Shown here: positions 1 through 38,985 of the stretch, in pieces | Layout of the letters: every line of letters begins with the position of its first letter | Position numbering within the stretch: the stretch's first letter is position 1 | NCBI GenBank assembly: GCA_937905845.1 | Contig: CALCYJ010000147.1 | Coordinates: 1-38,985 of the forward strand | Direction: 5' to 3' | DNA from: an uncultured Rhodospirillales bacterium | GTDB lineage: Bacteria; Pseudomonadota; Alphaproteobacteria; Ferrovibrionales; Ferrovibrionaceae | Length of the DNA stretch: 38,985 nucleotides | Position numbers and translations under genes: made by a program | The notes under the pieces: generated by a model | The model's database searches: none | What the model was told of the DNA's origin: nothing | The model's input: the letters and a program-made list of their open reading frames with translations, nothing else

Positions 1-657
1 GCCATAGGTATCGACGGAACCATCGGCGTTGGTGCGGCTCACCGCCGCGCTCAGGCCGGAGGCGAGCGTCGAATTCAGATAGCCGTCAAGCGTCTGCGCG
101 GCGCAGATGACGCTGTACTGGGTATTGGGCGAGAGCGCGCCGCCGGTCGGCACGTCGCTCACCGGGCTCGGCGTCGGCGTCTGGCCCAGGGCGAGCGAGC
201 TGTTGCCGCCAAGCAGCACCCGCTCCTCGCCGATCATCAGCGCCCTCAGCAGGCCTTCGACCGCCAGGTTGCGCACGTCGTCGAACCCGGTCGCAGCATA
301 ATCCGCCTCGAAGGTCACGTAATCTTCGAGGCCGAGGCCCTTGTAGGCGGCGGTATAGGATTGCGTCGCCGTGGTCACGACGCCGGCGCGATTGCCTTCC
401 GAAAGGCCGATGGCGAGTGCCGCCGTATTGATGCCGGTAATGGCTTTCCAGTTGGTCGCCGTACCGCCGTTGCCGGCGACGCGGGGAATCGCGTTGCGCA
501 GCGGCGTCAGCACCGGATAGAGCTTGAGCGCGCCGGGCTGCAGATCATAGGCGACAAGGCCGGTGGCCTGGGTAATCGCCTTGGCGAGCGAGGCGCTCGA
601 TGCTCTCAGATTCTGCTCGACCGATACGAGCGTCTCGTTGACGGAACTGCTGTTCAT
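1..657 (-). CDS. Phage major capsid protein, partial (C-terminus off the left edge)
   Basis: An open frame of 219 codons runs from ATG at 657 to the window edge without a stop. The product starts MNSSSVNETLVSVEQNL and continues with a region rich in Ala, Gly and Thr (for example LGLEDYVTFEADYAATGFDD, LLRALMIGEERVLLGGNSS) that reads like an HK97-fold major head protein. It directly follows portal and prohead protease genes, the usual place for the capsid gene, and that context is the main support. A GGAG ribosome site sits 7 bases before the ATG. A hairpin with a run of six Ts lies between the protease gene and this one, so capsid expression may be set separately. Capsid identity is inferred from position and composition, not from a signature motif. 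Confidence 0.75.
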   Translation of the reverse strand, partial: MNSSSVNETLVSVEQNLRASSASLAKAITQATGLVAYDLQPGALKLYPVLTPLRNAIPRVAGNGGTATNWKAITGINTAALAIGLSEGNRAGVVTTATQSYTAAYKGLGLEDYVTFEADYAATGFDDVRNLAVEGLLRALMIGEERVLLGGNSSLALGQTPTPSPVSDVPTGGALSPNTQYSVICAAQTLDGYLNSTLASGLSAAVSRTNADGSVDTYG

Positions 658-682
658 GCCTGTTCTCCGGGGTCCGGGGTAG

Positions 683-707
683 AAAAAACCCCGGCGGTGC
701 CGGGGGG
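683..707 (-). terminator. Intrinsic-terminator-like hairpin between protease and capsid genes
   Basis: On the minus strand CCCCGGC-ACC-GCCGGGG forms a perfect 7-bp GC stem with a 3-base loop, followed at once by TTTTTT (683-688). It lies between the protease stop (749) and the capsid ATG (657), inside what should be one late operon. It could be a partial terminator needing antitermination, or an RNA-processing or stability hairpin protecting the capsid message. Confidence 0.7.
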
Positions 708-748
708 TTGGGATCGCATGGCCGATCGGGCTCTGGGCGTTGGTTCGC

Positions 749-1477
749 TCAGCGCCCCATCAAGAAGAGATGCGCCTGCATGGGGCGGCGCTGCGCCAAG
801 CGGATGGCGGCCAGGGCATCCTTCGGCTCTTCGTCGGGCGCGGGATCGCCGAGGTCTTCACCCTTGGCGACGGCTTTGAGGATTCCGCGCGCCTTGACCG
901 GCTGGCCGGCGATGAGCGCGACCTGGCGCCGCAAGGCCTCCAGCTCGCCCGCAAGGTCTTCAAGCTTGGCGAGCAGGCTGTTCTGGCTCTTCGCCAATAT
1001 CGCGAGATCGGCCGCATCCGACGCGGCGCCCGCCCCGTCCGCGATGAACGCGGTCTGCGCCTTGTAGACGTCGAAGATGCATTCGGCGTTGGCCGGGCGA
1101 TCGACCAGGCTGATTTCGCTGATCTCGCAGCCGGTGACGATATGGCGGTCGAGCTGATCCCGCCTGGTGACGCGGCCGCCGATCGAGAAGCCCTTGTAGA
1201 CGCCCTCCTTGATCTTGCGCCAGGCGTCGTCATCAACGATCTTGGCCTTGAGATGGAGGCCGCGATCGTCCATTCCGGCGTCCTTTGCAACCCCCACGGC
1301 GGAGGCCCGGTGCATCTCGCGAATATTGCCAAAGCGCATGTAGTCCGGGAGGGCTGCTTCCACCGCCTCGCGCTTGATGACCTCCCCTTGCGAATCGAGC
1401 GCCTCGGTCGAGGCATAGCCCAGGACGATCCGGTCCTCCTCGTCGATTTTGCGGATTTCGGCGTAGATCTTCATCAT
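749..1477 (-). CDS. Phage prohead protease (XkdF-like / S78 type)
   Basis: This 242-residue protein should be the capsid maturation protease that cleaves the scaffold or capsid delta domain inside the prohead. The N-terminal part has the typical layout of the family: VLGYASTEALDSQGEVI (residues 18-34), a His in REMHRAS (His56), YKGFSIGG with Ser98, and EISLVDRPAN (121-130). His56 and Ser98 are the likely catalytic pair. The C-terminal third is Ala/Leu-rich and helical, as expected for a fused scaffold-like region. The ATG at 1477 overlaps the portal stop (ATGA) and is preceded by AAGGAG five bases upstream; a second ATG follows immediately. It lies between portal and capsid genes. Confidence 0.85.
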   Translation of the reverse strand: MMKIYAEIRKIDEEDRIVLGYASTEALDSQGEVIKREAVEAALPDYMRFGNIREMHRASAVGVAKDAGMDDRGLHLKAKIVDDDAWRKIKEGVYKGFSIGGRVTRRDQLDRHIVTGCEISEISLVDRPANAECIFDVYKAQTAFIADGAGAASDAADLAILAKSQNSLLAKLEDLAGELEALRRQVALIAGQPVKARGILKAVAKGEDLGDPAPDEEPKDALAAIRLAQRRPMQAHLFLMGR

Positions 1478-2832
1478 GGCATCTCCTTGGCTGCGGCGCC
1501 GGGTGAGTGGCCCGTGGCCGGGCCGGACGGCTGGATCGGAGGGGACGGGCTCTGATCGGGCGCGAGCGGATCGAGACCGAGTTCAGCGCGCACCTCGTCG
1601 ATCGATTTGATGCCGGTCGTGACATAGATCTGAGCGATCGTGGCGGCGGCGGAAGGATCGGCGGTATCCTCCTCCACGTGCCAGGTAAATTCGAGATCGG
1701 GAGCCTTGAACTCGCGCGCGATCAGGCCGTCGATGAACTGCTTCAGCCATTTCTGTAGCGGCGCCAGCCCTTCTTCCTCGGCGACCTCCTGCACGCTGGA
1801 GGCGGTGGCGCGGTTCATCAGGCGGACGAGCGGCGCCGGCGATACCGAGAAGGCGTAGCAGATGATGCGGGCCAGCCACTCGTCGTAATCGTCCTTGAGC
1901 GGATCGCTCTTGGTCGGATGATAGGCGAAGGCACCGGGGACGAAGCGGGCATGGCGCCGCGTGCCGCTGTTGCCCGAGAGCAAGGCGTCCCAATAATCCT
2001 GGAACTGGCGGATCTGTTCGGGCGACCAGGTGTCGGGAACGCCGATCAGCGCTTCCGGCACATTGCCTTCGGTATAATACTGGAGCTGGCTCAACTGCCG
2101 GCGCAGCGCGATATTGACGGTCATGACGATCTGCTCGACCGGCGAGAAGCCATAGACCTTGTGGCTGCGGGGGTTGCGCGGCAGATAGAGCAGCTCGTCG
2201 CGGGTATAATTCACCGCCGGCAACCCTTTCAGGATCTGCTGATAGGCCGGATCGGGCGGCAGGGGCGTGCGGCCGCTATCGTCGATGACCCGCTTGATGG
2301 TGGCACCGTCGACCGGCTCCAGGGCATAGAGGCTGCCGTCCCGGTTGCGGCGGAGATAGAGCGTCGGCGCGTCGATGACGAAGAGATCTTCGAGCAGGAT
2401 CCTGAGCCAGCTCGACCAGGCGTGCTCGTGGTCGGGGCATTCCAGAAAGCGGATGATGGGCGCGATCCGCGGGTCGCCCGCCGCCGCGTGCCGTGCGCCG
2501 CCCGGCATAAGGCGCGGCCGGATGGTCCAGGACAGCCGCTCGAACTGATCCTTGCGGCTTTCAATCACGAGGCGCAGAAGATCGTAGGAATCGGCAAGCC
2601 GGCGCAGCTCGTGGAAGGAAAGGCGCTCGCCGGCCCGCGGCGGCGTATCGAGATTGTAGCCGACGGGATAATCGAACTGGCGCCCCATGACCTCGGGCGG
2701 CGCCATCGGCGGCAGCGGCTGGTCGGGCCCGAACCAGTCCGCGGGCTCGCTTCCCGTGACGATATAGCGCAATCCCTGGGCGACGCGGGTGATCAGGCTC
2801 GCATCCAGAAGTTTGCCTTCGGCTCGTGCCAT
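1474..2832 (-). CDS. Phage portal protein
   Basis: The 452-residue product starts MARAEGKLLDASL. It would form the dodecameric ring at one head vertex through which DNA is pumped. Typical portal features are DLLRLVIESRKDQFERLSWTI near residue 85, the central segment ELLYLPRNPRSHKVYGFSPVEQI, and the helical stem region TVNIALRRQLSQLQYYTEGNVPEALI. The open frame extends further upstream, but ATG at 2832 is chosen because a GAGGA ribosome site lies 4-8 bases upstream and the longer form would overlap the preceding gene in another frame. Its stop overlaps the protease start (ATGA). The C-terminus (residues above about 400) is Pro/Ser-rich. Confidence 0.85.
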   Translation of the reverse strand: MARAEGKLLDASLITRVAQGLRYIVTGSEPADWFGPDQPLPPMAPPEVMGRQFDYPVGYNLDTPPRAGERLSFHELRRLADSYDLLRLVIESRKDQFERLSWTIRPRLMPGGARHAAAGDPRIAPIIRFLECPDHEHAWSSWLRILLEDLFVIDAPTLYLRRNRDGSLYALEPVDGATIKRVIDDSGRTPLPPDPAYQQILKGLPAVNYTRDELLYLPRNPRSHKVYGFSPVEQIVMTVNIALRRQLSQLQYYTEGNVPEALIGVPDTWSPEQIRQFQDYWDALLSGNSGTRRHARFVPGAFAYHPTKSDPLKDDYDEWLARIICYAFSVSPAPLVRLMNRATASSVQEVAEEEGLAPLQKWLKQFIDGLIAREFKAPDLEFTWHVEEDTADPSAAATIAQIYVTTGIKSIDEVRAELGLDPLAPDQSPSPPIQPSGPATGHSPGAAAKEMP

Positions 2833-2843
2833 GATGTCCTCGG

Positions 2844-3128
2844 TCAGAATGCGGTTTCGGTGAAAAACTGATTTTCGGCGGCGCAGGCAGGCCCCGTGGT
2901 CTGCCAGCGATAGAGATGCGCCCCGGCCAGCGCGGTGGTGAAATCGACATGGAAGGCGCCGGGCGCGTCCTGCACCAGCCCCGAACCGCTGCCAAAGGCG
3001 GTGAGCGCCTGGGAGGGATCCCTGACGCTCAAGGTCACCGCCGCGGGCGTAACGCTGGCGCCGGTCTGATCGACGAAACTCACCGACAGGCAGACCGTCT
3101 GGCCGACCGTGTAGCAATTCTGTGTCAT
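2844..3128 (-). CDS. Small phage protein of unknown function (94 aa)
   Basis: The product begins MTQNCYTVGQTVCLSVSFVDQTG and contains the segment AFHVDFTTALAGAHLYRWQTTG. The beta-rich pattern with alternating hydrophobic residues suggests a small Ig-like or decoration-type fold. The gene is coupled to its neighbours: its ATG overlaps the stop of the upstream repeat protein (ATGA), and its stop lies 11 bases before the portal ATG. A head or neck accessory role is likely from position only. Confidence 0.6.
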   Translation of the reverse strand: MTQNCYTVGQTVCLSVSFVDQTGASVTPAAVTLSVRDPSQALTAFGSGSGLVQDAPGAFHVDFTTALAGAHLYRWQTTGPACAAENQFFTETAF

Positions 3129-3754
3129 GAGGAAACAAGCTCCGTCAGAAATGCCGTGATCACGAGCGCCTCCGCCGTCTGCGCCGCCCCTGCGGCCGCA
3201 TCGTCCGCGGTCACGATGACAAACGGCGCATCGCCCGCCGCGGCGAAGGCAAGGCCGGCGGCGCCCAGGGTTGCGGCCGAAGCGGCATTGGCAATGATGC
3301 TTCCGGCCAATTGGATGGCGGTCTGCAGACCTGCCGCGGCGACCACCGCCACGCCCGCCGTCATCGCTGCCAGGCGAATGGCCGTGGTCAGTTCCGCCGT
3401 CACGCCCGCCCGGCCGAGAATGGCGCCGGCCAGAACGGCCATCCCCCCAAGCGCCGCGGCAACGGCGGCGTCCACCGACAGGTGCGCGGCGAGACGAATG
3501 CCGGTCCTAAGGCTGCCGGCAATGGACGTATCGCCAATCACTGCCGCGCCGAGGGCGATGGGTATCGTCAGTCCCGCCGTCGCGCCAGCCTGCCCGGCAA
3601 CGGTCGCCGCCAGACGAATCGACGTGGCCAATCCGGCCGCCACCTCGGCGGCGCAAGCGATCGCGCCGGCAAGCTCTGTCGCCGACCGGGTGCCGTTCGC
3701 CGCGTCTCCTTGCGCTCCGAGCGGCAGGAGCCCGAACGGCGCGCTTCCATACAT
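3125..3754 (-). CDS. Ala/Gly-rich degenerate-repeat phage protein (209 aa)
   Basis: Function unknown. After a short Gly/Pro-rich head (MYGSAPFGLLPLGAQ) the protein is built almost entirely of degenerate units of the form A-x-L-x-T-x-I-R-L-A-A, for example LATSIRLAATVAG, LRTGIRLAAHLS, LTTAIRLAAMTAG and LQTAIQLAGSII, spaced roughly 30 residues with half-units between. This looks like an amphipathic beta-solenoid or stalk rather than a globular enzyme. I recall similar repeats in unannotated phage proteins of alphaproteobacteria. It lies between fibre-like genes and the portal and overlaps the next gene by ATGA. A TGAGG site nine bases upstream supports the ATG at 3754. Confidence 0.65.
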   Translation of the reverse strand: MYGSAPFGLLPLGAQGDAANGTRSATELAGAIACAAEVAAGLATSIRLAATVAGQAGATAGLTIPIALGAAVIGDTSIAGSLRTGIRLAAHLSVDAAVAAALGGMAVLAGAILGRAGVTAELTTAIRLAAMTAGVAVVAAAGLQTAIQLAGSIIANAASAATLGAAGLAFAAAGDAPFVIVTADDAAAGAAQTAEALVITAFLTELVSS

Positions 3755-3764
3755 TGCGGCGGCC

Positions 3765-3815
3765 TCAGACCGGCCGAACGGCGGTCAGGTCGAGAGACTC
3801 GATTTCGACGCTCAT
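3765..3815 (-). CDS. Possible 16-codon minigene MSVEIESLDLTAVRPV
   Basis: An ATG at 3815 overlaps the stop of the 312-residue gene as ATGA, the same junction seen at several other places in this operon, but the frame closes after 16 codons, 10 bases before the next ATG. It is either a translational-coupling minigene that carries ribosomes to the repeat protein, or the remnant of a longer gene. It is in a different frame from the repeat protein, so it is not simply its N-terminus. Confidence 0.3.
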   Translation of the reverse strand: MSVEIESLDLTAVRPV

Positions 3816-4750
3816 CGGTAGGCCACCGCCCATTGATAGCCGTTGTTGCTGAGGGCGATGCCTGAGGGCGCCGGATCGCTCAAGGAGGTCTGGCTGGAAA
3901 TGTAAAGCTCGTTGGCGACCGTCCCGCCGGCACCGAAATGCGTGCCGGCGGGGCTTGCCGCAAGCGTGGTGACGAAACTGCGCATGCGGGGCGTGCCGGT
4001 GCCGCCGGAGAATTGCGCCAGGATCGCCTGATAATACCAGCCGGGCTCGATATAGACCGGGGTCGAAAGCGGCGTGCTGGAGATGGTCGCCGCCGCCGAG
4101 AACGGCGTCGTGCCGCCGAGCAGGCCGAAATCGATGAGCTTCTTGCCCGGTAGTCCGGTCTCGGCGATATCGTAGATCCCGATCTCGAGGTTCTGCGTGC
4201 CGCCGCTATAGGTGCCGCTGTCATCGCCGACCCGAACGGAAGCCATGGAGAACGGCCCCTCATGGCCGATCAGGATGGGGTTGTAATCGACCTCTTCGTT
4301 GGTGAGGGTAAGGTAGCTGTTGCTCGTATAGGAGACGTTGAGCGGAAAGGTGCCGATCCCTTCGAGCGAGGTGGCGACGAAGGGGATCGCCGGCAACATC
4401 TCGACCGTCGGCGTGCAGGAGATGCGCACCAGAGCGGCGGTATTGGATAGGCTGAGCGCAGTGGGCGCATTCCCCACCCCTTCGGCCGGCAGATAGGTGG
4501 TCCCGTTCCAGGTGCGCAAGATCCCGTCGCGGGTCAGCACGCCGGACGAGGGCGTATAGGTGCCATAGCCGGTCTCGCCTTGGGCCAGCGTGGCCAGGGT
4601 CGTGTCGGTGAATTGCAGGATCGAATATTGCACCCGCCGCGGGGTGGCATAGACATTGCCGAAGCCGGGCCAGCCAGGCACGCCGACGAGGGTCAGGCTG
4701 CCGGTGCCGCCGGTGCCGTTGTGCGTCATCCAGATCCAGTCGGCGCGCAT
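3812..4750 (-). CDS. Phage virion-like structural protein (312 aa)
   Basis: The product starts MRADWIWMTHNGTGGTGSLTLVG and is rich in Gly, Thr, Ser and aromatic residues with alternating beta pattern throughout (SILQFTDTTLATLAQGETGYGTY, VRISCTPTVEMLPAIPF, PVYIEPGWYYQAILAQF). This is typical of head-fibre, tail-fibre or other surface proteins of virions. There is no signal peptide or enzymatic motif. It starts 11 bases after the 146-residue gene, preceded by AGGGG. The location between large terminase and portal is unusual for a tail fibre, so a head fibre or a head-tail accessory protein is an equally good reading. Confidence 0.6.
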   Translation of the reverse strand: MRADWIWMTHNGTGGTGSLTLVGVPGWPGFGNVYATPRRVQYSILQFTDTTLATLAQGETGYGTYTPSSGVLTRDGILRTWNGTTYLPAEGVGNAPTALSLSNTAALVRISCTPTVEMLPAIPFVATSLEGIGTFPLNVSYTSNSYLTLTNEEVDYNPILIGHEGPFSMASVRVGDDSGTYSGGTQNLEIGIYDIAETGLPGKKLIDFGLLGGTTPFSAAATISSTPLSTPVYIEPGWYYQAILAQFSGGTGTPRMRSFVTTLAASPAGTHFGAGGTVANELYISSQTSLSDPAPSGIALSNNGYQWAVAYR

Positions 4751-4761
4751 GGCGGCGGCCC

Positions 4762-5202
4762 CTAACTGTCGATCTGAATGCTGAGGGCGGCGGCGGCGAA
4801 GGCGGGCGCGGCGTCGCCATCATTCACGGTCTTGGCATTCGTCAGGATGCCATAGAAGAGCAGGTTGCCGCCGCTGGCCGCATCCAGGATGCCGAAAGCG
4901 GTGATCACCCCCCAATCGGCGGTCGGGGCGGGAAAGGTGATGGCACCGTTATTGGAGGTGGTGGCGCTGGTGCCGTTCGACGCAGCGGTCGTGCCGGCCC
5001 CTTGCGTTCCCGCCCATCCGGCAAGGCCCGACGTCGTGGCCGCGCGGGCATAGGAGCCGCCCGAAACCTCGGTGCCGCCGCCCGATGCGGCCGGCTCGGC
5101 GGTATAGAGCGCGACATAGAGGGTCGGCGGCGGCGTGTAAGCCTGGGCACGGAAGAGAAAATCGACGATGGTATTTTCGAGATAGGTACTCATGCCGCTC
5201 AT
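4762..5202 (-). CDS. Phage fibre-like structural protein (146 aa)
   Basis: The product MSGMSTYLENTIVDFLF followed by YTPPPTLYVALYTAEP, GGTEVSGGSYARAA, WGVITAFGILDAASGGNLLFYG and TNAKTVNDGD matches a recognisable family of about 130-150 residue virion proteins in tailed phages, often annotated as tail-fibre or hypothetical. It is beta-rich with no catalytic motif. The ATG at 5202 overlaps the large-terminase stop (ATGA). An alternative in-frame ATG lies at 5193. GGAGG lies about nine bases before the first ATG. Confidence 0.7.
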   Translation of the reverse strand: MSGMSTYLENTIVDFLFRAQAYTPPPTLYVALYTAEPAASGGGTEVSGGSYARAATTSGLAGWAGTQGAGTTAASNGTSATTSNNGAITFPAPTADWGVITAFGILDAASGGNLLFYGILTNAKTVNDGDAAPAFAAAALSIQIDS

Positions 5203-6566
5203 GGGTCCAGTCCTCCGGCGGATGCCGCCTGCTTGCGGTAGAATTCGATCAGTCCGGTGCGGTCGTTCTCGATCATCAGCTCGGTCAGCGCCCAGACCAG
5301 CGCATCGACCCGGTCGGGCGATGCATCGCTCACGCTCGGTACCCAGCTCGTCATCTGATCCTCGAGATCGGGCAGCGCCTGCAGGTGGTGAACCCGCCGC
5401 TGCTCGTAGAGGGCCGCGATCGGCTCGGCGCGGGCGCGCTTGCCGCGGCTGGCCCGGACCGACTTGTAGGCGACGCCGGGATCGACGGTGCGCAAGGTCA
5501 GCCCGATCAGATCGCCGCCCTGGTTGACCTCGCCGACGATCCGGTCGGCGCGATGGGCGTGATAGGCCTGTACGGCCTTGCTCGCCCAGGCGTCGGGCGA
5601 ATAGCGGCCCGAAAGATCGGCGATGACATAGCCCTGTCCGTCCTCGCCAAGCCCGGCCACGACGATGCCGGTCTCATCGGCGTTATCGCCGGCGGTGACG
5701 GCCGGATCGACGGCGACGACGACGCGGCGGAATGGCGGTGCGGCAGAAACCCGCAAGGCATCGAGCCCGGCGCGGCTCCACAGGGCGCCGTCGCTTTCCT
5801 CCAGCAGCTCGGCCTGGAGTTCCTGGCGCCCGAGCCGCGTTCCTTCATAGGTGCGCAGCAGCCGCTCCAGGAAACTTTGCGGCAGGTTGGACGCATTGGC
5901 ATAGGTGGCGCCGCGGGTGACCCGTGTGGTGGGATCGGCGGCCAGGACCCGTAGCAACTTGCGCGGCTTGGGCGTCGTCGTCACCACGCGGCGCGGATCG
6001 GAACCGGCGCGCAACGTCATCTCCAGATTGCTCCATGTCATGTCGAGATAGGTCCAGGCGGCGAGTTCGTCGGCCCAGACGCCATCGTGATTGGGGCCAC
6101 GCAGACGTTCCGGCTCCTCGGCCGAGTAGAGATCGGCGGTCGCCCCGTTGGGCCAGGTCAGGCGCAGCTTCGAGGGCTCGAACAGCGGCCGGAACCACGG
6201 CGGCGAGATGGCGAGAATGCCGCTCTCGCCCTCCACCATGATCTTGCGGGCATCGCGCAGGGTCGGCGCGAGCAGGGCGAGGCGCCCGCGCCGGCCGCTT
6301 TCGACCTCCGCCCGCACCCATTCCGCGCCGGTCCTGGTCTTGCCGAAGCCGCGCCCGGCCAGCAGCAGCCAGGTCTCCCACGCCCCCTCGGGGGGCAGTT
6401 GCTCGGCCCTGGCCCAGAATTCCCAGCAATAGAGGAGGATGGCCGCTTCCGGCTCAGTCAGGCTTACCAGGAAGCTTTGCCGCTCGGCTGCGGGCAGCGA
6501 GACGAGCCAGCTTGCGTTCCAGAGTCTTTCGGGCGGCACCGGCGGCAGGTTCGGCGGATCGAGCAT
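5199..6566 (-). CDS. terL: Phage terminase large subunit (packaging ATPase/nuclease)
   Basis: 455 residues from ATG at 6566. The ATPase half has Walker A GRGFGKT (71-77), Walker B VWADE (163-167) and the coupling motif VTTTPKP (194-200). The RNase H-like nuclease half has VVVAVDPAVTAG with Asp287 and SPDRVDALVWAL with Asp421. It is about the usual length of alphaproteobacterial packaging proteins and looks intact. The start is uncertain: the frame stays open upstream, ATG 6566 gives a 113-base overlap with the small-terminase-like gene, and the AAGGAG in front of it is 13 bases away. The protein pumps DNA into the prohead through the portal and cuts the concatemer. Confidence 0.93.
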   Translation of the reverse strand: MLDPPNLPPVPPERLWNASWLVSLPAAERQSFLVSLTEPEAAILLYCWEFWARAEQLPPEGAWETWLLLAGRGFGKTRTGAEWVRAEVESGRRGRLALLAPTLRDARKIMVEGESGILAISPPWFRPLFEPSKLRLTWPNGATADLYSAEEPERLRGPNHDGVWADELAAWTYLDMTWSNLEMTLRAGSDPRRVVTTTPKPRKLLRVLAADPTTRVTRGATYANASNLPQSFLERLLRTYEGTRLGRQELQAELLEESDGALWSRAGLDALRVSAAPPFRRVVVAVDPAVTAGDNADETGIVVAGLGEDGQGYVIADLSGRYSPDAWASKAVQAYHAHRADRIVGEVNQGGDLIGLTLRTVDPGVAYKSVRASRGKRARAEPIAALYEQRRVHHLQALPDLEDQMTSWVPSVSDASPDRVDALVWALTELMIENDRTGLIEFYRKQAASAGGLDP

Positions 6567-7260
6567 GCGGGTCCGATCGCTCCTTGGCGGCAGCTTTCCG
6601 GTGCAGATAGGGCGCGGCGGCTCTGGCCATCGAGGCCCGGCGATCCTCGGGCACATCCGGGTCGCGCATCACGGCCAGCATGTAATCGAGCGGCAAGGAC
6701 TGACCCGCCGCCCCGGCGCCTTCGCCACCCTCGCCGCCTTTCGGTGCCGCGACAGAAGGCACGGGCGCGGCCGCAGCGCCATCCGTCCTCCCGGCCACCG
6801 CCCGATCCGCCTTGGACGCCTTGGATGCCTTGGATGCCTTGGATGCCTTGGATGCCTTGGATGCCTTGGATGCCTTGCCCCGCTTCACCGTCGCTTTGGC
6901 GGCCGACGCGGTGCCGGCGGAATCTTTGCCGGCGGAAGCCGGCGCCGGCGCCTTGCCGAGGCGCCGCATCCTGGTCCCCTGCCCGCCCGGCTTCGCCGGA
7001 TCTCGCGCACCCGAAATGTCCGAAATGTCCGAAGCGTCCGAAGCGCTGTCGGTCGCCGCAGCAGCCGCAGCGGCCACGCCGATATCACCAGCGCCGGTCG
7101 GCGCGCCTGGCGTCGGGTCTCGCCCAGCATCGTGCCGGGCATCGCGCGTCGAAGCCTTCGTCCGCCGCGGCCCCGCTTTCCTGGTCACCGCCGCCCGCCT
7201 TCCGGCTGCCGCGACCTCCTGTCCGGAAACGGGATGAAACCGCAGCAGCCCGCGACGCAC
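6454..7260 (-). CDS. Terminase small subunit-like protein with low-complexity KAS repeat tract
   Basis: 268 residues from GTG at 7260. The recognisable part is near residues 185-220, LPLDYMLAVMRDPDVPEDRR...MARAAAPYLH, a segment I associate with small-terminase-like DNA-recognition proteins next to terL in alphaproteobacterial phages. The first 180 residues are low complexity: Arg/Ala-rich, then SDASDISDIS, then seven KAS units, giving a very basic, histone-H1-like tail. No convincing ribosome site precedes GTG 7260, and an ATG at 7277 is in another frame, so the true start could be internal and the low-complexity region partly untranslated. It overlaps terL by 113 bases. Confidence 0.6.
   Translation of the reverse strand: MRRGLLRFHPVSGQEVAAAGRRAAVTRKAGPRRTKASTRDARHDAGRDPTPGAPTGAGDIGVAAAAAAATDSASDASDISDISGARDPAKPGGQGTRMRRLGKAPAPASAGKDSAGTASAAKATVKRGKASKASKASKASKASKASKASKADRAVAGRTDGAAAAPVPSVAAPKGGEGGEGAGAAGQSLPLDYMLAVMRDPDVPEDRRASMARAAAPYLHRKAAAKERSDPHARSAEPAAGAARKTLERKLARLAARSRAAKLPGKPD
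6812..6874 (-). repeat. 9-bp tandem repeat, 7 copies, encoding Lys-Ala-Ser
   Basis: Plus-strand unit TTGGATGCC is repeated six times without change (6821-6874), preceded by one variant TTGGACGCC (6812-6820). Read on the minus strand it encodes (KAS)n in the small-terminase-like protein. The unit is a multiple of three, so copy-number change would lengthen or shorten a basic linker without a frameshift. A second, degenerate 9-bp tract (GAAATGTCC twice, GAAGCGTCC, GAAGCGCTG) lies at 7013-7048 in the same gene. Confidence 0.95.
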
Positions 7261-7285
7261 TCACAATTTTCGATCATGGTGAAAG

Positions 7286-7332
7286 TATATACAGGAACCG
7301 TCCGGTAGTGTCAAGTATAAAATACGTACACT
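7286..7332 (-). promoter_or_regulatory. Consensus leftward promoter of the packaging/structural operon with overlapping palindrome
   Basis: Minus-strand -35 TTGACA (7309-7314), 17-base spacer and -10 TATATA (7286-7291) form a near-perfect sigma-70 promoter firing leftwards into the terminase genes; transcription should start near 7279. An imperfect inverted repeat AGTGT...ACACT (7307-7332) overlaps the -35 and is a candidate operator. The region 7300-7410 is strikingly AT-rich compared with its surroundings. The nonamer TACTTGACA is shared with the Cro-side promoter near 9270. Confidence 0.75.
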
Positions 7333-7551
7333 TCTATCTAATCTTTAAGATTTATAATAATACTGCCTTCTTATCAAAAATAATATGTCAATTAAGCCCC
7401 AATTTTACTTATGGTCGACACCGCCGCTCCGGCCGCCGCCGCTTGCGGCCGCATTCGCCGCCGATGACGAAGAGATTGATCCGGCGCCCCATTCGACCGC
7501 ACAATCCAACCCGCGGCATTCGAACGGCGATGCCTCCGGGCGCCGCAGATT

Positions 7552-7839
7552 TTGCGTAGATTTTTTAATCGGGACCCTCGACCCATGCCCCAAGGTTTCG
7601 GCGCGACGATCGTGAAGCTCGCCCTGCTCTCGCTGGCGGTCGGGCTGGTCCTAACCTTCTTCGACATCACGCCGGAACATCTGCTGCTGCATTTCGGCGC
7701 CACCGTCCGCAGCGTCTTTCACCTGGTGTCCGATGCGGTGCGCTGGGCCGTTCCCTATGTTCTTCTTGGCGCGACCGTGGTGGTGCCGATCTGGCTGATC
7801 GCGCATCTGTGGCATTCGCCCCGCAATCCCTTCCGCTGA
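7552..7839 (+). CDS. DUF6460-like small membrane protein
   Basis: 95 residues from TTG at 7552, or 84 from ATG at 7585. Two hydrophobic segments are visible: VKLALLSLAVGLVLTFF and WAVPYVLLGATVVVPIWLIAHL. The C-terminal signature (WAVPYVLLGA-VVVPIWL) and N-terminal RRFF match my memory of the alphaproteobacterial DUF6460 family, whose function is unknown; the RRFF start favours the TTG codon. It lies on the strand opposite to the surrounding phage genes, convergent with the DUF6456 gene and divergent from the late operon. It could be a moron or a host gene retained in the element. A 6-bp-stem hairpin (7856-7876) follows it. Confidence 0.7.
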   Translation: MRRFFNRDPRPMPQGFGATIVKLALLSLAVGLVLTFFDITPEHLLLHFGATVRSVFHLVSDAVRWAVPYVLLGATVVVPIWLIAHLWHSPRNPFR

Positions 7840-7900
7840 CCTGAGGGCGCCGCATGGCCGCGGCAAGCCTGCGGCCGGGTGCTGGCGAGCGCCATCCGCG

Positions 7901-8503
7901 TCAATCCCGGCGGCGGTTCCGGCCGGCGCGGTAATAGAGCAGCAGAGCATCGAGACCGAGCTGCAATGCAATCATGCCGGCGATTTCGGCGCGGCGTCCG
8001 CGATGATTGCGGCTTGCCGCCCAATCGCTGGCGCGGCCGTCGAGGCAGGCGACATGCATCAGCACGGGGCTTAAGACGGTGCCGACGGCGCGCAGGGCAG
8101 CATCGAAACGCTCGCGCGCCGCCAGCCGCTGCTCCGACCAGTCATCGCAGCCGCCCGAACGCCGCTCGGCATAGCGGGCGGTGATCCGCTGGCCAAGGGA
8201 AGCGAGCGTGAAATCGCGCCGCAGCCTTTCGCCGGCCCACCATTGCTCCTCGGAAATCTCGGCTCGCCGCCGGTAGCGGTCGAGCGGCGTCTGGCTGCTC
8301 ACCTTGACGACGCGGCGAAGCTCGCCCTCGGCCAGCACGTCGATGCGGTCGAATTCATCGTGCTGCCAGCGTTCGGCTGGTCCCCGATCATCACCGCCCA
8401 GCGCGACCTCGACGCCGCTCGCCGGATCGCGCCCGAGCCCAAGCCGCGGCTGATCGCCCGGCCGTGTGCCGGCAGGCCGGCGGGGCCTCGCGCTACTCGT
8501 CAT
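7901..8503 (-). CDS. DUF6456-family protein, candidate GafZ/Q-like late regulator
   Basis: 200 residues. The conserved C-terminal domain runs from about residue 70: SSQTPLDRY, EEQWWAGERLRRDFTLASLGQRITARY (86-112), then RFDAALRAVG, and finally ALQLGLDALLLYY. This follows the DUF6456 pattern (QF-AGERLR-DF...LQLGLD-LA-HY). DUF6456 is, as I recall, the domain of GafZ and the C-terminal part of GafA, which activate GTA clusters and act at RNA polymerase. The first 65 residues are poorly ordered. Its ATG overlaps the stop of the 137-residue gene (ATGA). Its place just before the late promoter is where lambdoid phages keep Q. Antitermination activity is inferred. Confidence 0.65.
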   Translation of the reverse strand: MTSSARPRRPAGTRPGDQPRLGLGRDPASGVEVALGGDDRGPAERWQHDEFDRIDVLAEGELRRVVKVSSQTPLDRYRRRAEISEEQWWAGERLRRDFTLASLGQRITARYAERRSGGCDDWSEQRLAARERFDAALRAVGTVLSPVLMHVACLDGRASDWAASRNHRGRRAEIAGMIALQLGLDALLLYYRAGRNRRRD

Positions 8504-8913
8504 GACGGATTTCCCGGCGCCGGGCAGATTGCTTCCCCGCCTTGCAGCGCCCGGGCCGGCGGCGGCCTGTCCACCCCCCCCGCCGGTTCGCGAATATCAT
8601 GGGTCCAGCACAGCCGCCAATGATCGACACAGGCCGCCGGCACTTCGACGTCGGGCGCCACGGCGCCGGCGCAAAGCTGCCGCCAGGCCGAAATCTGCAC
8701 GTAGGAGCGCAGCCGCCGGCTCCAGCCTTCCGCCGCCGCCTGGCGACCGAGTGGCCCGGCGAGGAAATGCTCGGCATAATCCCCCGCGATCCGATAGGCG
8801 CGCTGCCAGGGATATTCCGGAACCGGGTCCAACCGCCCGCCGCAGGGACCGGCCGGGATTACGGCAGACGGGGCCGTCACCGGCCCGGTGAGGTCGCAGC
8901 AATCCCGGCTCAC
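8500..8913 (-). CDS. Uncharacterised early-region protein (137 aa)
   Basis: No family recognised. GTG at 8913 overlaps the stop of the Cro-like gene (GTGA), and its own stop overlaps the DUF6456 gene (ATGA), so the three are almost certainly one translationally coupled operon. The middle, PEYPWQRAYRIAGDYAEHFL through EGWSRRLRSYVQISAWRQL, is predicted helical and basic and could bind DNA or protein; there are several Cys residues (CCDL, QLCAG, ACVDHW, CWTHD, AICP) but no clear zinc motif. A longer frame extends upstream to 9204 but is out of frame with and overlaps the Cro-like gene, so it was not used. Confidence 0.55.
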   Translation of the reverse strand: MSRDCCDLTGPVTAPSAVIPAGPCGGRLDPVPEYPWQRAYRIAGDYAEHFLAGPLGRQAAAEGWSRRLRSYVQISAWRQLCAGAVAPDVEVPAACVDHWRLCWTHDIREPAGGVDRPPPARALQGGEAICPAPGNPS

Positions 8914-9236
8914 GGCGTCTTCCCGCTCGATTCGGACGGTTCGGCTGGTTCGGCCGCCCCCTCGACGGCCCCGGCGGCATCCGGTGCAGCGTCCGAGGCC
9001 GCTGCGGCGGCATCGGCTTGATCGATGAAGAAATCGGCGGCGGTCAGCGTGATGCCGCGTGCCCGCGCCGCCCGAACCAGGGGCTGCTGGCGCTGCGTCG
9101 GCACCAGCCCACCGGAGCCGCGCCGGGCATGCGAATAGGTCCAGCGATAGACGGCGCTGACATTGAGCCCGAGCATCTCGGCCACCTTGCGCGCGCCGCC
9201 GCATTTACGAATGATATGAAGGGCTGCGTTTTCCAT
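8910..9236 (-). CDS. Cro-like helix-turn-helix regulator
   Basis: 108 residues from ATG at 9236. An HTH lies at about residues 12-32 (GGARKVAEMLGLNVSAVYRW), followed by VPTQRQQPLVRAARARGITLTAADFF, the arrangement of YdaS/Cro-like regulators encoded opposite phage repressors. The C-terminus from about residue 73 is an Ala/Glu-rich tail. It is the first gene leftwards from the divergent control region and probably opposes the CI-like repressor in the lysis/lysogeny decision. No ribosome site of normal strength is seen upstream. Confidence 0.75.
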   Translation of the reverse strand: MENAALHIIRKCGGARKVAEMLGLNVSAVYRWTYSHARRGSGGLVPTQRQQPLVRAARARGITLTAADFFIDQADAAAAASDAAPDAAGAVEGAAEPAEPSESSGKTP

Positions 9237-9243
9237 GCCGGGA

Positions 9244-9272
9244 ATATTGCCACATAAACAATTAATTGTCAA
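9244..9272 (-). promoter_or_regulatory. Leftward early promoter with 12-bp palindromic operator
   Basis: Minus-strand -35 TTGACA (9267-9272), 17-base spacer, -10 CAATAT (9244-9249). A perfect 12-bp palindrome ACAATTAATTGT (9258-9269) sits in the spacer and overlaps the -35, where a bound repressor would block RNA polymerase. It drives the Cro-like, 137-residue and DUF6456 genes. Confidence 0.7.
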
Positions 9273-9294
9273 GTACGCATTGCTATCATCGCAG

Positions 9295-9323
9295 TCGACA
9301 TTCTTTGCGCTATTCGCAATAAT
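9295..9323 (+). promoter_or_regulatory. Rightward repressor promoter giving a leaderless message
   Basis: Plus-strand -35 TCGACA (9295-9300), 17-base spacer and -10 AATAAT (9318-9323). The repressor ATG is at 9330, six to seven bases after the -10, so the transcript should start at or next to the A of the ATG, as for lambda cI from PRM. A 5-bp inverted repeat TTGCG-CTATT-CGCAA (9305-9319) overlaps the spacer and -10 and may be a second operator. Confidence 0.7.
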
Positions 9324-9329
9324 CAGCCC

Positions 9330-10049
9330 ATGGATGGTCGTTGGTTTCAAGATCAGCTTCGGCGTTCCGGCCGCCCTCAGGCCGATCTCGCGCGTTATCT
9401 GCGGCTGAATGCCGCGGCGGTGAGCCGCATGTTCAAGGGCGAGCGGCAGATGAAGCTGCTGGAAGCGGCGCAGATCGCAGCCTTCCTCGGCGTGTCGCAT
9501 GAGGAAGTGATCCGCCGCGCCGGCCTCTATGATCAACGCGGGGAATTCCTGGGCCTGGCGCACGAACAGGCCTCGCGCACCGCCGGCCTGCACGAAGGGC
9601 CGAATACGGGCGGACTTCTGGCGCCGCCCGAGGCGATGCCGGCCGCAGCCCGCATGGCGCCGTTCGGTCAGCGCGACCTGCCGGTGCGCGGCCGGGCGCA
9701 GGGCGGTCCCGACGGCGCGGTCATGCTGGACAACGAGCCCATCGACTGGACCTATCGCCCGCCCGAGCTTCTGGGCACGCGCGATGCCTTCGCCATGTTC
9801 GTCACCGGCGGCAGCATGGGCGACGTGCTGCCGGAAGGGGCCACGGTCTTCATCCACCCCAATCTTCCGCCTCGCCCCAACGATCTGGTTGTGGTGGAGA
9901 AGCGCAATCACGAGGCTCTGATCAAGCGCCTGGTGCGGCGCACGATCGAGCACGTCACCTTGCGCCAATATGACCCGGCGCAGGATTTCGAGCTGCCGCG
10001 TGAGGATATCCGCTCGCTCTATCGGGTGATCGGCGCGCTTTTCCCTTGA
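9330..10049 (+). CDS. CI-like prophage repressor (HTH plus S24 peptidase)
   Basis: 239 residues. The N-terminal HTH is at about residues 16-38 (RPQADLARYLRLNAAAVSRMF). The C-terminal LexA/S24 domain begins near residue 118, with the cleavage region VRGRAQGGPDG, catalytic Ser162 in VTGGSMGDVLPEG and catalytic Lys199 in ALIKRLVRR, ending YRVIGALFP as in alphaproteobacterial phage repressors. The cleavage region has Ala-Gln where the classic cleaved bond is Ala-Gly. The protein should hold the prophage silent and be lost after RecA-stimulated self-cleavage. It diverges from the Cro-like gene and is predicted to be translated from a leaderless message. Confidence 0.9.
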   Translation: MDGRWFQDQLRRSGRPQADLARYLRLNAAAVSRMFKGERQMKLLEAAQIAAFLGVSHEEVIRRAGLYDQRGEFLGLAHEQASRTAGLHEGPNTGGLLAPPEAMPAAARMAPFGQRDLPVRGRAQGGPDGAVMLDNEPIDWTYRPPELLGTRDAFAMFVTGGSMGDVLPEGATVFIHPNLPPRPNDLVVVEKRNHEALIKRLVRRTIEHVTLRQYDPAQDFELPREDIRSLYRVIGALFP

Positions 10050-10385
10050 GATTTCCGCCCGGGCATTTGACGATCCGCCTTCGTCGCCAAACATGCCAAG
10101 CTTACTGTTGCAACGCCTGTTCCTATCGAAAAAGCGAATCCACTTTCTCGCAACAGGCTCCGGGGACCCCGGCCCCGGTGGGGTCCTGGCCCCGGTGAGG
10201 TCGGGGCCTGGACCTTGCCGATCCGAGCCGGAGATGGAGGCGGAAGATGCGGAGATCTTTTCCGCTTCAGCAACAAATTCACCGCCTTCGACCGCAATTC
10301 GTCGCGCGCCGTGGCGATGAGAATGTTGTGTTTATAACAATGTCCAGGACCGTTCAGGCCCGGCGTTGGAAGGAGCCTGCCGCCG
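10050..10385. other. 336-bp gap at the right boundary of the phage-related genes
   Basis: No gene seen. It contains a REP-like palindrome (10115-10158), a direct repeat of about 14 bp built on GGCCCCGGTG (around 10178-10207) and an AT-rich stretch (10324-10342) just before the aminomutase gene. If the element is an integrated prophage, its right attachment site should lie here or nearby, but no tRNA or obvious core repeat can be identified from this window alone. Confidence 0.5.
10115..10158. repeat. REP-like palindromic repeat, copy A
   Basis: GCCTGTT ... AACAGGC forms the outer stem; the inner part CGAAAAAGCGAA / TCCACTTTCTCG is an imperfect stem. It has the same layout as copies B and C: outer stem, a few unpaired bases on the left arm only, and an inner stem ending in the TCCACTTT core. 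This is the most degenerate copy. Confidence 0.65.
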
Positions 10386-11528
10386 ATGCCCCTCTCTCCT
10401 GAAGCCGACCGCCGCAGCCTCGATGACCTGGTCTCGGGCGGCCTCCTCGATGCGCAAGCAGCGGCGGATCTCGGCCCGGTGGCGGCAGCCTATCCGGTAA
10501 CACTCACCGCTACGCTTGCCGCCGCGATCGACCCGATGGACCCGGGCGACCCGATCGCCCGTCAGTTCGTGCCGAGCCTGGCCGAGCTTCTGGCCGCACC
10601 CGAGGAGCTTGCCGACCCGATCGCCGACGATGCCTTTTCGCCGCTCAAGGGCATCGTGCATCGCCATGCCGACCGGCTGCTGCTGAAACCGGTTCATGTC
10701 TGCCCGGTCTATTGCCGCTTCTGCTTCCGCCGCGAAATGGTGGGTCCGGGCGCCAAGGCCCTGACGGCCGCCGAGCTTGCGGCGGCGCTCGACTATATCC
10801 GCCGCCACGAGGAGGTCTGGGAGGTCATCCTAACGGGCGGCGATCCGCTGATGTTGTCGCCGCGGCGCCTGGCGGGGCTGATCGCGGCGCTGGACGCCAT
10901 CCCGCATGTCGCGGTGATCCGCCTGCACACGCGGGTGCCGGTCGCAGCCCCTGAGCGCGTGAGTGCCGCCCTCATCGCGGCACTCGCCACCGCCGACGCT
11001 GCGCTTTATATCGCCGTTCACTGCAACCATGCGCGCGAGCTTGGCGATGCGGCGCGCGCGGCCTGCGCCCGCCTGTCGGGCGCCGGCATTCCGCTGCTCG
11101 GCCAAAGCGTGCTGCTGCGGGGGGTGAACGACGACGAGGCCAGCCTGACCGCGCTGATGCGGGCCCTGGTCAAGGCGCGCATCAAGCCTTATTACCTGCA
11201 TCAGGGCGATCTCGCCCCCGGCACGGCGCATTTCCGCACCACCATCACCGAAGGCCAGGCGCTGATGCGCCATCTGCGGGCCAATGCATCGGGCCTGTGC
11301 CAGCCGCATTATGTCCTCGATATCCCAGGTGGCCACGGCAAGGTCCCGATCGGTCCGGCCTATCTGGCGCCCGGGCCCGAGGGCGGTTACGAGGTGACGG
11401 ATCTCGCCGGAAACCGGCACGCCTATCCGCCGGCGCCGGCTGACGCCGCCACGTCTGGCGCCCCGGCGGTGCTCGATGACGACGGCAGGGTGCTGCGCTC
11501 GTCGCCCGAGGGCAGCGGCGTCCGCTGA
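10386..11528 (+). CDS. Lysine-2,3-aminomutase-like radical SAM protein (KamA/EpmB family)
   Basis: 380 residues. The radical SAM cluster motif is CPVYCRFC (Cys106, Cys110, Cys113), SAM-binding GGDPL follows at 151-155, and the PLP lysine is Lys319 in LDIPGGHGKVPIGP. It moves an amino group from C2 to C3 of lysine, either free or, for EpmB-type enzymes, the lysine that will modify elongation factor P. No epmA or efp is in view, so the exact substrate is open. The last 40 residues are a low-complexity tail, and the gene overlaps the convergent hydrolase gene by 106 bases. A GGAAGGAG site lies about ten bases before the ATG. Confidence 0.85.
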   Translation: MPLSPEADRRSLDDLVSGGLLDAQAAADLGPVAAAYPVTLTATLAAAIDPMDPGDPIARQFVPSLAELLAAPEELADPIADDAFSPLKGIVHRHADRLLLKPVHVCPVYCRFCFRREMVGPGAKALTAAELAAALDYIRRHEEVWEVILTGGDPLMLSPRRLAGLIAALDAIPHVAVIRLHTRVPVAAPERVSAALIAALATADAALYIAVHCNHARELGDAARAACARLSGAGIPLLGQSVLLRGVNDDEASLTALMRALVKARIKPYYLHQGDLAPGTAHFRTTITEGQALMRHLRANASGLCQPHYVLDIPGGHGKVPIGPAYLAPGPEGGYEVTDLAGNRHAYPPAPADAATSGAPAVLDDDGRVLRSSPEGSGVR

Positions 11529-12466
11529 TCGCTAATCCAGGCGACGACGTCTCGCCACACCATGGGCCCGTCGATATCGCGGAAGATCATGTGCCAGCCG
11601 TCGGGGTAATAGGCCAGCCAGTGCGGCCCCGTCATCCGCGCCAGCAGACGCCTGACCGAATCCTCGGGCACGATTTCATCCCAGGCGCCGACCAGAACGA
11701 GAGAGGGCACCGTGACACTGGACCCGTCGGCCAGCGCGCGGCCCATGAGATCGACCAGGCCCGAGACGCTGTCGATGCGCGTTTCCTTGATGACGAGCGG
11801 ATCGCGGCCGAGCGCGCGCAGCATCGGAATATTGTCGGACGCCAGCACGCCAAGGCCGCGCCCGCTCACCTCCCCGCCCGGCAGGAAATGATCGGCCAGC
11901 CACAGCGCCACATGATAGAACGGGTTCATCGCCGCCCCGCCCCAGACGGCCGGCGCCCCCAGCACCACGCCGGCGATGGGCAGCGGCGGCGCACCCCGCT
12001 TCTCGCGATCGCCAAGCGTGGCGAGGATGACGGCGCTGCCCATGCTCTCGCCGAGAAGATAGAGCGGTGTCCGCGGATAGCGCCGGTGCACGGTCGCGAC
12101 GGCATCTTCGAGATCGCGTTCGAGCGCTGCCGTCCCCGGCCACAATCCATGTTCCGGCGCCTGGCCGAAGCCGCGCTGGTCATAGGCGTAGGTGGTCATG
12201 CCCTGGGTGGCGAAGAAGGCCGCCGGCTTGGCAAAGGCGGTGGAATAATCGTTGAACCCGTGCAGCGCGATGATGATTGCCCGCGGCTGGCCGGCGGCGG
12301 GCCAGATCCGCAGCGGCAGCCTGGCGCCGTCGCGGGCGATCAGGACATCGGGGCCGAGCATCGGCCTCTGCCGCACGACTTCCGCCGGCGGCATGAACGG
12401 CGTGCAGGCGGCGAGGATTAGCGCGGCGACAAGCGCCGGGAGCCGTCGGCGGAGCCGCAAGCTCAT
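11423..12466 (-). CDS. Lipoprotein alpha/beta hydrolase (monoacylglycerol lipase-like, S33)
   Basis: 347 residues from ATG at 12466. An N-terminal lipoprotein signal MSLRLRRRLPALVAALILAAC ends in lipobox LAAC with Cys21, so the enzyme is expected to be membrane-anchored in the periplasm or outer membrane. The fold residues are in order: oxyanion LHGFNDYS (69-75), nucleophile GESMG (Ser141), acid VGAWDEIVP (Asp263), and base DGWHM (His292). This is the Hydrolase_4/lysophospholipase pattern; acylglycerol or lysophospholipid esters are the likely substrates. The C-terminal 30 residues are a Ser/Ala-rich tail that overlaps the aminomutase gene on the other strand. The ATG overlaps the stop of a tiny upstream ORF. 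Confidence 0.85.
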   Translation of the reverse strand: MSLRLRRRLPALVAALILAACTPFMPPAEVVRQRPMLGPDVLIARDGARLPLRIWPAAGQPRAIIIALHGFNDYSTAFAKPAAFFATQGMTTYAYDQRGFGQAPEHGLWPGTAALERDLEDAVATVHRRYPRTPLYLLGESMGSAVILATLGDREKRGAPPLPIAGVVLGAPAVWGGAAMNPFYHVALWLADHFLPGGEVSGRGLGVLASDNIPMLRALGRDPLVIKETRIDSVSGLVDLMGRALADGSSVTVPSLVLVGAWDEIVPEDSVRRLLARMTGPHWLAYYPDGWHMIFRDIDGPMVWRDVVAWISDQRTPLPSGDERSTLPSSSSTAGAPDVAASAGAGG

Positions 12467-12603
12467 GCCCCGGCCAACCGGCAGACCGGCCCCATCGCGC
12501 CACCCGCGCCCGCGCCCAAGGCCGCACCCAGAGTCGCGCCCAGAGCCGCACAAAGAGCCGCTCCGGCCGACTCTCCCTCTCCGCTGGTGCCGGACATGCG
12601 CAT
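12463..12603 (-). CDS. Possible small Gly/Ala-rich protein upstream of the hydrolase (46 aa)
   Basis: A 46-residue frame (MRMSGTSGEGESAG..., then repeated ALGA units up to GAGAGGAMGPVC) ends in ATGA overlapping the hydrolase ATG. The Ala-Leu-Gly repeats resemble glycine-zipper membrane segments, and the DNA is made of imperfect 9-bp repeats. No strong ribosome site is seen. The coupling overlap favours a real leader gene; low complexity argues for caution. Confidence 0.3.
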   Translation of the reverse strand: MRMSGTSGEGESAGAALCAALGATLGAALGAGAGGAMGPVCRLAGA

Positions 12604-12792
12604 GGCGCCACCATAAGCACCTTGGCGCCGCGTGACAAATTCAGGCGCGCCGCTCCCGCGAATCCCCCCGATCGCGCCGCCTGGTTGCGCCACCTGGTGT
12701 CCTCCACGAGCCTTGTTTCCGCCTAAATCAAGCGTCACATTCCGCCCATTGGCTTGGCCAAAGCTCGAGCCGCAGACATCAGCAGGCCCATC

Positions 12793-13584
12793 ATGCGACT
12801 TCGCCCCGGTTATTTTCTCGCCCCTGCCATCCTCGCCGGCGCCTGCACGGCGGCGCTGATCGCGGCCGTTCCCGCCCGGGCCGCCGATGCCGAGGCGGGC
12901 GCCACCAACCTCTATCTGCATGCCACCATCCAGGTGCCGGTCGCCCAGGATGTCGTGCTGATCCGCCTGCGCGCGCAGGCGGAAGCAGCCGACCCGGCGG
13001 CGGCGCAATCGGCGGTCAATCTGCGCATGAGCGATGCGCTTGCCACCTCGCGCACCCTGACGGCCGGCCAGGATCCCGCCAGCATGACGGTTTCGACCGG
13101 CGATTACGCCATGTGGTGCGAGCCGCCGTCGCCTGCGCCCAGGACGGAAGCGGGTGCGGAGGCGCATGGGCGGACCGAACCGGCGCGCTGGTGGGCGGCC
13201 GAGACGCTCACCTTGAAGGGCACCAACCTGCCGGGCCTGCTCGATCTCATGGGCGAGTTGCAGAAGAAGGGCCTGATCACCCAGGGCATGCAGTTCCAGG
13301 CCTCCGCCCCCAAGATCCGCGCGGCGGTGGACGATGCGACGACGCAAGCGGTCCTGCGCCTGCGCGAGGAGGCCGGCAAGATCGCGTCCTCGCTCGGCAT
13401 GAGTGTGGTGCAGATCCAGGACCTGCGGGTCGAAGGCACCGGCGAGCCCCGGCCGGTCTTCGCGGCGATGCCGCGGATGATGGCCGCACCGGCCGGCTTC
13501 GCAGCGCCCGTGGCGACGCCTGGTGAAGGCGAGGTCACCGTCACCGTCGCCGGCACCATGATCCTGCACCCGGCGTCGCGTTAG
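12793..13584 (+). CDS. SIMPL-domain (DUF541) periplasmic protein
   Basis: 263 residues from ATG at 12793. The signal peptide is MRLRPGYFLAPAILAGACTAALIAAVPARA with cleavage expected after residue 30. The mature part has the DUF541/SIMPL layout: an N-terminal strand with VPVAQDVVLIRLRAQAEAADPAAAQSAVN, a middle helix-strand block GLLDLMGELQKKGLITQGMQF, ALRLREEAGKIASSLGMSVVQIQDLRV (helix and strand), and the closing VTVTVAGTMIL. Members are secreted, of unclear function, sometimes linked to oxidative stress. An upstream in-frame ATG (12754) would put 13 charged residues before the signal peptide and was rejected. It diverges from the hydrolase gene. Confidence 0.75.
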   Translation: MRLRPGYFLAPAILAGACTAALIAAVPARAADAEAGATNLYLHATIQVPVAQDVVLIRLRAQAEAADPAAAQSAVNLRMSDALATSRTLTAGQDPASMTVSTGDYAMWCEPPSPAPRTEAGAEAHGRTEPARWWAAETLTLKGTNLPGLLDLMGELQKKGLITQGMQFQASAPKIRAAVDDATTQAVLRLREEAGKIASSLGMSVVQIQDLRVEGTGEPRPVFAAMPRMMAAPAGFAAPVATPGEGEVTVTVAGTMILHPASR

Positions 13585-13645
13585 CGCGCTTTCCGACCGG
13601 ATGGAATCAGCCGGTCGATCGGAATTCGCGCTCACTCGACATCTT

Positions 13646-13694
13646 GAGCCTGTTCTTGCCGCAAAAGTGGCGTCCACTTTTGCGGAACAGGCTC
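13646..13694. repeat. REP-like palindromic repeat, copy B
   Basis: GAGCCTGTT-CTTG-CCGCAAAAGTGG on the left pairs with CCACTTTTGCGG-AACAGGCTC on the right: a perfect 12-bp inner stem with a 3-base loop, a 4-base bulge on the left arm only, and a perfect 9-bp outer stem. The right end touches the stop codon of the glycosylase gene (13694-13696). It lies in a convergent gap, so it may also serve as a transcription barrier. Confidence 0.85.
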
Positions 13695-14320
13695 TAGACC
13701 ATCCCCAGCAGCCGTCCGACTTCGGCCCGCAGCGCCGGCAGCACCTCCGTCTCGAACCAGGGATGCCGCTTGAGCCAGGCATCGTTGCGCCAGGAAGGAT
13801 GGGGCAGCGGCCAGTAGCGCGGCGCATAGTCGCGCCAGGCGGCGACCGTTTCGCCCAGGGTCTTCTTGCGGCGATGGCCAAGATGCCAAGCCTGCGCATA
13901 CTGGCCGATCAGCACGATCGCCTCGACCTTGGGCAGGAGCGGCAGAAGACGGGGATGCCACAGGGTCGCGCATTCGCGCCGGGGCGGCAGGTCGCCGCCT
14001 CTGGCATGGCGGCCGGGATAGCAGAAACCCATGGGGACGATGGCGACCCGGGCAGCGTCGTAGAAGGTTTCCCGCCCGACGCCGAGCCAGGCGCGCAGGC
14101 GATCGCCCGACCGGTCGTCGAAGGGTATGCCGCTCTGGTGCACCCGCGTGCCCGGCGCCTGGCCGCAGAGCATGAGCCGGGCACCGGCCGCCGCCTGAAC
14201 GACCGGGCGCGGCGCGAACGGCAGAAATGCGGCGCAGGCGCGGCAGGCGCGCAACTCGGCCAGCAGAGGATCGAGCGCCGGGACGGCGGGCGGCGGGAGA
14301 ACCTGTTTGCGGGACGGCAT
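13694..14320 (-). CDS. Uracil-DNA glycosylase family protein
   Basis: 208 residues from ATG at 14320; the open frame continues upstream but overlaps the secreted-protein gene. Motifs of the PF03167 superfamily are present: GQAPGTRVHQSGIPFDDRSG from residue 53 (active-site loop) and PHPSWRN (173-179, DNA intercalation loop). Cys26-x2-Cys29, Cys100 and Cys117 resemble the iron-sulfur ligands of family-4 enzymes. It would remove uracil from DNA at the start of base-excision repair. The protein belongs to the about 200-residue proteobacterial subgroup often left as uracil-DNA glycosylase family; its exact substrate range is unknown. Confidence 0.82.
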   Translation of the reverse strand: MPSRKQVLPPPAVPALDPLLAELRACRACAAFLPFAPRPVVQAAAGARLMLCGQAPGTRVHQSGIPFDDRSGDRLRAWLGVGRETFYDAARVAIVPMGFCYPGRHARGGDLPPRRECATLWHPRLLPLLPKVEAIVLIGQYAQAWHLGHRRKKTLGETVAAWRDYAPRYWPLPHPSWRNDAWLKRHPWFETEVLPALRAEVGRLLGMV

Positions 14321-14405
14321 GGCGGCATCTTCGCCGCAGGCGGCCGCGCCGGCAAGCCCGCCCGGTTTGCGCAACCGCTCTTCCCTCAGACCCGGCCGGC
14401 TGGCC

Positions 14406-15089
14406 CTAGAATCCGGTCGCCCAGCGCGGTGGGAGATAGTGCAGCGTGACCTCGCAATCCTCGGCGGGCGGCGCCGCACCGCCCGCCGGGGCGGCGGGCG
14501 CCGGTGCCGCGGCGCCGGTCCCTTTGGCGGATGTGGACGGGGTCAGCGGATAGGCACTTGTCATGGTCGCGGAGATGGCGGCGCCGTTGGCGAAGGCGAA
14601 TTCCACCAGATAGCTGTCGCTGCGGATGGTGGCGCTGTCCTCGCGGCGCAAGGTCGGCAGGGTGGTCGGCCGGCCATAGCGGTGGCCAAGCTTGGCCAAC
14701 ACGAAATTATAGCGGCCGACGCAGGCGCCGTTGTCTTCGTGGGAACTGTAGGTGAGCTGCACATCGACGGCGCGGCCGGCGGTATCGAAATTCTGGACGA
14801 CCTGAAACGGCATGCCGGCAACCAGCGTGTCGTAGGCGAAGGTCGCCGATTTGTCCGGCAGATCGGTCATCGTGCCGTTGCCGGCATTGAGCTTCAGGGC
14901 ATCCTGCTTGCTGGTACCGAAGGGAATATTGCCAAAGCCCGCCGGCGGTGCCGGCACTTGCGCCGGTACTGGCGCCGCCAAAGCCGCCGCGTCGGCGCTG
15001 CCCGGGGCAAGGGCGATGAGTGCGGCGAAAAGCGCTGCGGCGAGAACGAACAGGAGTTCCTGACGGCGGGGCAGCAGCATGGTGAACAT
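14406..15089 (-). CDS. Secreted protein of unknown function (227 aa)
   Basis: No family recognised. A signal peptide is clear: MFTMLLPRRQELLFVLAAALFAALIALAPGSADA, with cleavage expected near residue 34. The mature protein starts Pro/Ala-rich, then has a compact region FGNIPFGTSKQDALKL ... TFAYDTLVAGMPFQVVQNFD ... VDVQLTYSSHEDNGACVGRYNFVLAKLGHRYGRPT, a pattern seen in small periplasmic proteins that assess outer-membrane or envelope components. The C-terminus holds a Pro/Ala/Gly-rich stretch and Cys in PPAEDCEVTLHYLPP, which may pair with Cys in NGACVG. Start could also be the second Met (15080). It may share a transcript with the glycosylase gene 86 bases downstream. Confidence 0.7.
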   Translation of the reverse strand: MFTMLLPRRQELLFVLAAALFAALIALAPGSADAAALAAPVPAQVPAPPAGFGNIPFGTSKQDALKLNAGNGTMTDLPDKSATFAYDTLVAGMPFQVVQNFDTAGRAVDVQLTYSSHEDNGACVGRYNFVLAKLGHRYGRPTTLPTLRREDSATIRSDSYLVEFAFANGAAISATMTSAYPLTPSTSAKGTGAAAPAPAAPAGGAAPPAEDCEVTLHYLPPRWATGF

Positions 15090-15250
15090 AATTCCAGGCC
15101 TGACGGCGTTTGCCCGATAGCGCCGGAATGATCGCCCCGAGATGGTTAAAAAATACCTTACGCGCCATCGGGATCGGGGCTGGCGCCGCCGCCCGCGCCC
15201 GCCCCGCCGACACGGCCGCCAATAAAATTTCCTTCACGATGATTTTTTAC

Positions 15251-15278
15251 TTGAACCCAGGTACGGCTGGTTTATATA
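15251..15278 (+). promoter_or_regulatory. Candidate sigma-70 promoter for the decarboxylase leader
   Basis: TTGAAC (15251-15256), 16-base spacer, TATATA (15273-15278) in an AT-rich patch. A transcript from here would carry a leader of about 415 bases before the decarboxylase ATG. Confidence 0.45.
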
Positions 15279-15284
15279 GCGAAG

Positions 15285-15701
15285 CATTGACGCACCCGCA
15301 CGTGCCTATGGCCCTTGGTGGTTATGCAACGACGTAAGGCGTCCTTTTTGGATAGTCCGGTCAAGGCCGGTGCCGAGAGGGAACTACGATGTTGGACCAA
15401 GCCGGCCGCGAGGCCGTCGTCATTCGCCGCACCGTGACGCTCGCCCGTGCGGCAGCTCTCGCAGCCCCGTGGGCTGCGGCCCCTGAAATGAATGATTTCC
15501 AGACGGGCGCCAGGCCCGCCTCCAGCCGGCGCCGGATCAGCTACACGGCGCTGATCGGGCGCAAGAATCCGCTATCCAGTATAAGGATAGCGGTCTGAAA
15601 GGCTCGCCGCCGATGGCGCTGCGTTCCGCAGTCTCGGGACCTATCAGCATATTTTCTTTCAGCCAGTGCTGCGCCTCGCGCGGTCCTTGGAGGGTGGAGC
15701 T
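15285..15701 (+). ncRNA. Long structured 5' leader of the decarboxylase gene, candidate speF RNA element
   Basis: The leader contains several perfect stems: CCGCAC/GTGCGG (15427-15452), CGCAGCCC-CGT-GGGCTGCG (15460-15478) and CCGCTATCC-7 bases-GGATAGCGG (15569-15593). The speF RNA motif is known from upstream of ornithine decarboxylase genes in alphaproteobacteria, and this leader is in the right place, strand and size. I cannot match it base by base to the family model. The 69-codon frame at 15389-15598, listed separately, lies inside it. Confidence 0.5.
15389..15598 (+). CDS. Possible leader ORF inside the decarboxylase 5' region (69 aa)
   Basis: ATG at 15389 is preceded by GAGAGGGA about six bases upstream, a better ribosome site than many in this window. 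The product MLDQAGREAVVIRRTVTLARAAALAAPW... is basic and Ala/Arg-rich with no recognised domain and ends 103 bases before the decarboxylase start. It spans two of the leader stems, and its stop follows the CCGCTATCC hairpin, so translation of it could change leader folding. It may be a regulatory uORF or a chance frame in a structured RNA. Confidence 0.3.
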   Translation: MLDQAGREAVVIRRTVTLARAAALAAPWAAAPEMNDFQTGARPASSRRRISYTALIGRKNPLSSIRIAV

Positions 15702-16832
15702 ATGACCGAGAAGATCGACCGGTTCTTCGCCGAGCGACGTCCCATGACCCCGTGCCTCGTCGTCGATCTCGATGTCATCGAGGAAAACTATCGCAATCTT
15801 GCGCGCCTGCTGCCGCTGGCGCGGGTCTTCTATGCGGTGAAGGCCAATCCGGCGCGCGACGTGGTGGAGCGGCTGATGCGGCTGGGTTCGAGCTTCGATA
15901 CCGCCAGCCGCGGCGAGATCGACCTCTGCCTGGAGCTTGGCGTGGAGCCGGCGCGCATCTCGTTTGGCAATACGATCAAGAAGCAGCGCGACATCGCCGA
16001 TGCCTATGCCAAGGGCGTGCGCCTCTTCGCCTTCGACAGCGAGGCGGAACTGGAGAAGCTCGCGGCGGCGGCGCCCGGGGCGAAAGTCTTCTGCCGGGTG
16101 CTGATGACCTGTAGCGGCGCCGATTGGCCGCTGTCGCGCAAGTTCGGCTGCTCGCCCGAAATGGCGGCGCATCTGATGGTGCGGGCGCGCGCGCTCGGTC
16201 TCGATGCCTATGGCCTCTCCTTCCATGTCGGCTCGCAGCAGACCGATCTTGAGCAATGGGACGTGGCGGTGAAAAGCGTCGCCGGCCTGTTCGCCCTGCT
16301 GCGCGAGCGCGATGTCGATCTGCGGATGGTCAATCTCGGCGGCGGCTTCCCCGCGCGCTACCGCGCCGACGTGCCGCCGCTGGAAACCTATGCTCAGGCG
16401 GTGATGGCGGCGGTGACGCGGTATTTCGGCAATGCGCTGCCCGAGATCATCATCGAGCCGGGCCGCTCGCTTGCGGGCGACGCCGGCGTGATCCGCGCCG
16501 AGGTGGTGCTGATCGCGCGCAAAGGGTTCGATGAGGAGAAGCGCTGGGTCTATCTCGATATCGGTAAGTTTTCCGGCCTGGCCGAAACCATGGACGAAAG
16601 CATCAAATACCGTATCCGCACGCCGCGCGACGGCGGCGCCACCGGCCCGGTCGTCCTCGCCGGCCCGACCTGCGACAGCGCCGACATCCTCTATGAAAAG
16701 ACCGACTACCACCTGCCGCTCGATCTCGAAGTGGGCGATGTCATCGAAATCCTCGCCACCGGCGCCTATACGACCAGCTATTCCTCGGTCGGCTTCAACG
16801 GCTTTCCCCCGCTCGCAACCTACTGCATCTGA
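15702..16832 (+). CDS. Ornithine/lysine decarboxylase, fold type III PLP enzyme
   Basis: 376 residues from ATG at 15702, preceded by GGAGGGTGGAGC. Family residues are all present: PLP lysine FYAVKANP (Lys47), PLP-stacking His175 in SFHVGSQ, GGGFP (213-217), EPGR (252-255), and the cross-subunit active-site pair Cys324-Asp325 in GPTCDSAD. It makes putrescine from ornithine (or cadaverine from lysine). With homospermidine synthase 2 kb away, the likely route is ornithine to putrescine to sym-homospermidine, the typical polyamine of many alphaproteobacteria. Expression is probably controlled by the long leader upstream. The length is normal for the bacterial eukaryote-type enzymes. Confidence 0.93.
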   Translation: MTEKIDRFFAERRPMTPCLVVDLDVIEENYRNLARLLPLARVFYAVKANPARDVVERLMRLGSSFDTASRGEIDLCLELGVEPARISFGNTIKKQRDIADAYAKGVRLFAFDSEAELEKLAAAAPGAKVFCRVLMTCSGADWPLSRKFGCSPEMAAHLMVRARALGLDAYGLSFHVGSQQTDLEQWDVAVKSVAGLFALLRERDVDLRMVNLGGGFPARYRADVPPLETYAQAVMAAVTRYFGNALPEIIIEPGRSLAGDAGVIRAEVVLIARKGFDEEKRWVYLDIGKFSGLAETMDESIKYRIRTPRDGGATGPVVLAGPTCDSADILYEKTDYHLPLDLEVGDVIEILATGAYTTSYSSVGFNGFPPLATYCI

Positions 16833-17014
16833 GCGGCCCGGCAGACCGGACACGGAACGGACCAAGGGCGGAATGAGCCGCGCCGTCGCGGCCCAGGCGG
16901 CGGCGCCTGCCGCCGGCCGGTCGATTTGAAGCCGAATCGAAGGGTTCGAGAACCGCGCCCCGCGCTGCTCTGCGCGATGCCGGTTCGGGTCGGGAAAGCG
17001 GCCAGTATTTTTGA

Positions 17015-17929
17015 TCAGATACGACCCGCAACATCGCTGGATAGCTTTTCCAGCGCGGCGATGATTTTCCTGTTCTGATGATGGCAAATCAAAGCCTGAG
17101 GAAAATCCGCATTCAGGCTCCACATCCGGAGCAGGCCGCTGATCCTTATCCACGACAGGGCGGGAGAAGAGAGATCTTTCCCATATCCGGACATAAAAAC
17201 CTCGGAACATGCTTCCGCATGCTTGCGGCCGATCGTATTCAAAAGAACATGATTGAGAAAATGACTGATATCCAGAATAACGACATTTCTCTCTTCACAA
17301 TTAATATCGATGCCAGCAATAGATCTATCCAATATCAGCACATTTGACGGCTTGAAATCGCCATGAATGAACGCTGTTTCCACTTCATAGGTGGAAATGA
17401 ATCCCTCAGACATCTCAAGTGTTTTTAGGGCTGATTTCCCAACCGGATGATTCAATATTTTTTTATTGGCCTCCAGTTTGGCAAATTTTAATATCGTCTT
17501 GACGTCAACCCGGCCCATCTGCAGTCCCGTCGCGGCATGGCAGTGGCGCAGCCATTTTCCGGCCTGGCGACAGGCCTTGATCGTTTCCGGGAATTTGCGC
17601 CAGGGGCGGCGCAGGCGCCTATCCAGACCGACGCCACTGAGCCAGTTCGTGACCAGAATTTGCGGATCTTCGGAAAAGAACTCGATTCTCTGAATCGTGA
17701 GGCCTTCCGCCTCTTGCCACCCCGCCGCAACTCTGACCAGCGAGGAATATTGATTTCTAAGATCGCCGGCGTCCGTCCGGCTGATCTTGATCGCCAGATC
17801 TAAACCGTCTCCCTCTCTTTTGCCTTTATAGACATAGGAATTATTCGTCACCGCGACCGGGCCGGCAATCTGCCAATCCTGACCCAAATTACGCTTGATG
17901 AAATCTTTCAGGAAAGGGACGCTGATCAC
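17015..17929 (-). CDS. APH-like phosphotransferase (kinase), probably horizontally acquired
   Basis: 304 residues from GTG at 17929, four bases after the methyltransferase stop; a longer frame from ATG 18007 would overlap that gene by 74 bases and lacks a ribosome site. It is a protein-kinase-like phosphotransferase: ATP lysine in LAIKIS (Lys48), catalytic loop FIHGDFKPSN (188-196) with Asp191 and Asn196, and metal Asp220 in VVILDIS. It resembles the aminoglycoside phosphotransferase superfamily, but such folds also phosphorylate lipopolysaccharide or small molecules, so the substrate is unknown. Base composition is clearly lower in G+C than on both sides, with many AT-rich codons, suggesting transfer. 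Confidence 0.72.
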   Translation of the reverse strand: MISVPFLKDFIKRNLGQDWQIAGPVAVTNNSYVYKGKREGDGLDLAIKISRTDAGDLRNQYSSLVRVAAGWQEAEGLTIQRIEFFSEDPQILVTNWLSGVGLDRRLRRPWRKFPETIKACRQAGKWLRHCHAATGLQMGRVDVKTILKFAKLEANKKILNHPVGKSALKTLEMSEGFISTYEVETAFIHGDFKPSNVLILDRSIAGIDINCEERNVVILDISHFLNHVLLNTIGRKHAEACSEVFMSGYGKDLSSPALSWIRISGLLRMWSLNADFPQALICHHQNRKIIAALEKLSSDVAGRI

Positions 17930-17933
17930 GTCT

Positions 17934-18608
17934 TTACGGGTTTTTCCCGGTGGAAAAAACGATCGCTTCGCTGACGAGAGGGAAAACCTGATGCCGACGA
18001 AGCTCATGCAGCGAGGCCGATTGCAGAAGCTGCCCGAGTTCGTCCTGTGACAGCGGATAGGCTGCCGGATTCTGGTTGCGCAGCACCCGCTTCAAAACAC
18101 GGCGCGCCCGGTTATAGGGCGTATCCACCGACTGGTTGAACACGACCCGGTTCGCGGCCAGGCGCGAAACCGCGGCGAGAAACGACATCTGATCGCGCAC
18201 GGGAAAATGCATTAGAATCCGCGCGCAGAGTGCGGCGTCGAAATGCCGGTCCGGCAAGGTCAGTTGCCGCACATCGGCGACCTGCGCTTGGAATTTATCG
18301 CCGAAGCGGGCCAATTTCCGCGTCGCCACGTCCAGCATCGCCGGCGAGATATCGACGCCGAAAACGCGATATCCGGCCTCGAGAAGCACTTCGGCAAGCC
18401 GCCCCGTGCCGCAGGGCGCGTCCAGGATTACCGCGCCCTTGGGCACGCCGGAAAAGGCCTTGAGAACGGCATTCTTCTCCAATCGATCGAAAATCCGCCC
18501 CGGAAGGCTGGAAAACCGCTCCTTATCGTAGGCTTCGGCGACCTCTATATCCTTATAGATCTCCACGGGGTTCCAGGAGAGACGCGATGGTTCAGGTGTC
18601 TGGTTCAT
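17934..18608 (-). CDS. Class I SAM-dependent methyltransferase
   Basis: 224 residues. Motif I VILDAPCGTGRLAEVLLEAG (60-79) and motif II VFGVDISPAML bind S-adenosylmethionine; ADVRQLTLPDRHFDAALCARILMHF covers motifs III and IV, as in UbiE/Methyltransf_11 enzymes. No substrate signature is visible. It is followed four bases later by the phosphotransferase gene, so the two likely act together, for example on a glycan or a secondary metabolite. Its base composition is intermediate between the phosphotransferase and the surrounding chromosome. The pair interrupts the polyamine genes. Confidence 0.82.
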   Translation of the reverse strand: MNQTPEPSRLSWNPVEIYKDIEVAEAYDKERFSSLPGRIFDRLEKNAVLKAFSGVPKGAVILDAPCGTGRLAEVLLEAGYRVFGVDISPAMLDVATRKLARFGDKFQAQVADVRQLTLPDRHFDAALCARILMHFPVRDQMSFLAAVSRLAANRVVFNQSVDTPYNRARRVLKRVLRNQNPAAYPLSQDELGQLLQSASLHELRRHQVFPLVSEAIVFSTGKNP

Positions 18609-18806
18609 GACGGATCGGTCCGATCGATTCTTGAGATGCCAGCTTCTCTTGAGCAGGGTCGGAGACTTGCAGTCGCTCGCCGAATCGCTCCGGCCCGGCC
18701 CCGGCCCTGGCGTCCGGGGAAGCGCGGAACGCCGGCGAAGATTTGCAACAAGGTAGTCTCGATTGTCTTACCGGGGAACGGTTAACAGTCTGTTGGGAGC
18801 GACTTC

Positions 18807-18825
18807 GCGCCCGCCGCTCGGGCGC
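18807..18825. terminator. GC hairpin downstream of homospermidine synthase
   Basis: GCGCCCG-CCGCT-CGGGCGC is a perfect 7-bp stem with 5-base loop, 53 bases after the hss stop. There is no T-run in the hss direction, so it is at best a weak or Rho-assisted terminator. Confidence 0.35.
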
Positions 18826-18877
18826 AAAACCCTCCCGCGGCCGCAAGGGTACATCCTCGTCGTCCCGGCCTTGCGCC

Positions 18878-20296
18878 TCAAGTCACCCGAAAATTCTTGA
18901 ACTGCCAGGGATCGTCGGCATCGACATCCTCGACAAACAAACGCCCGCGGTCTGCCAGCGGCGTCCAGGCGCTATAGGCGCCGACCAGGTCGCCAAGATA
19001 GGGGCTGGCGATTTCGAGGATGCGGGCGAAATCCATCTCGTCCGGCTCGACGATGCCGCGGGCCGGATTCTCGATCGCCCAGACGGCGCCGGCCAGAACC
19101 GCGGCGGTAACCTGCAGGCTGGTGGCATTGTTGCAGGGCGCCAGGCGCCGCGCCGCCTGGATCGATAGCTGCGAGCCGAACCAGTAGGCGCCCTTGGCAT
19201 GGCCCATGACGAGCACGCCAAGCTCGTCCATCCCGCTTTCGATCTCCTCCATGAGCAGGCGCTGCGCGCTTTGCTTCCGCCAGGCCTTGCCGGCAAGCTC
19301 GTGCAGCGAGAGCACGGCATCATCGCACGGGTGATAGGCGTAATGGACCGTCGGCCGATAGGCCACTTCGGCACCCTGGCGCCGCGTATAATAATCGGCG
19401 ATCGAGATCGCCTCGCCGTGGGTGATGAGAAAGCCCAGAAACGGCCCCTCGTTCGGCGTCCAGGTGCGCACCCGCGTCGCCGCGCCCGGCCGCTTGAGAT
19501 AGATGGCGGCGCCGCAGCCGGAACCATGGCGCGCACCGTCCGGCGGCAGGTGGCGCTCGTGGCTGCCCCAGCCCAGTTCCGCCGGCTGGCAGCCCTCGGC
19601 GACGAACCCGTCGATCGACCAGGTATTGACGAACTCGCCGGGATGCTTCGGCGCGCGGGCAAGCTGGGTGTCGCGCTCGGCGATATGAATGACCCGCACG
19701 CCGAGTTCTTCCGCCAGCGCCGCCCAGCCCTCGCGGCCCGTGGGCGGCACCCTCGTCCGTCCGCTGTCGCGCGCGATATTGAGCAGCGCCTGCTTCAGGA
19801 GATGCGACACCAGGCCCGGGTTGGCGCCATGGGTGAGCACGGCGGTCGGGCCATGGGCGTATTTGCGGCGCAGCGCCAGCGCCGCTTCGCGCAGAACGTA
19901 ATTGGTCCGCCGTTCGGGGGGCAGCGCGTCATCGGTATAGCCGCCGGCCCAGGGCTCGATGCAGGTGTCGATATAGAGAGCGCCCGCGATCTGGCACAAT
20001 TCGATCAGCGCCAGGCTCGAAACCTCGACCGACAGGTTGAGCAGAAAATCCCCCGGCGCCAGCAGAGGCTCCAGGATCGCGTGATAATTCTCCGGCGTCA
20101 GGGTGACGCGGCGCCAGGACACGCCCGCGGCACGCGCCACTTCCTCCCCGCGCCCGTCGGCGGTGACGATGGCGATGCGCTCGCGGGCAACGTCGATATG
20201 CCGCAGCAGCAGCGGCAGCACCCCCTGGCCGATGCTGCCGAAGCCGACGATGACAAGACGTCCCGGAAAGGGGATGCGCGCGGTTTCAGACGTCAT
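18878..20296 (-). CDS. hss: Homospermidine synthase
   Basis: 472 residues, the normal length. The N-terminal Rossmann motif is RLVIVGFGSIGQGVLPLLLRH (13-33, NAD binding). Further family segments are NLSVEVSSLALIELC, YIDTCIEPWAGGY, LTHGANPGLVSHLLKQAL, EFVNTWSIDGFVAEGCQPAELGWGSHE and PCNNATSLQVTAAVLAGAVW. It makes sym-homospermidine from two putrescines with NAD+. The putrescine source is probably the decarboxylase gene beyond the phosphotransferase/methyltransferase insert; the two polyamine genes converge. No standard ribosome site is visible upstream of ATG 20296. Confidence 0.93.
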   Translation of the reverse strand: MTSETARIPFPGRLVIVGFGSIGQGVLPLLLRHIDVARERIAIVTADGRGEEVARAAGVSWRRVTLTPENYHAILEPLLAPGDFLLNLSVEVSSLALIELCQIAGALYIDTCIEPWAGGYTDDALPPERRTNYVLREAALALRRKYAHGPTAVLTHGANPGLVSHLLKQALLNIARDSGRTRVPPTGREGWAALAEELGVRVIHIAERDTQLARAPKHPGEFVNTWSIDGFVAEGCQPAELGWGSHERHLPPDGARHGSGCGAAIYLKRPGAATRVRTWTPNEGPFLGFLITHGEAISIADYYTRRQGAEVAYRPTVHYAYHPCDDAVLSLHELAGKAWRKQSAQRLLMEEIESGMDELGVLVMGHAKGAYWFGSQLSIQAARRLAPCNNATSLQVTAAVLAGAVWAIENPARGIVEPDEMDFARILEIASPYLGDLVGAYSAWTPLADRGRLFVEDVDADDPWQFKNFRVT

Positions 20297-20443
20297 GGGC
20301 CCGGGCGATTGCGGAGGGTCAGGGCGAAGCTGGTGGAGGAAAATAGGAAATTTGCCGCCGCACCGGTATAAAAAAATGCGACCCGTCCCGCCGCAGGCCT
20401 GCCGGCCGCGCTTGGCGCCCCACCCCTCAAAACCGACAGGATC

Positions 20444-20914
20444 CTAGGTCTCCAGCAGACTGCGCAGCATCCACGCCGTCTTCTCGTGGATCTGCAACCG
20501 CTGGGTGATGAGATCGGCGGTCGGCTGATCGTTGGCCCGATCGGCCAAAGTGAAGATGCCGCGCGCCGTCCGCGCCACCGCCTCGTGCCCCTTGACCAGG
20601 TTCCGGATCATCGCCTGCGCGTCCGGCACCCCGGATTCCTCGCTGATGCTGGAGAGTTTGGCGAAAGCGGTATAGCTTGCCGGCGCCGGATGGCCCAGGG
20701 CCCGGATGCGCTCCGCGATCAGGTCGGTCGCATTCCACATCTCGGTATATTGCCCCATGAACATAAGATGGAGCGTGTTGAACATCGGACCGATGACGTT
20801 CCAATGATAATTATGCGTCTTGAGATAGAGCGTATAGGTGTCGGCCAGAAGATGCGACAGCCCATTGACGATTTTCTGCCGGTCGGACTTCTTAATGCCG
20901 ATATCGATGTCCAT
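20444..20914 (-). CDS. dps: Dps-family DNA-binding ferritin-like protein
   Basis: 156 residues from ATG at 20914, preceded by GGAGG ten bases upstream. The signature [24 protein letters not shown] (33-56) and [13 protein letters not shown] (62-74) give the shared ferroxidase site: His37, His49, Asp64 and Glu68. The acidic ligand that normally follows His49 by four residues is Met53 here, so iron oxidation may be altered. The protein forms 12-mers that store iron and protect DNA under oxidative or starvation stress. It diverges from the 3-hydroxybenzoate monooxygenase gene across a 145-base gap. Confidence 0.93.
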
Positions 20915-21059
20915 GACGCCGCATCCTCCACAGAAGCCCGCAACGCCGCCGGGCCGGACCCGGCCCAAGGGCGCGGATGGCATCATAGGCCGGATCCGCG
21001 CCGGACGGAACGGGAAGGGATGCTGCCACCTGTCGCCGATCCGTGTTAGGAAAACGGAG

Positions 21060-22268
21060 ATGACACCAGCCGAAGACCTCCCCTTCCTCATCGCCGGCGG
21101 CGGCATCGGCGGCCTGGCCGCGGCCCTTGGTCTGGCGCAGAAGGGCCGGCGCGTCATCGTGCTCGAAAAGGCGTCTCGGTTCGGGGAGATCGGCGCCGGC
21201 ATCCAGCTCGGCCCGAACGCCTTTCATGCCTTCGACTATCTCGGCATCGGCGAGGCGGCCCGCGCCATGGCGGTCTATATCGACCAGCTCCGCCTGATGG
21301 ATGCGATGAGCGGCGAGGAAATCACCCATGTGGCGCTGGATGCGCCGTTCCGCGAACGTTTCGGCAATCCCTATGCGGTGGTCCATCGCGGCGACCTGCA
21401 CGGCGTCTTCCGCGACGCCTGCCTGAACAGCGGCCGCATCGAGCTTCGCACCGCAAGCGAGGTCACCGGCTACGAGCAGGACGGCACCTCCGTCACGGCG
21501 CATCTGGCCTCGGGCGGCAAAGTCGCGGGCGCCGCGCTGATCGGCGCTGACGGCCTGTGGTCGAACCTGCGCCGGCAGCTTGTCGGCGACGGCGTGCCGC
21601 GCGTCTCGGGCCATACCACCTACCGCTCGGTCATTCCGGTCGAGCAAATGCCGGAAGATCTGCGCTGGAACGCGGCGACGCTGTGGGCGGGGCCGAAATG
21701 CCATGTCGTCCATTACCCGCTCTCGGGCTGGAAGCTCTTCAATCTCGTGGTGACCTACCATAACGACGCGCCCGAACCCGTCGCCGGCCTCCCGGTCGAA
21801 GCGCACGAAGTTCTCCAGGGTTTCGCCCATATCCACGAGCGCGTGCAGACCATCATCCGGCAGGGTTCCAACTGGAAGCTCTGGGTCCTGTGCGACCGCG
21901 ATCCGGTCGAACGCTGGGTGGATGGCAGGGTCGCGCTGCTGGGCGATGCCGCGCACCCGATGATGCAATATTTCGCGCAAGGCGCCTGCATGGCGATGGA
22001 GGATGCGGTGTGCCTGGCGCACAAGGTGGAAGCCCACCCGGGCGACATCGAGCAGGCGCTCGAAAGCTACCGGCAGAACCGCCTGCTCAGGACCGCGCGG
22101 GTGCAGCTCCAGTCGCGGGCCATCGGCGAGCATATCTATCACCCCGCCGGCGCCCATGCCCTGCTGCGCAACGCCATCATGTCGTCCCGAAGCTCGGAGG
22201 ATTACTACGACATCCTCGCCTGGCTCTACGGCGGCACCGGCCTCGACGATCCGGCATCCGGCACCTGA
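21060..22268 (+). CDS. 3-hydroxybenzoate 6-monooxygenase-like FAD hydroxylase
   Basis: 402 residues from ATG at 21060. The FAD-binding [15 protein letters not shown] begins at residue 13, followed by [22 protein letters not shown]; the second FAD motif is [26 protein letters not shown]. The C-terminus [19 protein letters not shown] closely fits the 3-hydroxybenzoate 6-hydroxylase group, which converts 3-hydroxybenzoate and NADH to gentisate. No gentisate dioxygenase is in the window, so the pathway must continue elsewhere, and a related hydroxybenzoate or salicylate substrate cannot be excluded. The next FAD enzyme follows after 35 bases, suggesting one operon. Confidence 0.82.
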
Positions 22269-22303
22269 CCCGTGAAGATCAGGACAGGGATCGAGCGGCA
22301 GCG

Positions 22304-23584
22304 ATGACGGAAAAAGGCTTCTTTGACGTGGTGGTGGTGGGCGGCGGCAGCGCCGGGGTCGCGGCCGCTTGCGGTGCTGCCCGCGCCGGCGCCAGAACCG
22401 TGCTGATCGAGCGGGCGGGCTGCCTCGGCGGCGCCGCCACGATGCGCAACGTCCTCACCTATTGCGGCCTCTATACGCTGGGCGAGCACCCGCGGCAGGC
22501 GGTGGCGGGAATTGCCGACGAGGTCCTGGCGCGGCTGCGGCGGATGGGCGGCGTCACCAAACCGCAGCGCCACCGCGGCGTCTTCGTGGTCTTCGACCCC
22601 GAAGCCGTCAAGCGCGCCCTCGACGAGGTTTGCGCGCATGCCGGCGTATCGGTGCTGCTGCATGCTTTCGTCACCGGCGCCGACCGCGTGGCGGGGCGCG
22701 TCACCCGCATCCGCTATCACGATCATTCCGGCGCCCACGAGATCGCCGGCAAGGCCTTCGTCGATGCCAGCGGCGAGGGCGACCTCGCCTTTCTTGCCGG
22801 GGCCGCGACGCGCTATGGCAATCAGGGCGCGGTCAATCTCGGCACGCTCGGCACCCGCTTCGGCGGCATCCCGGCCGAGGTCGAGGTGACGGCGGAACGG
22901 GTGACGGCGGCGGTGCGGGCGGCGCGGACGGCTGGCGTCAAACCCCTCAGCAAGGAGCGGAGCGTCGTCGCGCGCCTGCCGCTTTCGGGCGATCTGATCT
23001 GCTATCTGGCGTCCGAGGATTACGACGCGCGCGAGGCTGCAAGCCTGAGCCGCGCGGAGCGACAGGGCCGCGCGCAGGCCTGGACCTATCTCGAAATCAT
23101 CCGCTCGATCCCGGGCTGCGAGAGCGCCTATCTCGCCGCGACGGGGCCCGAGTTCGGCACACGCGAATCGCGGCACATCGATTCGATCGGCCCCTTGCGC
23201 TGGGCCGAGGTGATGGCGGGGCGACGGGCCGAGGATTGCGTGGCGCTCGGCGCCTGGGGCGTGGAATGGCACGACCGCGCCACCTTCGAGAGCAGCTTCG
23301 CCCTGCCGCCCGAAGGCGGCGCTTACGATATCCCGCTCACCTGCCTGATGAGCGCCGACACGCCGAATCTATTTGCGGCCGGGCGCACGGCCGATGGCGA
23401 CCGCGAGGCCGGGGCCAGCCTGCGCGTCATGGGCACCGCCTTCGCCACCGGGCAGGCCGCGGGCGTCGCCGCGGCGGCACTGGCTGCTGACGGCGCCGTC
23501 GATGCGACCTCCGTGCGGCGGACGCTCCGGGCCCAGGGTGCGATCCTGGCGCCCGAAGACATGCCGCCGCCGGTGCCCGCCTAA
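22304..23584 (+). CDS. FAD-dependent oxidoreductase (FAD_oxidored family)
   Basis: 426 residues from ATG at 22304. It opens with VVVVGGGSAGVAAACGAARAGARTVLIE (dinucleotide-binding GGGSAG at 13-18), then the family segment CLGGAATMRNVLTYCG, and the late motif FVDASGEGDLAFLAG; near the end NLFAAGRTADGDREAGASLRVMGTAFATGQAAGVAA binds the FAD again. These are hallmarks of PF12831 flavoproteins, whose substrates are mostly unknown. It is cotranscribed with the hydroxybenzoate monooxygenase, so an aromatic or related acid is a reasonable guess. Its stop overlaps the convergent transporter stop (TAA/TAG over 23581-23584). Confidence 0.8.
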   Translation: MTEKGFFDVVVVGGGSAGVAAACGAARAGARTVLIERAGCLGGAATMRNVLTYCGLYTLGEHPRQAVAGIADEVLARLRRMGGVTKPQRHRGVFVVFDPEAVKRALDEVCAHAGVSVLLHAFVTGADRVAGRVTRIRYHDHSGAHEIAGKAFVDASGEGDLAFLAGAATRYGNQGAVNLGTLGTRFGGIPAEVEVTAERVTAAVRAARTAGVKPLSKERSVVARLPLSGDLICYLASEDYDAREAASLSRAERQGRAQAWTYLEIIRSIPGCESAYLAATGPEFGTRESRHIDSIGPLRWAEVMAGRRAEDCVALGAWGVEWHDRATFESSFALPPEGGAYDIPLTCLMSADTPNLFAAGRTADGDREAGASLRVMGTAFATGQAAGVAAAALAADGAVDATSVRRTLRAQGAILAPEDMPPPVPA

Positions 23585-24639
23585 ACCGTGGTCACTTCGA
23601 TCTCGTCATAGCGCCGGATGCGGTAGATCACGATCGAACCGATCCAGCTCAGGGCGAAGACGCCGATGATAATATAGCCGAGCGTGCCGAAATTATCGTT
23701 CAGCAGCGAGACCTTATCCCACACCCCGCCCTGAAGGCCGAGCCGGTCGCCGATCAGGCCGAGCGTCTCGATCCCGCCGATGACGACGGCGACGACGACC
23801 GACACGAAAGTGATGGTCATATTGTAATAGAGCTTGCGGATCGGCTTCATGAACGCCCAGCCATAGGCGCCGAGCATCAGGATGCCGTCGGTCGTATCGA
23901 TCAGCGACATGCCGGCGGCGAACAGCGCCGGAAATACCATGATCAGCCACAGCGATGCGCCGTGGGAGGCCTGGGCGGCCGAAATGCCGAACAGGGCGAC
24001 CTCGCTCGCCGTATCGAAGCCCAGGCCGAACAGGAGCCCGATCGGGAACATCTGCCAGCTTCGCGTGATCAGGCGGAACAGCGGCCGGAACAGGCGGGCA
24101 AGAAAGCCGCGGCTGTTCAGCAGCAGATCGAGATCCTCCTCGACAAAGCGCCCGTCGCGCTTCACCGCGAGGAAGGTCCGCCGGACCGAGAGCAGAATGA
24201 GAATATTGGCGAAGGCGATCAGCAGCAGGAAGAACGCCGAGACCGCGGTGCTGATCAGGCCGCCGATATCCTTGAACTGGGAGAAGTGCGATTGCAGCGC
24301 CGTCGCGGCGAAACTGACGCCGATCGACATGGCGAGAACCACGGTGGAATGGCCGAGCGCGAAAAAGAAGCCGACGGCCACCGGGCGCTTGCCCTCCTGC
24401 ATGAGCTTGCGCGTCACATTGTCGATGGCGGCGATGTGATCGGCGTCGACCGCGTGCCGCAGCCCGAACGTATAGGCGAGAAGGGCGGTCCCGAGCAGGA
24501 CCGGATGGTCGTGAAAGACGATGAGCGCCCAGATCCAGATCGCCACATTGGCGACGAAGAGCACGGAATAGATGCCGGCGACCTTGCCGCGCAGGCCGCT
24601 GCCGCTGTCGTTGAAGAGATGAAAAGCCCGTGTCAGCAT
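23581..24639 (-). CDS. NiCoT-family metal transporter, probably cobalt
   Basis: 352 residues from ATG at 24639, preceded by GAGGATCTC. The NiCoT signature RHAVDADHIAAIDN lies at 61-74 in the second membrane segment; FALGHSTVV and LGFDTASEVALFG are the other conserved segments. About eight membrane helices are visible, with a long basic loop after the SVRRTF region. Such permeases import Ni2+ and/or Co2+. The cobalamin riboswitch directly upstream argues for cobalt import for vitamin B12 synthesis rather than nickel. The longer upstream start (24702) lies in the leader and was rejected. Confidence 0.9.
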   Translation of the reverse strand: MLTRAFHLFNDSGSGLRGKVAGIYSVLFVANVAIWIWALIVFHDHPVLLGTALLAYTFGLRHAVDADHIAAIDNVTRKLMQEGKRPVAVGFFFALGHSTVVLAMSIGVSFAATALQSHFSQFKDIGGLISTAVSAFFLLLIAFANILILLSVRRTFLAVKRDGRFVEEDLDLLLNSRGFLARLFRPLFRLITRSWQMFPIGLLFGLGFDTASEVALFGISAAQASHGASLWLIMVFPALFAAGMSLIDTTDGILMLGAYGWAFMKPIRKLYYNMTITFVSVVVAVVIGGIETLGLIGDRLGLQGGVWDKVSLLNDNFGTLGYIIIGVFALSWIGSIVIYRIRRYDEIEVTTV

Positions 24640-24706
24640 GAGATCCTCGCATGCGGTTGACGTCGCGTCACCGCAGGCGACGGCAAAGCCGGAATCCGGC
24701 ATGCCT

Positions 24707-24728
24707 CATCGGATTCTCCCGTCCGATG
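24707..24728 (-). promoter_or_regulatory. Hairpin between riboswitch and transporter start
   Basis: CATCGGA-8 bases-TCCGATG is a perfect 7-bp stem located between the riboswitch 3' end and the transporter ATG; a 13-bp palindrome centred in GCCGGAATCCGGC follows at 24688-24700. These may form the expression platform. No T-run is present, so control of translation or Rho access is more likely than an intrinsic terminator. Confidence 0.4.
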
Positions 24729-24742
24729 CTCCTACGCTGACA

Positions 24743-24945
24743 ACCGGTGATGGCAGGTCTCCTGGCTCATGGGTCTCCGCCGATCGCCGCCTTCCCAGTC
24801 GCCCATCCGGTCTTTCTCCGGCAAGGCTTCCAGTGGCGTCATGGCGATCGGCTCGCCATTTACAGTTGCGGGGACAGCCTCGGCTTTGGTCGCGCAGACC
24901 TTACCGTGTTCCCTTTTGATCCCCTCGCGGGGAACCATCACGGCA
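24743..24945 (-). ncRNA. Cobalamin riboswitch
   Basis: Reading the minus strand, conserved elements appear in the right order: AAAAGGGAACACGGT near 24903-24917, GCTGTCCCCGCAACTGTAA near 24862-24880, CCACTGGAAGCC near 24826-24837, GGGAAGGCGG near 24788-24797, and the B12 box GCCAGGAGACCTGCC near 24752-24766. Binding of adenosylcobalamin should turn off the NiCoT gene that begins about 100 bases downstream. Outer limits are approximate. Confidence 0.93.
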
Positions 24946-25141
24946 TCGATCATTGCCGATCGACCGGCCGGTTGCAATGGAAAGCTCGAACCCGGCCACC
25001 GCGCTTGCGGCACCCGCTACGGCTTCAAAGCGGGCTTGAGATCGCGGGGAATAGATCTACAGTTCTCTCGAGCCTGAATTCGGCCGCCCCACCGGGCTCA
25101 AAGGCAACCCGGGCCGGCGGAACAAGGAGAAGCGCGAAACC

Positions 25142-26854
25142 TTGGGCAGCCTTATCCTTCTCGACCTGATGGGCGGCGTGGCCCTGCTGCTATGGGGCCT
25201 GCATATGGTCCATAGCGGGATCGTGCGCGCTTTCGGCTCCGATCTGCGACGCTTGCTCGGCCTGGCGCTGCGCCACCGCCTGCTCGCCTTCCTGGCCGGC
25301 GTCTTCGTCACCGCTCTCCTGCAAAGCAGCACCGCGACCGGACTGATGACGACGTCGTTTGCCAGCGGCGGCGCGGTCGATCTCGTCCCGGCGCTCGCGA
25401 TCATGCTCGGCGCCAATGTCGGCACCACCCTGATCGTCCAGGTCCTGTCCTTCAACGTGTCGGCGGTGGCGCCGGTCCTGTTCCTGGTCGGCCTCATCGC
25501 CTTCAAGCGCGGCGGCCGGACCCGCACGCGCGATCTCGGCCGGGTCGCCATCGGCATCGGCCTGATGCTGCTGTCCCTGCACATCCTGCTCGACACGCTG
25601 GCGCCGGCCGAGAATGCCCCGGCGGTCCGCACCCTGCTCGCGGCCATCACCGGCGAGCCGCTTCTCTGCCTGCTGATCGCCGCCGCCCTGACCTGGGTCG
25701 CGCATTCGAGCGTGACGATCGTCGTGCTGGTGATGTCGCTGGCCTTCGCCTCCTTCGTCACGCCGGCGGCGGCCCTGGCGCTGGTGCTCGGCGCCAATCT
25801 TGGCAGCGCCATCAATCCCCTGGTCGAAGGCAGTCAGCCGGGCAATCCCGCGAGCCGGCGCCTGCCGATCGGCAATCTGATCAACCGCCTGGTCGGCTGC
25901 ATCCTCGTCTTCCCCTTTCTGCACCCGATCGCGACCGCGCTTCTGCACATCGAGCCCAACCCGTCGCGGATGACGGCCGATTTCCACACGCTGTTCAACC
26001 TCGCGCTCGCGATCATCTTCATCCTGCCGCTCGGCCGGCTGGCGGCGCTCCTGACGCATTTCCTGCCGGAACAGAAACCTTCCGCCGATCCGGCGACGCC
26101 CCTCTATCTCGATGAAACGGCGATGAGCACGCCCTCGGTGGCGCTGGCCTGCGCTGCGCGCGAAACGCTTCATATCGGCGATATCGTCGAGACCATGCTG
26201 CGACAGACCATGACGGCCTTCCTCACCGACGACCGCAAGCTGGTCGGCGAAATCAGCCGGATGGATAATGCCGTCGACCGGCTGGATGAAGCGGTGAAGC
26301 TCTATGTGACGCGGCTGACGCGCGAGAGCCTCGATGATCGCGACGGCCATCGCGCGATGGAAGTGATCACCTTCTCCATCAATCTCGAGCATGTCGGCGA
26401 CATCATCGACAAGAACCTGATGGAGCTTGCCCAGAAGAAGATCAAGCGCCAGATCGTCTTTTCCCGCGAAGGCGCGGCCGAGCTTGCGGCCTTCCATCAG
26501 GAGGTGCTCGACAATCTCAAGCTCGCCTTCGGCGTCTTCATGTCGGGCGACGTCCGTAGCGCGCGCCAGCTCATCGCCGAGAAGACCAAGCTCCGGGAGC
26601 GCGAATTCGCCGCCGCCGAAAGCCACCTCGCGCGCCTGCGCGAAGGCCGCCCGGAAAGCATCGAATCAAGCTCGCTTCACCTCGACATCCTGCGCGATCT
26701 GAAGCGCATCCATTCGCACATCTGCTCGGCTGCCTATCCGGTGCTGGAACGCGCCGGAGAATTGCAACCCAGCCGGCTCAAGGATGCCGAGGCCGAACCG
26801 CTCGGCGCCGCCCCCGCGCCCTCCGGCCCGAGCCGGGCGGCGCCGGAGCGCTAG
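25142..26854 (+). CDS. Na/Pi cotransporter family protein with C-terminal PhoU-like domain
   Basis: 570 residues from TTG at 25142; AAGGAG lies 12 bases upstream. The membrane half has two inverted NptA repeats: LLWGLHMVHSG then ALLQSSTATGLM (QSS motif, about residues 59-70), with LGANVGTTL; the second repeat has AHSSVTIVV and LGANLGSAINP. The first QSS is intact, while in the second copy Gln is replaced by His. After about residue 330 a helical PhoU-like region follows (IVETMLRQTMTAFL, NLEHVGDIIDKNLMELAQKK), which may tune transport to phosphate status. The protein likely imports phosphate with sodium, or exports other anions. The C-terminal 25 residues are low complexity. Confidence 0.88.
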   Translation: MGSLILLDLMGGVALLLWGLHMVHSGIVRAFGSDLRRLLGLALRHRLLAFLAGVFVTALLQSSTATGLMTTSFASGGAVDLVPALAIMLGANVGTTLIVQVLSFNVSAVAPVLFLVGLIAFKRGGRTRTRDLGRVAIGIGLMLLSLHILLDTLAPAENAPAVRTLLAAITGEPLLCLLIAAALTWVAHSSVTIVVLVMSLAFASFVTPAAALALVLGANLGSAINPLVEGSQPGNPASRRLPIGNLINRLVGCILVFPFLHPIATALLHIEPNPSRMTADFHTLFNLALAIIFILPLGRLAALLTHFLPEQKPSADPATPLYLDETAMSTPSVALACAARETLHIGDIVETMLRQTMTAFLTDDRKLVGEISRMDNAVDRLDEAVKLYVTRLTRESLDDRDGHRAMEVITFSINLEHVGDIIDKNLMELAQKKIKRQIVFSREGAAELAAFHQEVLDNLKLAFGVFMSGDVRSARQLIAEKTKLREREFAAAESHLARLREGRPESIESSSLHLDILRDLKRIHSHICSAAYPVLERAGELQPSRLKDAEAEPLGAAPAPSGPSRAAPER

Positions 26855-26907
26855 GGCGGGTTCGGTTTTCTTGGAGTCGCGAAACCGCTCCAGCCCTTTG
26901 TGTTGCC

Positions 26908-26950
26908 GCAATTCCGGACGGAAAAGCGGTTCCACTTTTCCTGGAATTGC
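26908..26950. repeat. REP-like palindromic repeat, copy C
   Basis: GCAATTCC-GGAC-GGAAAAGCGG pairs with CCACTTTTCC-T-GGAATTGC, again an outer stem, a left-arm bulge of four bases and an inner stem ending in the TCCACTTTT core. CTCTAG follows, as in copy B. It lies between the convergent Na/Pi transporter and DyP peroxidase genes. Confidence 0.85.
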
Positions 26951-26996
26951 TCTAGAGCCTATTCCGGTCGCGGAAAAGGACCGGGCTTCCCTGCGA

Positions 26997-28322
26997 TCAT
27001 GCGAACAGCGGCTCGGCGATGAACTCGCCCCTGGCCACGCCTTTCGGGCAGGCGAAGACGCCGCTGCCGTTATGGGTGACGAACTGGTTCAGCATGTCGA
27101 GCTTCGACATGTTCTCGTAGATCTTGATGAAGCCCGCGCGCGGATCGCGCTGATAGCACAGGAACAGCAGCCCGGCGTCATATTCCATCCCCTGGTGCCA
27201 GGGCGGCCAGCGTTCGGCGGTGAAGCTGACGCCGTCGTTATAGGAATAGCCGCGCCGCAGGATCTGCGCGCCGCCGTTGCTCTCCGCCGCCCCAAGGCGG
27301 ACATGGGCGCTATCGGGGATGACCGGATTGCCGTCCTTGTCGGTGGCGGCGAGGTCGAGCGGATCAAGCTCGTGCGTCCGGCCAAGCGGCGCGCCGGAAT
27401 ATTTCTGCCGGCCGAACACCTGTTCCTGGAAGCCGACTTCCATCCGGTCCCAATGTTCAAGCGCCATCCGGATCCGGCGGACGACGAGATAGCTGCCGCC
27501 CCGCATCCAGGCCGGTCCTTCCGTGCCGGCCCAGACGACCTCTTCCAGGCTGGCCTGGTGCGGCCCTTTCGTCTGCTTGCTCGCGGCTTCCGGCACGGGA
27601 TTGATCGTCCCGTCCTTGAACCCCATCAGGTTGCGCGGCGTCCCGCCGGCAGCCTGGTTGGAGCCGAAGCCGGCCTGCGTCCAGCGGATCTGCGCGTGGC
27701 CATAGGCCAGGCGGGCGAGCTGGCGCACGGCATGAAAGGCGACCTGCGGATCGTCGGCACAGGCCTGCACCGAAAGATCGCCGCCGGTATAGGTGGCGAT
27801 CATCTGGTCGCCGTTGAAGCGCGGCAGATCGACCAGGGCCTGCGGCCGGCGCTTGGCCAGCCCGTAGCGATCCTTGCCGTCCTTGGTGAACAGCCCGGCC
27901 CCGAGCCCGAAGGTCAAGGTCAGCCGCGCCGGGCTCAAACCCAGCGCCTCGCCGCTGTCGGCGGCCGGTTTGACGAGATCCTTGCTGAGCGGCTCCGCCG
28001 TCTCTCCCGCCGCCATCCGGACCGAAGCTTCCGTCCACAGGCGCAGCATCGCCACGACATCGCTCGCCTTATCCGTCGTGAGATCGAAAGCGGCGAAATA
28101 GGTGTGCGTCTGCGGCGGCGTCGCGATGCCGCCCTGATGCTCGCCCCAGAAGGGCTCGATCTGACGCCGCTCCGAAGGACCGCCGGCCTCGGGCGGAAGG
28201 ACCGCGGCGCGGGCCGTGGCGCCGCCCGGCACCGCCAGGGCCGTCGTGCCGGCAGCGGCCACCAGACTGCCGGCAGCCGTCAGGAAGCCGCGCCGGGTGG
28301 CGAAGGGACAGCGGCCGCTCAT
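26997..28322 (-). CDS. efeB: Tat-exported DyP-type peroxidase (EfeB-like)
   Basis: 441 residues. A Tat signal TRRGFLTAAGSLVAAAG (twin Arg at 10-11) leads to the periplasm, as for EfeB. The DyP signature GFKDGTINP (234-242) holds the catalytic Asp237, and His340 in DSAHVRLGAAESNG is the likely proximal haem ligand. EfeB proteins oxidise ferrous iron or remove iron from haem in the periplasm. Here no EfeU or EfeO is nearby; instead the gene follows a porin and an FbpABC-type ferric iron transporter on the same strand, so it probably feeds that system. A Fur-like palindrome precedes it. Confidence 0.9.
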   Translation of the reverse strand: MSGRCPFATRRGFLTAAGSLVAAAGTTALAVPGGATARAAVLPPEAGGPSERRQIEPFWGEHQGGIATPPQTHTYFAAFDLTTDKASDVVAMLRLWTEASVRMAAGETAEPLSKDLVKPAADSGEALGLSPARLTLTFGLGAGLFTKDGKDRYGLAKRRPQALVDLPRFNGDQMIATYTGGDLSVQACADDPQVAFHAVRQLARLAYGHAQIRWTQAGFGSNQAAGGTPRNLMGFKDGTINPVPEAASKQTKGPHQASLEEVVWAGTEGPAWMRGGSYLVVRRIRMALEHWDRMEVGFQEQVFGRQKYSGAPLGRTHELDPLDLAATDKDGNPVIPDSAHVRLGAAESNGGAQILRRGYSYNDGVSFTAERWPPWHQGMEYDAGLLFLCYQRDPRAGFIKIYENMSKLDMLNQFVTHNGSGVFACPKGVARGEFIAEPLFA

Positions 28323-28440
28323 CGTACCGAAACGCGCGTCTTCACGTCGTCCTCCCTATCCCGAAAACCATTTGCCGCCGCCGCCACGGCGGGGTCGAAC
28401 CGGTCAACCCGGCCCGGCCGGATGAATTTTCTCCTAGGAA

Positions 28441-28455
28441 TGCAAATTAGTCGCA
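28441..28455 (-). promoter_or_regulatory. Fur-like palindrome upstream of the DyP peroxidase gene
   Basis: TGCAAATTAGTCGCA has matching TGC/GCA ends and an AT-rich centre, similar to alphaproteobacterial Fur boxes. It lies in the 188-base gap between the porin stop and the peroxidase ATG. It resembles the longer site upstream of the FbpA-like gene in its TGCAAA start. Confidence 0.35.
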
Positions 28456-28510
28456 TGGCAAACCTCTAAAGATCTAAGTCGTAGCCCCTGGCCGGTCAAG
28501 ACCGTCGTGC

Positions 28511-29983
28511 TCAGAAGGTAATGTTCGTCCGCAAGCCGAGAATGGCTTCGTTGCCGACCGTGCGCGCCGGATTGTCGGGATCGACAACGCCCCCACCGGG
28601 GTTGAAGACATATTGGAAATCGGGCTGTAGCTGCCACCACGGGGCGAGCTGGATCTGATAGGTCACCTCGATGAACTGCTCGCTGGAGCCGATGGGTGAC
28701 GTATTTCCCGCCGCGGCCGCCTCCTCGCGGTCGAGGGCGCGGGCGGCGCTGCTGATCTCGGCCATGCCGTAACCGATTCCAAACGTGTCGTTATCGCGTC
28801 CCGGCAGCGGCGCCTTCAGGCTCACGCCGGCATCGAAGCTGGCGCTGACGAGGTTGCGATCCGACGGCGCGCCCATGACGCGGGCGAAAAGGCCAACCGC
28901 CTGCGGATCCTTACCTCCCGCGCGCCAGACCATCTGATCGGCCAGGGCATAGACGCTGAAATTGCCCCCCCGCGCGGCGGGGATGCCGTTGCTGTTTGGG
29001 CTGGCGAGCGAGAGGCCGTTGCTGTCGTCCTGCTGATCGGGGAAGGCGGCGGTATCATACCAGACGCCGAGCTTGTAGGTTCCGGGCAGGCCCGAGGGCG
29101 CCGGATCGGACGCGCCGGCCCCGCTCGCCGGCTGATTGACGGCATATTGCAGCTCGCCGATGAAGAGCGCGCCGTTATCGAGGTTGAATTTCACGCCCGC
29201 CCGCTCCGCCCCGCGAAGCTCAGAATCCGCGGCGAAAGGACCGCCCGGCGGATTGTCGTCGAACACGCCGGCCAGCACGCTGACGCTGTCGGTGGCCTGG
29301 ACGTGCAGCCGGATGCCGGGCGCGGAGAGCGGATAGGCCGGCCCGCCGGCATAGAGATCGGCCGCGGGCAGCACGGGCCAGCCCATCGCGGCATTCATGA
29401 ACAGGCTGGAATAGGCGCTGACCATGAATTCCTGGTCGATGCTCTGCTGGCCGACCCGGACATCGGCCTTTCCGCCGGGCAGCGCCTGCTGGTACCAGAG
29501 TTCCCACAGCCGGGTGGAATCCTTGGCCTCGATCCCGCTCGCGGCCTGTAGCGTATCGAGATCGTCCGCGCTCAGATTGCGCCCGTGGATCTGCAAGGCG
29601 CTGAGGTGGAACGTGCCGCCGGTCCATCCCAGCGCCTTTTGCAGGTCGGCGTCGAGGGTCAAGGTCGTCAAACCATCGTACTCGGCGCCCTGACGGGTGC
29701 CGCCGCTGACATTGCCCAAGACCTCGCTCGTCTCCTGTAGACCGAGCGTGATGCCGTATCGGCCGAGCGTGCTGCGCAATCCACCCATGTCGCCGAGCAG
29801 CGTGCTCTGCGTCCACAGGCCGGCGAGAAAGCCGGGTTGCCCGGCCGCCGCGGCATCGCCCGCATCCTGGGCCTGCGCCGCCGCCGGCAGCAGCAGCGCG
29901 GCAGCCGAAAGCGCCGCCGCGCCCAGAACGCCCTGACCGATCCTGGCGGCCGTTCCTGGCCCCCTTGAGCGCCGATTAGGCAT
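28511..29983 (-). CDS. OprB-type porin
   Basis: 490 residues from ATG at 29983; AAGGA about nine bases upstream supports this over the longer frame, and it overlaps the ATPase gene by 8 bases. A signal peptide ends near LLLPAAAQAQDA. The mature protein has the carbohydrate-selective OprB pattern: LGRYGITLGLQETSEVLGNVSGG, FHLSALQIHGRNLS, RLWELWYQQAL, RVGQQSIDQEFMVS, YQIQLAPWWQLQPDFQYVFNPGG, and a final strand ILGLRTNITF ending in Phe, as in outer-membrane barrels. OprB porins usually pass sugars; its place inside an iron-uptake operon suggests it admits a ferric complex or another substrate of this system. Confidence 0.88.
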   Translation of the reverse strand: MPNRRSRGPGTAARIGQGVLGAAALSAAALLLPAAAQAQDAGDAAAAGQPGFLAGLWTQSTLLGDMGGLRSTLGRYGITLGLQETSEVLGNVSGGTRQGAEYDGLTTLTLDADLQKALGWTGGTFHLSALQIHGRNLSADDLDTLQAASGIEAKDSTRLWELWYQQALPGGKADVRVGQQSIDQEFMVSAYSSLFMNAAMGWPVLPAADLYAGGPAYPLSAPGIRLHVQATDSVSVLAGVFDDNPPGGPFAADSELRGAERAGVKFNLDNGALFIGELQYAVNQPASGAGASDPAPSGLPGTYKLGVWYDTAAFPDQQDDSNGLSLASPNSNGIPAARGGNFSVYALADQMVWRAGGKDPQAVGLFARVMGAPSDRNLVSASFDAGVSLKAPLPGRDNDTFGIGYGMAEISSAARALDREEAAAAGNTSPIGSSEQFIEVTYQIQLAPWWQLQPDFQYVFNPGGGVVDPDNPARTVGNEAILGLRTNITF

Positions 29984-31055
29984 TCCCGCGATCCTTCTTC
30001 GCAACATAGGCCATCACATCGCCCTCGACCAAGATTCCGACGGTGTCTCCGGGCCGGGGACTCTGATGTCCGGGCACGAGCGCGGTCAGCGCCACCGGCT
30101 CGCCGCCGCCTGAAAGCGTCAGGCGCACGCTGGCGTTCAACCCGTAATAGGTCACCGTCGAGACCCGCGCCGAGGCGCCCTGCCCCTCATCGCCCGAGAC
30201 CAGGCGGATCTGCTCCGGCCGGATCATGATTTCCACCTCGCCCTCCGGCGCGGCGCCGTTCATCATGCCGGCGCTGAGCGGCAGATGCCCGAGGGTGCAG
30301 CAGACGCGGCCGGCCTTGGCCACGCCCGGCAGCAGCACGGCATCGCCGACGAAACGCGCCAGTTCCGGATCGACCGGATGGCGGTAGAGCCTCTCCGGGC
30401 TCGCGACCTGCACCAGCACACCCTGCCGCAGCACCGCGACGGCATGCCCCATGGAGAGCGCTTCCGCCTGATCGTGCGTCACCAGCAGCGCCGTGGCCCC
30501 CGCCCGGCTGAGCGCCGCCGCCACCGCCTGCCGCGTCTCGGCGCGCAAGGCGGCATCGAGGCCCGAGAACGGCTCGTCCAGCAGCACCATGGCCGGGTTG
30601 GGCGCGAGCGCGCGGGCCACCGCCACCCGCTGCTGCTCGCCGCCTGAAAGCGCCTGCGGCGGGCGGACGCCATAGGCGGCCGGCAGCCCGACCATCTCCA
30701 GCAGCTCCGCCACCCGGTGGCGGGCGCGGCGCTGCGCCCTGGGCAGGCCGAAAACGATATTGTCGGCGACTGAGAGATGCGGGAACAGCGCGCCTTCCTG
30801 CGCGACATAGCCGATATTCCGCCGCTCGGGCGGAACATGCAGGCCCGGGCCCGAGACCATCTTGCCGCCGATGCGGATGCTGCCGGAATCGGCAGTCTCG
30901 AAGCCGCACAGCAAGCGCAGCAGCGTGGTCTTGCCGCTGCCCGAGGCGCCGAGGATGGCGACCAGCCGGCCCGAATCCACGCTCAGATCCACCCCGCGCA
31001 GCACCGGCTCGGGCCCAAAGGCCTTGGTCAGTCCCTGGATTTCCAGCGCGGCCAT
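29976..31055 (-). CDS. fbpC: Ferric iron ABC transporter ATP-binding protein (FbpC-like)
   Basis: 359 residues. Walker A GASGSGKT (36-43), Q-loop AQEGALFPHLSV, signature LSGGEQ (136-141), Walker B MVLLDEP (156-162) and the H-loop VTHDQAEAL are intact. A C-terminal TOBE-like domain (from about residue 240) ends with IRPEQIRLV and VGILVEGDVMAYVA. It energises the permease encoded 13 bases upstream. The length and TOBE domain fit the iron/polyamine (CUT1-like) subclass. Confidence 0.9.
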   Translation of the reverse strand: MAALEIQGLTKAFGPEPVLRGVDLSVDSGRLVAILGASGSGKTTLLRLLCGFETADSGSIRIGGKMVSGPGLHVPPERRNIGYVAQEGALFPHLSVADNIVFGLPRAQRRARHRVAELLEMVGLPAAYGVRPPQALSGGEQQRVAVARALAPNPAMVLLDEPFSGLDAALRAETRQAVAAALSRAGATALLVTHDQAEALSMGHAVAVLRQGVLVQVASPERLYRHPVDPELARFVGDAVLLPGVAKAGRVCCTLGHLPLSAGMMNGAAPEGEVEIMIRPEQIRLVSGDEGQGASARVSTVTYYGLNASVRLTLSGGGEPVALTALVPGHQSPRPGDTVGILVEGDVMAYVAKKDRGNA

Positions 31056-31068
31056 CGGCGCCTTTCCC

Positions 31069-32667
31069 CTAGCTCGCGAAGACCCCGGCGCCGCCGCCGA
31101 AGCGCCGGGCCAGGATCCAGGTGGAGAGGAGGGAGATCGCGGCCATCAGCGCGGCATAGGGCGCGGCCGCCGCGAAAGCCACGGTCGATGTATCGGCCCA
31201 GACCTGCACGGCGAGCGTCCGCGTGCCGATGGGCGCCAGCAGCAGCGTCGCCGTAAGCTCGGTGACGATGGAGACGAACACCATCGCCGCCGCGGCACCC
31301 AGCCCGGGCCCGGCCATCGGCAGCAGAACGCGCCGCACCACCGCCATCCAGCCGAGGCCGAGCGCCCGGGCGCTTTCTTCCAGCCCGCGCTGCGCCTGCA
31401 CCAGGGCCGCGCGCACGCTGACCAGCGCCAGCGGCAGGAACAGGATGGCATAGGCGATGACGAGCAGCGCCGCACTCTGGTAGAGCGGCCGCAGGGCCTG
31501 CACGGTGAGGGAGACGAGCGCCAGCGCCACCACGATCCCCGGCATGCCCTGGGCGAGATAGGCGGTGCGCTCCAGCACGGTGATCAGCCGCCCCTCGTAG
31601 CGCGTGGCGAGAAAGCCCAGCGGCAGGGCCAGAGCGAGCGTCACCGCCGCGCCGGCAAGGCCGAGCAGAAGCGAGGACAAGGTCGAGTTGAAGAGCTGCG
31701 CCGCCGTGACGGCCACGGGCGAGATCGCGGCCGATCCATGCTGCGTCAGCCAATAGAGGATGGTCCCGAGCGGAATGCCGAGCGTGACCAGGATCAGCAG
31801 GCCGAAGCCGGCCAGGACCGGCACGCGCGCCCACCCGAGATCCAGAAATGCGGCCGGCCGGCGGGTGCCGCGCGCCAGGCGGCCATAGCGCGCCCGCCCC
31901 CTCACCATGACCTCGGCCACCAGACACGCGAGACACAGAAGCACCAGGACCAGGGCGAGAAGGGAAGCCTCGGGCCCATTGAAGCCGGTGCGATATTCGG
32001 CATAGATCTCGGTCGTGAAGGTGCGGAAGCGCAACAGGCCAAAGGCGCCGAACTCGCTCAAAGTATTGAGCGCCACCAGCAGCATGCCGCCGAGCAGCGC
32101 CGGCTTCAGCTGCGGCAGCACCACCCGGCGGAAACAGCCCCAGCCGCTCTCGCCCAGCGCCCGCGCCGTTTCCTCCAGCGCCGGGTCCATGCCGCGCAGC
32201 GCCGCGGCGACCGGAAGATAGACGAGCGGATAATAGGCGCTGGTGACCACCAGCAGCGCCCCGGCGAAATCCTGCAACCCGGCGCTGATCGACACCCAGG
32301 CATAGCTGGTAATGAAGGCCGGGATGGCGAGCGGCACCGCCGCCAGAACGGCGAAGACACGCCGCCCGGGCAGGCGGGTCCGCTCGACGAACCAGGCCGC
32401 GGCGGTACCGATGACGGCGGCGGCACAGGTGGTGGCGCCGATCAGGGTGAGGGTATTGAACAGCAGCTCGCCCACCAGCGGCCGGAACAGCAATGCCACC
32501 GCGTCCTTGAGCGTAACCTCGAACGCCTGGAGCAAGGTCCAGGCGAGGGGAAGGAAGACCAGCCCCGCCGCTACCGCCGACGCCGCCAGCAGGCCGGGCG
32601 GCACCCGCCGCCGGACGATGACCACCGGAGGGCGGTCGAGCGATGCTGGCACCGTCCGGGTCGTCAC
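31069..32667 (-). CDS. fbpB: Ferric iron ABC transporter permease (FbpB-like, fused two-domain)
   Basis: 532 residues from GTG at 32667, overlapping the FbpA stop (GTGA). Two homologous permease halves are fused, each with about six membrane helices and an ATPase-docking EAA loop: EETARALGESGWGCFRRVVLP in the first and EESARALGLGWMAVVRRVLLP in the second. This fused form is typical of FbpB/SfuB iron permeases. It moves ferric iron delivered by the periplasmic binding protein across the inner membrane. Confidence 0.92.
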   Translation of the reverse strand: MTTRTVPASLDRPPVVIVRRRVPPGLLAASAVAAGLVFLPLAWTLLQAFEVTLKDAVALLFRPLVGELLFNTLTLIGATTCAAAVIGTAAAWFVERTRLPGRRVFAVLAAVPLAIPAFITSYAWVSISAGLQDFAGALLVVTSAYYPLVYLPVAAALRGMDPALEETARALGESGWGCFRRVVLPQLKPALLGGMLLVALNTLSEFGAFGLLRFRTFTTEIYAEYRTGFNGPEASLLALVLVLLCLACLVAEVMVRGRARYGRLARGTRRPAAFLDLGWARVPVLAGFGLLILVTLGIPLGTILYWLTQHGSAAISPVAVTAAQLFNSTLSSLLLGLAGAAVTLALALPLGFLATRYEGRLITVLERTAYLAQGMPGIVVALALVSLTVQALRPLYQSAALLVIAYAILFLPLALVSVRAALVQAQRGLEESARALGLGWMAVVRRVLLPMAGPGLGAAAAMVFVSIVTELTATLLLAPIGTRTLAVQVWADTSTVAFAAAAPYAALMAAISLLSTWILARRFGGGAGVFAS

Positions 32668-33719
32668 AACAGCCCGGCCTCGCGCAGGAGCGTTGCCGAG
32701 GCCTGGTCGTCGCCAAGCTCCGCCATCGTGATCGCGGGTGGTTGAAGCTGGTCGAAGGGTTTGAGCAGCGGGTTCGCCGGCACGCCGGGCAGCAGCGGAT
32801 ATTCAAAATCGATCTCGCCCCGGGCCAGCATCTCCTGCGCCGGCCGGCTCACCAGAAAGGCCAGAAAGCGCTGGGCGGCCGCCGGGTGTTTCGAGGATTT
32901 CAGCACCGCCACACCCGAGACATTGATCAATCCCCCGATATCGCCGTGGCTGAAATGGTAGATGCGGCTCCGCATCTTGGCGGCGCCGGTTTCGGTGCGC
33001 AGCCGGGCCCAATAATAATTGTTGATGATGCCGGCCGCGACCGAGCCGCGCTCGACCGCCGCCACCACGCCCTCGTCATCGTCGAACACCTGGGCATTGG
33101 CTTTCAGACCCTTCAGCCAGGCGAGTGCGGCGGGCTTGCCGGCACTGACCTCGACCGCCCGGACCAGCGGCAGGAAATCCGCATCCGACGGCGCGATGGC
33201 GATCTTTCCCTTCCATTGCGGCCGGGCGAGATCGGTAAGCGAAGCCGGCAGCGCGCTCTCCCCGATCAGGGCCGGATTGAAGGCCAGCACGTTCTCGCGC
33301 GCCAGGACGCCGAGCCAGTGGCCGTCTTGCGCGCTGAAACGGGCGGGAATCCGCTTCAGCACCGCCGGCGCGACCGGCGCCAGCAACTTTTTCTCGTCCA
33401 GCAGAACCAGTTCCGGGGAATTTTCGACGAAGACCACGTCGGCGGGCGAATAGGCGCCTTCCTGCGCGATCTGGTTCGCGATCTCCGGCCCCTCGCCCTC
33501 GTGCACCCGCACCTTGATGCCGCTCTCGCGGGCGAAGGCGGCGATCAGCCGATCGACCGTCTGCATGTGCTGACCGCTATAGAGTGTCAAGGTCACCGGC
33601 TCCGCCGCGCGGGCCGCGGGCGCGATCAGGCCGCCGGCGCCGACGATAAGGGCCAGCGCCGCCAGGGCCGCGACCCGATCGAAGCGGCGCGGCCGATACC
33701 ATGACCCGCGAGACAACAT
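32664..33719 (-). CDS. fbpA: Periplasmic iron-binding protein (FbpA-like)
   Basis: 351 residues from ATG at 33719, preceded by GGAGGG. A signal peptide ends at APAARA (about residue 38). The mature protein begins VTLTLYSGQH and contains ADVVFVENSPEL and, near residue 230, AGIINNYYWARL with the paired Tyr235-Tyr236 that bind ferric iron in FbpA proteins. It would pass iron to the FbpB/FbpC complex. A Fur-like palindrome lies about 70 bases upstream, consistent with iron-starvation induction of the whole leftward operon. Confidence 0.9.
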   Translation of the reverse strand: MLSRGSWYRPRRFDRVAALAALALIVGAGGLIAPAARAAEPVTLTLYSGQHMQTVDRLIAAFARESGIKVRVHEGEGPEIANQIAQEGAYSPADVVFVENSPELVLLDEKKLLAPVAPAVLKRIPARFSAQDGHWLGVLARENVLAFNPALIGESALPASLTDLARPQWKGKIAIAPSDADFLPLVRAVEVSAGKPAALAWLKGLKANAQVFDDDEGVVAAVERGSVAAGIINNYYWARLRTETGAAKMRSRIYHFSHGDIGGLINVSGVAVLKSSKHPAAAQRFLAFLVSRPAQEMLARGEIDFEYPLLPGVPANPLLKPFDQLQPPAITMAELGDDQASATLLREAGLL

Positions 33720-33790
33720 GCGAAACCCTCCAATCGTCCCATCGGAAAACCGCCGGCCCGAAACGGCAAGAGCGCCGTTCGGATAGAATA

Positions 33791-33811
33791 TGCAAACGGT
33801 TATCAATTGCA
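33791..33811 (-). promoter_or_regulatory. Fur-like operator of the iron-uptake operon
   Basis: A 21-bp imperfect palindrome with arms TGCAAACG and ATTGCA around GGTTATCA lies about 70 bases before the FbpA-like ATG in an AT-rich patch. The TGCAA/TTGCA ends are exact inverse complements. The iron-related genes downstream make Fur the likely ligand. Confidence 0.55.
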
Positions 33812-34034
33812 GAATGGCTATCACCGGCCACCCTTCCTGTCAACCCCGGCGTGGCCGGGCGATGGCCCGGCCGAAACCGGAAGCCGCGGGAAGCCCATGC
33901 CGCTGGAACCCATGCTGCTGGAATTGGAAGGCGATCCCGCGTGCGCTTTTCGCCTTTCGCGGACGACGGCCCGCACCCGCCGCCGGCCGTACAACCTATG
34001 GCCCTTCCCGGACTGGAAAGAACAGCGTCAAAAC

Positions 34035-34054
34035 CTGTCGGATTCCTTTACAAA
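34035..34054 (+). promoter_or_regulatory. Shared upstream activating motif, copy 1
   Basis: CTGTCGG-ATTCC-TTTACAAA. The same seven and eight outer bases recur at 35097-35116 around a different 5-base centre. The TGT...ACA ends give it partial dyad symmetry. It ends 60 bases before the -24 element of the PEP-CTERM sigma-54 promoter, a suitable place for an enhancer-binding activator. Confidence 0.65.
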
Positions 34055-34114
34055 AGCCCGTCAATCCCACTCGGCATCGCCTCTAATCCATTGAAATATA
34101 TAGACCCAAAATTC

Positions 34115-34130
34115 TGGCACGCCGCTTGCT
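34115..34130 (+). promoter_or_regulatory. Sigma-54 promoter of the PEP-CTERM gene
   Basis: TGGCACGCCGCTTGCT matches the sigma-54 consensus (TGGCAC-N5-TTGCW) at every key base, with GG and GC correctly spaced. Transcription should start near 34141, giving a leader of about 110 bases before the ATG at 34251. Confidence 0.88.
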
Positions 34131-34250
34131 ATATGTCTCCCGAAGTCGGCGCCAGACACCGATGATGACCCAGGGCAGACGCGGTTGCGGTCTTTGGGAC
34201 GGAAAATCGGGTAGGGAAGCCAAGCAAGTCACAGCCAGATGGAGTTCATT

Positions 34251-34847
34251 ATGTACACCCTCTTGAAGTCGGCCACGGTCGCCCTCGGTCTTGCGCTCGC
34301 GGCCTTTACCGTCGCCCCGGCCGCCGAAGCGCTCCCGCTCATCACCGGCTCGTTTGCTTTCGCCGGCGGGGCTTCGCTGCCTGCGGGTCAGACCCTGCTC
34401 ACCACCAATACGATCGATTTCAGCGGCCTGTTCGCCACGGGCACCGGCATCGGCGATTATTCGACGATCCATTACGGTGATCTCGGCACGATCGTGTCGT
34501 CGCTGACCTTCTCGCCCTTCTCGGGGCCGATCAGCAACTTCCTGTCGATCGATGGCTTCACCTTCTCCCTCAACCAGATCAACGCGGTGTCAACGAGCGG
34601 CCCCTCGTCCGGCCATGGTGAGGACACGCTGACCATCTCGGGCACCGGCGTCGTCACCGACAGCACCCCGGGCCTGTATGCACCGACCGGCGGCACGCTG
34701 ATCATCACTGCCAACGGCACGACCGGCGGCCTGTCGATCTCCTTCTCGGGCACCGCCCAGTCGGTTCCCGAGCCGGCCACCCTGGCCCTGTTCGGCGCCG
34801 GCCTGACCGGACTGGCCCTGACCTACCGTCGGCGCCGCAAGGCCTAA
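34251..34847 (+). CDS. PEP-CTERM sorting-domain protein
   Basis: 198 residues from ATG at 34251; GGAG six bases before it favours this start over ATG 34239. A signal peptide MYTLLKSATVALGLALAAFTVAPAAEA leads to a mature protein rich in Gly, Ser and Thr with few charges. The C-terminus is a standard PEP-CTERM sorting signal: VPEPA (172-176), a hydrophobic helix TLALFGAGLTGLALTY and RRRRKA. Such proteins are processed by exosortase and are usually linked to extracellular polysaccharide or biofilm. No exosortase is in the window. It is driven by a sigma-54 promoter and ends in a strong terminator, so it is monocistronic. Confidence 0.95.
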   Translation: MYTLLKSATVALGLALAAFTVAPAAEALPLITGSFAFAGGASLPAGQTLLTTNTIDFSGLFATGTGIGDYSTIHYGDLGTIVSSLTFSPFSGPISNFLSIDGFTFSLNQINAVSTSGPSSGHGEDTLTISGTGVVTDSTPGLYAPTGGTLIITANGTTGGLSISFSGTAQSVPEPATLALFGAGLTGLALTYRRRRKA

Positions 34848-34886
34848 GCTAAGCTGAACGACACCGACCTGCTGGCTTCTCTATCG

Positions 34887-34921
34887 GCGGCGGCCCTTTA
34901 CCGGGCCGCCGCTTTTCTTTT
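34887..34921 (+). terminator. Strong intrinsic terminator after the PEP-CTERM gene
   Basis: GCGGCGGCCC-TTTACC-GGGCCGCCGC is a perfect 10-bp GC stem with 6-base loop, followed by TTTTCTTTT. Confidence 0.95.
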
Positions 34922-35096
34922 GGCTTTTTTGGCCACGATCGCTTTTCTCCCAGCCTCTGCCGGCGCATGCCGTTCGCTCACAGCGGCTCGCCTGGCGCCA
35001 TCCGGTGCCATCCAAGCCCAAGGACCACGGGCCGATTGGATGGGCTTGATGGATGCCCTGCGCCGACCAGGCCGCGTGTAAGCATTTCATCGCAAT

Positions 35097-35116
35097 CTGT
35101 CGGCGGAATTTACAAA
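35097..35116 (+). promoter_or_regulatory. Shared upstream activating motif, copy 2
   Basis: CTGTCGG-CGGAA-TTTACAAA, identical to copy 1 except in the 5-base centre. It lies 205 bases upstream of the second sigma-54 promoter, within the normal reach of sigma-54 enhancers. Confidence 0.65.
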
Positions 35117-35321
35117 CATCACGAATGACAGGCTGAACCCTGTCCTTTTTCTCCCGCGGAATGAACGGCGCCTGGCCCCCTCCACACGCCGGCCCGCACC
35201 GCGCCGATCGGCTGTAACCTTCGGGTTCTGCCGGTTTTTGCGGCTGCCGCCCCGGTATTTCACCTTCTGAAACCGGGAGTGCGCCCCTTATCGCCTGATG
35301 CCAGATGGAACCGACAATATC

Positions 35322-35337
35322 TGGCACGTCGTTTGCT
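35322..35337 (+). promoter_or_regulatory. Second sigma-54 promoter
   Basis: TGGCACGTCGTTTGCT again fits TGGCAC-N5-TTGCW exactly. It starts a rightward transcript near 35348, before a 53-codon ORF and about 900 bases before the secretion ATPase gene. Confidence 0.85.
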
Positions 35338-35360
35338 TAACGGTAATAGGGGATTGAGTG

Positions 35361-35522
35361 ATGAAGACCAGCGGATCATACGGTCGGAAGCCTCTGCGCC
35401 GCAGGTGCGAAGGCTTGGAGACGCCTGCGGAGAAAAAGCCGCAGGCATTCCGATCGACCGCTGTGCCAGGGTCGCGGCATCGTCTGGATGTATGCAGCCG
35501 CTCCATGGCAGCCGGATGGTAG
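35361..35522 (+). CDS. Possible small basic protein from the second sigma-54 transcript (53 aa)
   Basis: ATG at 35361 comes about 13 bases after the predicted start of the sigma-54 transcript and has a weak purine-rich site (TAGGGGATTGAG) upstream. The product, MKTSGSYGRKPLRRRCEGLETPAEKKPQ..., is basic, with no signal peptide or known domain. A perfect 8-bp hairpin (GCCTGCGG/CCGCAGGC) lies inside the frame, so this may instead be an untranslated regulatory RNA. Confidence 0.35.
   Translation: MKTSGSYGRKPLRRRCEGLETPAEKKPQAFRSTAVPGSRHRLDVCSRSMAAGW
35423..35446 (+). repeat. Hairpin in the second sigma-54 transcript
   Basis: GCCTGCGG-AGAAAAAG-CCGCAGGC: perfect 8-bp stem with an A-rich loop, about 75 bases into the predicted transcript. 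No T-run follows. Three GATTGGC units with 9-base period (35523-35549) and two copies of CAGAGGAGAG-CGGCG (about 35619-35656) lie further downstream. Confidence 0.7.
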
Positions 35523-35798
35523 GATTGGCCGGATTGGCAAGATTGGCCGAACCGGGGTTGATATGAGGATCCGCTTCTGCCGGGCGCCGCGCTAAACGGG
35601 TTGAGCGGCACTATCTCCCAGAGGAGAGACGGCGGGCTCTCAGAGGAGAGGCGGCGAGAGCGAAAAGAGACTTATCGGGTGAGAACGGAGGCGTCGTTCA
35701 AGGTCGGAATCCATTTCTCCCCAATTCCCAGGGCTTGAGGTCCTGGTGCGGTGTGACGGGCCGGCAGAAACGCTGCCCAGCGAGTGTGGAACCAAGAT

Positions 35799-35942
35799 AT
35801 GCGCGACCCGGCCTATCTGAAATACGACTTCGGCAAGATCCGTCGCGATCCGCGGGTACCGCTTCCGGCCGCCCTGCTGTTGTGGTTCGCCGCCGCCGCT
35901 TTATGTTGGTTCGCCATCCTCCTCCTGATCGACTGGCTCTGA
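35799..35942 (+). CDS. Small membrane protein with one helix (47 aa)
   Basis: The frame encodes MRDPAYLKYDFGKIRRDP, then a strongly hydrophobic segment (AALLLWFAAAALCWFAILLLI), ending DWL. The charged N-terminus followed by a single membrane helix and a short tail is typical of bacterial small membrane proteins. A weak GTGGAA site lies upstream. It is on the same strand as, and about 300 bases before, the type I secretion genes and about 450 bases after the second sigma-54 promoter. No family recognised. Confidence 0.55.
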   Translation: MRDPAYLKYDFGKIRRDPRVPLPAALLLWFAAAALCWFAILLLIDWL

Positions 35943-36250
35943 GGATCCTGCCGGCCACGCCCGGGATCACGCGATAGAGAGCCTAAATCCCCGAAAATCC
36001 CCCAGCCTTTCCGACCGAAACATCATCCAGATCAAGCGATTGGGAACGATACCCGAATCGGATGCATCCGGACGCGCGCCCATCCCGCCGTTCCGCAAGG
36101 CGCCCACCGCCGCATTAGGCTTTATTAGCACTCCATTAACGACATTCTGCTAAAAATCGCCCTAATTGTAATGGCGCGGGCGATCGCATCAATCGAGGCG
36201 ATATCTCGAAGGTGAGATCATCGGGCTCTCTACCCGAAGAAGTGAGGGCA
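35943..36250 (+). other. 308-bp gap upstream of the secretion operon
   Basis: No gene seen. An AT-rich stretch (36117-36170) could hold a promoter for the secretion genes, but no convincing -35/-10 pair stands out. Two small inverted repeats lie close to the start: ATCTC-GAAGGT-GAGAT (36203-36218) and TCGGG-CTCTCTA-CCCGA (36221-36237), the second ending about 13 bases before the ATG where it could affect ribosome access. Confidence 0.5.
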
Positions 36251-38200
36251 ATGAGCGAAAATAGCTCAGAACTAAGGGATGTCTTGACATCGTGCCGCTA
36301 CGCATTCGTTACGACGGGTGTATTTAGTTGCTTTATTAACTCTTTACTCTTGGTTTCCCCTCTTTTCATGATGCAGGTCTACGACCGCGTTCTGCCAACC
36401 CGCAATATGTCTACCCTGGTCTTGTTGGCGGGTATCGCCGCCGCCATGCTGCTGGTCATGTCGGGACTGGATATCGTGCGCTCGCGCATTCTGGTCCGGG
36501 TCAGCGCCCAGATCGACGCGCAGCTTTCCGAGCGCATCCTACAGGCGACCTTCGCCTCGGCGCTGGCCAGCAACCGGGGAACCTCCGCCCAGGGCATGCG
36601 CGATCTCGACACGCTGCGCCAGTATCTTGGCGGCAGCGGGCCGCTTGCCTTCTTCGACATACCCTGGTCGCCGATGCTGATCGGCGTCGTCTATATCATG
36701 CATCCGGTCCTGGGCGGCGTCGCCACCGGCGGCGCGCTGGTTCTCTTTTCGCTGGCGCTGGTGAACGAGCTTGCCACCCGCAAGCCGCTCGAGGATGCGA
36801 ACCGCCATTCGGTCGGCATCATCGGCTTCATCGGATCGAGCCTGCGCAATGCCGAAGTGCTGCATGCCATGGGCATGTTCGAGAATCTGCGCAGCCGCTG
36901 GTTCGTCCGCCGCAACCAGATGCTGCGCCTGCAAGCCTCCGCCAGCGACCGGGCCGGACTGATCACCTCGCTCGGCAAGCTGCTGCGGCAGTTGCTCCAG
37001 GTCCTGCTGCTGGCCACCGGGGCCTATCTCGCCGTCAATGGCGCGATCACCTCGGGCGTCATCATCGCGTCCTCCATCGTGGTCAGCCGGGCGCTCGCCC
37101 CCTTTGAAAGCGCGATGAACACCTGGAAGCAGTTCGTCGGCGCCCGCACCGCCTATGCCCGGCTCAACACGCTGCTGTCGATGGCGCCGCCCGTGACGGT
37201 GAAAACCTCGCTGCCGGCGCCGAAGGGCGCGCTGGCGCTGGAGAATATCTTCGCGGTGCCGCCCGGCAGCACCCAGCCCACCCTGCGCCAGCTCAGCCTG
37301 CGCATCCCCGCGGGCCAGGTGATGGGAGTGATCGGACCGAGCGGCGCCGGCAAGACGACGCTGGCCCGCCTGCTCGTCGGTGCCTGGCCGCCCTATTCGG
37401 GCAAGGTCCGGCTCGACGGCGCCGACATCCACCATTGGAACCGCGACGAGCTCGGCCCCTATATCGGCTACCTGCCCCAGGATGTCGAATTGTTCGATGG
37501 CACGGTGGCGGAAAACATCTGCCGCTTCGGCGACCGGCGCGATTCCAAGCCAATCATCGCCGCCGCCAAGCGGGCGAGCGTGCACGAGATGATCCTGCGG
37601 CTGCCCCAGGGCTACGACACCCATATCGGCTCCGGCGGCGCCGCCCTCTCGGGTGGCCAGCGCCAGCGCATCGGACTGGCGCGCGCGCTTTTCGGCAAGC
37701 CGGTCCTGGTGGTGCTGGACGAACCCGCCTCCAATCTCGACGACGAGGGCGAAGCCGCCCTGGTCGAGGCGGTGTCGGAACTCAAGCGCGGCGGCACCAC
37801 GGTCGTGCTGATTTCCCACCGCCCCGAGATCCTGTCCGCGGTGGATCAGATGCTGGTTCTGGCGCAGGGCGCGATCCGCATGGTCGGCCCGCGCGAGGAG
37901 ATTCTGGCCCGTCTTTCGAGCCATGTCGTGAACGCGCCCCAGCCGGTCACCTCGACGCCGGTTGCTGCGACGGCGGCCGCTTCGACGACGATCGGCGCAC
38001 CATCGGCCGCAACCGCGCAGGCACAGGCACAGGCACGGGCACAGGCACCGACGTCCGGCGCCATGGTCCCGCTCAACAAGACGGTGACGCTCACCGGCGG
38101 CGGCGCCTTTGTCACCGCTTCCCCCCATGGCCGAACCGTCGCGCTGCCGGACACCCGTCCGATCGTGCGGCCGGTCGCAACCCGAAAGCTGGACGCATGA
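36251..38200 (+). CDS. Type I secretion ABC transporter (PrtD/HlyB-like, no peptidase domain)
   Basis: 649 residues from ATG at 36251 (GAGGG upstream); a longer frame to 36212 lacks a ribosome site. Residues 15-310 form the membrane domain (SLLLVSPLFMMQVYDRVLPTRNMSTL is a family hallmark). The ATPase has Walker A GPSGAGKT (about 362-369), signature LSGGQRQR (about 466), Walker B VLVVLDEP (about 485-492) and the H-loop ISHRPE. It lacks the N-terminal C39-like domain of HlyB, as in the PrtD group that exports repeat-in-toxin proteins, S-layer proteins and adhesins. The last 75 residues are an unusual Ala/Thr/Gln-rich tail (AQAQAQARAQAP). Its stop overlaps the HlyD start (ATGA). Confidence 0.93.
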   Translation: MSENSSELRDVLTSCRYAFVTTGVFSCFINSLLLVSPLFMMQVYDRVLPTRNMSTLVLLAGIAAAMLLVMSGLDIVRSRILVRVSAQIDAQLSERILQATFASALASNRGTSAQGMRDLDTLRQYLGGSGPLAFFDIPWSPMLIGVVYIMHPVLGGVATGGALVLFSLALVNELATRKPLEDANRHSVGIIGFIGSSLRNAEVLHAMGMFENLRSRWFVRRNQMLRLQASASDRAGLITSLGKLLRQLLQVLLLATGAYLAVNGAITSGVIIASSIVVSRALAPFESAMNTWKQFVGARTAYARLNTLLSMAPPVTVKTSLPAPKGALALENIFAVPPGSTQPTLRQLSLRIPAGQVMGVIGPSGAGKTTLARLLVGAWPPYSGKVRLDGADIHHWNRDELGPYIGYLPQDVELFDGTVAENICRFGDRRDSKPIIAAAKRASVHEMILRLPQGYDTHIGSGGAALSGGQRQRIGLARALFGKPVLVVLDEPASNLDDEGEAALVEAVSELKRGGTTVVLISHRPEILSAVDQMLVLAQGAIRMVGPREEILARLSSHVVNAPQPVTSTPVAATAAASTTIGAPSAATAQAQAQARAQAPTSGAMVPLNKTVTLTGGGAFVTASPHGRTVALPDTRPIVRPVATRKLDA

Positions 38201-38985
38201 GCGCGCGCGCCATGGCGGCCCGGGCGGAGATCGCGCTGCCGACCCGCCCCAAGGACACGAAGCCGGTCGCCACCCGCTGCGGCGGCAGCATTCTCGCCGG
38301 CTGGCTCATCATCCTGGTGGCATTTGGCGGCTTCGCCGCCTGGTCGGTCTATGCGCCGCTCGCAACCGCGGTTCTGGCGCAGGGCACCGTGGTGGTCAAG
38401 GGCAGCCGCAAGACGGTACAGCACCTTGAAGGCGGCATCGTGCGCCAGATCCTGGTCGCCGACGGCGATCACGTGAAGGCAGGCCAGGTGCTGCTCCGCC
38501 TCGACGACAGCCAGGTACGGGCCGATCTGGCGCTGCTCCAGGGCCGTTACGACGATGCCCGGGCCGAGCAGGCCCGCCTCGTCGCCGAGCGCGACGGCGC
38601 CAGCGCCATCACCTTCCCGCCCGACCTCGTCGCCCGCGCCGCCCATGACGGCGAGGCCGCCGCGGCGCTCACCGGCCAGCGCGGCATCTTCACCAGCCGG
38701 CGCAACACGCTCCTGGGCCAGACTTCGATCCTGGAAAACCGCATCGCGCAGTCGAAGGCGGAGATCGCCGGCCTCACCTTGCAGCAGAATTCCAAGGAAC
38801 GGCAGGAAGCGCTGATCAACCAGGAACTGGGCGGCCTGCGCACGCTGCACGCCAAGGGCTACGCCTCGGGCAGCCAGGTTCTGTCCTTCGAGCGCCAGGC
38901 GGCCAGCCTCGATGGCGAGCGCTGCCAGGTCATGGCGACCATCGCCACCGTCCGCGAGGGCAACCGCGAGACCCATCTCCAGATC
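38197..38985 (+). CDS. HlyD-family type I secretion membrane fusion protein, partial
   Basis: 263 codons are open to the right edge. A cytosolic N-terminus is followed by one membrane helix (about residues 31-53, ILAGWLIILVAFGGFAAWSVYAP) and the family segment VVKGSRKTVQHLEGGIVRQILVADGDHVKAGQVLLRLDDSQ (68-106), the lipoyl-like hairpin. The region after 106 is a long helical hairpin (AEQARLVAERDGA, RNTLLGQTSILENRIAQSKAEI). It bridges the inner-membrane ATPase and the outer-membrane channel. It is translationally coupled to the ATPase gene (ATGA). A secreted substrate gene is not visible. Confidence 0.93.
   Translation, partial: MSARAMAARAEIALPTRPKDTKPVATRCGGSILAGWLIILVAFGGFAAWSVYAPLATAVLAQGTVVVKGSRKTVQHLEGGIVRQILVADGDHVKAGQVLLRLDDSQVRADLALLQGRYDDARAEQARLVAERDGASAITFPPDLVARAAHDGEAAAALTGQRGIFTSRRNTLLGQTSILENRIAQSKAEIAGLTLQQNSKERQEALINQELGGLRTLHAKGYASGSQVLSFERQAASLDGERCQVMATIATVREGNRETHLQI

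Follow-up and report, generated by a model that had tools for sequence, protein, structure and literature searches.

The window, that is, the whole stretch of DNA analyzed here (a contig of 38,985 bp), holds the right-hand portion of a prophage, which extends to approximately position 10,050 and gives way to chromosomal DNA; a lysine aminomutase-like gene lies at 10,386. The prophage is truncated, its left half being absent: the contig stops inside the capsid gene, and the assembly does not contain the remaining half of that gene. Read from right to left, the element presents an S24 repressor gene, a divergent Cro-like gene, a small ORF, a DUF6456 gene, a late promoter and the genes for TerS-like and TerL proteins, followed by a Gp80-like gene, two unknown genes and the portal, protease and capsid genes. 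Between the repressor gene and the neighboring host gene, no integrase or replication gene was seen. The features are listed below; gene starts, called with a simple ORF/composition script, are approximate.

9330-10049 (+): S24/HTH repressor (CI-like), divergent from the early operon; Peptidase_S24 E 2.4e-10, HTH_3 E 1e-5, phrog_4 E 4e-22
9243-9272 (-): early promoter, TTGACA-18-AATATT
8910-9236 (-): Cro-like HTH protein, first early gene; P22_Cro E 3e-4 and YdaS E 6e-4, both under cut-off
8500-8913 (-): small early ORF, GTG start assumed; no Pfam or PHROG match
7901-8503 (-): DUF6456 (GafZ-like) gene, 200 aa, PF20057 match; final gene of the early operon
7585-7839 (+): DUF6460 small membrane protein; PF20061 E 1e-11
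7284-7314 (-): late promoter, TTGACA-17-TATATA (or -19-TATACT), with TTGACA at 7309-7314
7297-7306 (-): palindrome ACCGGACGGT (core CCGNNCGG) in the promoter spacer, candidate element for the DUF6456 protein; core common to the L023, L024, L026 and L044 late promoters
6454-7260 (-): small-terminase-like ORF; phrog_15261 E 3e-6, residues 144-240
5199-6656 (-): large terminase TerL; Terminase_6N E 8e-25, Terminase_6C E 4e-16
4762-5202 (-): Gp80-like fiber/head protein; PF23140 E 1.6e-43
1474-2817 (-): portal protein, start approximate; PF04860 E 7e-23
749-1477 (-): prohead protease S78; PF04586 E 2e-8
689-705 (-): intrinsic terminator within the late operon, in the protease/capsid gap; 7 G-C pairs, loop of 3, six T
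1-657 (-): major capsid protein, cut at the contig end; phrog_13692 E 1e-56

The DUF6456 gene is the last early gene preceding the late promoter and the packaging genes, namely, the slot held by Q in lambda, as the original prediction had proposed, and this order recurs in other phages across unrelated packaging modules. The prediction had also placed the gene at 7279-8503, right before the late promoter. Although the gene is found there and the order is correct, it stops at 7901, with the promoter lying 586 bp beyond, across a gap that holds the DUF6460 ORF. The latter, an insertion on the opposite strand, resembles a moron gene. The start of the TerS-like ORF is uncertain; an ATG at 6969 is plausible and would give a leader of about 300 nt. 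The same ORF contains a nine-base tandem repeat, GGCATCCAA (- strand), with about seven copies at 6807-6885, corresponding to a KAS repeat in the protein.

The DUF6456 protein

GafZ contains the domain DUF6456, as does GafA at its C-terminus. The presence of this domain in the 200-aa protein, predicted from the DNA letters, was confirmed by a Pfam profile search, in which PF20057 matched residues 70-192 (E 3.1e-15; 56.9 bits versus a curated cut-off of 26.3), a score that both assigns the protein to the family of the GafZ-GafA C-terminal domain and rules out a chance match. No other Pfam family matched at E<=1, antiterminator families included. The gene is the sole DUF6456 copy in the source genome (G000, 88% complete).

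In the AlphaFold model, residues 66-200 are helical throughout and confidently predicted, while residues 1-65 are disordered. No near relative was found among solved structures. When predicted viral structures were searched with Foldseek, the named best matches were DUF6456 proteins, including gp38 of RDJL Phi 1; beyond the family, weak matches to sigma-70 region 4 proteins were obtained. Lambda Q, phage 21 Q and AlpA gave no Pfam match and were not among the 50 best PDB Foldseek matches. Membership of the DUF6456 protein in the lambda Q family was accordingly ruled out, given neither sequence nor fold similarity.

The late promoter and downstream hairpins

The consensus late promoter that had been predicted proved to be present, with TTGACA followed by TATATA 17 nt on or TATACT 19 nt on. 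The composite TTGAC-CCGNNCGG-TANNNT is unique in the source genome to this promoter; the pattern is not enriched genome-wide over a reversed control, and its weight comes from location only. The broad alignment of relatives (A1) was too diverse for pattern scans. Spacer palindromes were read in the best promoter of the DUF6456-TerL interval, ACCGGACGGT of the window being joined by CCGTACGG in L024, GCCGTACGGC in L026, CCCGCGCGGG in L023 and CCGCGCCGCGCGG in L044. Across 107 loci (1.73 Mb), TTGACA-N1-5-CCGNNCGG occurred seven times, with five of these occurrences, including that of the window, lying in a DUF6456-TerL interval (binomial ~1e-8, an optimistic figure because the core was taken from the very sites counted). 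A spacer palindrome was seen in 6 of 20 late promoters, as compared to a mean of 1.8 (largest, 4) in random regions of the same loci (150 draws), and was not seen at L088 or in the marine group of DUF6456 phages. The marine phages instead share a conserved promoter just before TerS, TTGACT-AAAAG(G/T)CCGCA, with the -10 lying 17 nt past the -35 (six distinct sequences). The exact pattern TTGACT-AAAAGKCCGCA also appears in five contigs lacking DUF6456, these being chance matches.

GafZ of Caulobacter crescentus is a GTA (gene transfer agent) antiterminator, in line with the original prediction, and its published site, the inverted repeat GCGCCCG-CTGGCGC, lies between -35 and -10 (PMC11150451). 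The window palindrome is equally placed in the promoter spacer, but differs in its letters. The sequence at 7297-7306 is a putative recruitment site of the DUF6456 protein.

The terminator that had been predicted at 683-707 is real, reading CCCCGGC-ACC-GCCGGGG-TTTTTT at 689-705 (-); when the region was dinucleotide-shuffled 100 times, 14 of the shuffles yielded one as strong. Immediately downstream of the late promoter, the window offers a weak hairpin (-5.9 kcal/mol) at +45. By contrast, a terminator-like structure soon after the late promoter is clear in several relatives, with L023, L024, L026, L088 and L103 presenting a strong hairpin 39-56 nt past the -10. In the marine phages, a hairpin and T-tract begin about a dozen nt beyond the -10, a promoter-then-terminator layout like that of lambda pR'-tR'. 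In total, 8 of 20 late promoters were followed by a terminator-like hairpin, versus a mean of 0.7 (largest, 3) in random regions of the same loci (150 draws), although these control regions were mostly coding and the excess may partly reflect intergenic DNA. The observed palindrome and hairpin counts were reached in none of the 150 draws. No hairpin was seen at the late promoters of L044, L108 or L112. In the marine terminator alignment, 97% of cells were paired, versus 27-64% when the alignment was slid; covariation was not above that of shuffles, with a single pair showing changes on both sides.

Relatives in phages and in gene transfer agents

An initial scan of genome contigs with the window protein as query yielded no relative, and tblastn against INPHARED returned a single match, MW462191.1. 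This entry, labeled 'Bacteriophage sp.', contains at 64223-88534 (L021) a mucR / GafY / GafZ / sufE locus of chromosomal type, together with beta-lactamase and Tet(X4)-labelled genes, and looks like a bacterial chromosome mislabelled as phage. DUF6456 relatives were detected in 64 of 385 genomes of the class; in a sample of the phylum, matches above the cut-off were confined to the same class. Scores in that sample were bimodal, with most falling at 110-218 bits and a second set, including the window, at 33-58 bits.

Sixty surrounding regions were retrieved and classified. The survey proposed earlier, for DUF6456 adjoining terL in prophages, uncovered the gene ahead of terminase in about 20 additional loci from phages or prophages, involving three kinds of terminase, with Terminase_6, GpA and TerL_ATPase each confirmed by Pfam; in L044, L086, L101 and L134, TerL was recognized by iterative similarity only. 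TerL follows DUF6456 on the same strand in prophages (L023, L024, L026, L088, L103 and L112), in marine viral contigs (L004, L007, L033-L038, L041 and L047) and in L040, a temperate phage with an integrase. Some of these loci correspond to temperate, lambda-like phages that carry integrase as well as replication genes. L024, designated a virus by IMG/VR, is complete and lambda-ordered, with integrase, repressor, DnaB, a DUF1376-like gene, DUF6456, TerL, portal and tape measure.

Other surroundings were also encountered. Eight further weak-scoring loci (L194-L201), an out-of-sample set in which no terminase was found in the stretch read, are short prophage remnants from two genera, with a repressor and GcrA-like or DUF1376-like genes, and DUF6456 as the last early gene in all eight. 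L022 (G002:C11) and L025 (G052:C47) each hold a lone divergent S24 repressor-DUF6456 pair amid host genes (pgi, queC), in a neighborhood free of phage genes. L112 and L176 (G397:C9:60,300-79,600) form a cluster of about 19 kb that opens with an S24 repressor and DUF6456 and encodes TerL, portal, protease, capsid and tail proteins. Neither integrase nor replication genes were seen in this candidate GTA-like element, and GTA_TIM is absent.

In an unrooted tree (75 rows, 131 columns), all GTA-type proteins and the gafZ genes of family f126, 36 rows in all, are split off together by a 98/99 branch. Rows of the phage type are about twice as divergent and fall outside this clade (mean path 1.9 within the GTA clade vs 3.6 among the remaining rows), as does the midpoint root, and no phage- or prophage-type protein is nested within it. 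The window protein likewise lies outside. Moreover, no match to the DnaA-like partner GafY was found in the window and none to GTA_TIM, taken as the sign of an RcGTA-type cluster, in the source genome at 88% completeness; on these three counts, the window protein was rejected as a GTA-type GafZ orthologue.

Many GTA-type loci present the published gafY, gafZ, sufE layout, often with a divergent S24 repressor gene. GTA activators are otherwise described as being located elsewhere in the genome. In family f126 (L098 and L108), however, gafZ heads the GTA cluster, immediately before TerS and TerL; in G142, GTA_TIM lies on that contig as well, 14 kb downstream. A gafZ-type gene atop an RcGTA-type cluster (TerS, TerL, portal), beside mucR or an S24 repressor, was noted in L098 (G142:C12), L108 (G328:C11) and L102 (G245:C98). 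The f126 layout is consistent with GTA activators having descended from phage regulators while retaining the position in places; a secondary joining of gafZ and the GTA cluster is possible. The earlier suggestion that GTA activators descend from prophage antiterminators thus gains from the tight GTA clade and the roughly twofold greater divergence of phage proteins, but is held back by the tree being unrooted. Most likely, the GafZ/GafA activators derive from one branch of the DUF6456 phage family. Because the phage relatives share the slot and, in part, the control site, the switch appears to have originated long ago in phages and to have been adopted by bacteria afterward.

Proposed mode of action and known counterparts

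The Q-like reading given to the DUF6456 gene at the outset is supported by the sequence comparisons: the late-promoter element is conserved, and relatives carry a terminator-like hairpin immediately downstream, both of which a Q-type antiterminator requires. The DUF6456 protein is probably a GafZ-type regulator of the late genes of this temperate prophage that works like lambda Q, while being unrelated to Q in sequence or fold. Upon loss of the S24 repressor, the short early operon (Cro-like gene, small ORF and DUF6456) would be expressed. By analogy with RogA, an S24-type repressor controlling gafYZ (PMC9632790), the S24 gene of the window would control the DUF6456 gene. The protein would next be recruited at the spacer palindrome of the late promoter and then travel with RNA polymerase, allowing terminators of the late operon to be passed (689-705 in the window, the hairpin at about +40 in relatives), such that the packaging and capsid proteins would be made. 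In the window, the likely points of action are the internal terminator and, should TerS begin at 6969, the long leader. Weighing against this reading are the weakness of the +45 hairpin, the missing GafY match, given that Caulobacter GafZ works with GafY, and the DUF6456 phages in which either the palindrome or the hairpin was not seen. A broader proposal is put forward tentatively, with somewhat less than an even chance of holding: DUF6456 proteins would be alphaproteobacteria-wide phage late antiterminators with their own spacer operators, analogous yet unrelated to Q, from which GafZ/GafA arose once, along with the S24-repressor/regulator/terminase layout, with L098 and L108 keeping an intermediate state.

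Were the DUF6456 protein instead a plain activator, it would recruit RNA polymerase to the late promoter without antitermination. R. capsulatus GafA indeed recruits RNA polymerase through omega (PMC9638019), the window is devoid of a strong immediate terminator, and the weak viral structural matches outside the family are sigma-70 region 4 proteins. Yet the -35 of the late promoters is near consensus, such that an activator seems less needed, in several clades terminator-like hairpins recur at a fixed distance past the promoter, and antitermination is the activity of the homologue GafZ, rendering plain activation unlikely.

In a reversed history, phages would have captured a host GTA regulator, their genes deriving from GTA activators. 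The unrooted tree leaves this direction possible, and GTA-type genes, which occur widely in Alphaproteobacteria, have co-evolved with the GTA cluster (PMC9765227). Still, the single GTA clade, with no phage-type protein nested in it, its shorter paths and the position of the midpoint root make such capture distinctly unlikely. More improbable again is the reading of the element in the window as a GTA-like particle cluster that has been domesticated, rather than a prophage, with DUF6456 as its activator. Such a reading could draw on the f126 arrangement and the lack of an integrase or replication gene between the repressor and host genes, but the element is without its left half, Gp80-like and other genes separate TerL from portal, and the absence of GTA_TIM from the source genome and the placement of the protein outside the GTA clade speak against it.

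As regards the Q-like late regulator, what is new is the Q position, together with the late-promoter element held in common and the pattern across phages, whereas a phage GafA homologue was already known. In those parts of the literature consulted, DUF6456 is rarely mentioned, and neither in titles or abstracts nor in a prophage context; a 2025 eLife title on Bartonella GTA antitermination is cited in PMC13236601. The regulatory half of GTA domestication would become traceable if the activator is a phage late antiterminator still in use. DUF6456 would, moreover, leave the list of domains of unknown function in the case of phages. The promoter-terminator modules of the marine phages and L024 are compact, offering a setting in which the GafZ mechanism is testable without GafY or IHF, and the proposed mechanism predicts a binding site.

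Caulobacter GafZ acts jointly with GafY. It resembles the window protein in its domain family, in the S24-type repressor, in the inverted repeat between -35 and -10 and in the terminators of the controlled operon. GafZ is, however, encoded away from the GTA cluster, paired with GafY and contained in the GTA clade, whereas the window gene adjoins terminase in a prophage, with GafY not detected, and falls outside that clade. Rhodobacter capsulatus GafA and gp38 of the roseophage RDJL Phi 1, the phage copy reported earlier (Fogg, 2019; PMC6363796), likewise carry DUF6456 at the C-terminus, but possess an additional N-terminal HTH part, and the gp38 gene lies among replication genes, with terminase not adjacent. 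With lambda Q, phage 21 Q and AlpA, the likeness is one of gene position, of a putative element in the promoter spacer and, in relatives of the window gene, of an early terminator-like hairpin.

Follow-up and report, generated by a model that had tools for sequence, protein, structure and literature searches.

PEP-CTERM surface proteins are tied to slime-making in many bacteria. Haft et al. (2006, PMC1569441) found that PEP-CTERM genes of proteobacteria are preceded by a "motif 1" of 17 nt, which has TTTACA at its end and is sometimes repeated, and that a sigma-54 "motif 2" follows it after 62.8 ± 10.6 bases (range, 32 to 92). By phylogenetic profile, motif 1 matched PrsR, PrsK, and PrsT; those authors proposed it to be the site of PrsR and also mentioned a small number of sites in front of other genes (PMC1569441). 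In Aquincola tertiaricarbonis, whose genome carries prsK/prsR/prsT, the PEP-CTERM gene pepA is RpoN1 dependent and has a mapped −24/−12 promoter with a predicted upstream enhancer (PMC9850573). Here, we report two probable copies of the PrsR box, each followed by a sigma-54 promoter, in an uncultured bacterium.

The window (the whole stretch of DNA analyzed, 38,985 nt, contig C147 of its genome) was scanned for the gapped motif CTGTCGG-N5-TTTACAAA, which was found on the plus strand at 34035-34054 (copy 1, CTGTCGGATTCCTTTACAAA) and 35097-35116 (copy 2, CTGTCGGCGGAATTTACAAA), with no further match at up to 3 mismatches. Perfect TGGCAC-N5-TTGCT sigma-54 sites follow on the same strand at 34115-34130 (promoter 1, TGGCACGCCGCTTGCT) and 35322-35337 (promoter 2, TGGCACGTCGTTTGCT), 60 and 205 bases, respectively, from the end of TTTACAAA; the original prediction, made from the letters of the window, had given all of these positions, the strand, and both spacings exactly. 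It had also given the motif 15 fixed bases, which is true of both window copies, whereas the first C and the final AA that these two copies share are not conserved at other sites, leaving TGTCGG-N5-TTTACA (17 bases, 12 of them fixed) as the real core. The cores of box 1 (PEP-CTERM box, motif 1; 34036-34052, plus strand, TGTCGGATTCCTTTACA) and box 2 (35098-35114, plus strand, TGTCGGCGGAATTTACA, the second-best box score in the window) lie 62 and 207 bases before their sigma-54 sites, measured from the end of TTTACA.

Shuffled sequence gave a mean of 0.31 motif matches with up to 3 mismatches (vs 2 in the window), and a first-order Markov model predicted approximately 0.0005 exact cores per window and 0.04 per genome, where 2 and 7 were found; a reversed-pattern control gave 0 in the genome. 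The two copies might be chance resemblances near two sigma-54-like sites, as a 12-base core can turn up randomly in large genomes and at least one copy occurs in 41 of 223 genomes of the class without PrsK. This explanation, which the original prediction had already thought improbable, is contradicted by the expected numbers, by the reversed control, and by the match to a published motif with the correct spacing and gene class, and we regard it as extremely improbable.

Copy 1 agreed with motif 1 in its 17-nt length, its TTTACA end, its sigma-54 spacer of 62 bases (within 32 to 92), and the PEP-CTERM gene downstream. The match to motif 1 refers to length, TTTACA end, and spacing, the TGTCGG half having been compared via the genome-wide sites and not via the published logo. 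Judged by these features, the window motif is the known published element in another genome and not a new one. The shared motif had been put forward as a candidate PrsR binding site, which our analysis supports; because motif 1 and its assignment to PrsR were published in 2006, the proposal is a rediscovery and not a fresh one.

The gene behind promoter 1 (34251-34847, plus strand; open reading frame [ORF] openable from 34239) encodes a PEP-CTERM surface or exported protein with a signal peptide and a VPEPATLALFGAGLTGLALTYRRRRKA tail (TIGR02595, 27.5 bits vs a cutoff of 16; PF07589, 28.7 vs 20.7), and an intrinsic terminator (34886-34913, plus strand; 11 pairs, T tail) closes the single-gene unit. 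Homologues of this protein in public genomes were limited to one weak, tail-only match. Promoter 1 would drive this gene, as had been predicted for one of the two promoters. Adjoining the gene on the minus strand is an ABC uptake cluster (29976-33719) resembling 2-aminoethylphosphonate/iron transporters (best models below cutoffs), and a NicT-type nickel transporter is encoded at 23581-24702.

The window's genome is 3.49 Mb long, in 374 contigs, and 88% complete. Profile searches found EpsB_2, PrsK, PrsR, and PrsT in a row on contig C222, every one above its curated cutoff (EpsB_2, 506 bits vs 393; PrsK, 677 vs 300; PrsR, 669 vs 502.6; PrsT, 717 vs 312), and one RpoN (430 bits vs 277), so that PrsK, PrsR, and RpoN, all named by the original prediction, are encoded, along with PrsT. 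For the exosortase (EpsH), a fragment of 47 residues was found where contig C116 breaks off, and this truncation keeps it below cutoff. Contig C222 also encodes an RTX calcium-binding-repeat protein (12262-13344, cut by the contig end), which follows prsK-prsR-prsT and a glycosyltransferase.

A genome-wide scan located the 7 exact cores and their one-mismatch variants. A box with a sigma-54 site precedes PEP-CTERM genes on contigs C31, C67, C125, C147 (the window), and C242 and twice on C311, making at least seven such genes with one-mismatch boxes included, at box-to-sigma-54 distances of 51 to 106 bases. The matches are linked to sigma-54 sites and PEP-CTERM genes, rather than randomly placed, in a genome that carries prsR, which is the outcome that the original prediction had anticipated from such a scan; its "local" regulon is indeed a PEP-CTERM regulon but a genome-wide one. 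On contig C67, two exact boxes in tandem, 21 bases apart (7049-7086), face a degenerate sigma-54-like site, and the ORF behind them (7215-7322) ends right after its signal peptide and looks like a decayed member of the regulon. Nearby on the other strand (6048-6768) is a PEP-CTERM gene that has a box to itself and a perfect sigma-54 site.

Across genomes, the core tracked PrsR and PrsK, in line with the predicted link to this two-component system. Among 31 related genomes, it was present in 6 of the 7 with PrsR above cutoff versus 1 of the 24 without PrsR (Fisher P = 6 × 10−5), and among 241 genomes of the class it was present in 12 of the 18 with PrsK (61 sites) versus 41 of the 223 without (55 sites; P = 3 × 10−5), both P values overstating independence, as the genomes are related. 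One PrsK-positive genome (G129) contained 27 copies. Another (G029) has PrsR, PrsK, and exosortase above cutoff, yet lacks both an exact box and a TIGR02595 match; its box and sorting tail may have diverged. PrsR boxes of relatives (L173, L178, L193, L195, and others) are often paired, 125 to 231 bases apart, with the proximal copy 62 to 86 bases from the sigma-54 site. In one of these loci (L193, contig G018:C26, 347-1521), a pair of boxes with a sigma-54 site precedes an exported-type protein that is not a PEP-CTERM protein, and a short protein also behind the boxes resembles a PqqD-like chaperone (by eye), which suggests PrsR targets beyond PEP-CTERM genes.

From the motifs, promoters, genes, regulator genes, and co-occurrence observed here directly, we infer PrsR binding and activation, as well as the target of the second promoter. 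With a probability of approximately 0.9, the two copies serve as enhancers in the already known control of PEP-CTERM genes by PrsK-PrsR and sigma-54, copy 1 driving 34251-34847 and copy 2 belonging to the same regulon, directed toward prtD-prtE or left over. PrsK would presumably activate PrsR, which would bind TGTCGG-N5-TTTACA and, once bound, open RNA polymerase-sigma-54 at the downstream TGGCAC-N5-TTGCT promoter. Copy 1 would thereby turn on the PEP-CTERM protein, and copy 2 would work through a longer loop (207 bases); promoter 2 would most likely read rightward to prtD-prtE or be the leftover of a lost PEP-CTERM gene. The PrsR/RpoN mechanism of the original prediction thus appears right, to judge from the regulator genes, the PEP-CTERM-linked matches, and the cross-genome link.

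Copy 2 combines a perfect core and a perfect sigma-54 site with an untypical box center and a 207-base spacing, outside the published 32 to 92; a search for a closer, degenerate box before promoter 2 found none there. No PEP-CTERM gene was found behind copy 2; this and the atypical spacing qualify the predicted regulon at its second copy. Relatives G129 and G018 have PEP-CTERM genes headed by a lone box with a spacer of 165 or 198 bases to the sigma-54 site, and the distal copies of paired boxes lie 188 to 296 bases upstream; these distances make a PrsR enhancer that would act over 207 bases credible.

The predicted transcript leader of promoter 2 (35346-36250, plus strand) is mostly noncoding, and no ORF with a strong coding signature was found over the first 900 bases downstream of the promoter. 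Possible small ORFs on the plus strand (35361-35522 and 35784/35799-35942) were not supported by relatives. A small membrane ORF (35784-35942) was rejected as the real target, having no homologue in 60 relatives, as was a structured leader RNA (z, −0.44), and an Rfam scan of these 900 bases gave nothing above threshold.

Beyond the leader, approximately 900 bases downstream of promoter 2, begins a type I secretion operon, recognized by an adjacent TIGR01842 permease/ATPase and TIGR01843 adaptor. Its first gene, prtD (36251-38200, plus strand; TIGR01842, 719.9 bits vs 510), is the candidate target of promoter 2, and prtE (38197-38985, plus strand) encodes an HlyD-type adaptor subunit matching the first half of its profile (TIGR01843, 184.5 bits vs 208.65), the gene being cut off by the contig end. 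RTX-repeat proteins are the usual kind of type I secretion substrate, and the RTX-repeat protein of contig C222 is a possible substrate for this operon.

Copy 2 may control prtD-prtE via the long leader, coupling RTX export to the exosortase/exopolysaccharide program, a reading to which we give somewhat less than an even chance. No strong terminator and no plus-strand sigma-70-like site were found between 35346 and 36251, no clear gene comes between the promoter and prtD, and an RTX-repeat protein within the genome's own prsK-prsR-prsT cluster makes the functional link attractive. However, a leader of approximately 900 bases is long, neither a box nor a sigma-54 site was found upstream of the orthologous or related prtD genes of five other PrsR-positive genomes, and the surroundings of approximately 50 other boxes, many of them cut short by contig ends, yielded generic ABC ATPase matches but no type I secretion gene. 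As the target of copy 2, prtD-prtE is thus plausible, without support from relatives. It seems to us unlikely that PrsR directly controls the operon from a distant box through a leader of 900 bases, which would switch on RTX protein export at the same time as exopolysaccharide and the surface proteins sorted by exosortase.

An equally good reading, also held tentatively, makes copy 2 an orphan promoter whose PEP-CTERM gene has been lost or has decayed, its transcript idle or adding to prtD by chance. PEP-CTERM genes vary and are present in large numbers, no gene of clear coding signature was found within 900 bases downstream of the promoter, and the tandem boxes on contig C67 face an ORF stopping just after the signal peptide. 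At a locus of another genome (L182, contig G206:C9, approximately 460-1080), an apparently broken PEP-CTERM gene lies behind a box and a perfect sigma-54 site, an example of how promoters can outlive their gene. Against loss or decay, copy 2 has no mismatch in either its box core or its sigma-54 site, a state that would not last long in a decaying promoter, and no recognizable remnant of a PEP-CTERM tail was found in the leader when read by eye.

The PrsR box proved a reliable marker of the PEP-CTERM regulon, confirmed here in an uncharacterized member of the class. The findings suggest that PrsR can act at distances of 165 to 200 bases and above, compared with a published maximum of 92, and if copy 2 does drive the secretion operon, the regulon would widen beyond exosortase substrates.

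Of the known systems, the closest is that of Haft et al. (2006), with which this locus shares the 17-nt box ending in TTTACA and a sigma-54 site approximately 62 bases downstream (copy 1), the single-gene PEP-CTERM unit with a long upstream region, the presence of prsK-prsR-prsT, and repeated boxes. It differs in copy 2, which is spaced at 207 bases (published maximum, 92) and has no PEP-CTERM gene behind it. With A. tertiaricarbonis pepA it shares a PEP-CTERM gene, a −24/−12 promoter, a predicted upstream enhancer, and prsK/prsR/prsT in the genome; RpoN dependence was shown by experiment there and is predicted from sequence here, and with 32.6 bits against a cutoff of 80 the window protein does not qualify as PepA. 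With NtrC-type enhancer-dependent sigma-54 promoters in general, the locus has in common the GG/GC −24/−12 element and a distant activator site, but the activator box here is the specific PrsR one.
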